This document shows positions 1 through 64,000 of a DNA stretch of 64,000 nucleotides, one piece after another (the stretch's first letter is position 1; every line of letters begins with the position of its first letter). The notes below the pieces were generated by a model. It saw only the letters and a program-made list of their open reading frames with translations. It was not told where the DNA came from and did no database searches. The stretch lies in contig NC_092320.1 in assembly GCF_036785885.1 (NCBI RefSeq), positions 17,733,557 to 17,797,556 of the forward strand, in the 5' to 3' direction. Made by a program: the position numbers and the translations under genes. This DNA is from Coffea arabica. Its lineage: Eukaryota; Streptophyta; Magnoliopsida; Gentianales; Rubiaceae.

Positions 1-1162
1 TTTGCTTCGGTTATTCTTAGTAATAATGTTTGCCTCTTGTGCAGTGGTGAAGGTATCCGACATCATCACATCCAAGTCGGCCGCGGTGGCCAAGACACCG
101 AAGAGAAAGGCTCCTGCCGAGTCGTCCGAGGCTTCAAAAAAGAAAAATGCCTAAGGCACGGTAGCCATGACCTCGGTGGGCACAACGGCCAAGACTTCGG
201 TGGTAAAGATCACATCGTCGACCACTGCAACAGAGTCCACCTCGTCTGTGCCAGAGGGGGTGGCTACCCGAGGAGTGATGGTCACGTCTCTTTCACAGAG
301 CCGAGGCAAGCAGCTTCAAGGTTCGGCAGTGCCGGTCTCCGCTACATTTCTGTGGAATCGGTTTCATGTGAAGTCTCAGGAAGTCGGAGATGATAAAAGC
401 CATCCCGGCGGCCATTGGTGCCCAGACTGGGAACTCACAGTCAATGACAGTTGCTCCAACCCTCGCGCAGCTCACGAGTTGATTATGTGCTCCACGTTGC
501 CAAGAGATGTGGAGTTCACCAAGAAGTTGGACCCTTCCGAGTTGGTCCAAAGTCTAATGGTGTTCTCGGCCTCGTCCGCGGCTTTCGTAGCCGAGATGGC
601 CAGGTGGTTTCACGACCTCCTTAAGCAGCAGGACTCCGACAACTTGCAGAACAAGATCTCCAAGTTGGAGAAGAAACTTGATATAGCGGAGTCTGAGAAG
701 ACACAGCTTCAAGCGAAGCGTGATCGGATAAAGGCCGAGAAGGATGAGGACCGAGCAATCATCAACTCTCTCCAATCAGCCTTGGAGGAGGAACGGAAGA
801 GGTCTGAAGAGGAGAAAAAATCGCACCAGCAATCACTCGAAGGTGTCGGAGCCTCGGCCGTGGAGGTTTTCAGGAAATCCAAGACCTTCACCAAGGATCT
901 CGGTGAGCTGACCTTGCCGAGATTCATGTTCGACAACACCTCGACAATAAACGAGGTTGCCTCACACCTTACCCTTGAAGATTTGGAATCTTTTAAAAAC
1001 AAAGATAACTATAATGAAGACGCCATAGAGCTCTGCGACCGGGTTGTCGAGGGGATCCAGGCTGGCAAGAACCCCGCCGAGGTACGCGAGGAATTCAACC
1101 AGTGGCTATCCCAACTCGACCAGGAACTGGAAGGGGAAAAGGACGTAGAGGACGAGGCCTAG
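1..1162 (+). pseudogene. Antisense extra ORF of the gypsy element (coiled-coil protein), partial
   Basis: An open frame runs from the window start to 1162, broken only by TAA at 152-154; the part from ATG 167 gives 331 residues. A pyrimidine tract ending in AG at about 42-44 looks like a splice acceptor, so 1-44 may be intron. The N-terminal part is Ser/Thr/Lys rich. A middle block (PDWELTVNDS) resembles the plant 'putative gypsy-type transposon' proteins. A long charged coiled coil follows (about residues 150-230: SKLEKKLDIAESEK and on), then an acidic C-terminus. It runs opposite to gag-pol and downstream of integrase, as in Tat elements with additional ORFs. Its function is not known. Confidence 0.55.
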
Positions 1163-1468
1163 AAGGGCGAGGTCAGCGGAGAAGAAGCAGACGATGGGAA
1201 GACAGGTCACGGAGAGGCCGAGGAGGCCGTGGGGGGTAACGGGAATCCCGAGGTGGGAAATGCTTTAGTGCATTCCTGACCTCGGTTCTTGAAATCTTTT
1301 CCTCTATAATATTTAATGAAATGAATAGTTCTTTTTTTATCATATCGGCTCTTTTTCTTTTTCACTTTGTCTCTTACTTGTCCCCCTTATTTTTTAATAG
1401 CAAGCAAATGATACTAAGATATTAAAAAATAACCAAATGATTGAATAGCTAACAATTCATTAAAATTC
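1163..1468. other. Spacer between antisense ORF and integrase end
   Basis: About 300 bases with no coding frame. The left part is a G/A-rich continuation of the ORF's low-complexity acidic tail beyond its stop. The right part (about 1300-1460) is AT rich with poly-T runs and may carry the 3' ends of both converging transcripts. No clear polypurine tract or LTR edge is visible. Confidence 0.5.
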
Positions 1469-2585
1469 TCAAGGATAATACAGTTTTAGATTCTCAGCAT
1501 GCCAGGTCCTCGGCACTAGAGAACCATCTCGGTATGCTAACTTACAATACCCACTTAGACTAGATTTCACAACTCGGTAGGGGCTCTCCCATTTTGAGAC
1601 TAATTTTTCTTGCGATTTGGCTCGGCTGATCGAGTTTTTCCGGAGGACCAGGTCTTCTGGTTGGAATCGGCGATGTTTAACACGGGTATTGTAGTAGCAA
1701 GTTAAGGTGTTCTTGTACGAAACTACCGAGCCCAGACGACATCCCTTTTTTTTTATGAGGTCAGGATCCGTCTGCCTTTCTTCTTCATTTACCTCGGCCA
1801 CGCAGAGCGCTATTTAGGGACTAGGTGTAAGGATCTCGACCAGATTGACCGCTTCGGATCCATAGGTCAAGGAGAAGGGTGTCTCTTGCGTAGCCGACCT
1901 CAGCGTGGTTCGATAATACCACAAGATACTTGGGAGTTCTTCCACTCATGATGATCCTGCTCGGTGTAACTGGATTTTTAGGCCATGCAAGAGAGTTCAG
2001 TTAAAATTTTTTGCTTGCCCATTGGCTTGAGGATGACTTACTGAAGTAAAGTGTTGTTTGATACCGAGGACCTCACACCAACTTTTAAACAGATTGTCAG
2101 CGAACTGCTTCCCGTTATCCGAGATGATCACCCGGATATGCCGAAGCGGCAAATTATACATTTTCAGAAGAATTTTTGGACAGCCAACCCAGTGATGGTC
2201 CTTAGAGATTCGGCCTCGACCCATTTAGAAAAATAGTCCACAGCGGTCACGAGGAAAATATAACTTCCGATAGTTTTGGGGAAGGGCCCGATGATGTCTA
2301 TCCCTCATTGCTCGAACAGCCAGGGCGAGGTGACAAGAACCATGAGATTTGTAGGTTGGTGATATTCTGTGGCATGAAATTGGTGGGAAGGACAATTAAA
2401 GACAACATCCTGAGCATTCTGTTGGACAGTAGGCCAAAAATATCCGAGAAGTAGGGTCTTTTTAGCCAACATCCTATGGCCGACGTGGGCTCCACACAGG
2501 CTCTCATGTATTTCTTTGAGAATACAATGCCCTTCATCAGTGGAAATGCACTGCATCCATAGATCTAGGTAGGATAGCTTATAGG
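1469..2585 (-). pseudogene. Ty3/gypsy integrase, broken
   Basis: Three minus-strand frames give consecutive integrase parts. 2585-2305 holds the zinc-binding N-terminus (STDEGHCILKEIHESLCGAH, then LGYFWPTVQQNAQ and NCPSHQ). 2224-1997 holds the catalytic core (ISDNGKQFADN, SVSHPQANGQ). 1801-1469 is the C-terminal domain (YNTRVKHRRFQPEDLVLRK, KWESPYRVV, PRTWHAENLKLYYP). Frameshifts or stops separate them. Where the third catalytic acid is expected, after HPQANGQA, a Lys stands instead of Glu. The N-terminal edge is abrupt at about 2582, where the opposite-strand protease/RT segment begins. Confidence 0.85.
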
Positions 2586-4924
2586 TCGGCCTGCACTCAA
2601 TGCCCTGAAGGCCGTATATTCCACCTACCACCTGAGTTTCAAGTTCTCGACACCGACTGGTGTGGTCGAGGTGAGTAGCGATGTGAATGCGGTAAGGGAA
2701 TATTACCTCGCCACCATCCAAGCTGCGGTCACTCCTCGAGCTGAGTCAAAGGCCGAGAGGAAGAGGCTGAATGTCCTCTCTATTGACTGCATCGACCCTT
2801 AAGAGGTCGGAAAACCCGGAAGGCTCGAAACAGGAGATGAAGTGGAATGGATAACCTTGGACGCGGCACGGCCTGACCAAGTCGTTCAAGTGGGGACAAG
2901 TTTCTCGTCTCCCCGCAGAGAAGGCATGATCGACCTGATAAGGGAGTATTGAGATGTATTCACCTGGAATGCGGACAAAGTCGTGGGAGTGCCTCCCGAT
3001 TTCATGGTACACCGACTTAACGTGGATTCGCGTGCCCGTCCAGTAAAACAGAAATGAAAGCACTTTGGTCTTGAGCGCAGTTAAGTTATTTCTGAAGAAG
3101 TTGACAAGCTCCTGCCCGTTAAAATCATCCGAGAAGTCCAATATCCTACCTGGCTGTCCAACCCCATCATGGTAAAAAAGAACGCCAGTGGGTGGAGAAT
3201 GTGTCTGGATTTCACCGACCTCAACAAGATCTGTCCCGAAAATTGCTACCCCCTACCGAAAATAGACGCCCTTGTTGATTCGGCTATGGGGCATGAAATC
3301 CTCTGTTTTTTAGACGCCTCTAAAGGATATCACCAGATAGGAATGAGTGAGGAAAATCAAGAAAAAATGGCGTTCTACACTGACTGAGATGTCTATTGTT
3401 ACACAACAATGCCCTTCGAGCTCAAGAACGTTCGGGGCAACCTACCAAAGGTTGGTTAACCGTATATTTAAAGATCAAATTAGCCACAATGTGGAGACTT
3501 ATGTGGACGGCATTCTCCTCAAAAGTCTAACTACTTCGGCCTTCTTATCCGATGTAAGGGAGATTTTCGGCATCATCTGAGAGTCAAGGATGATGCTAAA
3601 TCCTAAAAAGTACTTCTTCGGTGTCATCTCGGGAAAGTTCCTGAGATATCTGGTTTCCGCCGAGGAATCGAAACTAATCCAAATAAGGTAAAAGCCATCT
3701 AGGACATGTTTCCACCCCGGAATCTCTAAGAAAGTCAGAGATTAAATGATCGCCTAGTCGCTCTGAACCGCTTTTTATCTCAGTCTGCCAAGAAGGTTTT
3801 GTTGTTTTTCAAGGTTCTGAAGAAAGCCGGCCAGTTTACCTGGACCGAGAAATGCCAGCAAGTTTTCGACCAGATGACAGAATATCTGCATCACCTACCC
3901 ACCCTCGCTTCACCTTGATTGGAAGAAAGGTTGTATCTGTATTTGTCCGTGGCAGACGAGGCTGTCAGTGCAGTATTAATCCGAGACGAGGGTACTCAAG
4001 TGTCCGTTTACTATGTCAGTTGAGTTCTACGAGAGCTGGAGACTCGATATACTCAAGTGGAGAAACTTATGCTGGGGCTAGTTCATGCAGCCCGGCAATT
4101 GAAATTCTACTTTCTCGCCCATCCAATATCCATGAGGACAAATCAACCAATTCGGTCGATATTGGTGCGTCCGGAGGCTTCCGGACGCCTTACCAAGTGG
4201 ACTAGTGAACTGGGGGAGTATGATTTGTCGTACAAGCCACGCACAACAATCAAATCTCAAGCTCTAGCAGACTTTCTAGCCAAACTCACGTTCTCAGTGA
4301 GCCAAGACGCCACTTCAGATTTGCCCGAGCCACAACAATGGACGTTGTATGTAGATATGTCTTCTAATAATGAAGGCAGTGGGACAGCACTGCTCCTGGA
4401 AGGTCCATATGGTGAGGTGTGTTCATACGCACTTTAGTTTGATTTTCCTGCCACTAATAATGAAGCCGAGTACGAGGCTTTAATTGTGGGGTTTCAGCTG
4501 ACCCGCAAACTCAGTGCTCGATGAATCCGAATTCGTAGTGACTCCCAACTCGTAGTATGCCAAGTGCTTGGTAAATCTGATGCCAAGGAGGAGACTATGC
4601 AACGGTATCTCTCTAAAATTCACCAACTCACTATGTACTTCGAGTCTTTCAAAATTTAAAGAAAACCTCGATCGCAGAATAGGCGAGCCGATGCTCTGTC
4701 TCGGTTGGCATCCACTTCATTCTCAACTCTCAACAAGGCGGTTCTTATGGAAGTGCTGGCCGAACCAGGATATATGGAGGAGAGGGCCTATCCTGTACGC
4801 TCGAGGGACACGTGAATGAGCTCATTTATCCTATATCTGAGCCAAGGAATCCTTTTCGATGACGGAGTTGAAGCGAGAAGATCCAAAGAAAGACTGCTCG
4901 GTATGCACTTTGGGAAGACGAGCT
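2583..4924 (+). pseudogene. Inverted protease tail-RT-RNase H block of the gypsy element
   Basis: The plus-strand frame opens inside the end of the protease domain (GRPALNALKAV at about 2587, then STYHLSFKF) and continues through the pre-RT linker into RT. RT blocks are PTWLSNPIMVKK, GWRMCLDFTDLNK, CYPLPKIDALVD and FLDASKGYHQIGM. The YVDD box reads YVDG at about 3500, so a catalytic Asp is lost. The RNase H region follows (4180-4680: WTLYVDMSSN, NNEAEYEALIVG, RSDSQLVV), then RRADALSRLAS at about 4684 and ALWEDEL, ending about 4922. Several stops and frameshifts are present. It should lie on the same strand as gag and integrase; flipping it restores canonical gene order. Confidence 0.85.
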
Positions 4925-6675
4925 GTCTATTTCAGTTTCACGGACGGAGAGAAAATGATAGACTTTACCCGTAAGTTCCCAATCAAAAAGATTCAAAACG
5001 CATTTTTGAGTATAAACCCCAAGATTAGGACAGAAAAGCAAAAGAAAGAACAAGGCAGTTTCAAAATTTCAGGTTCCTTACGAATTTTTGATTAAGGAAG
5101 AAAAATTATTTCAACACTACAAGCATAGTCATACTCAAACATCGAGCTCAAAATGAGAGGAAAGGCTATGCACATTCAAAGTGGAAACCACACCTAGAAC
5201 TACTACCTATGAACACAAAACTTCAGCTAATGTTTCAAAACTTGCAGGCAAAGCCTGCTGCTTGCAAGAAACCAATGCCATGTTACGGCTTGCTGCTATG
5301 CTGCACATTGCTACTTTGAATTGCAGCAAGCACATACGTGGGATACCGTTAAACAACAAGCGAAACTCAAAAGAGAAAACAAGCCATTCCAGAAACTTCA
5401 GCAATCCAAAAGATCGAATTTTTATCAAAATTGCTGCAACCAATTGGCCTTGTTGCGGCCTGATGCTACATCGCAAACCACTCCCTGATGCTACATCATT
5501 TACTGCCCTTATTCAACACCCTTATTCAACAGAACAACTCCAATCAACAGCAAAATAAAAGCGTGAACATAACAACCACTACAACCCAAAGTAAAACAAA
5601 CAGACGGATTGATCAACACTGCGGCAACAAATTTGCGCAGGCCGAGAGTTTCAAAACTGTTGCAACAGGAGCTTAATCTCTTCTAAAAACCCTGATCTAC
5701 CCAAACATGATAAAGGATCCAAGAACAGAGGGGCATAAAGCCCTATTCACTAGAAATTAACAACATCAATCATAACCATGACTACCCCAAATCAGAAAAG
5801 TGTAAACCCTCATACAACGCATCGAACCTGGAAGCTACGATAAAAATTTTACCAATAACCAAAGATAGAGACAGACTACCTTCTATTTCAGCAGCAGAGG
5901 TTTTGGACATGGGAGAGTCCCTCCTTCCAGCTTTTTCTTGCTTGAAGCTCTTCCTCCGCAACCTGAAGCTTTTCCTCCTCTCAGTCTTTTCTAGCTTTCT
6001 TTCTTTTTAGGTTTTTCTCCAGTCCGCTACCTTTTCCTCAACCATTTCCCGAAGCTTTCATGCCCGTAACCCTAGCCGTTCCCCCTTGCTTCGTTTCTTT
6101 TCCTCAGCCCAAGCTCTCTCCTTTTTCTCACACCACCAGCCGTCACCCCTTCTGGCCGTTGTGTCTCTCGGTCTCCCTCCAAAACTCTCTCGTAGCTCTC
6201 TCCTAATACCCTCTCTCAATCTCCCCTCTTTGCCGTCATTCGATGCTCCCTCCTTTATACCCAATGGCCAGCCCCAAAACCTGATATCAAAGGCTCTCCG
6301 TGAACCTTAGTTTTTTTCTCTTTCCTTCCAGCCCTCCGATCCTTTTCTTCCCGCATGTTTTCTGCTAATGAATATGGTACAAAGAAAGAGTTTTGATCTT
6401 GTGTGGCTCACAGTGCATGAGCTTGGTCTGTCCTTTTTTCTTTTTTTTTTTTAATAATGAAATAATACAAATAAAACAAGATAAACAAAATGCTAAAAGA
6501 AAACGTATTTTGTGAACCTTTTTTACTTTTTTTCCTTTCTTTTTTTTAATGCTAAAAATGCCTAAAAATAAAATTAGGAGACTAATGAGCAAACGTGGAA
6601 AATAAAATAAAACAAAAAAATAAAAAAAATAAAAAAAATAAACATTAAAATAAAAATAAAAATTTGGTGTTTACA
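4925..6675. other. Foreign LTR-like tract inside the protease region
   Basis: Protein similarity to gypsy Pol stops at about 4924 and gag-protease resumes at 6676. The tract between has no convincing coding frame. It contains a pyrimidine-rich leader-like stretch (5920-6350), a possible TATA at about 6255 (TTTATACCC), A/T-rich runs at 6430-6660, and ends TTTGGTGTTTACA at 6675, a form common at plant LTR 3' ends. I read it as part of an inserted LTR (solo or truncated) whose left end was lost when the inversion formed. No matching TG end or target duplication (TTCTT expected) was found on the left. Confidence 0.4.
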
Positions 6676-8385
6676 TTCTTCACAAGTTAATTGTTGGTGA
6701 AGACTTCAATTACGAGAGTTTCATGATTACTAGAGGCAGTAGGGACAGAGTCGTTGGGGCCATAAGTGATTACCTCAGCTAGCCGGGAACTGGGCTCGGC
6801 GGGGTCCAGGTCAGCTTGAAGGTAAGTTTTCTTCCGGGAGTTTTGGCTGTCACCCCTCGTTGGACCACCCTCAATTTTGTTAATAACCCCGGCAATATTC
6901 GGGCCATAGTCGGGGGGCCTTTCGGTCTCCCTATAGTCCCCGGGACCACGGCAAGGGTTTTTCGTCTCCCGCCTATCTTTTCGATGCGAGTCACCACGGT
7001 TGTCACGGTGGGAGCTGTTTCGGTTGAAACCTCCATCCTTGCAGATAAACTGGTTCAAATGTCATTGTTTGAGCAAGTTCTCAATTTCTTTCTTCAAGTC
7101 ATTACAATCTTCGGTCTCATGCCCAATGTCTCTATGGTATGCACAGTAAAGACAGGAATTCCTCTTTTCCCTCTTTCCGGCTATCTTCGAGGGGGCTTGG
7201 CCGAGGTTTTGTTGTTCCATGACCGCAAGAATGTGGGACCAACTAGTATTGAGGGGAGTGAGTTTGGTATCCGAGACAAATGGTCTCCCCTTGAAAATTT
7301 TGTCGAAAACATTGCGACGGTCCTGAAATGGATTGGACAGGCTGCTAGGACCTTGTTCACCTCGACTAGTCTTTTTCTTCTTTCGGGACTCCTGTCCCGT
7401 GCGAGCTGCTTGAGCCTTCCTCTTCATGCGGTTTAGATCTTCGTTTTGAATACCTCGGTCTACCCGTTCTCAGAGTTCCCGAAGTGTTCGGGGGTATTCG
7501 GTATATCTCTGTGTTGAAAGTGCCCATGATTAATCCATTGGTGAAAGCGGCTATGGTCATCTACTCATTTTGATCGGGTATCCGTATGTTCTCATCGTAG
7601 AACCTCTGCACGTACTATCGTAGGGACTCCCCGGAAGCCTGTTGTATATTCAGAAGATAGGCCGAGGTCTTCATCACTGGGCAAGATGAAACAAAGCGGT
7701 GGATGAACCTGTCCACAAGCTCATCTAGCGAGGGAATGCTCCTAGGTTCTAAGTTCCAGAACCATTTTCGGGCAGTTCCCTGCAGGAAAATGAGAAATGC
7801 TCGGCAAATTACAGCGTCGGGGACGCAGTATAACCGAAATGCCGAGATGAAGGCATGGAGATGATCCTCGGCCATCGTGGGGCGGCAACGCTGGAAGCTT
7901 GAAGTTGGGGGGAACCATCTCTCCGTTAATGTCATCGGTAAAGGGCAGAGCCATCATGTAGTCGGTAGGCAACCCCTCAGGCCGTCGGCGTGTGTCCTCA
8001 GTTCGTCTCCCCAGTAAACCCCGAGAGAACGCCCTGAAAATGGAGGTGATCTTGAAGGTGGCCTTGGAGGAGGCACGCTTTGAGCAGCTCCGGGCAATGT
8101 GTGCATTGTCAGAGTCCTCTCTCGAGGGTACCTCGGGCGACTTTGCCAATCTTCTTTTAGAAGATTCGATTTTTTCCTTTCCCTGCCTCTTGAAGTACTT
8201 CCCCAGTTCCTCAAAGATATTGGAGTTGTCTACCACAAACTCGGTCATCCAGACGATGGCATCTTCGTTTGTGGGTGGGGCCCTTGGGGACCCTTGCTCT
8301 TCAGAGAGTGATCTTGCTGAGCAGCTGAGCTTGGCTCAACTCCGATTGAGGGAACTCTTCTACTCCTGGATCGTGTAGGTCTCAT
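6676..8385 (-). pseudogene. Ty3/gypsy Gag and start of protease, broken
   Basis: The likely start is ATG at 8385-8383 (MRPTRSRSRR), 17 bases after the primer-binding site. Frames then shift several times: 8248-7742 (PFTDDINGEMVPPNFKLP), 7935-7615 (retrotransposon gag core: HAFISAFRLYCV, GTARKWFWNL, IPSLDELVDRFIHRF), 7560-7366 (ATIAAFTNGL-type block) and 7427-7062, with a CCHC-like knuckle (CLYCAYHRDIGHETEDC). 7058-6687 leads toward protease (SSRLAEVITYGPND, VIEVFTNN). Stops between blocks make it non-functional. It ends exactly at 6676, where the inserted tract begins. Confidence 0.85.
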
Positions 8386-8401
8386 CGAGAGTATATACGT
8401 T

Positions 8402-8418
8402 CCCACAGACGGCGTCAA
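8402..8418 (-). promoter_or_regulatory. Primer-binding site of the gypsy element
   Basis: On the minus strand, TGACGCCGTCTGTGGGAA starts two bases after the LTR end. It is one base different from the TGGCGCCGTCTGTGGGAA form I recall beside many plant gypsy LTRs. Its position between LTR and gag ATG fits a tRNA primer site. Confidence 0.7.
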
Positions 8419-8420
8419 TT

Positions 8421-8982
8421 GAAGAGGTGTCTTCTTGACCTAATTCAGTTCACTCTTGTGAGAAATGAAATTCGAAAATAGGTTCGATGGTCCGATGTGA
8501 GAGACGGGGCTTTATCCCTTGGGATCACTCCGACGATCAAATTAGTTTAGTGAGAGAAAATGAAGAGTAATGAGCAGGACGAACGTAACAGTAACTTTAC
8601 TTGCGTGGAGAGAGTGAGGAAGTATTTATAGGGTGAGGTTAGAGGGAAGGACAGCAGGTTTAAACCACTGGGTCCCACCTCTTGCACATTACGGCTCTGT
8701 TCTGCACCCGCGAACTCTGTTCCTGACATGCGGTAGTGGCTCAGGCTTTTTGCCAGGTGGCCATGTGTTCCCGATAAAGGATCCTCGTGGTTTCAGTTAA
8801 AGTAGTGACTCTTAATGACATGTCAGGCCGGCTGACATCACCCGCGTGCAGTCGATATAGAACGCCTACTTGGGGTATAAGAGTCGAGGTCAACAGAATT
8901 GCCGTGATGAGATACTGCCGAGGTCAAAGGAGGAACCACGGTCACGTGCTATCACTTCGGGTGGGTCGAGCCGAAGTGACCA
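8421..8982 (-). repeat. 5' LTR of the gypsy element
   Basis: Bounded on the plus strand by TG at 8421 and CA at 8982, the inverse of TG...CA in element orientation. The right edge reads TGGTCACTTCGGCTCGAC on the minus strand. It carries a TATA box and lies directly upstream of the primer-binding site. The partner LTR is outside the window, so the outer edge and the length of about 562 bp cannot be confirmed by comparison. Confidence 0.6.
8623..8632 (-). promoter_or_regulatory. TATA box of the gypsy LTR
   Basis: The minus strand reads CCTATAAATA, about 205 bases upstream of the LTR end, followed by a CT-rich tract where transcription would begin. Confidence 0.6.
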
Positions 8983-10160
8983 TCCTTAGTAAGATTTTGA
9001 AATTTTCTTTGACAAACTGTGATTTTACAAAAGCCAAAGTTTGGGAGGAAGAATGGATCAGATGATTCCAGGGAGAGAATGAAAGTGAAAATTTTCGAGT
9101 TCGAATTCTTTCACTTATGTTCAAAAAATGATGAAGGATAGGGGTATGGCTGCCTGTGGACATCAAAGTCCGATGACGATGATGATGAGGTCTGAGGGGA
9201 TTGCTTGCAAATTTGGGACGAGGAGTATTGAAATTGCTCTCTCTATCGTACGGCCATTAAACATCGATAACTTGAAATCAAGTAGTGGACTGTGACGGTG
9301 TTTTTTATCTCAATGGGCATTCATAGTTTTCTCATTGTTTTTTCTTTCGGGACGAAATAACCATTCATCTGTGACTATGACCAGGTGATGATTTCTGGAT
9401 CGAACAGACATTGGGCAAGAAAATTTTTTTGTAACTCCCATTAAGTCCAATTCTGGCCCAAGTTGCCCAATTTGAAGTAACGAAGCATGCCTTGTTGGAT
9501 ACTACGCTCATAAACAAATTTTCAGTTTAGTTTCCTATTCCAACAATAAAACAACTCTTTTTTTTTTATGTTAGCAGTCCAAAAAAGGGTTGTAAATTTA
9601 AAGGGGTTTTATTTCTACAAAATCCTCACAAGTTAGGAATGTAAATAAGTCTAAAGCATCCATGTATTATTCCAATTAGAAACAAATATTGTTGAAAAAT
9701 CCTTTGCTCCTTCAAGGGATAATTTCCTTTCTTCTTTTCTAATTTAGGGCCAAACATCCAAATGAAATGCATGAAAAAGGGGTTTACTTATTTGGTACCT
9801 TTTAAAACATACATAGTGAGCATACCATTTAATGGCATTTTGGGGCAACAAATGTACGTTGGCTGTCAACACAGTGAACGGAAAATAAAGCAGCCATGCT
9901 TTTACAAGAAAGTTGAATGCCAGATATGATGCAACCTTACTCAAGATTGGAAACAAAACAATCAGCAACAATTTCTATTAGATGCTATTCCTTAGACCAA
10001 GCTTAAGAATTAAAGTTGGGTCTGTCTTCAACCCATAAGACAGAAACCAAAACTATTTAAGTATCAATTTGCTGCCTATTAAGATGCACATAACAGAAAA
10101 TGAAGCAGATGTTCTTCTGAGGAGGTGGAATGCAGAATATGATGCAATGTTATTGCCATT
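8983..10160. other. Intergenic DNA left of the LINE
   Basis: No coding frame with recognisable similarity. Sequence is moderately AT rich with short poly-T runs. With the LINE removed, it is continuous with 15176-15858 on the other side, up to the SEN54 stop codon. Confidence 0.5.
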
Positions 10161-10177
10161 GAAAACTGTGTCCTAAG
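10161..10177 (+). repeat. LINE target-site duplication, left copy
   Basis: GAAAACTGTGTCCTAAG; differs at one base from the copy at 15159. Confidence 0.9.
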
Positions 10178-10206
10178 TTCACAATGAGCGGAACTGCAAA
10201 GATAAA

Positions 10207-10946
10207 GGAATATATTTGCACAAGGATTCCCAGTATGGAATTTGGTTGAAGGCCAGTGGGCCTAGGAGCCCTCATAAAAGGCAGTCGACAGCAGAACGGG
10301 CAGCAAGTATGAGGGAGAAGGAGAGGTCTGATCAATCGGAAAACAGGGGACAGAGACAGTACTTGTTGACTTGGGGGTCTGTGGAGGTAGGCGAGAAGTG
10401 GGGGATTCAGTGCAGACAGAGAGAAGGATGGAAAGGGATGGGGGCATAAGAGGTAGATCAGAGCAGCAGAGAAAAGGGGATGGGGCAATAGAGGGGGGAG
10501 GGACACAAGGGAGGGAGGAAGAAGGGCATGAAGTGACGGGGGGCGAATTGAGGGAAGTTATGATAAAGGAAGATACTGGTGAGGAGCAGGATATAATGTG
10601 GATTGATGGATGCCTGGAAAAGGAGATATCACAAAGAGGGGTAGGGCAACAGGAAAGCTTAGGAACTGAGGGTTTTTTAAGTGGAGTTAGCAAAGGGAAG
10701 GAAAATAAAGTTGGCAAGTATAAAGGGAACAGGGCGTGGAAAAGATTGGTACAGGAGATGGGAAGGAGGATGCCACTTACTGATTGTAATGGGATCACAA
10801 CAATGGAAACGGATAAGGGGAAAAGGAAAAATATGGACAGGGAGGGTGATTGGAGGGAAGATAGTAAGAGTGACCATAGGAAACAAAGGAAACTGGTAGG
10901 AGAGGGTCAGGGGAATGAGCCAGTAAAGGGGGGGAGCCCAACCTGA
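10207..10946 (+). pseudogene. LINE ORF1 C-terminal fragment
   Basis: Starts within DSQYGIWLKASGPR, which corresponds to the segment after the zinc knuckle in plant L1 ORF1 proteins (QFGxWLRA type). A frameshift near 10370 moves the frame to the long Gly/Glu/Lys-rich tail ending at 10946. The nucleic-acid-binding N-terminus and zinc knuckle are absent because of the 5' truncation. It stops 19 bases before the ORF2 ATG at 10966. Confidence 0.7.
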
Positions 10947-10965
10947 ATGGGGCTCCACAGTGTCC

Positions 10966-13900
10966 ATGAGAGTCATGGTGTGGAATTGTCGAGGTGCGGG
11001 AAGACCCTTGACAGTTTCCCAAATGGAGGAGGTAAATAGACTCCACTTCCCAGAGATATGGTTCTTGGCAGAGACTAAAAATAAGAAGTGTTACATGAAC
11101 AAGTTGAAGCTGAAATTAAAGTTTGATAATTTGTTTGTTGTGGATCCAGTAGGAAGGTCAGGGGGCTTGGCTGTAATGTGGAAAAAGGATGTCCAGGTTA
11201 AAAGAGTTCTATACATGAATTTTACTATAGAGTTATGCATTGAGGACCCGAGTAAAAAGATTTCTTGGTGGTTGGTGTGCGTATATGCTAGTACATATGA
11301 TGTGACTAGGGGGCAGCAATGGCAAATTATTGGGAATAGGAGGAACTTATGGGGTAATAGATGGTTGCTGGTTGGGGATATGAATGACATAGTAAGTAAT
11401 GGGAAAAAATGGGGAGGAATACAGAGATCTGAAAGGAGTTTTAAACAATTTCGAGATTTTATTAGTATAAACGAACTGATAGATATTGGATTCGAAGGTA
11501 AGCCGTGGACTTGGAGCAATAATTGGGATAATGAGGGAGAAGTGAGAGAAAGGCTGGATAGAATGCTTGGGAGTAGGGCATGGAGGATGAAGTTTGAAAA
11601 AGCAAAATGCTATCATATTCACAATGAAGCTTCTGATCACTGTATGCTCCTTCTACACACTGAACCAAAAGATAGGAACAAGAAACGAAGGTTCTGGTTT
11701 GATAGGAGATGGTTACAGTATAAGGAGGTGCATGGGGTGGTTAAGAGGGCTTGGGGTAAGGAGCAGATGGGATCGAGGTTGTTTCAGGTTAAAAATAGAA
11801 TAAAGGAATGTAGGATGGCATTGTTGAGCTGGAATAAGAGCTTGAAGAACAATGCTAGGTATGAGATTGATAGGATTAAGCAAGAAATCCAAAAGGTGCG
11901 AGAGAAGAGCACCCCAGATAGGCGACAAAGATTGTGGGAATTAAAGAGGAGGCTAGCTGATGCATACAAGAAAGAAGAATTGTTTTGGGGGCAAAAAGCT
12001 AGAGTGAACTGGTTGCGAGAAGGGGATAAGAACTCTAGTTATTTTCATGCGGTTGTGGCTGGGAGGAGAAAGAGGAATACTCTCTATTACAGCAATGCAG
12101 AAGGAGGGAGGAGAGTGGTGTAAAGATGAGGAGGAAGTGGTGGGGGAGATAAATGGATACTTTGACAGGCTCTTCACATCTTCCAATCCTTGAGGAATTT
12201 GCACCAATCATTCAGTGTATCCCACAGGTCATTACTGATCATATGAATGCATTACTGACCAGGCCTATAACAGAATTGGAGGTCAAAAAAGCTGTCTTCT
12301 CTTTACATCCTAACAAAGCTCCAGGTCCGGATGGTATGAGTCCAGTTTTTTTTCAAAAGTTTTGGAATATTGTTAAGCTAGATTTGATTGCTGCTATTTC
12401 TAGTTTTTTCCATTCTGGTAACTTGTTAAAGCTATAAACGAAACATGTATTACTCTGATCCCTAAAACAGATTTCCCTACCTTAGTTTCTCAGTTCAGGC
12501 CTATCAGCTTGTGTAATGTGATATATAGAGTCATTTCTAAAATCCTAGTGAATAGGGTAAAACCTTTCCTGACCTGTTTTGTTAGTGCTAATCAATCCGC
12601 TTTTATTCCTGGAAGGCATATTACTGATAATATTATGATTGCACATGAGCTTATCCACTGTTTGAATAATAGGAGGGGTGGTACGAATGCTTTTATGGCT
12701 ATTAAGCTTGATATGGCTAAAGCCTATGATAGGGTAGAATGGGGATTCCTGGAAAAGATCATGTCGCAGATGGGGTTTTGTTCTGTTTGGATTAACTGGA
12801 TTTCAAAGTGTGTGTCTTCTGTGACATATAGTTTTAATATCAATGGGGAGAAAAAGGGTTTTGTCAGACCTTCTAGAGGCCTTAGGCAAGGGGATCCATT
12901 GTCCCCTTTCTTGTTCCTACTGGTTTCAGAGGGGCTTTCTAAATTGCTAAACACAGCCATGAGGGAACACAGGATATCAGGTTTGAAAATTACTGCGGCA
13001 AGCCCTGCTCTCTCACACCTTTTGTTTGCAGACGATACCTTAATTTTCTGCAGGGCAACTCTAGAGGAAGCTGGTAGAGTGAGACAACTGCTGGAGACGT
13101 ATGGGAAAGCATCTGGACAATCTATCAACACGGAAAAGTCCTCTGTGCCGTTCAGTAAGAATACTGAGGAGAGTAGTATGGAGGGGATATTGCAGGAATT
13201 GGGAGGAATGAAGCATGTAAGACAGAGTAGATATTTAGGGCTCCCTGTATTAATTGGGAGGTCTAAGGCACAAGTGTTCAACTATATAAGGGATAAGGTG
13301 AACAACAGGATAAAGGGATGGAAGGAAAAGATGCTCAGCCAGGCAGGTAAGGAGGTATTGCTAAAGTCGGTGGCTATGGCAATGCCAAACTATGCTATGA
13401 ATTGCTGTAAGCTACCCGTGGGACTATGTAAAGATATATGTAGGGACATGGCTAAATTCTGGTGGGGGAGCAAAGAAGATGAGAAACGAGTGCATTGGAT
13501 GGGATGGAGGAAGTTAACTCAGGTTAAGGGGAAGGGAGGCCTGGGGTTCAGGGACTTGCATGAGTTTAACAAAGCAATGCTAGCAAAACAGTTGTGGAGG
13601 ATCATAACCAAACCAAACTTATTGGTTAGTAAGGTACTGAGAGGTAAGTACTTCAAGGGGGAGTCCATATGGAAGATGAAGCCTAGGAATTCTGATTCAT
13701 GGATGTGGAGGAGTGTGGTGGGTGCGAGGGAGGTGCTGGAAACAGGAGCTAGGAAACGAGTAGGAGATGGAGGCACTATCAACATATGGAAGGACAGGTG
13801 GTTGTTAGGTAAGGACCATGGTAAGGTAACTACAACAAGGCCGCCAGAATGTCAAATGCAGATGGTACAGGAGTTGATACAAGATGGAAAATGGAATAGA

Positions 13901-15118
13901 ATACTAGTGGAGAGAACCTTTAATGAGGCAGACTGCCAAAGGATCTTGGCTATTCCACTGAGCTTACATGGAGGAAAGGATAAACTTATATGGCCTCACA
14001 GTAAGAATGGGGAGTACACTGTCAGGTCAGGATATGTGGTGGCTAAGGAACTGCAGCAAGGGGAGACAGAGGTAGGGGTACAGGGGGGGAGTAGTAGGAA
14101 TGAACATGGCTCTGAGGTATGGAAGATCCTATGGAGTTTTAATATGAAACATAAATTAAAGCATTTTATATGGAAAGCGCTGCAAAATATATTGCCAGTG
14201 AATGAGGTGATCAAGCGAAGGATTGGAAGAGGATCAGAGGTGTGTGCCTGCTGTGGGGAGCAACCTGAAACACTGGAGCATATGTTTTTCTTTTGCAAAC
14301 ATGCAGAGTCTATCTGGAAAGCATCACCAATACAGTGGGATGGTTTGCTAGAATTCAGGAAAAGCTTCTGGCTATGGTGGATTAGTTTAATGGAGGCAAA
14401 GGCAAGGAATGAGGGAGTGGAACACATCTGTCTCACGGTGAACTTGCTTTGGCAAATCTGGAAGTCTCGTAATAGGCTTCAGTTCAATAGTGAGGTAGGA
14501 TGTCCAGGTAGAGTGGGGATGAAGGCAGTCCAGGAGTGGAATGAAAATGAGGTAGCCCAGTGTATGGAGAGAGGGAAGGTGCTGGAGGAAAAAGATAAGC
14601 AGAGAGCTTCAATGGAATGGCTACCCCCTGCAGAGGGGTTTGTTAAGATGAACGTGGATGCAGCTATGAACACAGCAAAGGGAATAATAGGGTGGGGTGT
14701 GGTTGCAAGACAGGTGGATGGGGGAGTGCTGAAAGCTTGGGCTGGAAGAGACGAGAGGTATACTGAAGCAGCGGTGGAGGAAGCTACTGTCATTAGAACA
14801 GCACTTATTAAAGCTGGAAGGATGGGATGGAGGAAGGTTGAGGTCCAATCTGATTGCAAAGGAGTTGTGGAAAGTATCAAGGCAAGATGCAGGAGGGACC
14901 CGAAAGTGGGAACAATTGTGGAAGATATTCTTAGACTGAGGGACACGTTTCAGCAGTGTTACTTTTCCTTTGTTAATAGGGAAGGGAACTGTGTAAGTCA
15001 TAATCTGGCAAAATTTGCCATGCAAATGACAAGTGATATAGAGTGGGAAGAATCTTTCCCAGTTTGGCTAGTAAACTTAGCCAAGAAAGATGTAAGAGCA
15101 GTTGCTCATCTAGTGTAA
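10966..15118 (+). pseudogene. LINE ORF2 polyprotein: endonuclease, RT, zinc finger, RNase H
   Basis: ORF2 would nick target DNA and copy LINE RNA into it. The ATG at 10966 (MRVMVWNCRGAG a few residues on) is chosen because the longer open frame begins only at GTG. Endonuclease motifs: VWNCRGAG, WFLAETK, LLVGDMND, SDHCMLLL. A frameshift at about 12100, a stop plus shift at about 12192 and a one-base loss near 12430 break the frame. It is then open from 12440 to 15118. RT motifs: NKAPGPDGM, FRPISLCNV, AFIPGRHITDN, LDMAKAYDRVEW, GLRQGDPLSPFLF, FADDTLIF. zf-RVT lies around 14110-14320 (CACCGEQPETLEHMFFFC). RNase H is at 14640-15090 (MNVDAAMN, EEATVIRTAL, QSDCKGVV, VSHNLAKFA) and keeps its acidic residues. 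Confidence 0.9.
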
Positions 15119-15158
15119 CTTTGACTATCAATGAAAGCTGTTATCGTTTGGAAAAAAA

Positions 15159-15175
15159 GAAAGCTGTGTCCTAAG
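15159..15175 (+). repeat. LINE target-site duplication, right copy
   Basis: GAAAGCTGTGTCCTAAG, directly after the A tract; partner of 10161-10177. Confidence 0.9.
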
Positions 15176-15858
15176 ACGGCAAACAATGGTTTGTGACTGG
15201 AAAGGGGGAGGAAAAAAGTGAGTACAGTCTCCTCAGCCAGGAAAATAGTGTGAAGTTATTTTGGACAGGCATCAGAAATTGTTGCTGGGATGAAATAACC
15301 AGCATAGCAGACACAGATCAAGTTTTAGACAAATCACCAGAAGTGTCTGCCTACATGGCTAATGACATGCTGGAATGAAATAATGAAAACAAAGCCCTGT
15401 ATCCGCTGCATAAACATTGCGAATATGCAAATCATGTTTTGGAGAGTCAAAAGGCTTGCAACTGCATTTAGAACACTTTCAGAGAGAACTTAAAGGTTAC
15501 TCGCACCAAATTAGGATAGATTGAGCGGGAAACGTCAGATTAGTAGGAAGACATCCTAGACAAAGTAATAAGCACAAAATCCATAACCAACAGTACAAAT
15601 CTTCCATCAGATTATTGATCCTAATCTAATGACTCACTACATGGTGCAACTTGTAGCAAAATAACAAAAGACTGCTGCCATGTGCTCGATTCAAAGTGTA
15701 CCATTACCAAGTTCTTAACTTCCAAATGATAAACTCAAAAACAATTCACAATGCATTTGTTCTTTGAAACTAAGCCAGAGGAACATACATCGTTCAGTTT
15801 TTGTCTACAATAGCTCGTCTCATCCAAGGCCAAAATTTAGTGTATTTGTTGGAAAAGA
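15176..15858. other. Intergenic DNA between LINE and SEN54
   Basis: No supported coding frame. It probably contains the SEN54 3' untranslated region at its right end, since that gene's stop codon is at 15859. A short plus-strand frame at 15193-15378 has no recognisable features. Confidence 0.45.
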
Positions 15859-18280
15859 TCAAGGAAGTGTAGGAAGCTCCAATCTGTTGAATGAGAAGAA
15901 ACTGACGCGTCCATGATCAACATTACAGAATTTTAGAGGGCAGCCATGACAACATCTCTCAAGTTCCTCAATCTCTTGTTTTGACAGAGGATGGACACTA
16001 GCACAAGAAGCAGATTTCGTTATTATTAAATACAAAAAAAAAAAAAAACACAAACCAGGACACAAAAAGCCCATCACCTTTTCAAGTTCACGTCATAAAA
16101 GGAGAGCTTGAGAAAAGGGGTTCATATTCTGCATACTAACAATGTTCAAGGGAATAAAGGTGAGGGGCTTAGTGTAATTTAGAATTAAATTTAAAAAAAG
16201 GCAATCTTGCTTGAATCCCCTAAGAAACTTCTAGTTTCTGAGTCTATGCATTCAAGCATGTATCATCAGCCACTCAACACAGACACCATATGCACAACAT
16301 AAGTTTTCTGCAGATTTAAACAGAATAAGTTATAAAGCTCCGAATTAGAATTACCTTGTAAGGCAGAGGATGAAACATGGGGTGCCAGGAGAAGACTTCT
16401 TAAACTTGCTATTAGGAGGGTAAACATCAAATAATGGTCTAACTTCATTAATGTCCATGCCGTGAAACATCTCAGTAATAATAAAATTCTCTCTTGACTC
16501 TCCATTCACTCTCTCATTTACATCTGTTGAATCTTGGGCACTAGAATCAGTCTTCATTGTCCAAGGTATACCATGCCGCCCAACAACATAACCAAGAGCT
16601 TTTAAGTGTTTATATGCCTCAAAAGACTCCCATGAGAATCCATTCTTCTTTTCTTGGACTTTATTATAAATATATTTCAGAGGAAAGGGTGTATTGTCCT
16701 CATCCAGAAGATACAAAGCTCCAATTTCAGCCAAAAACCTACAAAAGAGAAACAACTGAGATTATCTTGAAATACCAAAAATGCAGCGATTAAGCGATAC
16801 TAATAATATCTTATGTGCCACTGCTGGTCCTTTTCTACTTCAGTAGATATGGCTCATAATAAAGAAATTAATGAAATCCTCAGGTTGAGCAAATTGGTGC
16901 TAAACAGTCGACTACCTAATTTGAAATCAAACATAAACCAATCTTTTATTTATCAAACACTGATGTGTAGCTTAATTCTTAGAGAATGTAAATATCAAGA
17001 ATGCTCCATGATTGCAAAATACAGCTGTCTGCAAGAATTAAAACCCTCACTCTAGTGAAATATTCTGTGAAATTCAAGCTTTTGGATGAATTAAATGGAA
17101 ATATAAATGCTCGTTTTTTTGATGTTATCTGAGGGATTAAGGATGGCATTCTTTCATCTTAATTAGCATATCACCATTTTGAACAAATTGAACACTGTCA
17201 GAATGCAGTGGAAGTGGTCTAAATGAGAGACTAGCAGTAAAAGCAAAAAAGTATGGTCTTTCAGAATACCAAAGATTACTCAAAGATGTCACACTATGAA
17301 ATCAATGCACCAAACTTCAGAGCTTCATTGAACCGAGATGGCTCAAGTTATGAATGTAGCAAGCACCTAAAGTCAAACAAGAGAAGTGAATTTCAAACTT
17401 AAATTATTAACCAAGCTTTTTTTTTTTTTTTTGGTAATGAACATGTCACGCGGTAACATACAATGACAGGTAACAGAAACTCATACGTTGCATCTCTCCT
17501 ATAGTAAAGCCACCATAAGTTAACTAACCACATCTGCGGTCATGTTTATCAAACACTAAATTCATTGCTCACTTTTCAACCTTGAAGGAACCTTACTTAT
17601 AGAAAAGGATACAACGCCAATATTAGCCAGGCTATTCAGAAGTTATGTTTTAAAAAAGTTCATAAATTTAGTAAGACATGCAACAAACCAAGTGCTAATA
17701 AATTTATGTTTTAAAAAATTCCATAAATTTATTGTGTCAAGCCAAGTGCTAATAAAAGATATACTTAGCACCAACTCAGAAGCATCAAGACATGCAAAAT
17801 ATGATCATTTTCTGATTTCTTTGGTCTCCTGTACTGATTGAATAAGGATGAAACAATTTAAACAGAAAGGAACCCTGAATATGTCGACATAAAGAAACAG
17901 AAATCACATCACCTACAAAGTTTCTTCAATAGAGCAGTAAATTTTGCCTCTACGAACTATTCCAGTACTTGTCCACATCCCTCCCTTCCTCTCCACCACC
18001 TCAGCCATTTCCAAATCATCAATCCACCGTGCTTTTGACACATCTTTCCTTTAAGGGGCAACAAAAACAACCATTAATTGCACAAAGTCATCTGGAGGAA
18101 CTTCATCCACAAAACCAACCCAAAAAGGAACAAAAAAAACTGATAAACAAATTATAGGCACCTAAATTGCAACTTGGGTATGTCACCAGATGCATAGAAA
18201 TTCTCCTCATCATTTAAGTCATCCAAGCAACCCTCAGAATCACTTGTTTCCGAGAAATTGGCCCAGCTTTCAGCCTCCAT
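15859..18280 (-). CDS. SEN54: tRNA-splicing endonuclease subunit SEN54
   Basis: Structural subunit of the four-protein nuclear endonuclease that cuts introns from pre-tRNAs. Four exons on the minus strand: 18280-18162, 18048-17917, 16738-16355, 15997-15859. They sum to 774 nt (257 residues) with intact frame and GT-AG introns. Start [17 protein letters not shown], then [29 protein letters not shown] and [20 protein letters not shown], which match the SEN54 N-terminal domain. Next come [20 protein letters not shown] and the C-terminal end ([27 protein letters not shown]). The family subunit is non-catalytic and pairs with SEN2. The large second intron (17916-16739) contains only AT-rich DNA. 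Upstream sequence to about 18800 may hold a 5' UTR intron. Confidence 0.93.
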
Positions 18281-19918
18281 TACTCAAACTGCCTAAAGGG
18301 TTCCAAAATCAAAATTTCAAACAGAGAAAACAAAGGTAAAAAGAACAGATTTTGCTCCATCAACAAAACAACGAAACGTGCTCAAAGCAATCAATAACCG
18401 TAATATCCAAAAATCTTAACTCAAACAAAGCGATTGAAGGGCAGAAAGAACATATTTTTTCTTCATAAACAAAACCAAAAAAGCGCATTCGGAAACAACA
18501 CCTCTTTTCCCATTTCTGCCACTGTATCTTTTTCTTTGTTTTTGACCCTTTTTCCCCCCCTATCGAATATTGCAGCATTAAGTTTGTTCTCGTATGTACT
18601 AAAAATAAATAATCACAAGCCAACATGAAAATGTAACACATCAATGTAAGAAAATTACCAACTAATCAAAGAAGTATAGCATTACCAGAAAATTTATCCA
18701 AAGAAAGAAACAAAACTATAAGAAGGGGAAATTTACCAATGACTAGTAACTCAATAGATTACTGAAGGAGAGGGAATTGCAAGGAAGAAGAGGAAGAAAG
18801 GCAGCAAATCGGATCGGGGCTTCGGTAGCCACATTTGGTAGTGTTTTTTTTTTTTTTTCCTGGCGGGACAAGGAGAGGTAATAATCAGTAGATATGAAGG
18901 CGTATGCTACGGGCAGGTCCGGAACCTGATAATTTAGAAACATGTCCGGTTATTTTCAGTTTTTGCACTTCTATGATGAATTTTAAGGGCAATTTTCATA
19001 ATTTGAGGATTCAGACCTAAAAGATCTTTTTTCTCGAGAAAAAGTATTGTATATGTAGAAAAACCTAATTTAGTCTTTAAATCTTTAAAACCTCACAAAT
19101 TGATCGTCACATTGCGCAATATGATGATAATACATGCACCAAAAGATTAACTTTTGTCAATAATAGCTAGACTAAAAAAAATTCAATCAAAGAGTGAATA
19201 ATTATTTAATTTCTACCCTTGTGAAATAGTGAACTGAGAATTATATGTTTGGGCGGATTTAGGTTTGTTTAAGTTTGCGGTAGTTTATTGAAAAATATTT
19301 TTTCAATAAAGTTTTTAATAGAAGTACTTATTAAGTATTTAAATACTTTTATGTATATTATTTGGAGATATAGTTCAATAAGTACTTATTGTATTAAATA
19401 ATGTGTAATTCAAAAAATTTTAAATGTATTTATCTCTTTATTTGTTTTACAATATAGGATAAAATGATTAAATTTATTATTTTATTTTTAAATCACAAAA
19501 TCTACTCTGAAAACACTAAATTTGATCTTGTGCTAAAAATATTTTTAACACCATAAGCTCTACTCCTAATTTTATGGGATGATATTTACCAAACACCTTA
19601 AAAATATTTTTAACAACTAAAAGTGCTTTTTTATCGAAAGTATCGTAACCGCAAAAGATGGTTTAACCGCAAACGGAGCTTAAAGCTTAAAAACAATGCA
19701 AAAATTCTAATTTTAGTCTTTAATCTTTACAACCCTACAAAATCTAATTGAGCTTCTAGCTATGACGAGGATTAAGATGGTATAAGTTGGGAGATTAAGG
19801 ACTGAATTGCAACTCAAGAATCACGACAAGAGCAAAAAGGACAAAATTGAGTGTGCCAAGTGGGAATGAATAAGAAATTAGGGGTGTAAAATGGAGTTGG
19901 ATTCCAATACTCTCCAAT
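18281..19918. other. SEN54 upstream region and intergenic DNA, possible small MITE
   Basis: 18281-18900 is probably SEN54 5' UTR/promoter, including a poly-T run near 18845. About 19272-19660 is AT rich and bounded by TTTGCGGTA at 19275 and its near-inverse ACCGCAAAA at 19649, as in small hAT-like MITEs, but the inverted repeat is weak and I see no sure target duplication. No coding frame is supported. Confidence 0.35.
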
Positions 19919-19971
19919 GTCCCACATCGCCTCCAGCTTCCCATACCCCTTCTATTCGGCGTCTATATATA
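19919..19971 (+). promoter_or_regulatory. snRNA-type USE plus TATA box
   Basis: GTCCCACATCG at 19919-19929 matches the plant snRNA upstream sequence element exactly. TATATATA starts at 19964, leaving 34 bases between, the spacing known for plant Pol II snRNA promoters. The predicted start is near 20000. The sequence after it is not U1, U2, U4 or U5. The ATG of the F-box gene is 140 bases downstream of the TATA box, so this may simply be that gene's promoter. Confidence 0.55.
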
Positions 19972-20110
19972 CAGCATTGCTCCAACGATAACAGGGTCTT
20001 ATTTTTCGATTACACGATATATAGCTGAGAAAGTTCTTGCAATAAAACTGAAAATAGTGCTCTAATAAGACGTTAAAAAAAAATTTATCTTTAATACCCA
20101 CTTAACATAT

Positions 20111-21415
20111 ATGGGGACGGATAAGATTCAAATTGAAAACAAGAGTAGGCCTTGGGCTGATCTTCCTCGGGACATCTTGAGAATCATCAAGAACAAATTA
20201 CCATGCCTGTCAGATAAAGTGAGTTTTGATTCAGTCTGCAAGAACTGGGGCACTCCTGGTGCTAAACTTCCATGGGTTATGACTTATTACCATAACTATA
20301 CCCGATGGCGTAGTAGATCTACAGACGAATCCTTTGAATGTCAGCTTTTCCACCCACAGGATCCAACAAGGTTCACTTCTGCAACTGTGCTCATCAAAAA
20401 TGAGATTTCTTCTGCAGCTATCCGTGATATAACCCCCATATATAGTCCCACCTGTCCCGTATATAGTCCCACCAGTCCCGGATATTGTCCGATCAGTCAC
20501 GGATACCCCATATATTGTCTGACCAGTCCTGGATTATATCCTCCAACTGGTAGGTGCATTTGTCACGATGGTAGATGTCCGAAAGTCTGTGCCTCCAAAC
20601 AGGGTTGGTTGCTTATAGTTACAGCTGATTATCTAGGGTCTGCCAAGAAAAGCATATTCACCTTCTTTAATGCATTTTTGGACCTTGTTATCTCGGTGCC
20701 CAAGTTCGCTTATGATGTTGAATTAGCCACTTTCTCCACCATCCCTACTTCTCCAAGATGCGTAATCTTCGTTCTGTATTGTTGTTCACTGGGGAAAACA
20801 CGTGTTGGGACGTATAAAATTGGTGATGTATATTGGAACACACAAGTAATCGCGGAGAGAAAGGATGATCCTCAAGCAAAGAGCATTTTATACGTTAATG
20901 AACTACTCTATTATATCTTCCAGGATGGAATGCTGGGATGTTACAGTTTTGAGAAGAATCGCAGTATTATACTTACTGAACATTTTCCACGACATTTTTC
21001 TGTAAGCTCTGTGTATCACTTTCACTTGTTTGGATGTGATGGAGAGGTTCGATTGGCAACTGCAAGCAAAAATTGCGATGAATGGTGCATTTTCAGATTC
21101 GATCACAAGGAAAATCCAATGGCATGGATTGCTGAGAAAAGCTTGGGAGGGGGTGCAGCATTGTTTGCAAGTCCTACATCATTTGTTGTCCGAGATCTAG
21201 GGGATGCAGCGGACCTTGCGGGCTGTATTTGCTATTTTGATGATGAAACTAAGGAAGTGAAGGTTTTTTCTTTGAATGATCCGCCAATATTGAAGAGTCC
21301 AGAGTGTAAACCTCTTGAAGATATACGTACGATGATCAAAGCACTGAAAACCTTGGGTTCTGATGGAGTGACAATTTGGATCCAGCCTCCTAGACCTGGT
21401 AGTATTCGAGACTAA
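20111..21415 (+). CDS. F-box/DUF295 (KIB1-4 beta-propeller) protein with CTD-like heptads
   Basis: Intronless, 434 residues. The N-terminal F-box (about residues 14-50: RPWADLPRDILRIIKNKL, then VCKNW) would bind a SKP1-like adaptor of an SCF ubiquitin ligase. The rest resembles the DUF295 domain, including PKVCASKQGWLL, FSTIPTSPRCVIFV, GTYKIGDVYWNTQV, WCIFRFDHKENPMAW and SLGGGAALF. Residues 111-147 form an unusual insert of YSPTSP-like heptads (YSPTCPV, YSPTSPG, YCPISHG), encoded by a decayed 21-bp repeat. ATG at 20111 is the first in frame; a TATA box lies 140 bases upstream. The substrate is unknown. The paralog at 23942 lacks the insert. Confidence 0.85.
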   Translation: MGTDKIQIENKSRPWADLPRDILRIIKNKLPCLSDKVSFDSVCKNWGTPGAKLPWVMTYYHNYTRWRSRSTDESFECQLFHPQDPTRFTSATVLIKNEISSAAIRDITPIYSPTCPVYSPTSPGYCPISHGYPIYCLTSPGLYPPTGRCICHDGRCPKVCASKQGWLLIVTADYLGSAKKSIFTFFNAFLDLVISVPKFAYDVELATFSTIPTSPRCVIFVLYCCSLGKTRVGTYKIGDVYWNTQVIAERKDDPQAKSILYVNELLYYIFQDGMLGCYSFEKNRSIILTEHFPRHFSVSSVYHFHLFGCDGEVRLATASKNCDEWCIFRFDHKENPMAWIAEKSLGGGAALFASPTSFVVRDLGDAADLAGCICYFDDETKEVKVFSLNDPPILKSPECKPLEDIRTMIKALKTLGSDGVTIWIQPPRPGSIRD

Positions 21416-22285
21416 TTTGTGTTCATGGCTCTCAATGCCAAAAAATAACATAAATAGTGTTTAATCTATTTTCGTAATTTTTTTTTATGGCTTTCTTATT
21501 ATTGTGGACTTTTTTTTTTTGTTTTGATCTGATTTCAAATACAGTTGATGAAGAATTATCTATATGTGGAGAAATTGTTTATCAATTATCACCTATGCTT
21601 GGCAGCTATACGTACATCTGATGTGCCAAAGAGCAAGAGGTTGTGAACTTGTGATGTTCACTTTAGAAGTTAATTTGGTTACTAGGTACACACATGTAAG
21701 GGGCATCTCTACTAAAATTCTTGTTGCATCGTCCCTAATAATAAGAATGTCCAGTAATCATTTACAGCTGAAGATTGGTCTGTGGTGCGAAATTTAGTAT
21801 CTTTGCCCCTAATACTTCACATATCACAAATTCACAATGAGTATGTGTGAAACAGAACTTTTCAAAAGTATACCAAAAGATTTTTTTTATTTTTATTTTT
21901 TTGGAAGAATTGGGGAAGCACTTCTTTTGAGTTATATGTATATATATATAGAAAAATGTTATTTACACATTTATTTTTGTTAATCACACTTCTACTGTCC
22001 TTTTAGTCATATAGTTTTTAATTATTAAACTATATGACAAAACAAATGGTGAAAGTGTAAATAACAAAAAATTGAGTGCGAATAATATTTATATATATAT
22101 ATATTCACGCACACATCATAATTTCATTAAATAATGAAATCCGCTATGCTATGAAAAGTCACCATCTTGTACTCATGGGCGGGTAGATCTGGGGAAAATT
22201 TTTTTATTTTTTAAATCAATGATCAAATGCCCCTTCCTTTTCGCAATTGCATTCACTTTCTTTGATTCCAAAAAGTAAATAAATA
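21416..22285. other. 3' region of F-box gene 1 and AT-rich spacer
   Basis: No coding frame supported. 21945-22105 contains an imperfect inverted repeat around TATATATA runs: TTATTTACACATTTATTTTTGT near 21959 mirrors AGTGTAAATAACAAAAAATT near 22052. It is probably a small palindromic MITE remnant of about 140 bp. Confidence 0.35.
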
Positions 22286-23224
22286 AGGATGGCAATGGGC
22301 GCGGGTGGCGGCAGGCACCCGTCCCGTAGGGGGCCAATGGGACGGGGGCGGGGGGAATTTTTTTCTCCCCTCTTAGGAACGGGGCGGGGGCTGGGGAGTG
22401 TACCCCGTCTCACCACCCGCTTTAAAAAAATAAATATATAAAAAATATATATGTATATAATTATGAGTAAATCTTATATATACTGACAGTGTATACACTA
22501 TCATCGTTGAATCCATGACATGTGTGCAAAAGTTGAATTTCAAATTTATATTTTGCATAGTTATCGTTTATCTAACGCTGACAATGTATACACTGTCAGT
22601 GTAGGAAAGATTGATCCTATAATTATATATAAAATATATAATTTAATTAGTTACAAACTTATGATAATGATATTATTAGTTATATGTATTGTATAATGTA
22701 TATTAGTATATGTAATATAATTGATATTATCAATTATACTAATAATTATATATGTCTACTAATAGAAATTATTAATTGGTTATACTAAATTTACTAATAC
22801 ATTTATACTAAATCCCTAATTACACTTAATAGTCTGCGGGGTCCACTCCCTGCGGGACACACCTAAAAAAAAAAATACAATAACATTTTTTTCTCAAAAA
22901 AAAAGCACAAGCATAATAATAAATTAATGATTATATTTGTATCAAAAGTGAAAACTTGACTACTTTAGTTGTATTTATTTCATCATGTTGGATTGTATTC
23001 AAATAACTTTTGTTTAATTATTTTTATAAGTTTCAATTGTGAAATTACAATGAATAATAATTTGGTGATGTATTGATATTTTAGTACTTGATTATTTGAT
23101 AAAATTTAACTATAATAAAATTATATAACAAATTTTTATTAACCCCACGAGAGCATCCATGGGACAAGCAAGGCGGGGGTAGGGGAAATTTGTAGGCAGC
23201 GGGGCCGGGGGCGGGCCATCCTTA
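22286..23224. mobile_element. G-rich-ended TIR element (non-autonomous), about 0.94 kb
   Basis: Left end AAGGATGGCAATGGGCGCGG and right end GGGCGGGCCATCCTT are inverted copies at the tip (ATAAGGATGGC), each followed by about 100 bases of very GC-rich sequence in an otherwise AT-rich area. The interior is AT rich and non-coding. Flanks are repetitive AAATAAATA, so the target duplication cannot be fixed. It resembles widespread plant MITE-like elements with GGATGGC tips. It holds a smaller nested element at 22467-22613. Confidence 0.55.
22467..22613. mobile_element. Small nested MITE, about 147 bp
   Basis: Terminal inverted repeats: left AATCTTATATATACTGACAG, continuing GTGTATACACTATCA; right, read on the minus strand, AATCTTTCCTACACTGACAG, continuing GTGTATACATTGTCA. 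It sits inside the larger G-rich-ended element, so it inserted later. Non-coding. Confidence 0.6.
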
Positions 23225-23941
23225 TAAATAAATAGTCACGTAAACAACAAATAAATTGCCATATGCTATGTCATACTTCACACCTATTCGCGTTTTGTCA
23301 ATTGCCGAACTGGAGGTGTTTTCCATCCTTCTTTTAATTTTTACTTTAGAAAAAAAAAAAAAGAAAGAGGAATTAAGTGGATGATATTGGACGATAGAAG
23401 TTTGTAGTGTGGTAAAATTCAAAACCAAAGGGGATAAATAGTGATTTACCATTCTTTTGGTAATGCCCAAAATACAAATTTGATCATTATGTCAAATAAG
23501 AACTAGTGATTGAGCTTAATTATTTCACTTCCTCCTTAAAATTAATCTTACCAATCATATATCGATACGATGCTCAAGACGAAAACCTACCAATAATCTC
23601 GGTCTCAATTTCTATAGGAACAAGTTTCTATTTTTGCTATATTACCACTTGACTTGCCAGTTAAATACCTGTTCCTCTCTTGGAGGGTGATTTCTAACAC
23701 GCCACAAATTCCCATTCTTTACTCTGAGGTATTCCAGCTATACTCAAACTCTGCCATCTAATTGCTATATTGCAAGTTGGCTCCAAATTTACTACTATAA
23801 ATTGCAAATTTCTTCTACTATGAGTTAGGGCTTTACTTGTTCCACAATCTAGACATGTAAAACTAAGCTGCTTTTCATATATATCCTTTTTTTCAAAGAG
23901 AGAAACCTTTACAATCCAAAGCATCCTTGTTACAGATCAAC
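23225..23941. other. Promoter and spacer upstream of F-box gene 2
   Basis: No coding frame. 23777-23910 is similar to 26903-27020 and so belongs to a duplicated promoter segment. AT rich, with a poly-A run near 23349. Confidence 0.5.
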
Positions 23942-25066
23942 ATGGCGGAGAAGATTAAGAAGCGGAAGGGTAAAACAAGGCCCTGGGCTGATCTTCACGA
24001 AGACCTCCTACGAACAATCATTCAGAAACTTTGCTTATATGATCGAGTTCATTCGATCCTAGTTTGCAAGGAGTGGCAAGCAAAAATCTTAACAATTCAG
24101 CCATTAACGAGTAGTAGACTACCCTGGTGGATGTTCCAGTACAATTGGCGTAAGAGCTTCCAAAACAACAGTCAAAAACTAACACTTGATGGGATGTTAT
24201 TCAACCCAGATTCGAGAAAACTTTATCCTGTTAAGAAGGACAATTGGAAGTCAAAATATATGAGCCTTGTCTTCCAAGCAAGGCCGTGTGCTTCAGAACA
24301 AGGCTGGCTGCTTTTCTTCAAGGGGCTTAGGAAGAATGGTACCTCTTTTTTCTTTTATAATCCGTTCTCTAATGATTTCATGTTGCTACCATCATTAAGT
24401 AGTTGTACTGGTTACGTTAGAGCTGCTTTTTCAAGAATTCCCACTTCTCCCGATTGTGTTGTCTTCATCGCATACCATGTCAATCAAGAGCTACACATTG
24501 GAACATACACTTTTGGGGAGACAAACTGGAGAACCCAAGTTGTTGCGCAGGCAGGGGATATAGTAAAGAGTATTGTCTACAGTTCTGAAAAAAGTGAGGT
24601 ATATTGTGTTTTCTGGGGAGGGAAGTTAGCAAAATTCGATGTCGTCGGCAGATGTTGGAGTTTGGTCAAAGAACGAAGTTTGTATCATTTAGCATCAAAC
24701 AAACAAATCCTGATTGAATACAAAGGGCAGCTTTTATTATTCAGCATTCATGATATTCAGTTGGGTTACATCTACAGATTTGATTGGTCTCTCATGGACT
24801 GGATTGCTCTGGATAGCTTAGGCGGTGGAGCAATTTTTATCGACTTCTCTCATTCGCTGTCGATAGCAGTTGAAGAAGCATCAGGCTGGGAAGACAATAT
24901 AGTGTATACAAACTATGGGAACAGTAGATACTATTATTCTTCTTACTCGTTGAAGACTCGACAGTCCTGCGATCTTAGTGAGTATTACGGCTATGAGCCA
25001 AAGCAAGGAACATATTGTGGCACAACATGGATTCAGCCTCAAATGCAAGGAAAACTCAAGAACTGA
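23942..25066 (+). CDS. F-box/DUF295 (KIB1-4 beta-propeller) protein
   Basis: Intronless, 374 residues. The ATG at 23942 (AACATGGCG, a good plant start context) is preferred; the open frame extends upstream only from TTG. F-box at residues 15-50 (RPWADLHEDLLRTIIQKL, LVCKEWQ). DUF295 blocks: ARPCASEQGWLLFFK, FFFYNPFSNDFMLLPSL, FSRIPTSPDCVVFIAYHV, GTYTFGETNWRTQVV, YIYRFDWSLMDWIALDSL, GGGAIFIDFS. It is the clear paralog of the gene at 20111 but has no heptad insert. The likely role is substrate receptor of an SCF ubiquitin ligase; target unknown. This family is lineage-specific and fast-evolving in plants. Confidence 0.85.
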   Translation: MAEKIKKRKGKTRPWADLHEDLLRTIIQKLCLYDRVHSILVCKEWQAKILTIQPLTSSRLPWWMFQYNWRKSFQNNSQKLTLDGMLFNPDSRKLYPVKKDNWKSKYMSLVFQARPCASEQGWLLFFKGLRKNGTSFFFYNPFSNDFMLLPSLSSCTGYVRAAFSRIPTSPDCVVFIAYHVNQELHIGTYTFGETNWRTQVVAQAGDIVKSIVYSSEKSEVYCVFWGGKLAKFDVVGRCWSLVKERSLYHLASNKQILIEYKGQLLLFSIHDIQLGYIYRFDWSLMDWIALDSLGGGAIFIDFSHSLSIAVEEASGWEDNIVYTNYGNSRYYYSSYSLKTRQSCDLSEYYGYEPKQGTYCGTTWIQPQMQGKLKN

Positions 25067-26766
25067 CACTTCCTTGTCCTCTCACATTGTAACTTGTTAT
25101 TACTACATATGTGAAGCACTTTACTTTCTGGAACAAAGATGATATTGACAAGTTTTATTTAACTTGTTATTACTACATATGCTGTTTTTCAGTTTCCCTT
25201 TTTGATTCGAGTATCATGTTGACGTTTAAAATAATGTTAGTTGTTTGTTTTGAAAGAATTTAGGATGGAAAGAAGGGGAAAAAAAAAGGAGAGAGAGGGG
25301 TTTTTTGTGTCTGGATAGATTCTTTAAGAAGGGAAAGTAAACCAATAGAAAGGAAAGGGAAAGAATTATTTTTGTTTCAGGTTGCAAAAGTTGGAAAGAG
25401 AGATAGGAGATCGTGATTGGTGAAAAATTAAAAGTTTGATACAAAATTCATTTGTTCTATTTTTATGATTAAAGTAACTTTTTTCCCAATGCAATCTTCA
25501 TACCACCATAAAAATTAAACCCTAGTCATTTTATTAATAAGTTTTTTTTTCCCTGTTTGGTTCCCTTAAGGCATTGGATAAGGGGAAAAAAAGAGATGAA
25601 ACCAATAATAGCAAGCCTGCTTCTTGTTTGCAAACAACCCTATTAATAATATTTGGAGCTTTTGAATATTAAACTTTTTCTATTGATGTTCATTCAGATT
25701 TTTTTTTCTTTAAAGGAATGGGAGTGAAAGCAAAGGAAAGATACTGGCAGAATAAGTTTTTTTTTTTTTTTATAGGGATTTAAGAATACAATTGCAATTG
25801 AGACAGTTTGCTTGACCTCTGATTAAAACTGCAATTGCCAATGGCGAGGACACCTATTTGTGGAATGATTTTATGCATCCTACTAGAGTATTGTTACATA
25901 TTCTATGCTTACTGATTTTGGTAGGTTTTTGGGTCTGAAATGTGAATTGTATTATATATGTGTGCTAGATGTATTCTTATATCCCTATAAATATCTCTAA
26001 AAGGGGATACTAATCTTAATAACTAGTGGCTCAAAAGAAAAATTAATAACCAGTGGAAAAAGAGAAAATACTAATTTTAATACATAACTTTAATCTAACT
26101 ACTGTTACATAAATTCTTCCAATATATAGTTATGGATGTAGACTTCAAATGACTTTAATTAGACATTATGGCTATAATAACTAATGAAGTTTAAGTACTT
26201 GTATAAAATACCTTTGGGGATTTTTTCCAAAAAAGAAGTTTTTCTTTTTTTCTTTTTTTGTCTTTCCTTCCTAATAAAACGTAATATTCAAATGATAAGT
26301 TTTAAAATAATTATCTTAATGTTCCTATAATACAAATAATTCTATAAAATACTTGTTTCGCTCCAAAATTAATTGATAGCCTATATGAAATGCTTAAGAC
26401 TTTGTTATATGTGTCAAATACTTGGGGGTCAAAATTGCATTTCTCTCTTTAAGAAAACCTTGAACGCGTTTAAAATATTTTAATTCAATATTGTTAAAAC
26501 ACGTTAAGACCAATGATACCTTATGTGGTGGCTAAGATTGAGATACAGGAAGGTTCTAAATTCAAATTCTTCTCTTTTCTACTAAAAATGTAATTAAAAG
26601 TTAAAAACTCTGGAAATCATTAAAAGTTGTGCCCCTCTCATCCCCTTCCGTCCGTGTTGAGCATATAGCTTGAGAATGCATTATCATCTATCCCTAAATT
26701 AGCAAAGAAATTAAACTTTTTTGGACAATTAATATCCAAACCTACCTCTTATCATGTGCCCTTAGT
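25067..26766. other. AT-rich spacer with 5' member of a segmental duplication
   Basis: 25200-25760 (3' flank of F-box gene 2) is diverged but collinear with 28160-28570. The rest is AT rich, with poly-A/poly-T tracts and no coding frame. About 26515-26610 has a weak tRNA-SINE look (GGTTCTAAATTCAAATT), which is not enough to call. Confidence 0.45.
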
Positions 26767-26899
26767 AGAAGAACCTATTATCCTTAGGTAATCCTTTTAT
26801 ATTGATACTCTACTTACTAATACCCGGTTTACAAGAAGAACCTATTATCCTTAGGTAATCCTCTTGTATTGAAACTCTACTTACTAATACCCGGTTTAT
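26767..26899 (+). repeat. 67-bp tandem duplication
   Basis: Two copies starting AGAAGAACCTATTATCCTTA at 26767 and 26834, both ending in ACCCGGTTTA, differing at a few bases. Confidence 0.9.
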
Positions 26900-26902
26900 A
26901 AA

Positions 26903-27020
26903 TTGGTTCCAAATTCTGCAAACCACAATTTTCTTCAATGAAAAAAGGGCTTGCCTGTTCCACAATCCAAACATATAAATCTGAACTGCCTTTCATTTCT
27001 TTTGTTAAAAGAGGGATTTT
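26903..27020 (+). pseudogene. Promoter remnant of a third F-box locus
   Basis: Matches the upstream region of F-box gene 2 (23777-23910): TTGGTTCCAAATT versus TTGGCTCCAAATT, then TTGTTCCACAATC versus CTGTTCCACAATC, and TGCTTTTCAT versus TGCCTTTCAT. Where the F-box ATG should follow, a transposon begins (27031). The 3' flank of the same duplicated unit resumes at 28157. No F-box coding sequence is left between them. Confidence 0.5.
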
Positions 27021-27030
27021 ACCTCCTTTT

Positions 27031-28156
27031 GGGTAAATTACTTATAATGATGTGATTTTACATAATGTCACGTGATCCCCCAAATGTTTCAATACAACCA
27101 CTTAATCCTCCTATAATTTTATATAAAGTGAAAAATGAATAAAATGCATAATCAGTTATAGCGTTTATACCAAATGCACTATAAAAGTACGCATAATAAA
27201 ATCTTAGGGTCTGTTTGATAACATAAAAAAGTGCTGAATCTGAATTTTTTCAGACATTCAGATGTTTTGAGTGTTTGATAAATGAAAATCCATTTGCTGA
27301 ACTTGTTAAGTAGTGCTAAACTTGTGTGTATTTTTTTCAGCACAAGAATTCTAACTGAATGCTTAATTCTGATAGAAATCAATAGAATTACTTCAATTAC
27401 CTTATTTTATCTAACAAATCTACCCTTGTTTGTTAATTATGTTCAAAATTCTTATCTAATTAAACAATCTAATATTCTCTATCTAATGATTTTCTATTTC
27501 TTTTTTCTCCCTTTTGAATGATTTTCACATCTTCTCCATACTCCTCATATAATATATTTCATCTTTTATATTAATTTGATTTAAAAATAAATATTGTCAT
27601 TTTCACACCTAACATTTTTAGCTAATTAAATCATAGGTTCTATTTCTTTTTTAGATGAAAAGATATAAGGGCAAATTTGTCAAATTTAACTTATTAAGCA
27701 TTTAGTTATAAAATGTTTATCAAACAGTATAAATAGGTTTAACATTAAAATTCAGACATTCATATATTTCTTTTCAGTACTTAAAATTCAGCAAATTAAT
27801 TGTTTCAGTATTCAGATTTCAGAATTCAGACTTCAGAGTTCAGATTCAGTTTTATCAAACGGAACCTTAATCTCTATGTAACCCTCTTATCATTTGTATA
27901 AATATCCATTTTATCCCCTATAATTTGTGTATTTATCCATGTAATCCCTCATATTTTATACAAGGTAGTTAACCCGTCAAATAATTTAACATTGAAATAA
28001 GGGCACTATTGATATTTCAATTAATGACAATACATAGGTTAGTTTCTGTCAAATTTTCACTTTACATAAATTTGTTGTGGTGAAGTGGATATTTTGAACA
28101 TTAGGGGGTCATGGGGTAGTAGACAAAACCACAGGTGAGTTATATGTAATTTACCC
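27031..28156. mobile_element. TIR element (GGGTAAATTAC ends), about 1.1 kb
   Basis: Left end GGGTAAATTACTTATAATGA and right end, read on the minus strand, GGGTAAATTACATATAACTC. Similarity of the two ends continues for about 110 bases down to TATAAAGTGAAAA at 27122 and TTTTCACTTTACATAAA at 28055. Such ends are common in plant MuDR-like or MITE families. No clear target duplication. It contains the Tourist-like MITE at 27207-27866 and no coding frame. Confidence 0.6.
27207..27866. mobile_element. Tourist-like (PIF/Harbinger) MITE, 660 bp
   Basis: Inverted ends GGGTCTGTTTGATAAC and, on the minus strand, GGTTCCGTTTGATAAAAC. Both are flanked by TTA (27204-27206 and 27867-27869), the target duplication of PIF/Harbinger elements. 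The ends carry repeated TCAGAATTCAGA-like motifs. Non-coding, nested within the 27031-28156 element. Confidence 0.7.
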
Positions 28157-30286
28157 ATTTCTTAATAATTCAAGTACCATATTGAGTTTTAGAACTATAT
28201 CAATTGTTTGGTTTGAAGGAATAGGTTTAGAGTTTAGAGTTTTAGAACTATATCAATTCTTAAAATTATGTATCAAAACAAACCCAATATTTTCCATGTT
28301 TATGTTTAGAGTGTCTTTTTTACAATATAATCTCCATCTCTATGCCACCATAAAACTTAATCCCTAATTGTTTTGTTAATAATGTCTTGGGCGTCAAATA
28401 AGCACACCAAAAACAGAAGCTGGGCCAATAATGCTGAGACCACTTACTAAATTGATGAACCCTATTAATAAATATTTGGAACTTTGAATTATCAAATTTA
28501 TTGTTTATGTTCGTTCAATCTTAAGTTTGCTTTGAAGAAATGGGAGGGAAACAAACGGAATGGAAACAGGGATAAGTTTTTTATGCATTAAGATTCACTT
28601 TTGAGGAGAAAAAGGAGACGATTGGATGAAATGAGATGAACTAGTTCTAATTATTTAAAAGGTTTTTTTTTTCCAAATACAATGTGATTTAACTCCAACA
28701 AATTTTGTCATTAGAACTCAATGCTTTAGTATATATAAAATTATTTTGAGATGCAACATGCTTTATTCCTTTGAATACTATTTGTTTTCATGCCTTTGTG
28801 CAACTAATGTTCATATTTGTTTTGTTTGTCTTGGCTTCTATCAAGTATTTATGTTTGTCATATAAGTCTTGTCTTCTGTCAAATATTCATGTTTATTATG
28901 TAAGTCCCAAACATTCATATTATCTAATAGCTAAATTATAGTTAGTTTAAATTCCATTACTTTGACTTTGTATATCCCATGTATATTGAAGGAAAAATAA
29001 GGCTATTTTTGTTTGAATTATTTTTATTTTAAACTATTGTTTGTTTGACTTAAATTCCTTGTATTCGGAAAAAAAAAAAAAAAAAAGAAGCTTTTGAATA
29101 AAATTTAAAAAATGAAAAAATTAGAGCATATTGAAGCAAAGGACTTAGTATATGAGAAAAATATTAAGTCCAAGACAAGTTAGTAAATCATGAAAATAAT
29201 TGATTAATTAGTGCATGTAAGAGAGAGGAAGAAGAAGAAGAAGAAGATGAAAAGTTAGAGAATAGAAAAAAAACTTAATTAGAGAGAGAAGAAGAGCAAT
29301 TAATTAATACTTAATAGACCTAGAAAGATCAAGAAAAATATATAGGGTTAACTAATTGAAAATAACCTTGACATTTGAATAAAATTCGCAAAAAAATTAT
29401 TATTCTGACAACATCACGAGCTGGCATTTGACCTTAAAATCAGGGTAGTTTCGAAGCTATGTGGTAGCATGGATATGGCAGATGCAGCCCCTAAGGCCAA
29501 AGATTTCTTTGCCATACATTGACCTTTGAGCTTTCGACTTGCTTTAGGATTACTCCCTTTGGGATTTTAGCAACTTTCCCTCGTATCATTTCTCTAATGA
29601 TAAATTTCTCTTCTCGAGAGACCTGCTGAGGTCTATTAAACATCATTTTGGCAGTGAGAAGCATGAATATTTTTTGAAACCCCTTCCGTTTACTCTTGGT
29701 TAAAAGATCACTTGCGATCGCTAACTCGAAGAAGAGGCAAGTTTAGAAAGAATTTCAAGCTGCAAAGAGGGTGACCAAATACTCCCATCATTCTCCAGGC
29801 ATCCACCCACTTCGCATCAGCGCTCGTCCCATCATCTGGGGGCCCGGGGCTTAATCTTCTGTTCATCCAAAGGTGATAAATATGGAGCAATAATACTTCA
29901 TTCAGAAACCTATCTTTTCCAGTGCAGTGCCACGGATTGGTGGTTGTAAATGTCTGGGGCCTAACCTGTGCGTGCTTTTGCAGACACGCGAGCATAACTA
30001 GCGTACTAATAATAATCATGAAAATTCTTGCCACTTAAAAGCATGAAAGTTCAGGGACATGACAGGGTACATGCTTAACATCTAACATCATGATTAATGG
30101 AGAGGCAAGCAAGAGAGGTTAATATCATCTTACACCAGAACAACAGTTTCTAGCCCTAAAAGAACACACCAAACAACATGGCTCCAACCGATCTCAACAT
30201 GGAGCCTGTTTAAACCATTTTGTACAGTAGTTATATGCGTATGACTAACCTCAATGACAGCTCAAATCTCTGCTATAATCTGTCAT
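28157..30286. other. 3' remnant of the third F-box locus and AT-rich spacer
   Basis: 28160-28570 is collinear with 25200-25760 downstream of F-box gene 2. Shared blocks include TTGTTTGG/TTGTTTTG, ACCACCATAAAA-like segments, ACCCTATTAATAA and GAAATGGGAGGGAAA/GGAATGGGAGTGAAA. The remainder is AT rich, with a GAA/AAG microsatellite at 29227-29248 and the small frame at 29708-30019. Right of that lies the NUP93 3' UTR. Confidence 0.45.
29708..30019 (-). CDS. Possible small secreted protein, unrecognised
   Basis: A 103-residue frame from ATG 30019. The first about 17 residues are hydrophobic (MIIISTLVMLACLQKHAQ), like a short signal peptide. The rest is rich in Trp, Pro and Leu (TNPWHCTGKDRF, NRRLSPGPPDDGTS). 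Base composition here is more GC rich than the surroundings. It lies 268 bases beyond the NUP93 stop codon, on the same strand, so it may instead be within that gene's 3' UTR. I recognise no family; it does not fit the CLE peptide consensus. It may not be a gene. Confidence 0.25.
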   Translation of the reverse strand: MIIISTLVMLACLQKHAQVRPQTFTTTNPWHCTGKDRFLNEVLLLHIYHLWMNRRLSPGPPDDGTSADAKWVDAWRMMGVFGHPLCSLKFFLNLPLLRVSDRK

Positions 30287-33200
30287 TTACAAGCTTCGGG
30301 CGACCTTTTCATACAAGTCACTAGGCCAGTTCCTGTTCACGTTATTTGCAAGGAAGTTTGCTATCTGCAGAATAATAATTAAAAAGAAAATCCATCAGGT
30401 AATAAAATTTGACGTGATAAAAAGGAAAACGGAAAACAATTGCATAGGCATAAACGCCCCAAATGAAACAATTCATTGAATCTCCATATGTTGAAAGTGT
30501 CCTTTAAGAAGTGTCTGCGACTCTGCCTAACAGACTCACCTTATAACTTCGGCTTCAGCCTTATATGTTTCAAGTTTGTGGAGATTCTCATCCAATTCAC
30601 ATTCACCAGAGCACAGTTATGCCAAATCAAAAAATGCTCAAATTTCTAAGTTTAATGTTCAGGAAACATTTTAGTTAACAACACGCTTAGCTACCTTTCC
30701 ATTGCAAGAAAGAGTGGAGGAATATAGCAGACTACAAATAAGTTGATTATTCAATTTGGAAAAACCTGATTATCCACTGGGTGAAATTGTAGATCAAATG
30801 CATTCAAGAAAGCCGAAAATTATTATCAAACTAGCACTTCTCACTGTATGGTATTCAATGCATATCTGCCTACAGGTGTCATCTAGAAGCCACTTCTACA
30901 ATGCGGCAAACAAGCAATCGGTAACCAATTAAAACCAATGTCTTTTCACTACATGTATTTTCCACTGAACAAATTTATACAGACTTTAAAGCACATCGCA
31001 AGTGAACTTGCTTGCAAGCTGAATATGTCAGTATGCTAACCATGTAGGAAAGGAGGGAAGTCCAAAAGCAAAATATAAAATTCATCTTAGATACACGACA
31101 AACTGAAAGCAAAAGGAGACAGATTACAGGAGTAAAACAGGACATCAATATCAGAAACATACCTTCGTTCTCAAGGCACGAAGCGAACCATCTGTATCTT
31201 TGACATTGTCCAAACAATGAAGAGCAACTCTTAGAAGGTCAGGCACACAAGTTTGGACATAAGGGGATAGATTATTAAATACGTCAGAGGCAAAATCCGG
31301 TGCTCGGGGATCAAGAGGAAGAAATGGAAGTTTTGCTACCTCCCTCAAAGCATCTAAATAATGTCCCACCCTCGCAAGCTTATGAACACACAAGATTGCC
31401 TCAAGCTGTCTTAACACAGTTTGCTGTTCCATAACATTCTCTCGCTCCTGAGGACTGCAAAGCAAATATTCTATAGAATTAAATTACTCCAAAAACAAAA
31501 TATTCAAACAACATAATTAATGAAAAAGTTTGCTTCTTTAACACGGTTATTCTTAACAATGCATGTACTCGGACAAAATTTTCAGGAGAAATAACATCAC
31601 TCCAAAAAAAATCCCCTGACCGGTGCCTTATCTAATACCTGATCTCTGGATGATACTTAAATGCCTCCAAAATATCATTTCCGGAATGAATGAGCCCAGA
31701 AGTCCTGCTCTCACCGTCCAATCTACCAAGTGATAGGGCACAAATTGCTTCAGACAGGCACTTGTTGACTGTCTCCAGAGCTCCAGAGAATGCCCCAACT
31801 CTCTTTTGAATCTCTATGGACTGAGTTTGAAGGAAAATAAGTGTGACAGAGAAACGTAAGCATTAAACCAATAAATGCATAGCTGAGCAAAAATAAATAA
31901 AAATAAAACATCATAACCGTAAATGAGAATCCATGTAATGATAGGTCCAAAGAAGCAAAAGCTACAGGAAACAGCAGAAGAAAATAATTCCACAAATCTT
32001 TCAAACAGGTATTCTTTTGCGTGACCTAATTTTAAGACTGAAATCAAATACTCTGGTCGGTAAAGAATAAGTTTCTTCAGATTTTAGCAAAACCAAAACG
32101 ACTATAATGTCTGACGCAGAAGTGCGTTTGGATATCTAGCATAGAGAAATTAGGTGATTATCAATTAATAGCAGCCAAAAAGCTACAGCATGCAAAATTC
32201 CAGAGAAGCTATCAAGCAGAAATACAACATAATGGAGACTGGAAATGCTAGGTCATCTCCAAGGACCAAGACGAAGCATTGCCCCATTGCTCTAATGACC
32301 TTCCTCGAACAGATTCAATTACAAAAGATGAACAAACTTCTCATAAACTCTCATGTAATGTGTTCATGATACTGCTACATAATCATCACGTGAAGTATGA
32401 AAATTCTAAAGAAGAAAATAGAAAAATTTTACACTTGAGTGCAATAGCTAATCAATATAAGAGACAATATTTTGAGTGCATTAAAAAGGAATAATCACGA
32501 AAAGTGGTACTCAAAAGAAGCTTAAACCAAGCCATTACTGGGTTTAACCTGAAATGCCATGAGACGGTCTAAGGGCATCTGAATGCCAGCTGAATACAAA
32601 GAGATAATGAATCATACTTGCCTCCCACATTGCCACCTCCTTGTGTTAATAACAGAGAGGAATATACATGGTCCTTTGACAGAGGAACCTCATAAACAGA
32701 GGTCCAACATTAGATATCTATTTTAACCCAGTGGCCTACTGGAATAATTTATTTCCTTTTGTCTTAAATATTCTACTTATCCAAGGTCGTGAATGCATAA
32801 AAGTCATCCTAGCTCGCAGCAAAGGATATGTACCCCAAAAATAAACTCAACCAAAAAGACTGGGCAATGTCCAAATTTGAGAAAAATTCAAAGAAAGAGG
32901 AATCCATGGAAGTAATAAAAAGATAATTATTTCTCTATTGGATGATTACACATCCATTTGAAAAGAAAAATTAGCACCATCATCACTATGATCAGTCCAT
33001 ACTGTCCCATTACCTACCAAGAATCTAAAAGCAACTGGGATTAGAAACACGGTGTCAACATGTAAGGGGGGAAAAAACTGTGGATTGCATGAAACCGAGT
33101 ACTTCCCTTTTTAATTCTAAGACCAACTGGACTAAACTTGTATATTTGTAGCACAATGGAACTTTCTGAATGTGCTAAGATAACTAAATAACACAGTTAA

Positions 33201-36200
33201 TCTGCTCCATCTACTGATCACCATCTTAGACAGCAGTGCATGGGCAAATTTTGACAAATGAGTTCTGCACAACCCGCTAAAATGCTTACTAAGTGTGAAA
33301 GAAGAAAGCAAGAAAAGAAGTATTACTTTGTCATACAGCCCAGTATCCTGACACTGCCGCGCAGCCTCAAGCAGAAACTGTTGCCTTGTCTTTCCATCAG
33401 TGAAAAATCTGCCAAGTTGACCTTCTTCTCCAGTACCTCTTGGTCCGAGCAGAAGATAAATACCACCATCATGTAATAAAAGTTCTGTAAAAAGTTGCTT
33501 CAACATCAAGGTCCTCTGCCGCTGCTGATCTATACTACCTCTTCCAGTCCATGAAAGCTCACCACCACCCACTGCAGCAGCAGCCTGTGCATAGTACTCT
33601 AGTGCCATTGACAGGTCACCGTTCCGTAGATAAGCAGATCCATACTGCCTAATTATGCTAGAAGCCTCTGCACAAGCATCCATCACTCCAAATTTTTGAG
33701 CAGCCCCAGCACCTTCAGAAAGGACCTCATGGTCAGCGAATACTATATTTATGTGGACAGAATCAATGCCATATCCTTCATCTCCTATATCCTTGGACAA
33801 ATAAAGGACTGCTGGAAGCAGCTGAATGCTCAACAATAAAACATATGGATACACCAGAGGATCCTTTCCATTCTTTGTATAATATGAAGGTTCAAACTTA
33901 TTTAGGTAAGCCTGTAAATCTTCCAAAGTGTAGGGTGAGAATCCCTCATTAAGAACAGCAGAAGATGAACCATCAGACCATTCATGTATAGCAGACAACT
34001 TGAACCACAAGAAATCCTCTATGGTATTGAAAAGTGTGGGTTGCTCTCTAAGCAGTCTGTCTATCAGCCTGCGAGAACCAGATATGATGGCATACAGAAC
34101 TAATTTTTTCTTGTCATATGAAGCTCGGCCAACTCTATCACCACTCCTCAACAATTTTTCACACTCTTCAGAGGCAGCAGCCACGGTCCTAGGCGATACG
34201 AGACTGCCAGAGGCAATCCACTCAGTGAGCTGTCAGGATAAGTCAATTATTAATACAAATGAGCCATTAACAAGTACTACAGAAGCAATGAACAATTAAA
34301 CAATTTACCAGAGGAGCAAAGTGGTGTGCAACACGAGATGATTGGGCAACTTCTTGCGCTTTATCATAGTACCCAGTTCTCAAGCAAAAGTATATCTGTA
34401 CATACACACAACAAGAGAAACGGTCTGAGAGAAATTGTTTGAACAGATACCCAATATGGTTAGTTATTTGGAATACTATAACCATGTCAAACAGTTTTAA
34501 AACAGCTAACAGATGAGAAAAACCAAAAATGGTGCAGATAATGCTGTATGCGAAGCAAGGGTTCAAAGAGAAGAAACAATTTTCCCATTTACTTCTAGTT
34601 ATCACTTTTTTAACTTGAAGCACAATTCATGCAGACACCAAAAATTTCTACATCTTCCTTTGGGAACAATTAGGGAACAAATAAAATAGCTTAGACAGAG
34701 GTATCTGAATAACTAGAGATTAAGCAAACTGGCATCTATGTACAATTGAGCCATGTTTAAATCCAGCATGATAACAATTGAAGAAAGATCCGTGGCAAAA
34801 CTACAGATAATATATTTTCACAAAAGTTCTGGTGCTTGTACAAATCCTAGCTCATAATCAAAGTACGATCTCTTTTTTCCCTTTATTGCTATCCTGTTTT
34901 CCATGTAGTTTACATGAGAACTGCTGGGCAAAACAAAAATAAGGGAAGGTGATGTCTGTTTGAACAAAGACAAATTAAAAACTGCATAGACAGCTGTTAA
35001 CTGCCTTACAGATAGAATTGTGTCTGCCAACAGCAATGAACCACACACATTTGATTGCATGGAAAATAAATGCTTTCTCACATGGTTTTCAGCAACATCT
35101 AGAAGAACAAGAAAACATAATAAAAACCTGCTGCCAAGTGGTATCAATGGGAGGCTGTCTACGAGCATCATCCGCATCAAAGTCAAGGACACCATAATCC
35201 CTTAAACGAATCTGCAGAGACTAAATTATTGAGCATAGGAATATTCTCAAGGGCAAGAAAGCCAGTTATATTACAACTTGGAGTCTTAATTATTACACAA
35301 TGAAAAAGTTACAGACCCTCAGGAAGGCTCGAATTCGCTGCAAATTATCAACAGCTCCACCAAGAGAAGCCTACAATGAAGATAGTCTATAAGCTTGAGA
35401 TTAAAATTGGCATTTATGCATACTACTACAGTTACTTGTAGACATAATAAACCCCAAAACATTTAAAGCCATAAAAAGCCTTCAGATGCTAAACGGAGTG
35501 CCACAAGTATGTCTTGTCTGCAGCCACCACTAAAAATAATAGAATGAAACTGCAAGAGATCAGTTGTCAACTGGATCACTTGTAATCCCTGTTTCTGATC
35601 TAAAGGCAACAACTGCTCGCAACACGTAGAGGCTTTGACTCCATAGGCAACATCCACCCAACTAGCAAATAGTACTATAAGTATATTGGAAGCTCAGAAC
35701 CTGGCTCCTCGAACTCCAGGAGAGCTTTCATGGGATTAAGATCCTTTTCATTCTTGTAAAATGCAAAACAAGCAGTCAAGTATAAGGTGAACCATCGAAT
35801 GCAAATTTCTCCAACATAAAAATATCTGCCAAAGCAGGATAACTAATATAGATACTGCAGATAGATCCCATAATGATCTAAAACCGAAGCTCCATGACCT
35901 TATAGTTGTGATTGATAAAAAACTTGAGCTACCGAGTGTCCACACATGTATACATAAAACGAGGAAATTGGGCAGTATGCTTGTGGACTTCTCAGGATGT
36001 CAAGTGCACGACAAAGTACTACGTACATTCTAGGGAGGACAATTAACCTCGTTTACAACACAGTTGTTTCTTATTTGGTTTTCTAGCATAGACAATAGTA
36101 TCCACTTGAAAGTTTACTTGGGGGACTCATGCAGAAAACTCGAGAATCTAGCAGGAGCTGACCTTTTATGTCAATTACCAATACATGACATATAATCTAT

Positions 36201-39200
36201 GATAAACTGGTTAGAAGAACGAGAACAAATCTAAAAAACTAATAACAGGATCACTCTATCAGTACATATCTGAAACATAAAAAACAAGAAATTAATGGAT
36301 TACCTGTGCAGGATGACTCTGTATTGTATCTAGGACATATTTTTCATGCCCCCATTCAAGGTGGCGTCTAGCTCCCATTACCAATGATAGTTTCCTTGAA
36401 ACATTTGGTTTTGGAGTTGAATCCTCATTCATCAGTGTCTGTCCAGTTATTCAGTTAGTTACAGACAAATCAATCAATGAATAATAGAAAAGCCTTGATT
36501 CAAAAAACCTCATACATGTGGAAGTACAAGATAAATCACAAAGGCATGAACAATATCCAATTTATAAAGAGATGAACTTATTTCATTTCATCTTAAAACT
36601 TGATAAAGAAAATGCAACTAAATAGGTTGGAGCAAAAAATGTAAAAGTTAAACAAAAAGCATGTGATAATTAACATACCAAAACAAGGTTCCACATTTTC
36701 TGCATGCCAACTGATTTGCCTCCAGATGTATCAATGCCTAAACTCTCATATGCAAGCTTGAAAGCTGTAGCAGGCTAATAATGTAAAATGCATTAATTAA
36801 TCATAAAGTGGGACACTTGATTTTCTATACAACTATACTTAAAAATGAGAGACGCTTTATGTGTTTTGGAGAAGCCAAAGAACTTTCAATGGCTAAATGA
36901 GAAAGAAAATATCACATACAATTGAAGTTGCAATGAGTTAGAGGAATCAATACTCACCTTGAAAGAAGAACCACGCTCTCTGGCACTGTTGAGGTCCTTC
37001 ACAACTTCTCCATAGGCTGCAGCTTTTTTCTCAACAATGGGCTTATTAGCCAACGGTGCAAGCTCCATGGTAGATGGACCAGATGAAACATGAGGACTGG
37101 AAGTTAGTGTCCCTATTTGACCTTGACGAACAGAACCAGTGCCTGAATCCATCACATTGATTCTGGGCAACCTCGAAATCCGACCCAGACTTTGGAGGAA
37201 GTCTCTTTTTTCTTTTTGCCAGTCCTCCTGTCAAGATAAGCTCCAAAAAACATAAAAAACTAGGAACAAACAAGACTATCAAGCACCAAATGAATGACTA
37301 AGGTCCTCCTAGAGAATTCCAAACAACCATATCATCATGCTGAACACATACATTTTACTCCACAGTAGTTTTAACTGTTTACCCATACAGCAGCCTAAAG
37401 TATTGTAACATAGCGAAAAGATCTTGAAGCATACTCATGCAGGAGCATTCACCTCCAAAACTGTCATCATGTAGTCGCTGAAACTTCTAAGATTATCCTT
37501 CTGAGCTTCCTGTACAGCTGACACCATTGCCATCTCATGGACCTAAAGAATACAAAGCGAGAGGTAGCATGATCAAGTGACATCATCAGCTCATATTCAT
37601 CAAGAAAAAGTACACCAAATGCTAGAAATGGGAGAACTGATGCATGAGATTGCAGTTCATTGCCACTTGATGTCCAATGTGAATGCATGAATACTTAAGC
37701 AATAAAGAAGGTTTCTGATGGGGAAAACTTATTATCAGCCGGAGTAGGCACAACACTCATAAACCTAACTAAGATATCACGGAACTGATGGTAAAGAGGT
37801 CCACAAATGTGAAGCCACTCAAAATACTCAAAGTCAAGCTCAACTGATGTTCTCCTAAACTGAAGCTTGTCCAAGTTAACAAGCTGTGTGAAGCCACTTG
37901 TAAGCAGTGCAAAACTTCAACTACAGGCTGATTAAGCTCAACATCTTTCAAGCTAGACCCACCTAACAAGCTATAAAAAACCGCTCAGAAGCAATAGAAT
38001 AAAACTCCATCCATAGGCCAATTCATATTTGCTTCAAACTCCAATTTAGTTGCAACTCTTCAATCTCAAGCCCAAACCACAGGCATAACATGATTACTTT
38101 GAACGGTCGATAATGGTATTATCCTGCCTACTTTGAGCTCAACAACGTTACAATATCTATTATAGAAGTATATCTAAAGTACTAGGAACATTTATTAAAC
38201 ATAACATAAGCTGACTCACAAGAAAGCTAAGTCAAATAACAAAGATAATTAAGATGAAAGTTCAAAACCAAATTCAAGTTTCAAGCTTCACATAAAGGTC
38301 TCCAAAACCCTAGTGAAGCCTAGCTTATGCAGGCTCAAAGGAAACCACAAAAAAAAAAACTTAGAAAAGCACCACATAGTGCTAAGACAGTAGAAAATGA
38401 TATTATCATAAATCATGCAAATATTAATTTGACGATTGCATATTTGCAAACATTAAATACCCATTGAAATCAGATTCTGCATAATTAAGATTCAAATTAG
38501 AGTCCAGATATTGAAGGAATCACTTTAATTCTCGTACATTAGCAGACATGACAACAGCATAGATGTGCATAGACATTTTAGAAAAAGAAAAGCCAACTGC
38601 CCCCACCCTTAACATCAGTTTTACCAGCAATACTAGTGGAAAATGGATGTGAACAGTAGTATTTTTCAATCTACATTATGCCTTGAGGTTGCAAATAAAA
38701 AGGTGAAAAGTTCCATATTGGAAAGTAACAAAACCACCATATCCGTGCCTGGTAGTCCAATACTTATGAAATGATATTGACAAGTCGACTTATGGCAAAA
38801 ATTGGAGAAATAGTAATGCAATCCCTCCCCATAAATGCGAGCAAGCCATCCCTTCTTCTGCATATTCAGAACTACATTAATTATGCAAAAGGAATCAGAT
38901 TCATTACTCCATAGTACACAATAATTTCAAGCAAATATAGCACTTCATTGACAATGCTTTTAGTAGAACAAATGCAATTGCTATGGTTTATGTATTTTCA
39001 AACCCATTTAAATACTTGCCTGTTGTAAATATTCTTCAACTGTTGTTGCTTCTGCAGGGAAAACATCTTCATATGTTGTCTAGCAAAAAGACAAGGAACT
39101 ATATGAGAACAAGTAAAACATTAATGGACAGAAACTAAAAGATTGAAGCAAGCTTCTTATGGTGGATAGAATGAGCAAAGGGAAATAGGGAGTTAAAAAT

Positions 39201-40444
39201 ACTAGTGGCGCAAAGAAGCATGATAAAGAGGGGATTAGTTCCTCAGAGAATTGCTATTCTGAATACATAAAATGGTAAAACAGCACTTGTAAACTTTGAA
39301 GCCAAAGTTATTAGGTTGCCCTTCAATTTCTTTTAATTAGGAAGCATAAAAGTCAGCAGACTCTATAATTCTCCAAACTAGAAGTCTGCCAAATATGTGT
39401 ACACTTATATCTTCCCAGAACGAGCCAAAAAGGTACTACTACCTGAAGCTAAAAGGACGATGTCATACAAAAGGCAAAACCCAAAATGAACGCTTTGACT
39501 GACACAAAATCCTCCAAAATGGAACCCCAGATATATCAACCTGACTTATACTAGAAGAACCACACTACAGGTGTGGAGATATCCAGTAACCTAAACAGAT
39601 ACTACAATACTCTCAGCATCTATTCTCACTTCTTGAGCTTACTTAGAAATTCACTTGAATATAACCGAGTGCCAGAACTAAAACTGTAAATGCATTACCC
39701 AAATTCACTATCCTACAAAACCTCATCGATAACAATTAACAGAATTTTCCTGATACAAACATAAACCATTTTGCTCTTCAACAGCTTTGTCCTACATGCA
39801 ATATCAAACACCACGCTGTATTTCATTGTCCTTTACTCGTACTAAATTTCAGAACCATCTTGTATTCACAAGGAATTATACCTTTAGCTCAAATGACTTG
39901 AGATCGCGCGCAAGTTGCTCTGCATTTATCCCCTCTCGCGCTAATAACCTAAAATTCAATGCAAACAACACCAGAAACACGAAAAGAATTAAATGCAAAC
40001 CATACCAGAAACACGAAAAGTTAAATTCAGACCACGTGTTTCAAAACCAATAATCCGCATGTTAAGAACAATCCATAATTTAATAGTTTAAATACCTAGT
40101 CGCGGCAATAGATTGTGAGGGAGCTTCAGTTCTTAGGGTTTTTGCCTTGAGCTTCTTTGACAATGCTTCTAACTGGTCCAAATTCCTCTGCATTCCACCA
40201 AAACATATTTTAACCCACAAAAAACAGATTCTAGCTTTATTTTTTCCGTTTATTTTCCAAACTCAGCTACAAAATTGAATGACTAAATGCAAAATTGAAA
40301 GTGAAAAGAAAACATGGATTCTTGTTTAGTTATCGTTAGAACCTGAAGAGGAGGGAACTGGGCGGAAGGAGCGGCTTGTTCGAGTAGCTTCGAGGACGAG
40401 TGGAGAAGATCATTCCAGCTACCCATGTCTGCATCGCTCGCCAT
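30287..40444 (-). CDS. NUP93: Nuclear pore complex protein NUP93
   Basis: Scaffold nucleoporin (NIC96 family) of the inner pore ring, needed for nuclear pore assembly and transport. Fifteen minus-strand exons: 40444-40343, 40187-40096, 39948-39882, 39079-39020, 37542-37453, 37227-36958, 36774-36679, 36438-36304, 35370-35317, 35211-35128, 34395-34309, 34229-33327, 31820-31639, 31454-31163, 30364-30287. They sum to 2592 nt (863 residues), in frame. Start MASDADMGSWNDLLHSSSKL. Conserved blocks: ARRHLEWGHEKYV, IDTTWQQIYFCLRTGYYDKA, SRRLIDRLLREQPTLFNTIE, EDFLWFKLSAIHEW, YPYVLLLSIQLLPAVLYL, and the end NRNWPSDLYEKVARSL. Length is close to the plant norm of about 860. Intron 4 uses a GC donor. The gene is divergent from MAM33 at 41670. 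Confidence 0.96.
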
Positions 40445-41669
40445 TATTGCTGTTAAGCAGTGTTCTGCTACTGTGTGTTGTGCGTGTTTTCTGGAGCAGG
40501 GTTTATTAGTTTTATTTCACGGGTATAAACAATTAATTTGAAAAGCCCTAAAAATTGAAGCGGGTAAAGTTTCATATGTTGATTCTGTGCTCACACCCAC
40601 ACCCAACTTTATCCTGCATCCCTCAGAACCCTCTTTTCTTTTCTTTTTCCTTTTCGCTTTGCAGATAATTGCAAAATGCCCACCTAAACTATTATTTGTT
40701 CACAACTTCCCCCTATGCTATGGAAAAAACTTAATAGCGTACTGCATTATGCAAAATCCAAATTTCGACATCAAAGTTTATGAAAAATTAGGAAATCCGC
40801 ATCTTTTATGCAAAGGCCCTAATATTCAAACAAACGAAGGATTGTATTTTAGACTTTTCAGTAGGCAAGTTTTTGTTTTCCTCTATATTATTTGTTAGAA
40901 CATTTTAATTTTGAATGCTCAAATTATTATCAGTGTAATTGAGTCAAACTTGAATGACTTAACTAAACTTTTGAGTTGAATTTGGATCCTAAGATAATTG
41001 ACTTGAAGGTTGGTCAAATATAATAACACATATCCATTTAATAATTTTTATACATGTTATTATAATGAAATGTTTATTTTATTTATTCTAAAAGTGTCAC
41101 TTATTGAACTTTAATAATCGAGATTTTAAATTCGCTTAAGTTTGAATTTGAGATCAAGTTTAAGCTCGATTGTTACAATAAGAGCTTAATATAGAGTTTC
41201 ATAAATTTGAGTGATATTTAACTTGAATATGCTAAAATTTGACTGGATTCAATTCTCAATATATTCACCCATACTTGTTTAATCTAGTAGGAAAGTAATG
41301 AATTTGTTAATGAAATTCGTATTAAAAAGGTACTATATGGTTTTTTTTTTTAAAAAGTTGTTTAGTTTTCCTAATGGGATTTTTAAAAAAAATACATTTA
41401 AAGATAGCAACATTTTTTAAATGATGAAATAAGTTTTAGTGCCGAACGAACTAGTTAGTTGTAACTAGGAGGACCAAGATGAAAATAACCGAATGTTGCA
41501 AATAGATCCGGCTCCAGTAACGTCTTCTGTGCGGTCCCTCCAAAGTCGCCGTTACATGGCAGCGATTTCTACCAGCACACTCGTCCTTCAACTCATTGGC
41601 TCGTAAATAATTTAGACTGATTCGTCTGCCGCAAAATAAGAAGTTACAGTAGAAAATCTGGAGGGAAGT
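40445..41669. promoter_or_regulatory. Divergent promoter region of NUP93 and MAM33
   Basis: 1.2 kb between two start codons facing away from each other. It should contain both promoters. No obvious TATA box sits close to either ATG. The middle (40900-41400) is AT rich and has no coding frame. Confidence 0.5.
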
Positions 41670-44600
41670 ATGCAAAGACTAGGTAGTTTGCTGCTAAAAT
41701 CCAGTGAAGTAATTCAAGGCCTTCGTTTTTATTCTCAAGGCATAAGAGCAATCCAAGACCTTGATTTGCTCAAAATCTTGCAATCTGAAATTAACCATGA
41801 ACTCACTTCCAAACCCCCCGCCCAGGTACTCTTAAATATCCCAACTTTTTTCCTAGTTTCTTGCCAACTTTTGAATTATGTTATTTTATTTGGGAATCTA
41901 CAATCTTCTACTTTTTGTGGGGTGTGATTGAATATTGCTTATAACCTCTATTTCGTATTGGGTTCTTTCTTTTTCAAGTTTTCAGTATATAGTAGACAGC
42001 AATGCTTGTTCCCGTTGAACCCTGAATATAGCTTGGATTTAGTTCTATTTGTTTAGTATTCTGACTATGTTAATTTCTTTCTCTTAACGACAAAGTTTGA
42101 ACTATTATGTGGTCTTTGTTGAAAGTTATAATCTTTTACTCCTTCTTCTTTCCGTGTTCGTCGAACCTGTTGCATCAGCTTGGTGGAACAAAGTTTGCAT
42201 CTCGATGAGAGGGTTGAAATTCATTGTCCATTCTTTTTCTCCTTTTTGTTCCTCTTGTTGTCTCAATGATGTTGCTTGATTTCCTTGATTTAGTACTCGT
42301 GTAAATACTCCTCATTGTTTGCTGCTTTCTGGGTTGGAAGAGGTATAGTGCTTCTTTTTCAAAAGTAGGGACAATAATTGCATTCTTAGGATGTTATGCA
42401 CTATGGGGTTGAGTTTTACAAGAAGTAAATAATTTTGCACCATGTATGTTGAGGGATAACATTCTTGTCATGTGCCATTGTACACTTTTCCATTTTCGTG
42501 CATATGAGCCATGAAAAGAAATGGTACTTTCATTATTGGATTAGGCGTCTCCACTCTTCGAAAACCGCAGCTGTTTTTCAAACATATACTGAATAATCTC
42601 TTATATTTTGAATGGCTGAGGCATCACCTCAGATCCTACAGGAACTATTGGTTCCTCCCTAGTTTTGTCTGTTTCTAGTAATCAAGTGTTGAACATCTAA
42701 TAAGGTTTCTTTTTCAAGTGTAATGTTTGTATTTGGTTTGCTTGAGCAAGCATACTAGTTTCAAGGTTTCATTTGTGTGTTCTTTGATTTCAATAGCTCC
42801 AGATTCTGCATGATGTATGGAAGAGAAAACTGATTTGGTTTTTCTCTTTCCAAATTCAAAACAAATTTTTAAGTGTGGCTCTATTTATGAATATAGCTGG
42901 TAATTACTAATTGACTAATCTGAAGGTCTTGAGCCGTCAAGCTGTTTATCTGATGAAGTCAAATAATACATCTTTTATACCTCGTATAACAAAATGGAAA
43001 CAGGGTGATGAAAGTGGGTCCTTGCTGGATTTTGTGCTAGAATGGGATTCTCAAAAAACCCAAGATGTTGTTCTGCGAAAGAAATCTGAGTCAGGTGAGG
43101 AAGTTGCTATTTCAGCCCTATTACGAGGGCAGTCTTTTGAACCAGATGGTGAATTTCCCCCAGCCACTGATGTTAAGATGAAAGTGTGCATAAAGAAGCC
43201 TGGGTTGAGATCCATCCTGCTGTTTGATTGTGAAGTTTCTAACAGAGGTGAAGACAAGTCAGGCTTCAATATCCAGAATGCCTATTACATCCAATCAGCA
43301 TCTTGCTTCAGTCCTTCGGTATATAGAGGCCCCTTATTCAGGTAATGCATTTGGGTCTTTGATAGCTGTTATTATGATATAACTATTTCTGGTTACTTAT
43401 GAGCTAGTATTGTCTTGCATAAGGATCAATGGCAATTGATTGTAAGTGGCTAGTTCCAGGAGGTGAATCTTTTCTTGAAAATAGAAAATTGTATGACTTA
43501 ATGATGTCAGGCAATATAATTAAGAGGATGATGACTGCTATTGATAAGCATTGGTAATCTTTTGGTTAGGCGTCAAGAAAACCAACGTATGGTAAGATCC
43601 ACCTGGGAGAATTACATAGGACTGTGCCCTGAAGTATGCCTACACTCATCAATGGATCTTTATCCTACTATTTGCTTTTTCAGAACAACCCAAAAAATTA
43701 GGCACCCACTCCATTGCAATACAATTTCCACAATTTCTCTCGTTAAAACTGCAAATTACGGGGGGTACATGTATCATAATACTACACTTCTCAGCTGAGA
43801 AGAAACAACTGGTACCAAAGTGCCTGATGTGGTAAGTAGGGAAGCATATGTATCCAAGGTCAGATATACAACATAATCAGGATAAGACTGCTTGCTATTG
43901 CTTGCTCCCCTTAGCAATAAGAGTAGAGAATAAAAGTTTAACGGATTCTTGAAAGTCATAATGAAATTGAGCTTGTTTTGGACCTTCTGTTTTTGTGTGG
44001 CTGGCTTGATCATGAGTTTTGGGGTTTTATCCTTTTTACATTGAATATCATTAGCTATTTCTTAGAATTAACAAGTTAGTGTCGTGCGTAATTGAAGTTT
44101 TCCATGTTTAATCGTCAAGGCTAATATTCTTATTTGATTTTGCTGATGTTGATGCGCATTTTAATGCTGACATTTTGGTAGTTTAGTTGGTCTTGTGTGT
44201 ATGAAGTTTTCCATGTTTAATCGTCAAGGCTAATTTTCTTATTTGATTTTGCTGATGTTGATGCGCATTTTAACGCTGACATTTTGGTAGTTTATTTGGT
44301 CTTTTTGGTAGTTTAGTTGGTCTTGTATGTGTGAAGTTTTCCATGTTCAATCTTCAAGGCTAATTTTCTTATTTGATTTTGCTGATGTTGATGCGCATTT
44401 TAATGCTGACATTTTGGTAGTTTAGTTGGTCTTGTATGCACCTGTAACTTTTTGCTTCTGCATCTTTAGCATCCTTGGTTCTGTTAATCCTCTGGTTATC
44501 TTGAAAGGCTTTCTCAATATCCTGTGAAATTACATGGAATCGCTCTCAGTTTTTTGCTCATATTATCCTGTGAAATTACAGGGAATCACTCTTAATTTTT

Positions 44601-45536
44601 TGGTCATATTATAGACATATAATAACTTGGTCATATTCACTTGTTTAGCATCTTTGATTACACTCCTGTAAACCAATTGACTGTAATTTCAACCTTTTGG
44701 CTTGATGATGCCAAGCTGTGTGAGGTTTGGTTCAGGGAGCTATTAAGAATTGTCTATGCTGGTGTGTGATCTTGTTTGGGCTTCCACCAAGCCTTTATGC
44801 TTTGACCTACCATGTGCAAGTTTAGTGCTGTGTTGTAATGGGGTTTGTAAGCAGACTCGGAGGGTGAAGCGGTAATATTTGTCAAGAAATAATAATAGTA
44901 ATGATCTTGAATTGACATTGATGCATTACTGCTTGGCAAACATGTTTATACGAGTACTGGTAGGAGTCTGATACATAAACCGAAAAGCCATAATCAACGC
45001 GAAAAACCACCATCATGGTTTAGAGCTAAATACCTGACCCGCAGAAGTAAAAGCTTCGAAGGTTGCTCTACTTCAGAATATTCACATTTCCACTAATGGG
45101 CCAATGAGAAATCAAAATACCAAGATCTAAAAATTTCTAGAGAGGCAGGGAAGAGAAGTTTAGTGTGTTGTCTTGGGTTTTGAATAAATACTTAGGAAGG
45201 GCTTCTCTGATTATAATGAGTATAGGGGTATTCTTTTAAACAATAGCTGAAACTTGCTCGTATAAGCAATTGATAGCTCATTCTGGCTTAATTCTCTGTC
45301 AGCTCTTCCTTCCATCTCTCTTCTGTCTTTCAAATGTGTAATGATATTTTTACATCCTTCCTTTTGGTAGTGACTTGGACCCTCAGTTGCAAGATGAGCT
45401 CAAGAAGTATCTAGAGGCCAGGGGAATCGGAGAAAGCCTTCTGAATTTTCTCCTTCTTCACCTAAGGAAGAAGGAGCAGAGTCAGTATGTGAACTGGTTG
45501 CAGAAATTGGAATCTGCTTTCAGGGAAAGTGATTGA
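41670..45536 (+). CDS. MAM33: MAM33/p32-type mitochondrial glycoprotein family protein
   Basis: Three exons: 41670-41825, 43004-43341, 45371-45536. They sum to 660 nt (219 residues) with GT-AG introns. The N-terminus (MQRLGSLLLKSSEVIQGLRF) is Arg/Leu/Ser rich without acids, fitting a mitochondrial presequence. Family blocks: LLKILQSEINHEL, DESGSLLDFVLEWDS, PDGEFPPATDVKMKVCIKKP, GLRSILLFDCEVSNRG, IQNAYYIQS, YRGPLFRSDLDPQLQDELKK, YLEARGIGESLLNFLL, KKEQSQYVNWLQKLESAF. Members form acidic doughnut-shaped trimers in the mitochondrial matrix and assist respiratory or ribosome functions. The exon 2 acceptor is taken at 43003, because extending upstream adds sequence unlike the family. Intron 2 carries tandem repeats. 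Confidence 0.92.
44094..44440 (+). repeat. Three-copy tandem repeat in MAM33 intron 2
   Basis: Copies begin GAAGTTTTCCATGTT at 44094, 44203 and 44333, with units of about 109, 130 and 108 bp. The middle unit has an extra partial duplication of TTTTTGGTAGTTTAGTTGGT. The copies are more than 90 percent alike by eye. Confidence 0.92.
44518..44612 (+). repeat. Two-copy 45-bp tandem repeat in MAM33 intron 2
   Basis: Copies begin ATCCTGTGAAATTACA at 44518 and 44563 and end in GCTCATATT or GGTCATATT. Several base differences. Confidence 0.8.
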
Positions 45537-46077
45537 CATGGACAAATGCTAAGGGGGGGTTTTAGGATTTAATACTTTCACAACTGTTGGTGTACCATCT
45601 CATTGTTATTGTGGGGGAAAATTGCTCTGTCTGTGGATTTTGATTTTCCGAGAGCCTGTTTTCACTGTCCCAAGGAAACTTCACTACTATCAGCTGATTG
45701 TACAATTTTGCCCATTTAAGTGTATCATCTCCCCCACAATTTTTAGTCTGTATTTTCATGAAGATGCAAATGTTCCACCACCTTAAATGCCTTGACTGAA
45801 GTTAGTCAAAAAATTGTTGCCTTTGAGAATCCTTTTGGATTGTGATTTTTCACAAAAAAAAATTTTACGTTTTCCGTGAACACGTTTTTCAATTATCTTT
45901 TTACCTCACATATATTAAATTATTACAGTACATTTTTCTATAAAAATTTATAAAAATAGCAATCAAAAAAGCTAGAGAAAAATGGTGGTAATCTATGTTT
46001 ACCAATGCTCGTGCAAAGAAGGCCTCTGCAGAACAAGGATAAGGACATATATATATATATATATATATATTATCTTA
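45537..46077. other. MAM33 3' region with TA microsatellite
   Basis: Contains the probable 3' UTR, then AT-rich DNA ending in a perfect TA run (about 46046-46070). No coding frame. Confidence 0.5.
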
Positions 46078-47174
46078 GGTTTAAATACATATTGCCCCCT
46101 TGTAATTAGGTATTAGTAGCAAATTAGCTCTTGTATTCATGAAGTCTACAAACTACCCCCTCATGATAATAGTCTTATGTATTTAGATAGCAAAAAGACA
46201 ATTATACTCCTTATTATTAGAATATTATCAAATGACCATGTCTCTTTCTTTTTCTTCTTGTTGGTTTCTTTATTGTTGTTTAAATTTCTTTTTCCTCCTC
46301 AATTCCTACTATGAAATACAAATTTCAATAATAATAATAATAATATGTTAAAGAAGTTCTTGTAAAAAATTAATTATTGTAAGAAATTAGGAAGTATTTA
46401 TCTATTTATTCTAAGGAATCTCTATTTTATTAACAAATCCTTGTTATGCATTAATTGTAACTGAAACTAAAAATTAAATACTTAGTGTAAATATTTTACT
46501 TATATTTTTTCCTTTTCTTCATCTTTGTTTCTTCTATATGTTTTTATTAACAATCTATTTGATATTCAAACACATTTGGTTCTTTTTGTTTGGTAGAATA
46601 TTTATCTATTGCAAAACGTTATAAGAAACTAACAACTGTATATTTAGTAATAATATTTTTTGTAATTTTATTTTTATTAAAATTTAGTGCATCGCCAACA
46701 TTATATTAACCATTAATGCACAACAAGATACTCTTAAAGGAAAACAGAAACTCCTTAAATTAATTTTATTAAATATACACTTTCTTATTTTGTATAATAA
46801 TTTATGATTGTTCAATATTTTACATAACTAAATAATGATAAGTATAGTTATGCATCAAAAGGAATTGTTTACAAGAAAAATAATAGTATATTTTAAACCA
46901 CGAAAAAAATTTAATATATTATTTTCAAAATTGTATATCAAAGTTGATTTGGAGGAGGAGTAAATAGAAATCTATATATAATAGGAAAAAAGAGAAAGAA
47001 GAAAGAGAAAAGGAAAAAGATAATTGACAGTGTTTAATAATGAGGAATAATTATCTTTTTGTCAGAGACATGCGTTTGACAAGTTGTCAGTTGGGAGTAA
47101 TATGTTTATTTTGTGAATATCGGGGGTAATTTGCTACTTGACCCTAATTACAGGGGGCAATATGTGATTAAGCC
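46078..47174. mobile_element. Non-coding TIR element, about 1.1 kb
   Basis: The left end GGTTTAAATACATATTGCCC and the right end on the minus strand GGCTTAATCACATATTGCCC match over about 60 bases, through GTAGCAAATTA and ATATTCA. TA flanks both ends (46076-46077, 47175-47176), but the left one abuts a TA microsatellite, so the duplication is weak evidence. The interior is AT rich with an AAT run near 46330 and no coding frame. Confidence 0.6.
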
Positions 47175-47247
47175 TATGTCTCATAGAATAATTGTAGCTC
47201 TCAAAGCCAAAAGAGCAGATATGGCGCTAAGGAAGGTTGAAAAAGAT

Positions 47248-47533
47248 ACCGGCTTTTGGAGTTACTGTAGGGAGTTAGGTTTATTTGTCGAAACTCTTAC
47301 TTTCAGTAAGAAAATGTTAGAAAGAAACTCATTCTCAGGGGCTTGGGGGGTCTTTATCTTCTAGCAGCAGGGCACCCTGTGGGGTTTCTATCCCACATCG
47401 GTAAAATTAGGGGTTGGGGTTAGATTTGTAAGTCCCTCACAGGACTCCCAAAGTTACCGGCTTTTGGAGTTACTGTAGGGAGTTAGGTTTATTTGTCGAA
47501 ACTCTTACTTTCAGTAAGAAAATGTTAGAAAAA
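47248..47533 (+). repeat. Pair of near-identical direct repeats, 208 bp apart
   Basis: ACCGGCTTTTGGAGTTACTG and the following 60 bases (to TTAGAAA) occur at 47248 and again at 47456 with almost no differences. The spacer between them contains TCCCACATCG at 47391. No coding frame. Confidence 0.85.
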
Positions 47534-48023
47534 AAACAAGAAATGCCCTTCTAGATTGGATAGCAAATTCATCTCAGCAATTAAGTTGAACTTAATTGGA
47601 TTCCGCTATGGGCAGGCAGCCAGTCACTGAAAAAGCAGGTTTCAGCATGGCAGGACAATGAAATACAGTAGATGACTGAGTTACTATGGCTTTTATTTGG
47701 ATTTAGTCATTGGTTGTCTATTGTCTATCATTTTCTTTTTTTATTTATATGTATACTTGGAGCTTGATATGCTGAAATAGAAGGATCTCAAGCTTAACTG
47801 CTTAACAGCATAAGGAGGACTAGCTTTCAGTATGGCTTGTAATTATGCTTCTTCATATAGGTTAACTTTAGAACTATTCAACTGGAGGTCTCCCCCTGAA
47901 CTTTGATTTTAGTTTTCTCGTGGGCTCATGCTCATGGGTGTAAACTGTAAGGTGGATTGAATCAGAGAATATGTACATGACAACAAATTTGTCAGGTAAA
48001 AATAAGTAAGAATACCAATGACT

Positions 48024-48070
<47 letters not shown>

Positions 48071-50124
48071 GTATAAACTACAGGTATTTGCATCTGTTTT
48101 GCGGTCTGCGACTAATCACGTTCGAATCGGATCGGATCGGATCCCTTGTAGAAGAAAACTCTTCCAATGTTGTCATTTCCATTTACACGAGTTTCGAACC
48201 TAAAATCTCATGATTAAAATATGTAAGCCCGTTCTACTTACACTAACATCTGTTGGTACCAATGGTTGTGAATCGTAATAGTTATTTGAAATATGGAAAA
48301 ATGCATAGAACATCATAAAAATAAAAATAAGAATGGTGATAGGTATTTTTTGCAGAAATAGGAACATATGATAGGATACTCTGATCTCAATTTTCTACCG
48401 GAGATGCTTAATAACATCATCAAGTTTGTCAGAGTTTGTGCAAACAGGATAGTTCAATCTATGATGGACCTAAAATCATCAATCGTATTATTAACTGATT
48501 ATTCTATAGGGTGGTATATCTCTGTCAATGATTTCAGGGCAGAAAAACGTTTTGTTTATCAACTCTAAAAGAAAGTTAACCTAATCAGCAAAAGAAACTA
48601 ACATGCGGGTAATGCTTATTAGCATTGGGACGCAGGAGTAATGCAATTAGATAACAAACACTTGATCCCAAATTGATTTACAACTAACATTAAGATATTT
48701 ATTTACAGCAAATGAATGGCCAAAAATGGAAAAAGAGGAACTTAGCGGACTTGCACATTAACTCAATCTATATTTATCTAAATTAAGTCTGAATATTGAT
48801 AAACTTTTATATTCAGTATTAACTAGATAATGCAAGCGAAATTGCGACATTTAATTACGAGAAATAAAGGTTACACATGAATTACCATATAAGGATGAGA
48901 ATTGTGAAATTTATTCACAAAATAATAGGACCACGAGAGATTTTGTTGAAGAAATAAAAGGGGAACCATTTTGTTATTGATTTGTACTTTAGTCGTATAG
49001 TTATGTTTCTTAGTGTTAATCATACACTAAAAAAGTGGTTAATTATGTTAAATCCCACTAAAGTATACCTTGATCCTCATTTTATCCTTGACCTTTTATT
49101 TCTGTCACTTAAATCATTTTTTATACCCAACTATCTCTCTATTATTGTACTTTTTCTTCGTCTTCTCTATTCTTTTTCCTTTACCTTTTCTCTTCCTTTG
49201 TCATCTTTTTTCATTTTTTCCCTTTCTTCTAATTTTGTCATTCATTCATAAATCCTTCATGTAGTTGAGGGATTCTCAAAAATCTCAAATAATTTAGGGC
49301 TAATATATAATTTTCTTTTACTTAATCCTCCACTTTGCTGGTCTTCTCCTCTTTGCTATGATTAGAAGGGGAAAAAAAAGAGAAAATCATACAGCTAGAC
49401 TAGGTGGGTTGCTATTATTATCACTAGATTATTCTTTGCTGCAGTTGCAACCCATGCCTAAATTCTTTTTGTTTTTGTTCTCTTTAATCTGCCTCATCTG
49501 AAATATCATTATTAAACATTATTTAAAAAGTACTCTAAAAGTACTTTAAAGAATAGTTTAATTTTTTTTAATGTTTAAAAAATATTTCAAAATACATTTT
49601 AAAAACTCTACTACTCTTAAATATTCCAAAATATTTTCTAAAAATATCCTAAAATATACTCTAAAAACTCTGCTATAGTAATTTTTTTTAAAAACGCTCC
49701 TAAAAATAGCTAATCTAAACGGACTTATTCTAGCAACTAGAAGGGAGCGGTGGTGGGGGAGGGGGAAGGGAGAAGAAGAAGAGAGGAAAGAAAAGGAAAA
49801 AGAAAAAAATAATTTCCATCAAAAAAAATTTTCTTACAACTTCTACAGTAAAATTTTAGCTAAACGCCTAAAAAACTCATTTGTCAAATGGACCTATGTG
49901 TTGTAACATAAATATAGTCAAAGAATTGAATGTATAAATTGCATAATACAATTTTGAATTCCCTTTCAATCTCCCCCAAATTTTTTGTTCTACTCCACAA
50001 TTGTGTGGATGTCGAAAAAATTTAACCAATCCCAAAAAATTTCAAATCGCTTTGATCATGTGTTATAACGTTTAAAGTAATTTCACTTAAATCATAATCA
50101 ATGTTTAGAATTGAACTTAAACCA
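47534..50124. other. AT-rich spacer left of the Helitron, with microsatellite and SINE-like patch
   Basis: A TA microsatellite lies at about 48027-48067. About 48100-48265 on the minus strand has a tRNA-like B box (AGGTTCGAAACTCGTG at 48201-48186) and may be a SINE remnant. 49100-49260 is a pyrimidine-rich run and 49735-49810 a purine-rich run. The Helitron's 5' end may lie in the last few hundred bases; A/TCTCCCCC at 49969/49970 is one unproven candidate. Confidence 0.35.
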
Positions 50125-50330
50125 TGAATTGAACTTTGTCCGACAAGTTTAATATTAAAACGTGTTTAATATTATCAAATGTCTTTATATTATCAAATTA
50201 AACACATTTTGTATTATCAAACATTTTGTTTATATTATCAATTGTTTAAGTAAAATGTATTCTGGTTTTTAATATAAAAAACCATCACTTGTGTTTAAGG
50301 GGTTTCTAATATAAGGATAACCATCTATAT
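50125..50330 (+). repeat. 5'-side copy of the Helitron subterminal repeat
   Basis: Shares GTTTAATATTATCAAATGT, AAATTAAACACATTTTGTAT and AAGTAAAATGTATTCTGGTT with the three units at 62300-63900, in the same orientation, with more divergence. Confidence 0.8.
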
Positions 50331-51228
50331 ATTTATTTTAAAAAATTGATAAATTGATAAAGCTAATAGGCATTAAAAAATATCTAGAATTATGGTGGAT
50401 ATAAGAGAACAACTAGATAAATTTATATATTTATTAAGTGATAAGTGATAAGTGGATATATTTTTTTTATATGCATATGTGATAAACATGAGATATACTT
50501 TATTCCTCAATTTTGACCAAAGAGTTCAATCATGTGTCATAGGGGTTAAATCACTTGTCTCCCACTACCATCTATTTTTTACTGTTTTAGTCATTCTGAT
50601 GCTTATTTTGTGGACCACTTTCTTCCTAAGGTTGGCTATATTTGTCATTTCCAGATTCTTTGTCTCGATTTTGCATATTTCTTGTTTTTTACTGATCATC
50701 GATGAATACATTGGCACCAGAGATTTCATGCAAACAATTTGCTACGTTCAAAAAACCAGTTTACATGCAAATTACAGCGCATCTTGCATCTTACAACTTG
50801 CTTCATACAGCTTGCTTCGAATCAGGTATTTTCTTATGCTAATCCAAACTTAGTTCACATGAGTTTTTCAGCTGTTCCATGCAACTAGAAATTTCTTTTA
50901 TTTTAATCTGTACTGAGGTGCTCCAATTTCTTATAATACGCAGTAGCAGAGATACTTTGATAAGCTTCGTCTGCTGTCTCCATGGAGGTTTTCTACTCTC
51001 TTTCCTTCGTTCAACTGGTTTTTTATTGTTTTTTAATATATTTAGTTCATAGCTCATTCCATCTGTACTGATAGTCTTCATCCTTTTTAGCTGAATAGTT
51101 TGTTCCTTGCACATCACCACTTATATACCTATCTATCGATATATATATAAACAATATATATCTGTCCATACGCATAGATTTTCCTCTGTCTATCTTTGTT
51201 TGTTGCTTGGTATATATGTATAAAAAAC

Positions 51229-54200
51229 ATGAGCTGCTCCAAGCTATCCATAACGGATGATCCTGATAAACTTCGTGAGAAAAAGGATAAGCGAAATCGT
51301 AAAAAAAGAGAAAAATTTGCTGCTCTATCTGTCGAAGAGAAACAGGCTCAGCGCAAAAAAAACAGAGAAGCTTATCACAGAAAAAAATTGGAGAAAATAC
51401 TTTCCAAGTCCTTGCCACAACAATTTCAAGAAGCTTCTCAATCACCAGTTTCTGCATCTGTTATCCGTAGCCTTTCTCCTCAACAATGTTCTCATGGTAC
51501 ATAGTGATTCAAAAACTCTTACTATATTCTCATAATCTGTATGTGCATAGCATATTTATCATAACCTGTCTATTTCCCTTATTTTGTTGATGACTAGCTT
51601 TGAATGATAAAGTTATCCAAGCTATTGGTTCTCAAACTTCCAAACTCAATGAGAATGTTCATGGAATTATTGGTTGTAATCAAGGTTAGTCATAGAATTT
51701 TTTTTCCCTTTACCAACTTTTCTTAGAATTCCAACCCCTACTTTTGTATATATTGAATTGCAAATTTTTCTACCTGACTTTCAGGCGATTCACGCAGTGA
51801 ATTCTCACACTCTCATTTTACAGAACACTTTACAGGTACCATTTCTATCTACTTTAAATCAATGAATTCATGTCAACTTAGTTGTATATGTATTAGTGTT
51901 TCTTGCTATATTGTAGTAAATTAGACTGTGCATTGTTTGTTATCCAATCTGAATTTCATTTTTTTTATAATATTCATGCAACCAATCTGAACTCTGTCTA
52001 TTGTAATAGGTGCTCCAAAACCTGGTATTCGGATTTCTCCCTCTGCAAATAACAGTGATGAACTAGCTTCTGCTCAGTTGGGTAGAAAATTAAAGGAACA
52101 GATTTCTTGCTTCTCAAGCTATGAGAAAGGTACATGGTGTACTTTGTTTTTGATATATCTTTCCTACTCAAATCATAAACAGTATTCTATTGATACAATA
52201 CTCCATCTCTAATTTTTATACGTAGGATCTGCTTCTAACTGTGGTACACAACATACATGCGTAGCTACTGACATGCTGCACAATGCAGGTGATTTAAGCT
52301 TCGAAATTAATCATTGATTATTGCTTCTTATATATAACCATCAACATTATCATGATCAGTTATATTAGTATTCTTGTTTACTTTTCAGATAAATCATTCA
52401 TATGCATGAACTGCTACAAATTCTTGACAGAAATAGCTGAACAAACTTCAGGTCAAATGTTCTTTGAGCTTTTTAAAAAAATTCCTTCTGCGATTGTGTC
52501 TAACAATTCCATGAACTTTACCTTGAACAGATTTGTCAGCTATCCTCCCAATGTACCAGCTGTATCAAGTCCCTGATAATTGTTCTGCTAAAACAAGAAG
52601 AATTGCAGGTTATTAGCTTTGATCTGAATTTACTATCTTGTATATAGAAAAACTCAAATTACCATATGAGCTGCTTGACGATTCTCATTTCTCACTATTG
52701 TTTCTTATTTCTCACTCAAGTTTCTTATTTCTCACTATTGTTGTAAACTAATTTGCCATAAAAAATCCATCAAATAACCATCTCATTAAAATATATTAAA
52801 TTGTTTAATTGCTTCTGATGTTGATCAGAAAACTTCAGTATGCATTATGTAACCTCAAACCACTTCTATTCATACAAATACCTTGATCATATTACTACCA
52901 CTACATGTATAAAGCTTATGGCTTCTGCTTCTAATTATATATACTTGAATCATTCAGGCAAAAAGCATTCATCAGCGAAACAAGTGAAAGCTATTAATAA
53001 CAAAAAGAAAAAAAACAGAGGTACAGATTACAAATCACTGATTGTTCCTCTTTTACCTCCTTATGTTCAGTTCCAACCTTTAGTTTAGCTGAACTAATTG
53101 CTAAATCTATAGGTAATCAGCCTGTTGATGGAGTTCATGCACTCAAATTTATTAATCATCAGGCAGATAGATTACCTGCAAAAGCTGATTGTCAGTACTG
53201 TGGAGGGAAAAAAATGCACTCTGAGACACCCAATTTCTGTTGCTCAGACGGACAAGTAGTTCTCCATGAGAATAAATTGCCAGATATTCTTGTAGAATTG
53301 TTCACTGGTCATTCTGATGAAGCTTTATCCTTTCGTACATATGTCAGAACATATAATAATATGTTTGCCTTTACTTCCTTTGGTGTACACTATGATAAAT
53401 CACTTTGCAAGAGAACAAATGGCATTTATACCTTCAAAGTTCAAGGACAAAGCTATCACTTTATCAAAGACCTTATTCCACATGGAGGATCTGGATTATA
53501 TCTGCAACTGTATTTTCATGATACAGATCATGAGCTTCAAAACAGAATGGCAGTTTCAGAAAGATTAACAGAGAGTATAGTAATGAAGATCATGGAAGTC
53601 ATGAAGTCTAATCCATACGCATGTTTTCTGCGCAGTCTAAGAAACGTTCCAAATTTGGATTCATATCAGATAGTCCTGAAATCACATTCACAGAATGATC
53701 AACGAGTATTCAACCATCCAACAGCTTCTCAGGTTGCAGCTCTTTGGACAGAAACAGAGAGTTCAGGAACAAGTTATGCTAGACACATTAAAATTTATAC
53801 AAAAGAAGGAAGGGATCACCTCGTCCAGTACTATTATGGCTGTTACGATCCTCTCCAATATCCACTATTATTTGCACTTGGTGAAACAGGCTGGCATCCT
53901 GGAATCAGAAGATTTGTCAGAGAAAATGCCAAAAAGAGAAAAAGATCTGTTCAGAGAAACAAACCTACTGCTGTCCTCACCAATTTCAAATCTGCTGAAG
54001 ACATGATATCTGCTGAAGAAGAAGGTATTCCTAAGATGAATAACTAATACATTATCTATATGCAAATGTCTTATACATTACTTATGTACATTGCTCACAT
54101 CTTGCTTACATAATTACTGATCCTGAATTACTTGTTTTGAGAACATACTACTCGCATTATCTTCGATTAGTCTCACATGATCCTATATCTTATCAATGTA

Positions 54201-57200
54201 TGCAACTTCATATAGTGAAACCAGTTACTTATACCTTATTTTTGTAACTTTCAGTTTCCAATGATCCTGAAAACAATGGTGAATTTGTGTCAATGCGAGA
54301 ATATTATGCTTATAAATTGCAGATCAGAGACAAATATTCTCCAAACATACTTAACACTGGTAGATTACTTCAGCAATATGTTGTGGATATGTACATCAAA
54401 ATTGAAAGTCAGAGATTGGATTACTATAAAAGCAAACAAGAATTCATAAGGAGAGAGCAGCTGCAAGGCGTAATGGATAGTGTTATAACAGGTCAATGCC
54501 AAGCTTCAAAAGTAGGCCAACGAGTAGTCCTTCCAGCTTCATTCATAGGAGGCCCTCGAGACATGAAAAGGAGATATGTTGATGCTATGGCTTTGGTCCA
54601 GAAATTTGGCAAACCAGATTTATTCATTACAATGACTTGCAATCCTTCATGGCCAGAGATAAAGAATCTCATGCTTTCAACAGATGAAGCACATAACAGG
54701 CCGGACCTGCTCACTCGAATCTTTCACGCAAAGCTTGATGTTTTAAAACAGGAGTTATTCAAGAAAGAAATATTCGGATCTGTTGCTGCTTACACATATG
54801 TCATAGAGTTCCAGAAACGCGGTTTACCTCATGCTCATTTCCTTATAATTCTGAAGCCATGTTCAAAACTTTACTCGACAGATTCTTATGACAGAATAGT
54901 TAGTGCAGAGATTCCAGATGAAAGCAAAAATCCACATCTTTTCAACATGGTTCGCAGACACATGATTCATGGCCCTTGTGGAAAAAGAAATCCAACCAAT
55001 GTTTGTATGCGAGGAGAACATCAGAAAAAATGCAGGAATAATTATCCAAAACCATTTGCCGATAAGACTTTTCATGGAGATAACACATACCCTACTTATC
55101 GAAGAAGAAACAATGGATACAAAATGATGGTCCGTGGACATGAGCTTGATAACAGATGGGTTGTTCCATACAATCCTTACCTTCTTGCAAAATTCAACTG
55201 CCATCTGAACGTGGAAATCTGCTCTACAGTCAAGGCAGTAAAGTACATGTATAAGTATATCTACAAAGGTCATGACAAGATTCATTTTGTACTCAATTCA
55301 CAGGATTCTAATCAGCTGAATTCTGATGGTCATGTCTGTGCAATCGATGAGATCAAAGACTATCAATCGGCTAGATGGGTCTGTGCTGTGGAAGGTATAT
55401 GGAGAATATACAGGTTCCTGCTGTTTCAAATACATCCTGCTGTTATTCACTTACAGCTTCACTTACAAAACTGTCAAGCATTGAATTTCAGAGAAGACCA
55501 AGACCTACGTGATATAGTAGCAAATAGATTTGCTAAGAGAACCATGTTGACAGAATTTTTCTACATGAATTCTACTGATTCTCTAGCTCAGAATCTCAAA
55601 TGTACTTACAAACAGTTTCCTGAGCACTTTGTTTGGTATCCAGGAAGGAGGAAATGGGAACCAAGAAAGCAGAAAGACTCTATAGGTAGGATAGTAACAG
55701 CCAACCCAATGGAAGGAGAACGATACTTTCTCAGATTGCTACTCACAAATGTCAAAAGTCCAACTTCATTCGATGACTTAAGAACAATAAATGGAGCATA
55801 TGTACGTACTTTTCGGGAGGCAGCAATTCTCAGGGGTTACTTTGAGTCTGATAAGTCACAACAACAATGCCTTCAGGAAGCAGCTATGTATCACATGCCA
55901 TATACTTTGAGAAGATTATTTGCCACACTACTTGTTCATTTTCCTCCTTCAAATGCCAGGTATCTTTGGGAACAATTTGAAGAGCCATTATCTCAAGATA
56001 TCAGCAGAACTCCACAAGTATCAGTTGATCAAATTCGTTTCCAGGTACTGTACCAGATAAATCAGTTCCTACAATCAATGGGAAAAGATATCAATGAGTA
56101 TGCTTTAGTTCCAAATATCATGAATTTTGATAGCTTGAACAACAACACTCGTGATATAATAGCTGAAACAACAATCTCTGTACCAGAGCATGACTTATTA
56201 GCAATTGAACAATTAAATGCTGATCAGAAAAAAGTTTTTGATATTATTATAAATGCAGTTTTTGTTGAAAAAAAAGGAGCCTTTTTCATTGATGGACCAG
56301 GCGGAACAGGAAAAACATTCCTTTATCGAGCACTACTAGCAGAAATCAGGTCAAAAGGACACATAGCTCTGGCTACAGCATCCTGTGGAGTTGCGGCTTC
56401 GATTCTTCCAGGTGGAAGGACAGCTCATTCAAGATTCAAGATACCAATTAGTGGAACACGAGATAAGCAATGCAGAATTAGTAAACAAAGCTCATTAGCA
56501 AAACTGCTGCAATCTGCAATTCTGATCATCTGGGATGAAGCTCCAATGACACACAAGACTTCAATTGAGAGTGTTGACAAAATTCTCAGAGACATAATGG
56601 ACTGCAACAATTTGTTTGGATCAAAGGTCATTGTTTTTGGAGGTGACTTTCGTCAAGTCTTGCCAGTAGTAACAAAAGGATCAAAATCTGAATTTATCGA
56701 TGCAAGTATAGTGAACTCATACATATGGCCACAGCTACATAAGTTGCATCTGACTCAAAATATGAGAGCAAGATATGATGCAGAATTTACTGAATATCTA
56801 CTCCGCATCGGAAATGGAACAGAGCCATTTATCTCCAAGAATTCTATCCAGATACCTGCATCAATGCTGATAAGATATACCAATGAGGAAGAATCAATGA
56901 ACACATTGATCCGCACAGTGTTCCCAGATTTGAACGCTTTTTGCCAGGACAATTTCTCTGCAATTAATCGTGCTATTCTGACAACAAAAAATGACTTTGT
57001 GGATCAAATTAATCAGAGGCTCATTGTACAGTTCAAAGGACAATTGCAAGAATATACCAGTCGAGACAAGTGTATAGATAGCTCTGAGCAGACAATCATG
57101 GAAGATTTGCTAAACAGTTTGACTCCAAATGGTTTCCCTCCTCATAAGCTGCTTCTCAAACCATACTGCCCTATCATGTTACTGAGAAACATCGATCCGC

Positions 57201-57622
57201 CTCAGGGATTATGTAATGGCACCAGGCTGATATGCAAATCCTTGAGCTCCAACATTATACATGCAGTCATAACATGTGGAGAATTTGCTGGAAAAGAAGT
57301 CTTCATTCACAGAATCTGTTTTAGAGCAGAGAATAATTCAGACTCACCAGTATCATTCGAACGAATTCAGTTTCCTGTTCGACCCTGTTTTGCTATGACA
57401 ATAAACAAAGCTCAAGGACAAACACTTGATTTTGTCGGCATATATTTGCGTGAGCCGGTTTTCTCCCATGGACAGCTATATGTAGCAATGTCAAGAGCTA
57501 AGAATAGTAGTTCTATTAAAATTCTGATTAAACCATCAATATTTGACGACCAAGAAGACTCAATTACTGAAAATATAGTATATACAGAAGTACTAGATTT
57601 AGCTTATCAATCACTGTTCTAA
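51229..57622 (+). CDS. Helitron Rep-helicase transposase
   Basis: Rolling-circle transposase. Exons by frame and GT-AG sites: 51229-51496, 51598-51684, 51785-51835, 52010-52129, 52226-52288, 52389-52451, 52958-53020, 53113-54024, 54255-57622 (sum 4995 nt, 1664 residues). The N-terminus is basic (NREAYHRKKLEK). A zinc finger spans 53190-53240 (CQYCGGKK...FCCSDG). Rep motifs: 1 TMTCNPSWPEI (about 54630); 2 the HUH box GLPHAH (54820-54840); 3 the two-Tyr box KYMYKYIYKGHD (about 55240-55276). The PIF1-type helicase has Walker A GPGGTGKT (56295), Walker B IIWDEAPM, FGGDFRQVLPVV, INKAQGQTLD and YVAMSRA. ATG 51229 is the first in frame; upstream frame opens at TTG. Introns between the small exons all split codons at phase 1. 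Confidence 0.88.
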
Positions 57623-57714
57623 CCATTTGTATATCAGTTATTTGTATATATTCATGATTTTACACCTTTCTTTCGCTTCATCCAGCACTTAGCTACTTAT
57701 ATTATGAGTTGCAG

Positions 57715-59826
57715 GAGGAAAAAAATATCATCTCATTTGCTGAAATAATTCCTGGACTACAAAACTGGACAACTATGGTTCAGGTTCTAGACAAGCAAAA
57801 GCCATTACTCTCAAAGGCAGGAAACCGATATCAGAAGCTCATATTAATTGATGAGCAGGTAATACAAATTCTCAATTTTATGTCATGTTCTTTATTACTC
57901 AATTTTGACATTGACATCAAAACAACCATGACTATTCTCAGGGGTCAACAGTTGAAGCAATGATTTATAAATCAGACATTGAGTTCTTCCGAAATCATTT
58001 CCAACTTTACAAGCGATACATTCTCTGCAATGCTAGAGTTGAGTACACACCATCAGAGTATTCCACTCATCCAAATCAGTGCACATGGTACATAGACAAC
58101 TCTACTGTTGTTCAAGCAGTGAATGAAGTCGAGCCACCTCAGATTCCAGCTGTGTTCAGATTCTCACCCTATAGAAGATTCTACCAACATATGGATGACA
58201 ACACAGATATAGGTAACCAACAAATCTTACTACTAACTTGCTACTGCACACATTATAGTTATAACTCAGCACAATTGAAAATCAGATGTCCTAGGCATTG
58301 TCGCTGAAGTTCATCCTCGGATACAAAGGGCCACTACAGCTACTAGAGAAGTGGTACTTATAGATAAAAGGTAACTAAAACTATCCATTTATTCTATATC
58401 AGTTCTAAACCAGCACACATTGATACAAATAATCTCTTCTAACAAATGTTCATCTATCAATCAAATACACTACAGCATGATGCCAGTTATCCTAACACTA
58501 TGGGGTGAGCATGAAACAGATGAAGGCCAAGCACTTGCAAATATAATTGACACAATGCCACTGATTGTTGCACTTCGGATTAAAGTATCATCATATCACA
58601 GTGAGTATATAAGAAATTTCTTATGCTCCACATATTTTCTGACTTTGAACATACTGAACCTGGTAAATATTGCAGCACGTAAATTGAACATACTGAACCT
58701 CGTAAATTGAACATACTGAGCCACGTAAATATTGCAGCACTGAACCTGTCAACAAAATTTGGATCAAGCATTCTTCTCAATCCTCCAATACAACAAGCTG
58801 CTGATCTCAAGCACTGGTGACAATTCTTCTCAACAAACATCATTTGAAAATATTTTCTATTAACTGCATATTATAAACATTGTAAATAAAACTTCTCTAT
58901 TCATCACAAGGGCTATTGAGAATGAAGCAGAAATCAAAAAATTGATAGCAGAAAAAGCATACCACAACCGAGTTAAGCTTCTACCACAGCCAAGGGATGA
59001 CGAGCTGACCACTATTCAAGACTTCCTGGCATTTCCTACGGTAAATTCTACAACCCATCATTTATACACAATAATATTTTCAGATTTCTAACTACTCACT
59101 ATAATTCAATACAGAAAAAAGCTTACTGGTTGCGTGGTACTCCAAAATTGCTAGACAAAAGCCAGCGATTATGGTATAATGCTTGTCCACAATGCCATAA
59201 ATCATTCAGAGGAAAGCCTATCTGGAAAATTGTTTGCACCTCATGCAACAAACATGTGAATATAGTGACAAGATCTCGATTAACTGTAGAACTTGCTGAT
59301 TATTCTGGAGTTTTAACGCTTGATCTTTATGATAATGATGCCCTTCAGTTACTACCTTTCACACTTTCGCAGATGCAAGAGTTAGAAAACAAGGTAAGAA
59401 ATACTGTTTCCATAAGCATATAGAATATTGTCATCAACAAATAAGTATACTGTATCTAATGTCAACCTGTTCATTTTAATTGTACAGCATGAACTGAACT
59501 ATCAAGCTATTGAAGAGGCCATTAACAACACTATCATAACATGCTTTGTGAAGAAAATGCCAAACACCCATGCATCTGGCAGTACTGAAAAATACTCTGC
59601 CATTATTCTGCACAAATCCCTTCTAGCAGAGATTATATCACAGATTCCTTCAACCACTGGCTATTCAGAACCAAATCCAGAACTGCCTTCCACCAGTATT
59701 GATGAAAATGTGGTCAGTACTGCTCCAAAAGACACAAATGTGACTTCCAGTTGTCTCTCTACTCTTAAGATCAGTGAGAGCCCAACTAAAAAGCAACGCA
59801 GTGACAAGTATCAAAAGCAAGATTGA
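57715..59826 (+). CDS. Helitron-encoded RPA70-like single-strand DNA-binding protein
   Basis: OB-fold protein thought to coat single strands during Helitron replication. Exons: 57715-57858, 57942-58212, 58286-58370, 58476-58600, 58738-58816, 58911-59040, 59115-59393, 59488-59826 (1308 nt in frame, 435 residues). Blocks: FAEIIPGLQNWTTMVQVLDK (first OB fold), ATTATREVVLIDKR and VILTLWGEHETDEGQ (second), LSTKFGSSILLNPP. The C-terminal domain has a Cys4 zinc ribbon, ACPQCHKSF...IVCTSCNKH (about 59175-59250). The tail is Ser/Thr rich and ends KKQRSDKYQKQD. The first coding exon is uncertain; no ATG in frame precedes 57715 closely, so an upstream mini-exon or the Met at about 57774 may serve as start. 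Confidence 0.8.
58644..58740 (+). repeat. Short tandem duplication spanning a splice acceptor
   Basis: TTGAACATACTGA occurs three times (58644, 58684, 58707). The segment GTAAATATTGCAGCAC occurs at 58663 and 58725, so the acceptor of the fifth RPA exon is duplicated. Confidence 0.85.
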
Positions 59827-60545
59827 AAATGCCATATATTGGTTTTTGCTATTACATACTTTTGAAGCTCTGCTGGGTTAACTTTTGATAGCTGAAGCTT
59901 TCCTGTATTTTGTGATGGTCAAATATTTTACCAGCTTTTGTACACTTGCTTAGCTTTCTGTTCACTTTTGCTTAAAGATAGTTAGCTAAGCTTTTTGAAA
60001 GTGCAAACGTACCACAGTATCATGTATAACTTTTGATTTGTACAACTTGGCTACTCAACTTTCTATCCTTTAACGTTTCGTTCATCAAGTGTTAGTATAG
60101 TTTGTGATTTGCAAATATTTCAGCAGATTTTGTACAGTTCAGCAACTTCCCCTACATTCTTATTTAAACATTGTTACCTCCGCTTTTTCAAAATCCAAAC
60201 GTACCAGAATTTCATTTATAGTTATTAACATTTGCATCACAGAAACTAATCTCCCTTCACTCCCTTTCTTTTGCTTTGTGCTATCAGTCAAAGCTGATTC
60301 GATATTTACAATCATTTATTCATTGCACCTTCATTTCCAAAACAGCCAAACACCATACTACAATGGAACTGATTACCACCTCACCAAATACAAAAACAAA
60401 TACACCAGGTACAAATATTATCCAACTAAAGTTGCTAAACACAGTATCTAACCACCAACTTAGACATGGAATACACTAGAGTACAACAGCAAACATTTCC
60501 ATAATACAAATCATAAAAACTCATAAAAACATACATAGCTATCCG
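59827..60545. other. Spacer between RPA gene and antisense ORFs
   Basis: No coding frame. It has a diverged internal duplication: 59925-60035 and 60113-60230 share TTTTGTACA, CAAACGTACCA and TCAT-TATA-type blocks in the same order. It should hold the 3' UTRs of RPA and of antisense ORF A, which converge here. Confidence 0.45.
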
Positions 60546-60920
60546 CTAGAAATTTCTCCCAGCTGCATCAGAAAATCCACCCATAGCACTTTCAATTGCT
60601 TTCCTCTGCTCTTCAACTTCTACTTCCATACGACCAGCAATTATCTGCAGAAACGGCAATTCTCCAATATTTCCTAATGTACTTTCCAGCACACGAGCTT
60701 TCTCTGGATGCCGATAAAAACATTTGAACAAATCATATATCTCATTCCTAAGTAGAATATTATTTGCTAAAACTCGATCTGCACCCCTCAACATCCCATT
60801 ATCTTCAGTATGGCCAGGCAAATTTCCCCGCACATCACTTAGTGATAACCGATTGAACATAACCTCAATACCTGGATGCAAATCACGCAATACTCCAATA
60901 CGATTATCAGTGTAACTCAT
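60546..60920 (-). CDS. Helitron antisense ORF A, 124 residues, unknown function
   Basis: ATG at 60920 (MSYTDNRIGVLRDL); the longer open frame upstream has no ATG. Core NNILLRNEIYDLFKCFYRHP, then ARVLESTLGNIGELPFLQII, AGRMEVEVEEQ, and a short C-terminal tail (AMGGFSDAAGRNF). It is paralogous to ORF B at 61656-62027. It is charged, with no membrane segment, signal peptide or Cys/His finger; predicted by eye to be mostly helical. The minus strand shows CTATATAAA at 60986-60978, about 60 bases upstream of the ATG, a possible TATA box. I do not recognise the family. It could be a DNA- or protein-binding accessory of the Helitron or a captured host fragment. Confidence 0.6.
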   Translation of the reverse strand: MSYTDNRIGVLRDLHPGIEVMFNRLSLSDVRGNLPGHTEDNGMLRGADRVLANNILLRNEIYDLFKCFYRHPEKARVLESTLGNIGELPFLQIIAGRMEVEVEEQRKAIESAMGGFSDAAGRNF

Positions 60921-61655
60921 CTTAAACCAAGAAAAAATCACAAACACAAATCACAATATACCAACCAAACTAACAAATTTATATAGAACAAGTACATCAT
61001 AAACCAAAAACAGACAAATACAAAAAACAAAAATATACTGTAGACATGTGAACCAAACAATAATAACAAACACATATATACCAGACAAAAAAGCACTATA
61101 CACACGTGAATCCCCTACTCTTTCTACGAACCAAAACAAAAGCAATCAATAGTCAACCTGTCTCATTACATTGTCCAAACATCTATATATGTGTTGCATG
61201 GAACAGCTGAAAATTAAGCAATCCAAACATCTTCAAACACAGACCTCTATCAATTTTATCATATCCAATCCAATATCCTACAATTATTCACCATTCATTA
61301 GTTCCAAATCTTATAGATAAACATCAGATAATATACTTCATTTTATTACGCATTTAATCCAGATGCAAATTTTCATACACATTCATCAGTTTACAGATAC
61401 AAATCTGTAAACACGTTCAATTCACAAGCTTTGCTTATTACTTTGCCGCATTTGTATATTCTTGGCAAACACAAGACACTCATACAAATCAAAACATTAG
61501 TACTTTATACAACAGACAGAAATACATATGACGCTACTTTATGTAGCAAATACACGATTATCATATCCTTCAGAAACTGACAAACACATCTTAATGCTTA
61601 AAAACCATACGCCAAACACCAAACTAACAAACACATTTTCCCAAACTCCAACTCC
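60921..61655. other. Spacer between antisense ORFs A and B
   Basis: AT rich with A-rich plus-strand runs; probably the promoter of ORF A and the 3' UTR of ORF B. No coding frame supported. Confidence 0.4.
60978..60986 (-). promoter_or_regulatory. Possible TATA box for antisense ORF A
   Basis: CTATATAAA on the minus strand, 58 bases upstream of ATG 60920. Confidence 0.4.
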
Positions 61656-62027
61656 TTAATCACTTTCGCCGCCCATGTCACTAGAAGATGGCGGACTGGG
61701 AAAGTAATACTTTTCTTCTAACACTTCCACCCTCATCCTGTTGGCAATCAACCCCAAGATAGGATAGCCTCTTCCAGTCCTAAGCGCAGCTTCCAAAACT
61801 GAAGCCCAATCATGATGCCTGTAAAGCTCTTTAAACAAATCACACAATTCATTTTTCAGCAAAACATTTGCCACCTGAGCTCGTGCAACCGGTTCTGCCG
61901 GACGATTCCGACAGCCATTTCCCATAGGATAAGCTGCTCCACGAACAACAGCTAGCTGATTAACCTCTTCGTCCACCTCTGGATAATATAGTTGAACAGT
62001 GGGAAATCTTGCGCTTCCGCTCGCCAT
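61656..62027 (-). CDS. Helitron antisense ORF B, 123 residues, unknown function
   Basis: ATG at 62027 (MASGSARFPTVQLYYPEV); the two codons before it open only at GTG. Core VANVLLKNELCDLFKELYRH, then WASVLEAALRTGRGYPIL and LIANRMRVEVLEE aligns without gaps to ORF A, with roughly half the core residues identical or alike. The C-terminus is Ser/Pro rich and acidic (SPPSSSDMGGESD). It has the same length and strand as its partner and is opposite to Rep and RPA. A TATATATTT box lies about 35-42 bases upstream. Conservation of the core between two diverged copies, both free of stops, argues for selection. Function unknown. Confidence 0.6.
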   Translation of the reverse strand: MASGSARFPTVQLYYPEVDEEVNQLAVVRGAAYPMGNGCRNRPAEPVARAQVANVLLKNELCDLFKELYRHHDWASVLEAALRTGRGYPILGLIANRMRVEVLEEKYYFPSPPSSSDMGGESD

Positions 62028-62059
62028 TTGCACACACTAACTATCTACAGACAAGTACC

Positions 62060-62069
62060 AAATATATAC
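62060..62069 (-). promoter_or_regulatory. Possible TATA box for antisense ORF B
   Basis: GTATATATTT on the minus strand, 33-42 bases upstream of ATG 62027. Confidence 0.4.
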
Positions 62070-62299
62070 TACTTCTCCCTATATCACCTTCAACTATGTA
62101 GGGAACAAACAATACTACACCCGTGAATTCCTGTACTTTTTACCCTCCTCCTACCCTGCAAATTACACGTCTGATACCACCTGCACACCAAAACATCTAG
62201 CTCCTATCCAAATGTCAAGACCAGATATATTCTAACACCGTCAACTAGCTGCCTTTCTACGCTAATACAACACGTAATAAGCATATAATAACTCAAACA

Positions 62300-63920
62300 T
62301 ATTATAAACATATAAAATATAAATACTAATATATAATTTAATTTAATAAATATAAAATATAATACTAATCTATATATACTAATACTAATTCACATATAAT
62401 TTAATAAATTTACATATGCACAGCACTAATAATAAACTCAATTTCTAAAATGTCCAAAAAAATCAAGAATTTAATTAAAATATTTAATTTAAAAAAACCG
62501 GATTGCTCGATTAGTACCATAACTTTTCCGACAAATTAAATAAAATTTTTGATGTGTTTAAATTAAATCAAACGTTTAAATCAAATGTTTAGATAAAATA
62601 TTAAAACATGTTTAATATTATCAAATGTGTTCATATTATCAAATTAAACACATTTTATATTATCAAATGTTTAAGTAAAATGTATTCTGGTTTCTAATAT
62701 AAAAAACCATCAATTGTGTTTAACTAATTTGCTATATATTTATTCAAACAATCACTAATTGCATTCTTAAATAACTTTTTAAAACCATTTTATTCAACAT
62801 ACAGATACAAAACTTTAGTACAATTACACCCTCTAATATATAATTTAATTTAATAAATATAAAATGTAATACTAATCTATATATAATTCAATAAACCTAT
62901 ATACAAATATAATATATACTAATTCTAATTCACATATAATTTAATAAATTTACATATGCACAGCACTAATAATAAACTCAACTTCTAAAATGTCCAAAAA
63001 AAATCAAGAATTTAATCAAAATATTTAATTTAAAAAAACCGGATTGCTCGATTATAATTGAAATTGTCAAGTCATCCATACCATAACTTTTCCGACAAAT
63101 TAAATAAAATTTTTAATGTGTTTAAATTAAACCAAACGTTTAAATCAAATGTTTAGATAAAATATTAAAACATGTTTAATATTATCAAATGTGTTCATAT
63201 TATCAAATTAAACACATTTTATATTATCAAATGTTTAAGTAAAATGTATTCTGGTTTCTAATATAAAAACCCATCAATTGTGTTTAAGTAATTTACTATA
63301 TATTTATTCAAACAATCACTAATTGCATTCTTAAATAACTTTTTAAAACCATTTTATTCAACATACAGATACAAAACTTTAGCACAATTACACTCTCTAA
63401 TATATAATTTAATTTAATAAATATAAAATATAATACTAATCTATATATAATTCAATAAACCTATATACAAATATAATATATACTAATACTAATTCACATA
63501 TAATTTAATAAATTTACATATGCACAGCACTAATAATAAACTCAATTTCTAACATGTCCAAAAAAAATCAAGAATTTAATTTAAAAAAACCCGATTGCTC
63601 AATTAGAATTGGAATTGTCAAGTCATCCATAGCATAACTTTTCCGACAAATTAAATAAAATTTTTAATGTGTTTAAATTAAATCAAACGTTTAAATCAAA
63701 TGTTTAGATAAAATATTAAAACATGTTTAATATTATCAAATGTGTTCATATTATCAAATTAAACACATTTTATATTATCAAATGTTTAAGTAAAATATAT
63801 TCTGGTTTCTAATATAAAAAACCATCAATTGAACAATCACTAATTGCATTCTTAAATAAGTTTTTAAAACCATTTTATTTAACATACAGATACAAAACTT
63901 TAGCACAATTACACTCTTTT
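62300..63920 (+). repeat. Triplicated Helitron 3' subterminal repeat
   Basis: Three tandem units of about 520-560 bp. Each contains ATATATAATTTAATTTAATA (near 62325, 62838, 63400), CATATGCACAGCACTAATAA, ACCGGATTGCTCGATTA or a close variant, CTTTTCCGACAAATTAAATA, and ends CAGATACAAAACTTTAG plus ACAATTACAC. The first unit lacks one short block (AATTGAAATTGTCAAG) that the later two share. The third unit runs straight into the terminal hairpin. Confidence 0.92.
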
Positions 63921-63928
63921 ACCTAGCG

Positions 63929-63945
63929 CCCGCGCATCGCGCGGG
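63929..63945 (+). terminator. Helitron 3' hairpin
   Basis: CCCGCGC ATC GCGCGGG: a perfect 7-bp GC stem with a 3-base loop, eight bases before CTAG. This matches the subterminal palindrome that serves as the Helitron transposition terminator. Confidence 0.92.
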
Positions 63946-63953
63946 ACACCTCC

Positions 63954-63957
63954 CTAG
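63954..63957 (+). other. Helitron 3' terminus CTAG
   Basis: ACACCTCCCTAG followed by T (63958). CTRR end with insertion before a T is the Helitron rule. The remaining 43 bases to the window end are host DNA. Confidence 0.9.
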
Positions 63958-64000
63958 TTCCAGAGAATTCTACCTACCTGAACCCTAAGCACCAAAGCAA

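What the first reader, a model, noticed from the sequence alone, without database searches (positions are those of the whole stretch)
60546..62027. Pair of paralogous small antisense genes inside an autonomous Helitron
Two open frames of 124 and 123 residues lie on the minus strand between the RPA gene and the 3' end. Their cores align gap-free (LLRNEIYDLFKCFYRH against LLKNELCDLFKELYRH; RMEVEVEE against RMRVEVLEE), while their ends differ. Each has its own TATA-like box. Plant Helitrons are known for Rep-helicase and RPA; a conserved two-gene antisense module is not part of that description as far as I know. It could be a regulator, a partner of the Rep complex, a silencing suppressor or a captured host gene. 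This is my leading candidate for an undescribed system.
Basis: partly seen in the sequence, partly recalled or inferred. Interest (0 to 1): 0.78.

Follow-up and report, generated by a model that had tools for sequence, protein, structure and literature searches.

The report
Conserved antisense helper genes in Helitrons
A group of plant jumping genes (Helitrons) carries two related small genes, on the opposite strand to its replication genes, that are kept intact by selection and match no protein family we could search, so they look like extra tools of the jumping gene whose job is not yet known.

Summary
Two single-exon genes, A (60546-60920, minus, 124 aa) and B (61656-62027, minus, 123 aa), are homologous (BLASTP 2e-16, 33%) and lie inside a plant Helitron, antisense to and 3' of RepHel and RPA. 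In the window's own 1.2-Gb genome the module recurs. Of 32 RepHel hits at least 77% identical to the window's, 32 have A and 29 have B within 25 kb; all 68 module genes (of 118) with a scored RepHel within 25 kb are 3' of it and antisense. Purifying selection is clear: dN/dS 0.18-0.35 for A, 0.08-0.36 for B, against 0.07-0.19 for RepHel. No Pfam, PDB, viral or prokaryotic relative was found.

The module is optional: 0 of 87 scored RepHel hits under 69% identity have one in reach, and an A-only family has three copies about 99.7% identical. "Chance ORF" fails and "captured host fragment" is unsupported. I read A and B as Helitron accessory proteins with their own promoters, most likely partners of the transposition machinery, with anti-silencing as main rival; function is inferred. 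The window copy seems to lack the family's 5' end. Other plants could not be searched.

The parts
60546..60920 (-). Gene A (P0001), 124 aa, acidic (pI 5.6), predicted helical at low confidence; proximal member of the antisense pair
61656..62027 (-). Gene B (P0002), 123 aa, acidic (pI 5.4), predicted helical core at low confidence; distal member of the pair
60980..60985 (-). TATA-like match 65 nt before the A start codon; 24 of 24 A loci examined have one at -48 to -103
   Evidence: no shuffle control
61100..61111 (-). Promoter box ATTCACGTGTGT (G-box core CACGTG) upstream of A; within 2 mismatches in 16 of 24 loci examined
   Evidence: box chosen by eye from these loci
62063..62068 (-). TATA-like match 41 nt before the B start codon
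   Evidence: no shuffle control
62117..62128 (-). Same promoter box (1 mismatch) upstream of B; within 2 mismatches in 15 of 21 loci examined
   Evidence: box chosen by eye from these loci
53214..57622 (+). RepHel main exons (53214-54047 and 54287-57622): Helitron_like_N, PIF1 helicase, Pif1 2B domain. A short upstream first exon near 51229-51500 is suggested by eye only
   Evidence: exon boundaries by eye
57709..59826 (+). RPA70-like gene in several exons (Rep_fac-A_C in 59130-59423)
   Evidence: exon boundaries by eye
62326..63929 (+). AT-rich 3' noncoding region with three direct repeats at 551-564 bp spacing; carries 9 TATTATCAAAT sites
63929..63957 (+). Helitron 3' terminus: 7-bp GC hairpin (CCCGCGC/GCGCGGG) and CTAG, followed by T
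49978..63957 (+). Whole element as delimited here; the left boundary is where eight sister places stop matching, and is probably a truncated 5' end

Best explanation
A and B are accessory genes of a Helitron clade: two ancient duplicates of one small protein family without known relatives, transcribed convergently to RepHel and RPA, apparently from their own promoters, and passed on with the element. Shown: homology, element linkage, antisense arrangement, protein-level purifying selection, absence of matches in the libraries searched. Suggested by sequence: own promoters (a shared G-box element and TATA-like matches). Inferred: the proteins are small, acidic and probably helical, so they most likely work by binding other proteins rather than nucleic acid. 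I think most likely that they are helper subunits binding the RepHel/RPA transposition complex, or the host replication factors it recruits, and that they raise its efficiency without being strictly required. The separate promoter would let the helpers be made on a schedule different from the transposase.
For: Linkage: 32 of 32 scored RepHel hits at least 77% identical have A and 29 of 32 have B, and 68 of 68 linked genes are 3' and antisense. In 20 of 20 fetched loci, which were chosen by their A match, the order is RepHel, RPA, A antisense. Selection: omega A 0.18-0.35 in 8 pairs with upper 95% limits at most 0.65; B 0.08-0.36 in 6 pairs with upper limits at most 0.86 (the highest pair contains two broken copies); RepHelC 0.07-0.19 and RPAC 0.08-0.17 in 8 pairs each. 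At nucleotide level A and B are 83-91% identical to four sister loci where the A-B spacer is 65-79%. The trees of A, B and RepHel share the main groups; no formal test of congruence was run. A shared promoter box lies upstream of both genes in most close loci. The 26 proteins analysed have pI 4.8-6.8 and 23 of 26 have no basic run. In four of six pairs B evolves as slowly as RepHel (omega 0.08), which fits machinery better than an arms race.
Against: No interaction, expression or mutant data exist here. The A-only family (L021-L023, about 99.7% identical copies) has moved recently without B, and 113 of 150 scored RepHel hits have no detected module within 25 kb, so the genes are not needed for transposition as such. 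At larger distance B changes faster than RepHel (pN 0.35 against 0.13, window versus L024), and there its nucleotide identity (57%) is little above the spacer's (53%). AlphaFold models are poor (pLDDT 51.5 and 56.7) and give no fold match that can be trusted.
Confidence: 0.42

Rival explanations
1. Anti-silencing factors: A and/or B counter host DNA methylation or small-RNA silencing of the element, working like VANC of Arabidopsis VANDAL transposons, possibly through the repeated motif TATTATCAAAY that marks both noncoding ends of the window element.
For: Optional, lineage-limited genes that seem to have their own promoter fit a host-facing role. TATTATCAAAY occurs 14 times in the window (0.22 expected), 12 of them in the element's two noncoding ends, all in one orientation, which resembles the arrayed VANC motifs described in PMC5735166 (passages read).
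Against: The motif core is absent from the 3' noncoding region of the other 13 loci tested, and its orientation follows trivially from repeat duplication. The proteins are acidic and have no recognised DNA-binding domain. B evolves about as slowly as RepHel in four of six pairs. No homology to any Pfam family was found.
Confidence: 0.27
2. Copy-number or transcription regulators: A and B are repressors or antisense-transcribed modulators that tune RepHel/RPA expression. The convergent transcripts might themselves matter.
For: Convergent arrangement of the RepHel-RPA genes and A-B; 68 of 68 linked genes antisense.
Against: Selection acts on the protein, so an RNA-only role is insufficient. In two loci whose RepHel is 69-73% identical the B gene lies between RepHel and RPA, so the position is not fixed.
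Confidence: 0.13
3. Passenger: a captured host gene, duplicated once, carried along without benefit to the element.
For: Helitrons are known for gene capture; the Mothra paper read a 96-aa reverse ORF of a rice Helitron this way (PMC4683698, passages read). 50 of 118 family members were not linked to a scored RepHel, so a host homologue among them is not excluded.
Against: Selection on protein sequence across element families; no stop inside 31 of the 36 best genome matches to A (E 1.2e-31 or lower); and every member with a scored RepHel in reach has the same antisense placement.
Confidence: 0.06
4. Chance open frames or pseudogenes.
For: A single frame this long arose in 74 of 2000 simulations.
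Against: Two such frames arose in 1 of 2000 simulations; homology, conservation and omega all contradict it.
Confidence: 0.01

Closest known systems
RPA-carrying plant Helitrons (e.g. Mothra and its sister family of rice, PMC4683698; passages and one section)
   Same: RepHel plus an RPA-like gene, 3' hairpin and CTAG; AT-rich repeated blocks; a 96-aa reverse-orientation ORF in the block nearer the 3' end is reported in the non-autonomous Mothra consensus
   Different: That paper reads the reverse ORF as a captured fragment (APG6-like) that probably has no function, and reports no antisense gene pair in the parts I read. Whether the rice ORF is related to A or B could not be tested here (no rice genome at hand).
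Xuan-Feng Helitrons of wheat (PMC13286980; abstract and passages read)
   Same: Plant Helitron family with RepHel transposase, hairpin and CTAG end, AT insertion preference
   Different: Described as driven by Feng8, coding for one transposase of 1676 aa; the word RPA does not occur in the main text. It suggests that plant Helitrons can move without a described accessory gene.
VANC anti-silencing genes of VANDAL transposons (PMC5735166; passages read)
   Same: Extra genes carried by a plant DNA transposon besides its transposase; short motifs arrayed in noncoding repeats
   Different: No sequence relation seen: no Pfam hit for any of 17 members, but VANC itself was not compared directly. A and B are small and acidic; the arrayed motif was not found in other families carrying the module.
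MuDR mudrB of maize (recalled; only a search listing seen)
   Same: A second element gene transcribed convergently to the transposase gene, of uncertain function (recalled)
   Different: Different transposon superfamily; no homology tested.
Other accessory genes of Helitron-like elements: OTU protease, endonuclease (recalled; only search listings seen)
   Same: Optional extra genes confined to particular lineages
   Different: Those encode known enzyme folds; A and B match none of the libraries searched.

Membership tests
Helitron (RPA-carrying plant type) | RepHel protein: Helitron-type N-terminal domain and PIF1 helicase | tested here: met
   Pfam PF14214 E 1.2e-56 and PF05970 E 3e-74 in window 54287-57622
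Helitron (RPA-carrying plant type) | 3' end CTRR preceded by a short GC-rich hairpin | tested here: met
   Window and 13 of 20 fetched sister loci: hairpin and CTAG beyond the last module gene; in 7 of 20 none was found there in the fetched stretch
Helitron (RPA-carrying plant type) | Insertion next to T at the 3' side | tested here: met
   Base after CTAG is T in the window and in all 13 loci with an end
Helitron (RPA-carrying plant type) | 5' end beginning with TC | tested here: inconclusive
   Eight sister places stop matching at 49978, where there is no TC, but the six sister copies I fetched run on upstream of that point, four sharing one sequence and two another, so the window copy looks 5'-truncated and the family's 5' end was not located
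Helitron (RPA-carrying plant type) | RPA70-like gene | tested here: met
   Rep_fac-A_C E 9.6e-10
A and B as members of one protein family | Significant sequence homology and separate orthologous clades | tested here: met
   BLASTP 2e-16; A and B rows form two groups at support 87-88/83-89, below the starred threshold of 95/80
VANC-type anti-silencing protein | Binding to arrayed short motifs and demethylation of own copies | not testable with these tools
   Needs binding and methylation data; the candidate motif was not found in the other 13 loci tested
Any Pfam-A family | Profile match | tested here: not met
   0 of 17 members matched at E up to 1; P0001 and P0002 none at E up to 10
Known protein fold | Structural match to a solved structure | tested here: inconclusive

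The most novel reading that the evidence does not exclude
A clade of plant Helitrons has evolved a dedicated, separately promoted antisense cassette of one or two small proteins of a new family that acts on the host or on the transposition complex (for example as the first Helitron-encoded anti-silencing or replisome-hijacking factor). The cassette can be lost, halved, or placed at a different site between Helitron lineages.
Probability: 0.35. Interest if true: 0.8.

Novelty: new variant of a known kind. Interest (0 to 1): 0.58.

Why it matters
How Helitrons control their activity and deal with plant silencing is poorly understood, and the plant coding set that I know of is RepHel with or without RPA. 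A conserved, selected gene pair with apparent promoters of its own gives a concrete and testable extra component, and closely related elements in one genome offer natural comparisons (A plus B, A only, neither). If the proteins prove to be transposition partners or anti-silencing factors, they would be the first such Helitron accessory proteins in plants that I know of. That rests on eight Helitron-directed searches of an open-access library, of which I saw partial listings, and on recall; it is not a full survey.

Tried and rejected
Chance frames: rejected by simulation, homology and omega.

Captured host gene: no support; all linked family members are in Helitrons, but 50 of 118 merged members had no scored RepHel within 25 kb, and only 150 of 996 RepHel candidates were scored, so that set is mostly unexamined.

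Relatives outside the genome: viral contigs, bacterial and archaeal contigs and phages (only partial hits with best E 0.7) gave nothing. No plant database was available, so the question whether other plants have A and B is open.

Structure: two AlphaFold jobs on window proteins only gave pLDDT 51.5 and 56.7; Foldseek and VIA-align 2 rows for the B model are not interpretable; the profile search of PDB sequences found none. No known fold is claimed or excluded.

Repeat motif as a conserved binding site: the TATTATCAAAY cluster was not found in the 3' region of the other 13 loci tested and was dropped as general evidence.

A first impression that four sister copies had lost part of RPA was wrong for three (C2, C4, C19): their RepHel-to-A distance is longer, with extra DNA between RPA and A. 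The C9:46.44 Mb copy is shorter and its RPA C-terminal match was not found in the 3.4-kb stretch held.

Promoter box: the 12-mer was picked by eye from the loci in which it was then counted, and no shuffle control was run. In eight elements scanned, hits within 2 mismatches also occur at a few other places. In L017 (A) and L020 (B) the best match lies elsewhere and may be chance.

Rows to beware of: the 'B' rows of L021-L023 and L025 and the 'A' rows of L037 and L038 are the other paralogue and were not used. Codons with stops were skipped in the omega counts; the B pair L018-L020 contains two broken copies.

Expression, small RNAs and polymorphism could not be examined.

Full report
Observation. 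Two ATG-initiated frames of 124 and 123 codons lie on the minus strand at 60546-60920 and 61656-62027. They align over 123 positions with 33% identity (E 2e-16); the score is 132 against a shuffled mean of 26.4 with sd 4.5. The core (residues 51-108) and the tail are significant on their own, the N-terminal 50 residues of the window pair are not. Synonymous sites between them are near saturation (pS 0.81; 0.90 in the core) while amino-acid sites are not (pN 0.48; 0.36), so the duplication is old and the protein has been constrained.

Surroundings. The plus strand carries a RepHel gene (53214-54047 and 54287-57622; PF14214 and PF05970) and an RPA70-like gene (57709-59826; PF08646). The 3' end is a 7-bp GC hairpin and CTAG at 63929-63957, followed by T. 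Between B and this end lie three copies of a repeat at 551-564 bp spacing. Eight other places in the genome match the window's 5' region beginning at exactly window 49978. In the six of these copies that I fetched, the sequence runs on upstream of this point; four share one upstream sequence and two another; the window has no TC there. The left flank of the window matches, up to 49977, a stretch on C12 whose match to the right flank (from 63959) begins 442 bp further on. The window copy therefore looks 5'-truncated, or inserted with a target deletion; its RepHel frame is open.

Recurrence. The genome in which the window lies (1.198 Gb, 131 contigs, unnamed) has 107 matches to A and 113 to B at E up to 0.001, which merge to 118 genes, 47 A-like and 71 B-like. 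The RepHel C-terminal query gave 150 scored hits of 996 candidates. Of the 118 genes, 68 lie within 25 kb of a scored RepHel, and all 68 lie 3' of it on the opposite strand; 50 have none in reach. Of scored RepHel hits at 77% identity or more, 32 of 32 have an A and 29 of 32 a B; at 69-74%, 1 of 31 and 5 of 31; below 69% (down to 54%), 0 of 87. These lists are capped, so absence means not found by these searches.

I fetched 20 loci chosen by their A match. In 20 of 20 the order is RepHel and RPA on one strand, then A on the other. B is found in 16, of which three are clearly broken (L011, L018, L020) and three differ at one end (L015, L026, L028); it is not found in the fetched part of L021, L022, L023 and L025; for L025 a B-like gene lies about 8 kb further on. 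A hairpin with CTAG closes 13 of the 20 beyond the last module gene. L021-L023 end about 0.83 kb after A, so they are A-only, and they are about 99.7% identical over 4.9 kb.

Further out, L038 has a RepHel 49% identical to the window's and a B-like gene in the same arrangement. L037 and L041, whose RepHel hits are 69% and 73% identical and lie 21 and 9 kb away, have B between RepHel and RPA, still antisense. L037 has a third, very divergent member on the plus strand (profile E 6e-12). L039, from a family with seven copies of a RepHel 70% identical, has RPA but no module in the 7.9 kb searched; L040 has neither a module nor a detected RPA in 8 kb.

Selection. By Nei-Gojobori counts, omega is 0.18-0.35 for A in 8 pairs of loci (upper bootstrap limits 0.36-0.65), 0.08-0.36 for B in 6 pairs (0.16-0.86), 0.07-0.19 for the RepHel C-terminus in 8 pairs and 0.08-0.17 for the RPA C-terminus in 8 pairs. 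The pairs are not all independent. At nucleotide level the genes are 83-91% identical between the window and L010, L012, L014 and L019, the spacer between them 65-79%; against L024 and L027 gene A is 66-70%, gene B 57% and the spacer 51-53%, so there the contrast for B is small. Trees of RepHel, A and B share the main groups; congruence was not formally tested. One incongruence stands out: B of L037 and L041 is 73% and 71% identical to the window's B, while B of L024, whose RepHel is closer (79%), is 47%. This could be exchange of the cassette or a rate change; I did not resolve it.

Promoters. A TATA-like match lies at -48 to -103 before A in 24 of 24 loci, and at -41/-42 or -73 before B in 14 of 21. 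A 12-mer, ATTCACGTGTGT, with a G-box core, occurs within two mismatches upstream of A in 16 of 24 loci and upstream of B in 15 of 21; in 14 of the 16 A loci it stands 126-128 nt before the TATA-like match. Upstream of A it is missing (3 or more mismatches) in L021-L028. The box was picked by eye from these loci and no shuffle control was run. If real, it suggests that the duplication included the promoter, or that both genes answer to the same host factors. That G-boxes bind bHLH and bZIP factors is recalled knowledge.

What the proteins are. None of 17 members matched Pfam. No relative was found in PDB sequences by profile, in viral contigs, in prokaryote contigs or, beyond partial hits at E 0.7 and above, in phages. 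The 26 members analysed are acidic to near neutral (pI 4.8-6.8), and 3 of 26 have a short basic run. AlphaFold with two sequences predicts helices but with low confidence (pLDDT 51.5 for A, 56.7 for B), and structure searches with the B model gave nothing to rely on.

Mechanism. Shown: Helitron-borne, antisense, selected at protein level, optional. Suggested: separately promoted. Inferred: protein-binding helpers. I prefer partners of the RepHel/RPA complex because B is as constrained as RepHel in four of six pairs and because the genes follow RepHel almost without exception within the clade. The main rival is an anti-silencing role, which the optional and lineage-limited spread also fits; the window's motif arrays invite comparison with VANC (PMC5735166, passages read), but the motif was not found in the other 13 loci tested.

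Literature. Ten searches of the open-access library were made; eight concerned Helitrons, one VANC and one MuDR. The listings that I saw, several of them partial, showed no description of an antisense gene pair in plant Helitrons. The nearest is the 96-aa reverse ORF of rice Mothra, read by its authors as a captured fragment (PMC4683698). A wheat Helitron shown to be active is described with a transposase only in the passages I read (PMC13286980). Subscription papers and sequence databases of plants were out of reach, so 'undescribed' is provisional.

Noticed in passing
window 50151-50299 and 62597-63831: A block with three TATTATCAAAY sites occurs once in the 5' noncoding region and three times in the 3' repeats, same orientation; 14 sites in the window against 0.22 expected.
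   Followed up: partly
G000 C2:36.979-36.980 Mb, C19:47.912 Mb, C4:8.4229 Mb, C9:46.4456 Mb: Sister copies carry extra, near-identical pieces of the element's own 5' terminal region (query 3979-4336) between RepHel/RPA and gene A, judged from distances.
   Followed up: no
window 49978; L042 (C12:16767500-16768300): Left boundary of the window copy lacks TC; C12 carries similar flanks with 442 bp between them, which hints at a target deletion or 5' truncation.
   Followed up: partly
G000 C8:526510, 543436, 560362 and C16:746964, 755530, 764096: RepHel hits exactly 16,926 bp apart, and 5'-region hits exactly 8,566 bp apart, which suggest head-to-tail Helitron arrays.
   Followed up: no
L037:4979-5362 (+): A third, very divergent family member on the RepHel strand, convergent with a B-like gene (profile E 6e-12).
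   Followed up: partly
L037, L041 versus L024: B of loci with the more distant RepHel is closer to the window's B than is B of L024, which suggests cassette exchange or a rate change.
   Followed up: partly
window 10371-15118: Frames that look like a LINE element with endonuclease and reverse transcriptase (by eye; not searched).
   Followed up: no
window 20111-21415 and 23927-25066; 33132-34184: Two F-box-like genes and a nucleoporin-93-like gene, judged by eye; not searched.
   Followed up: no
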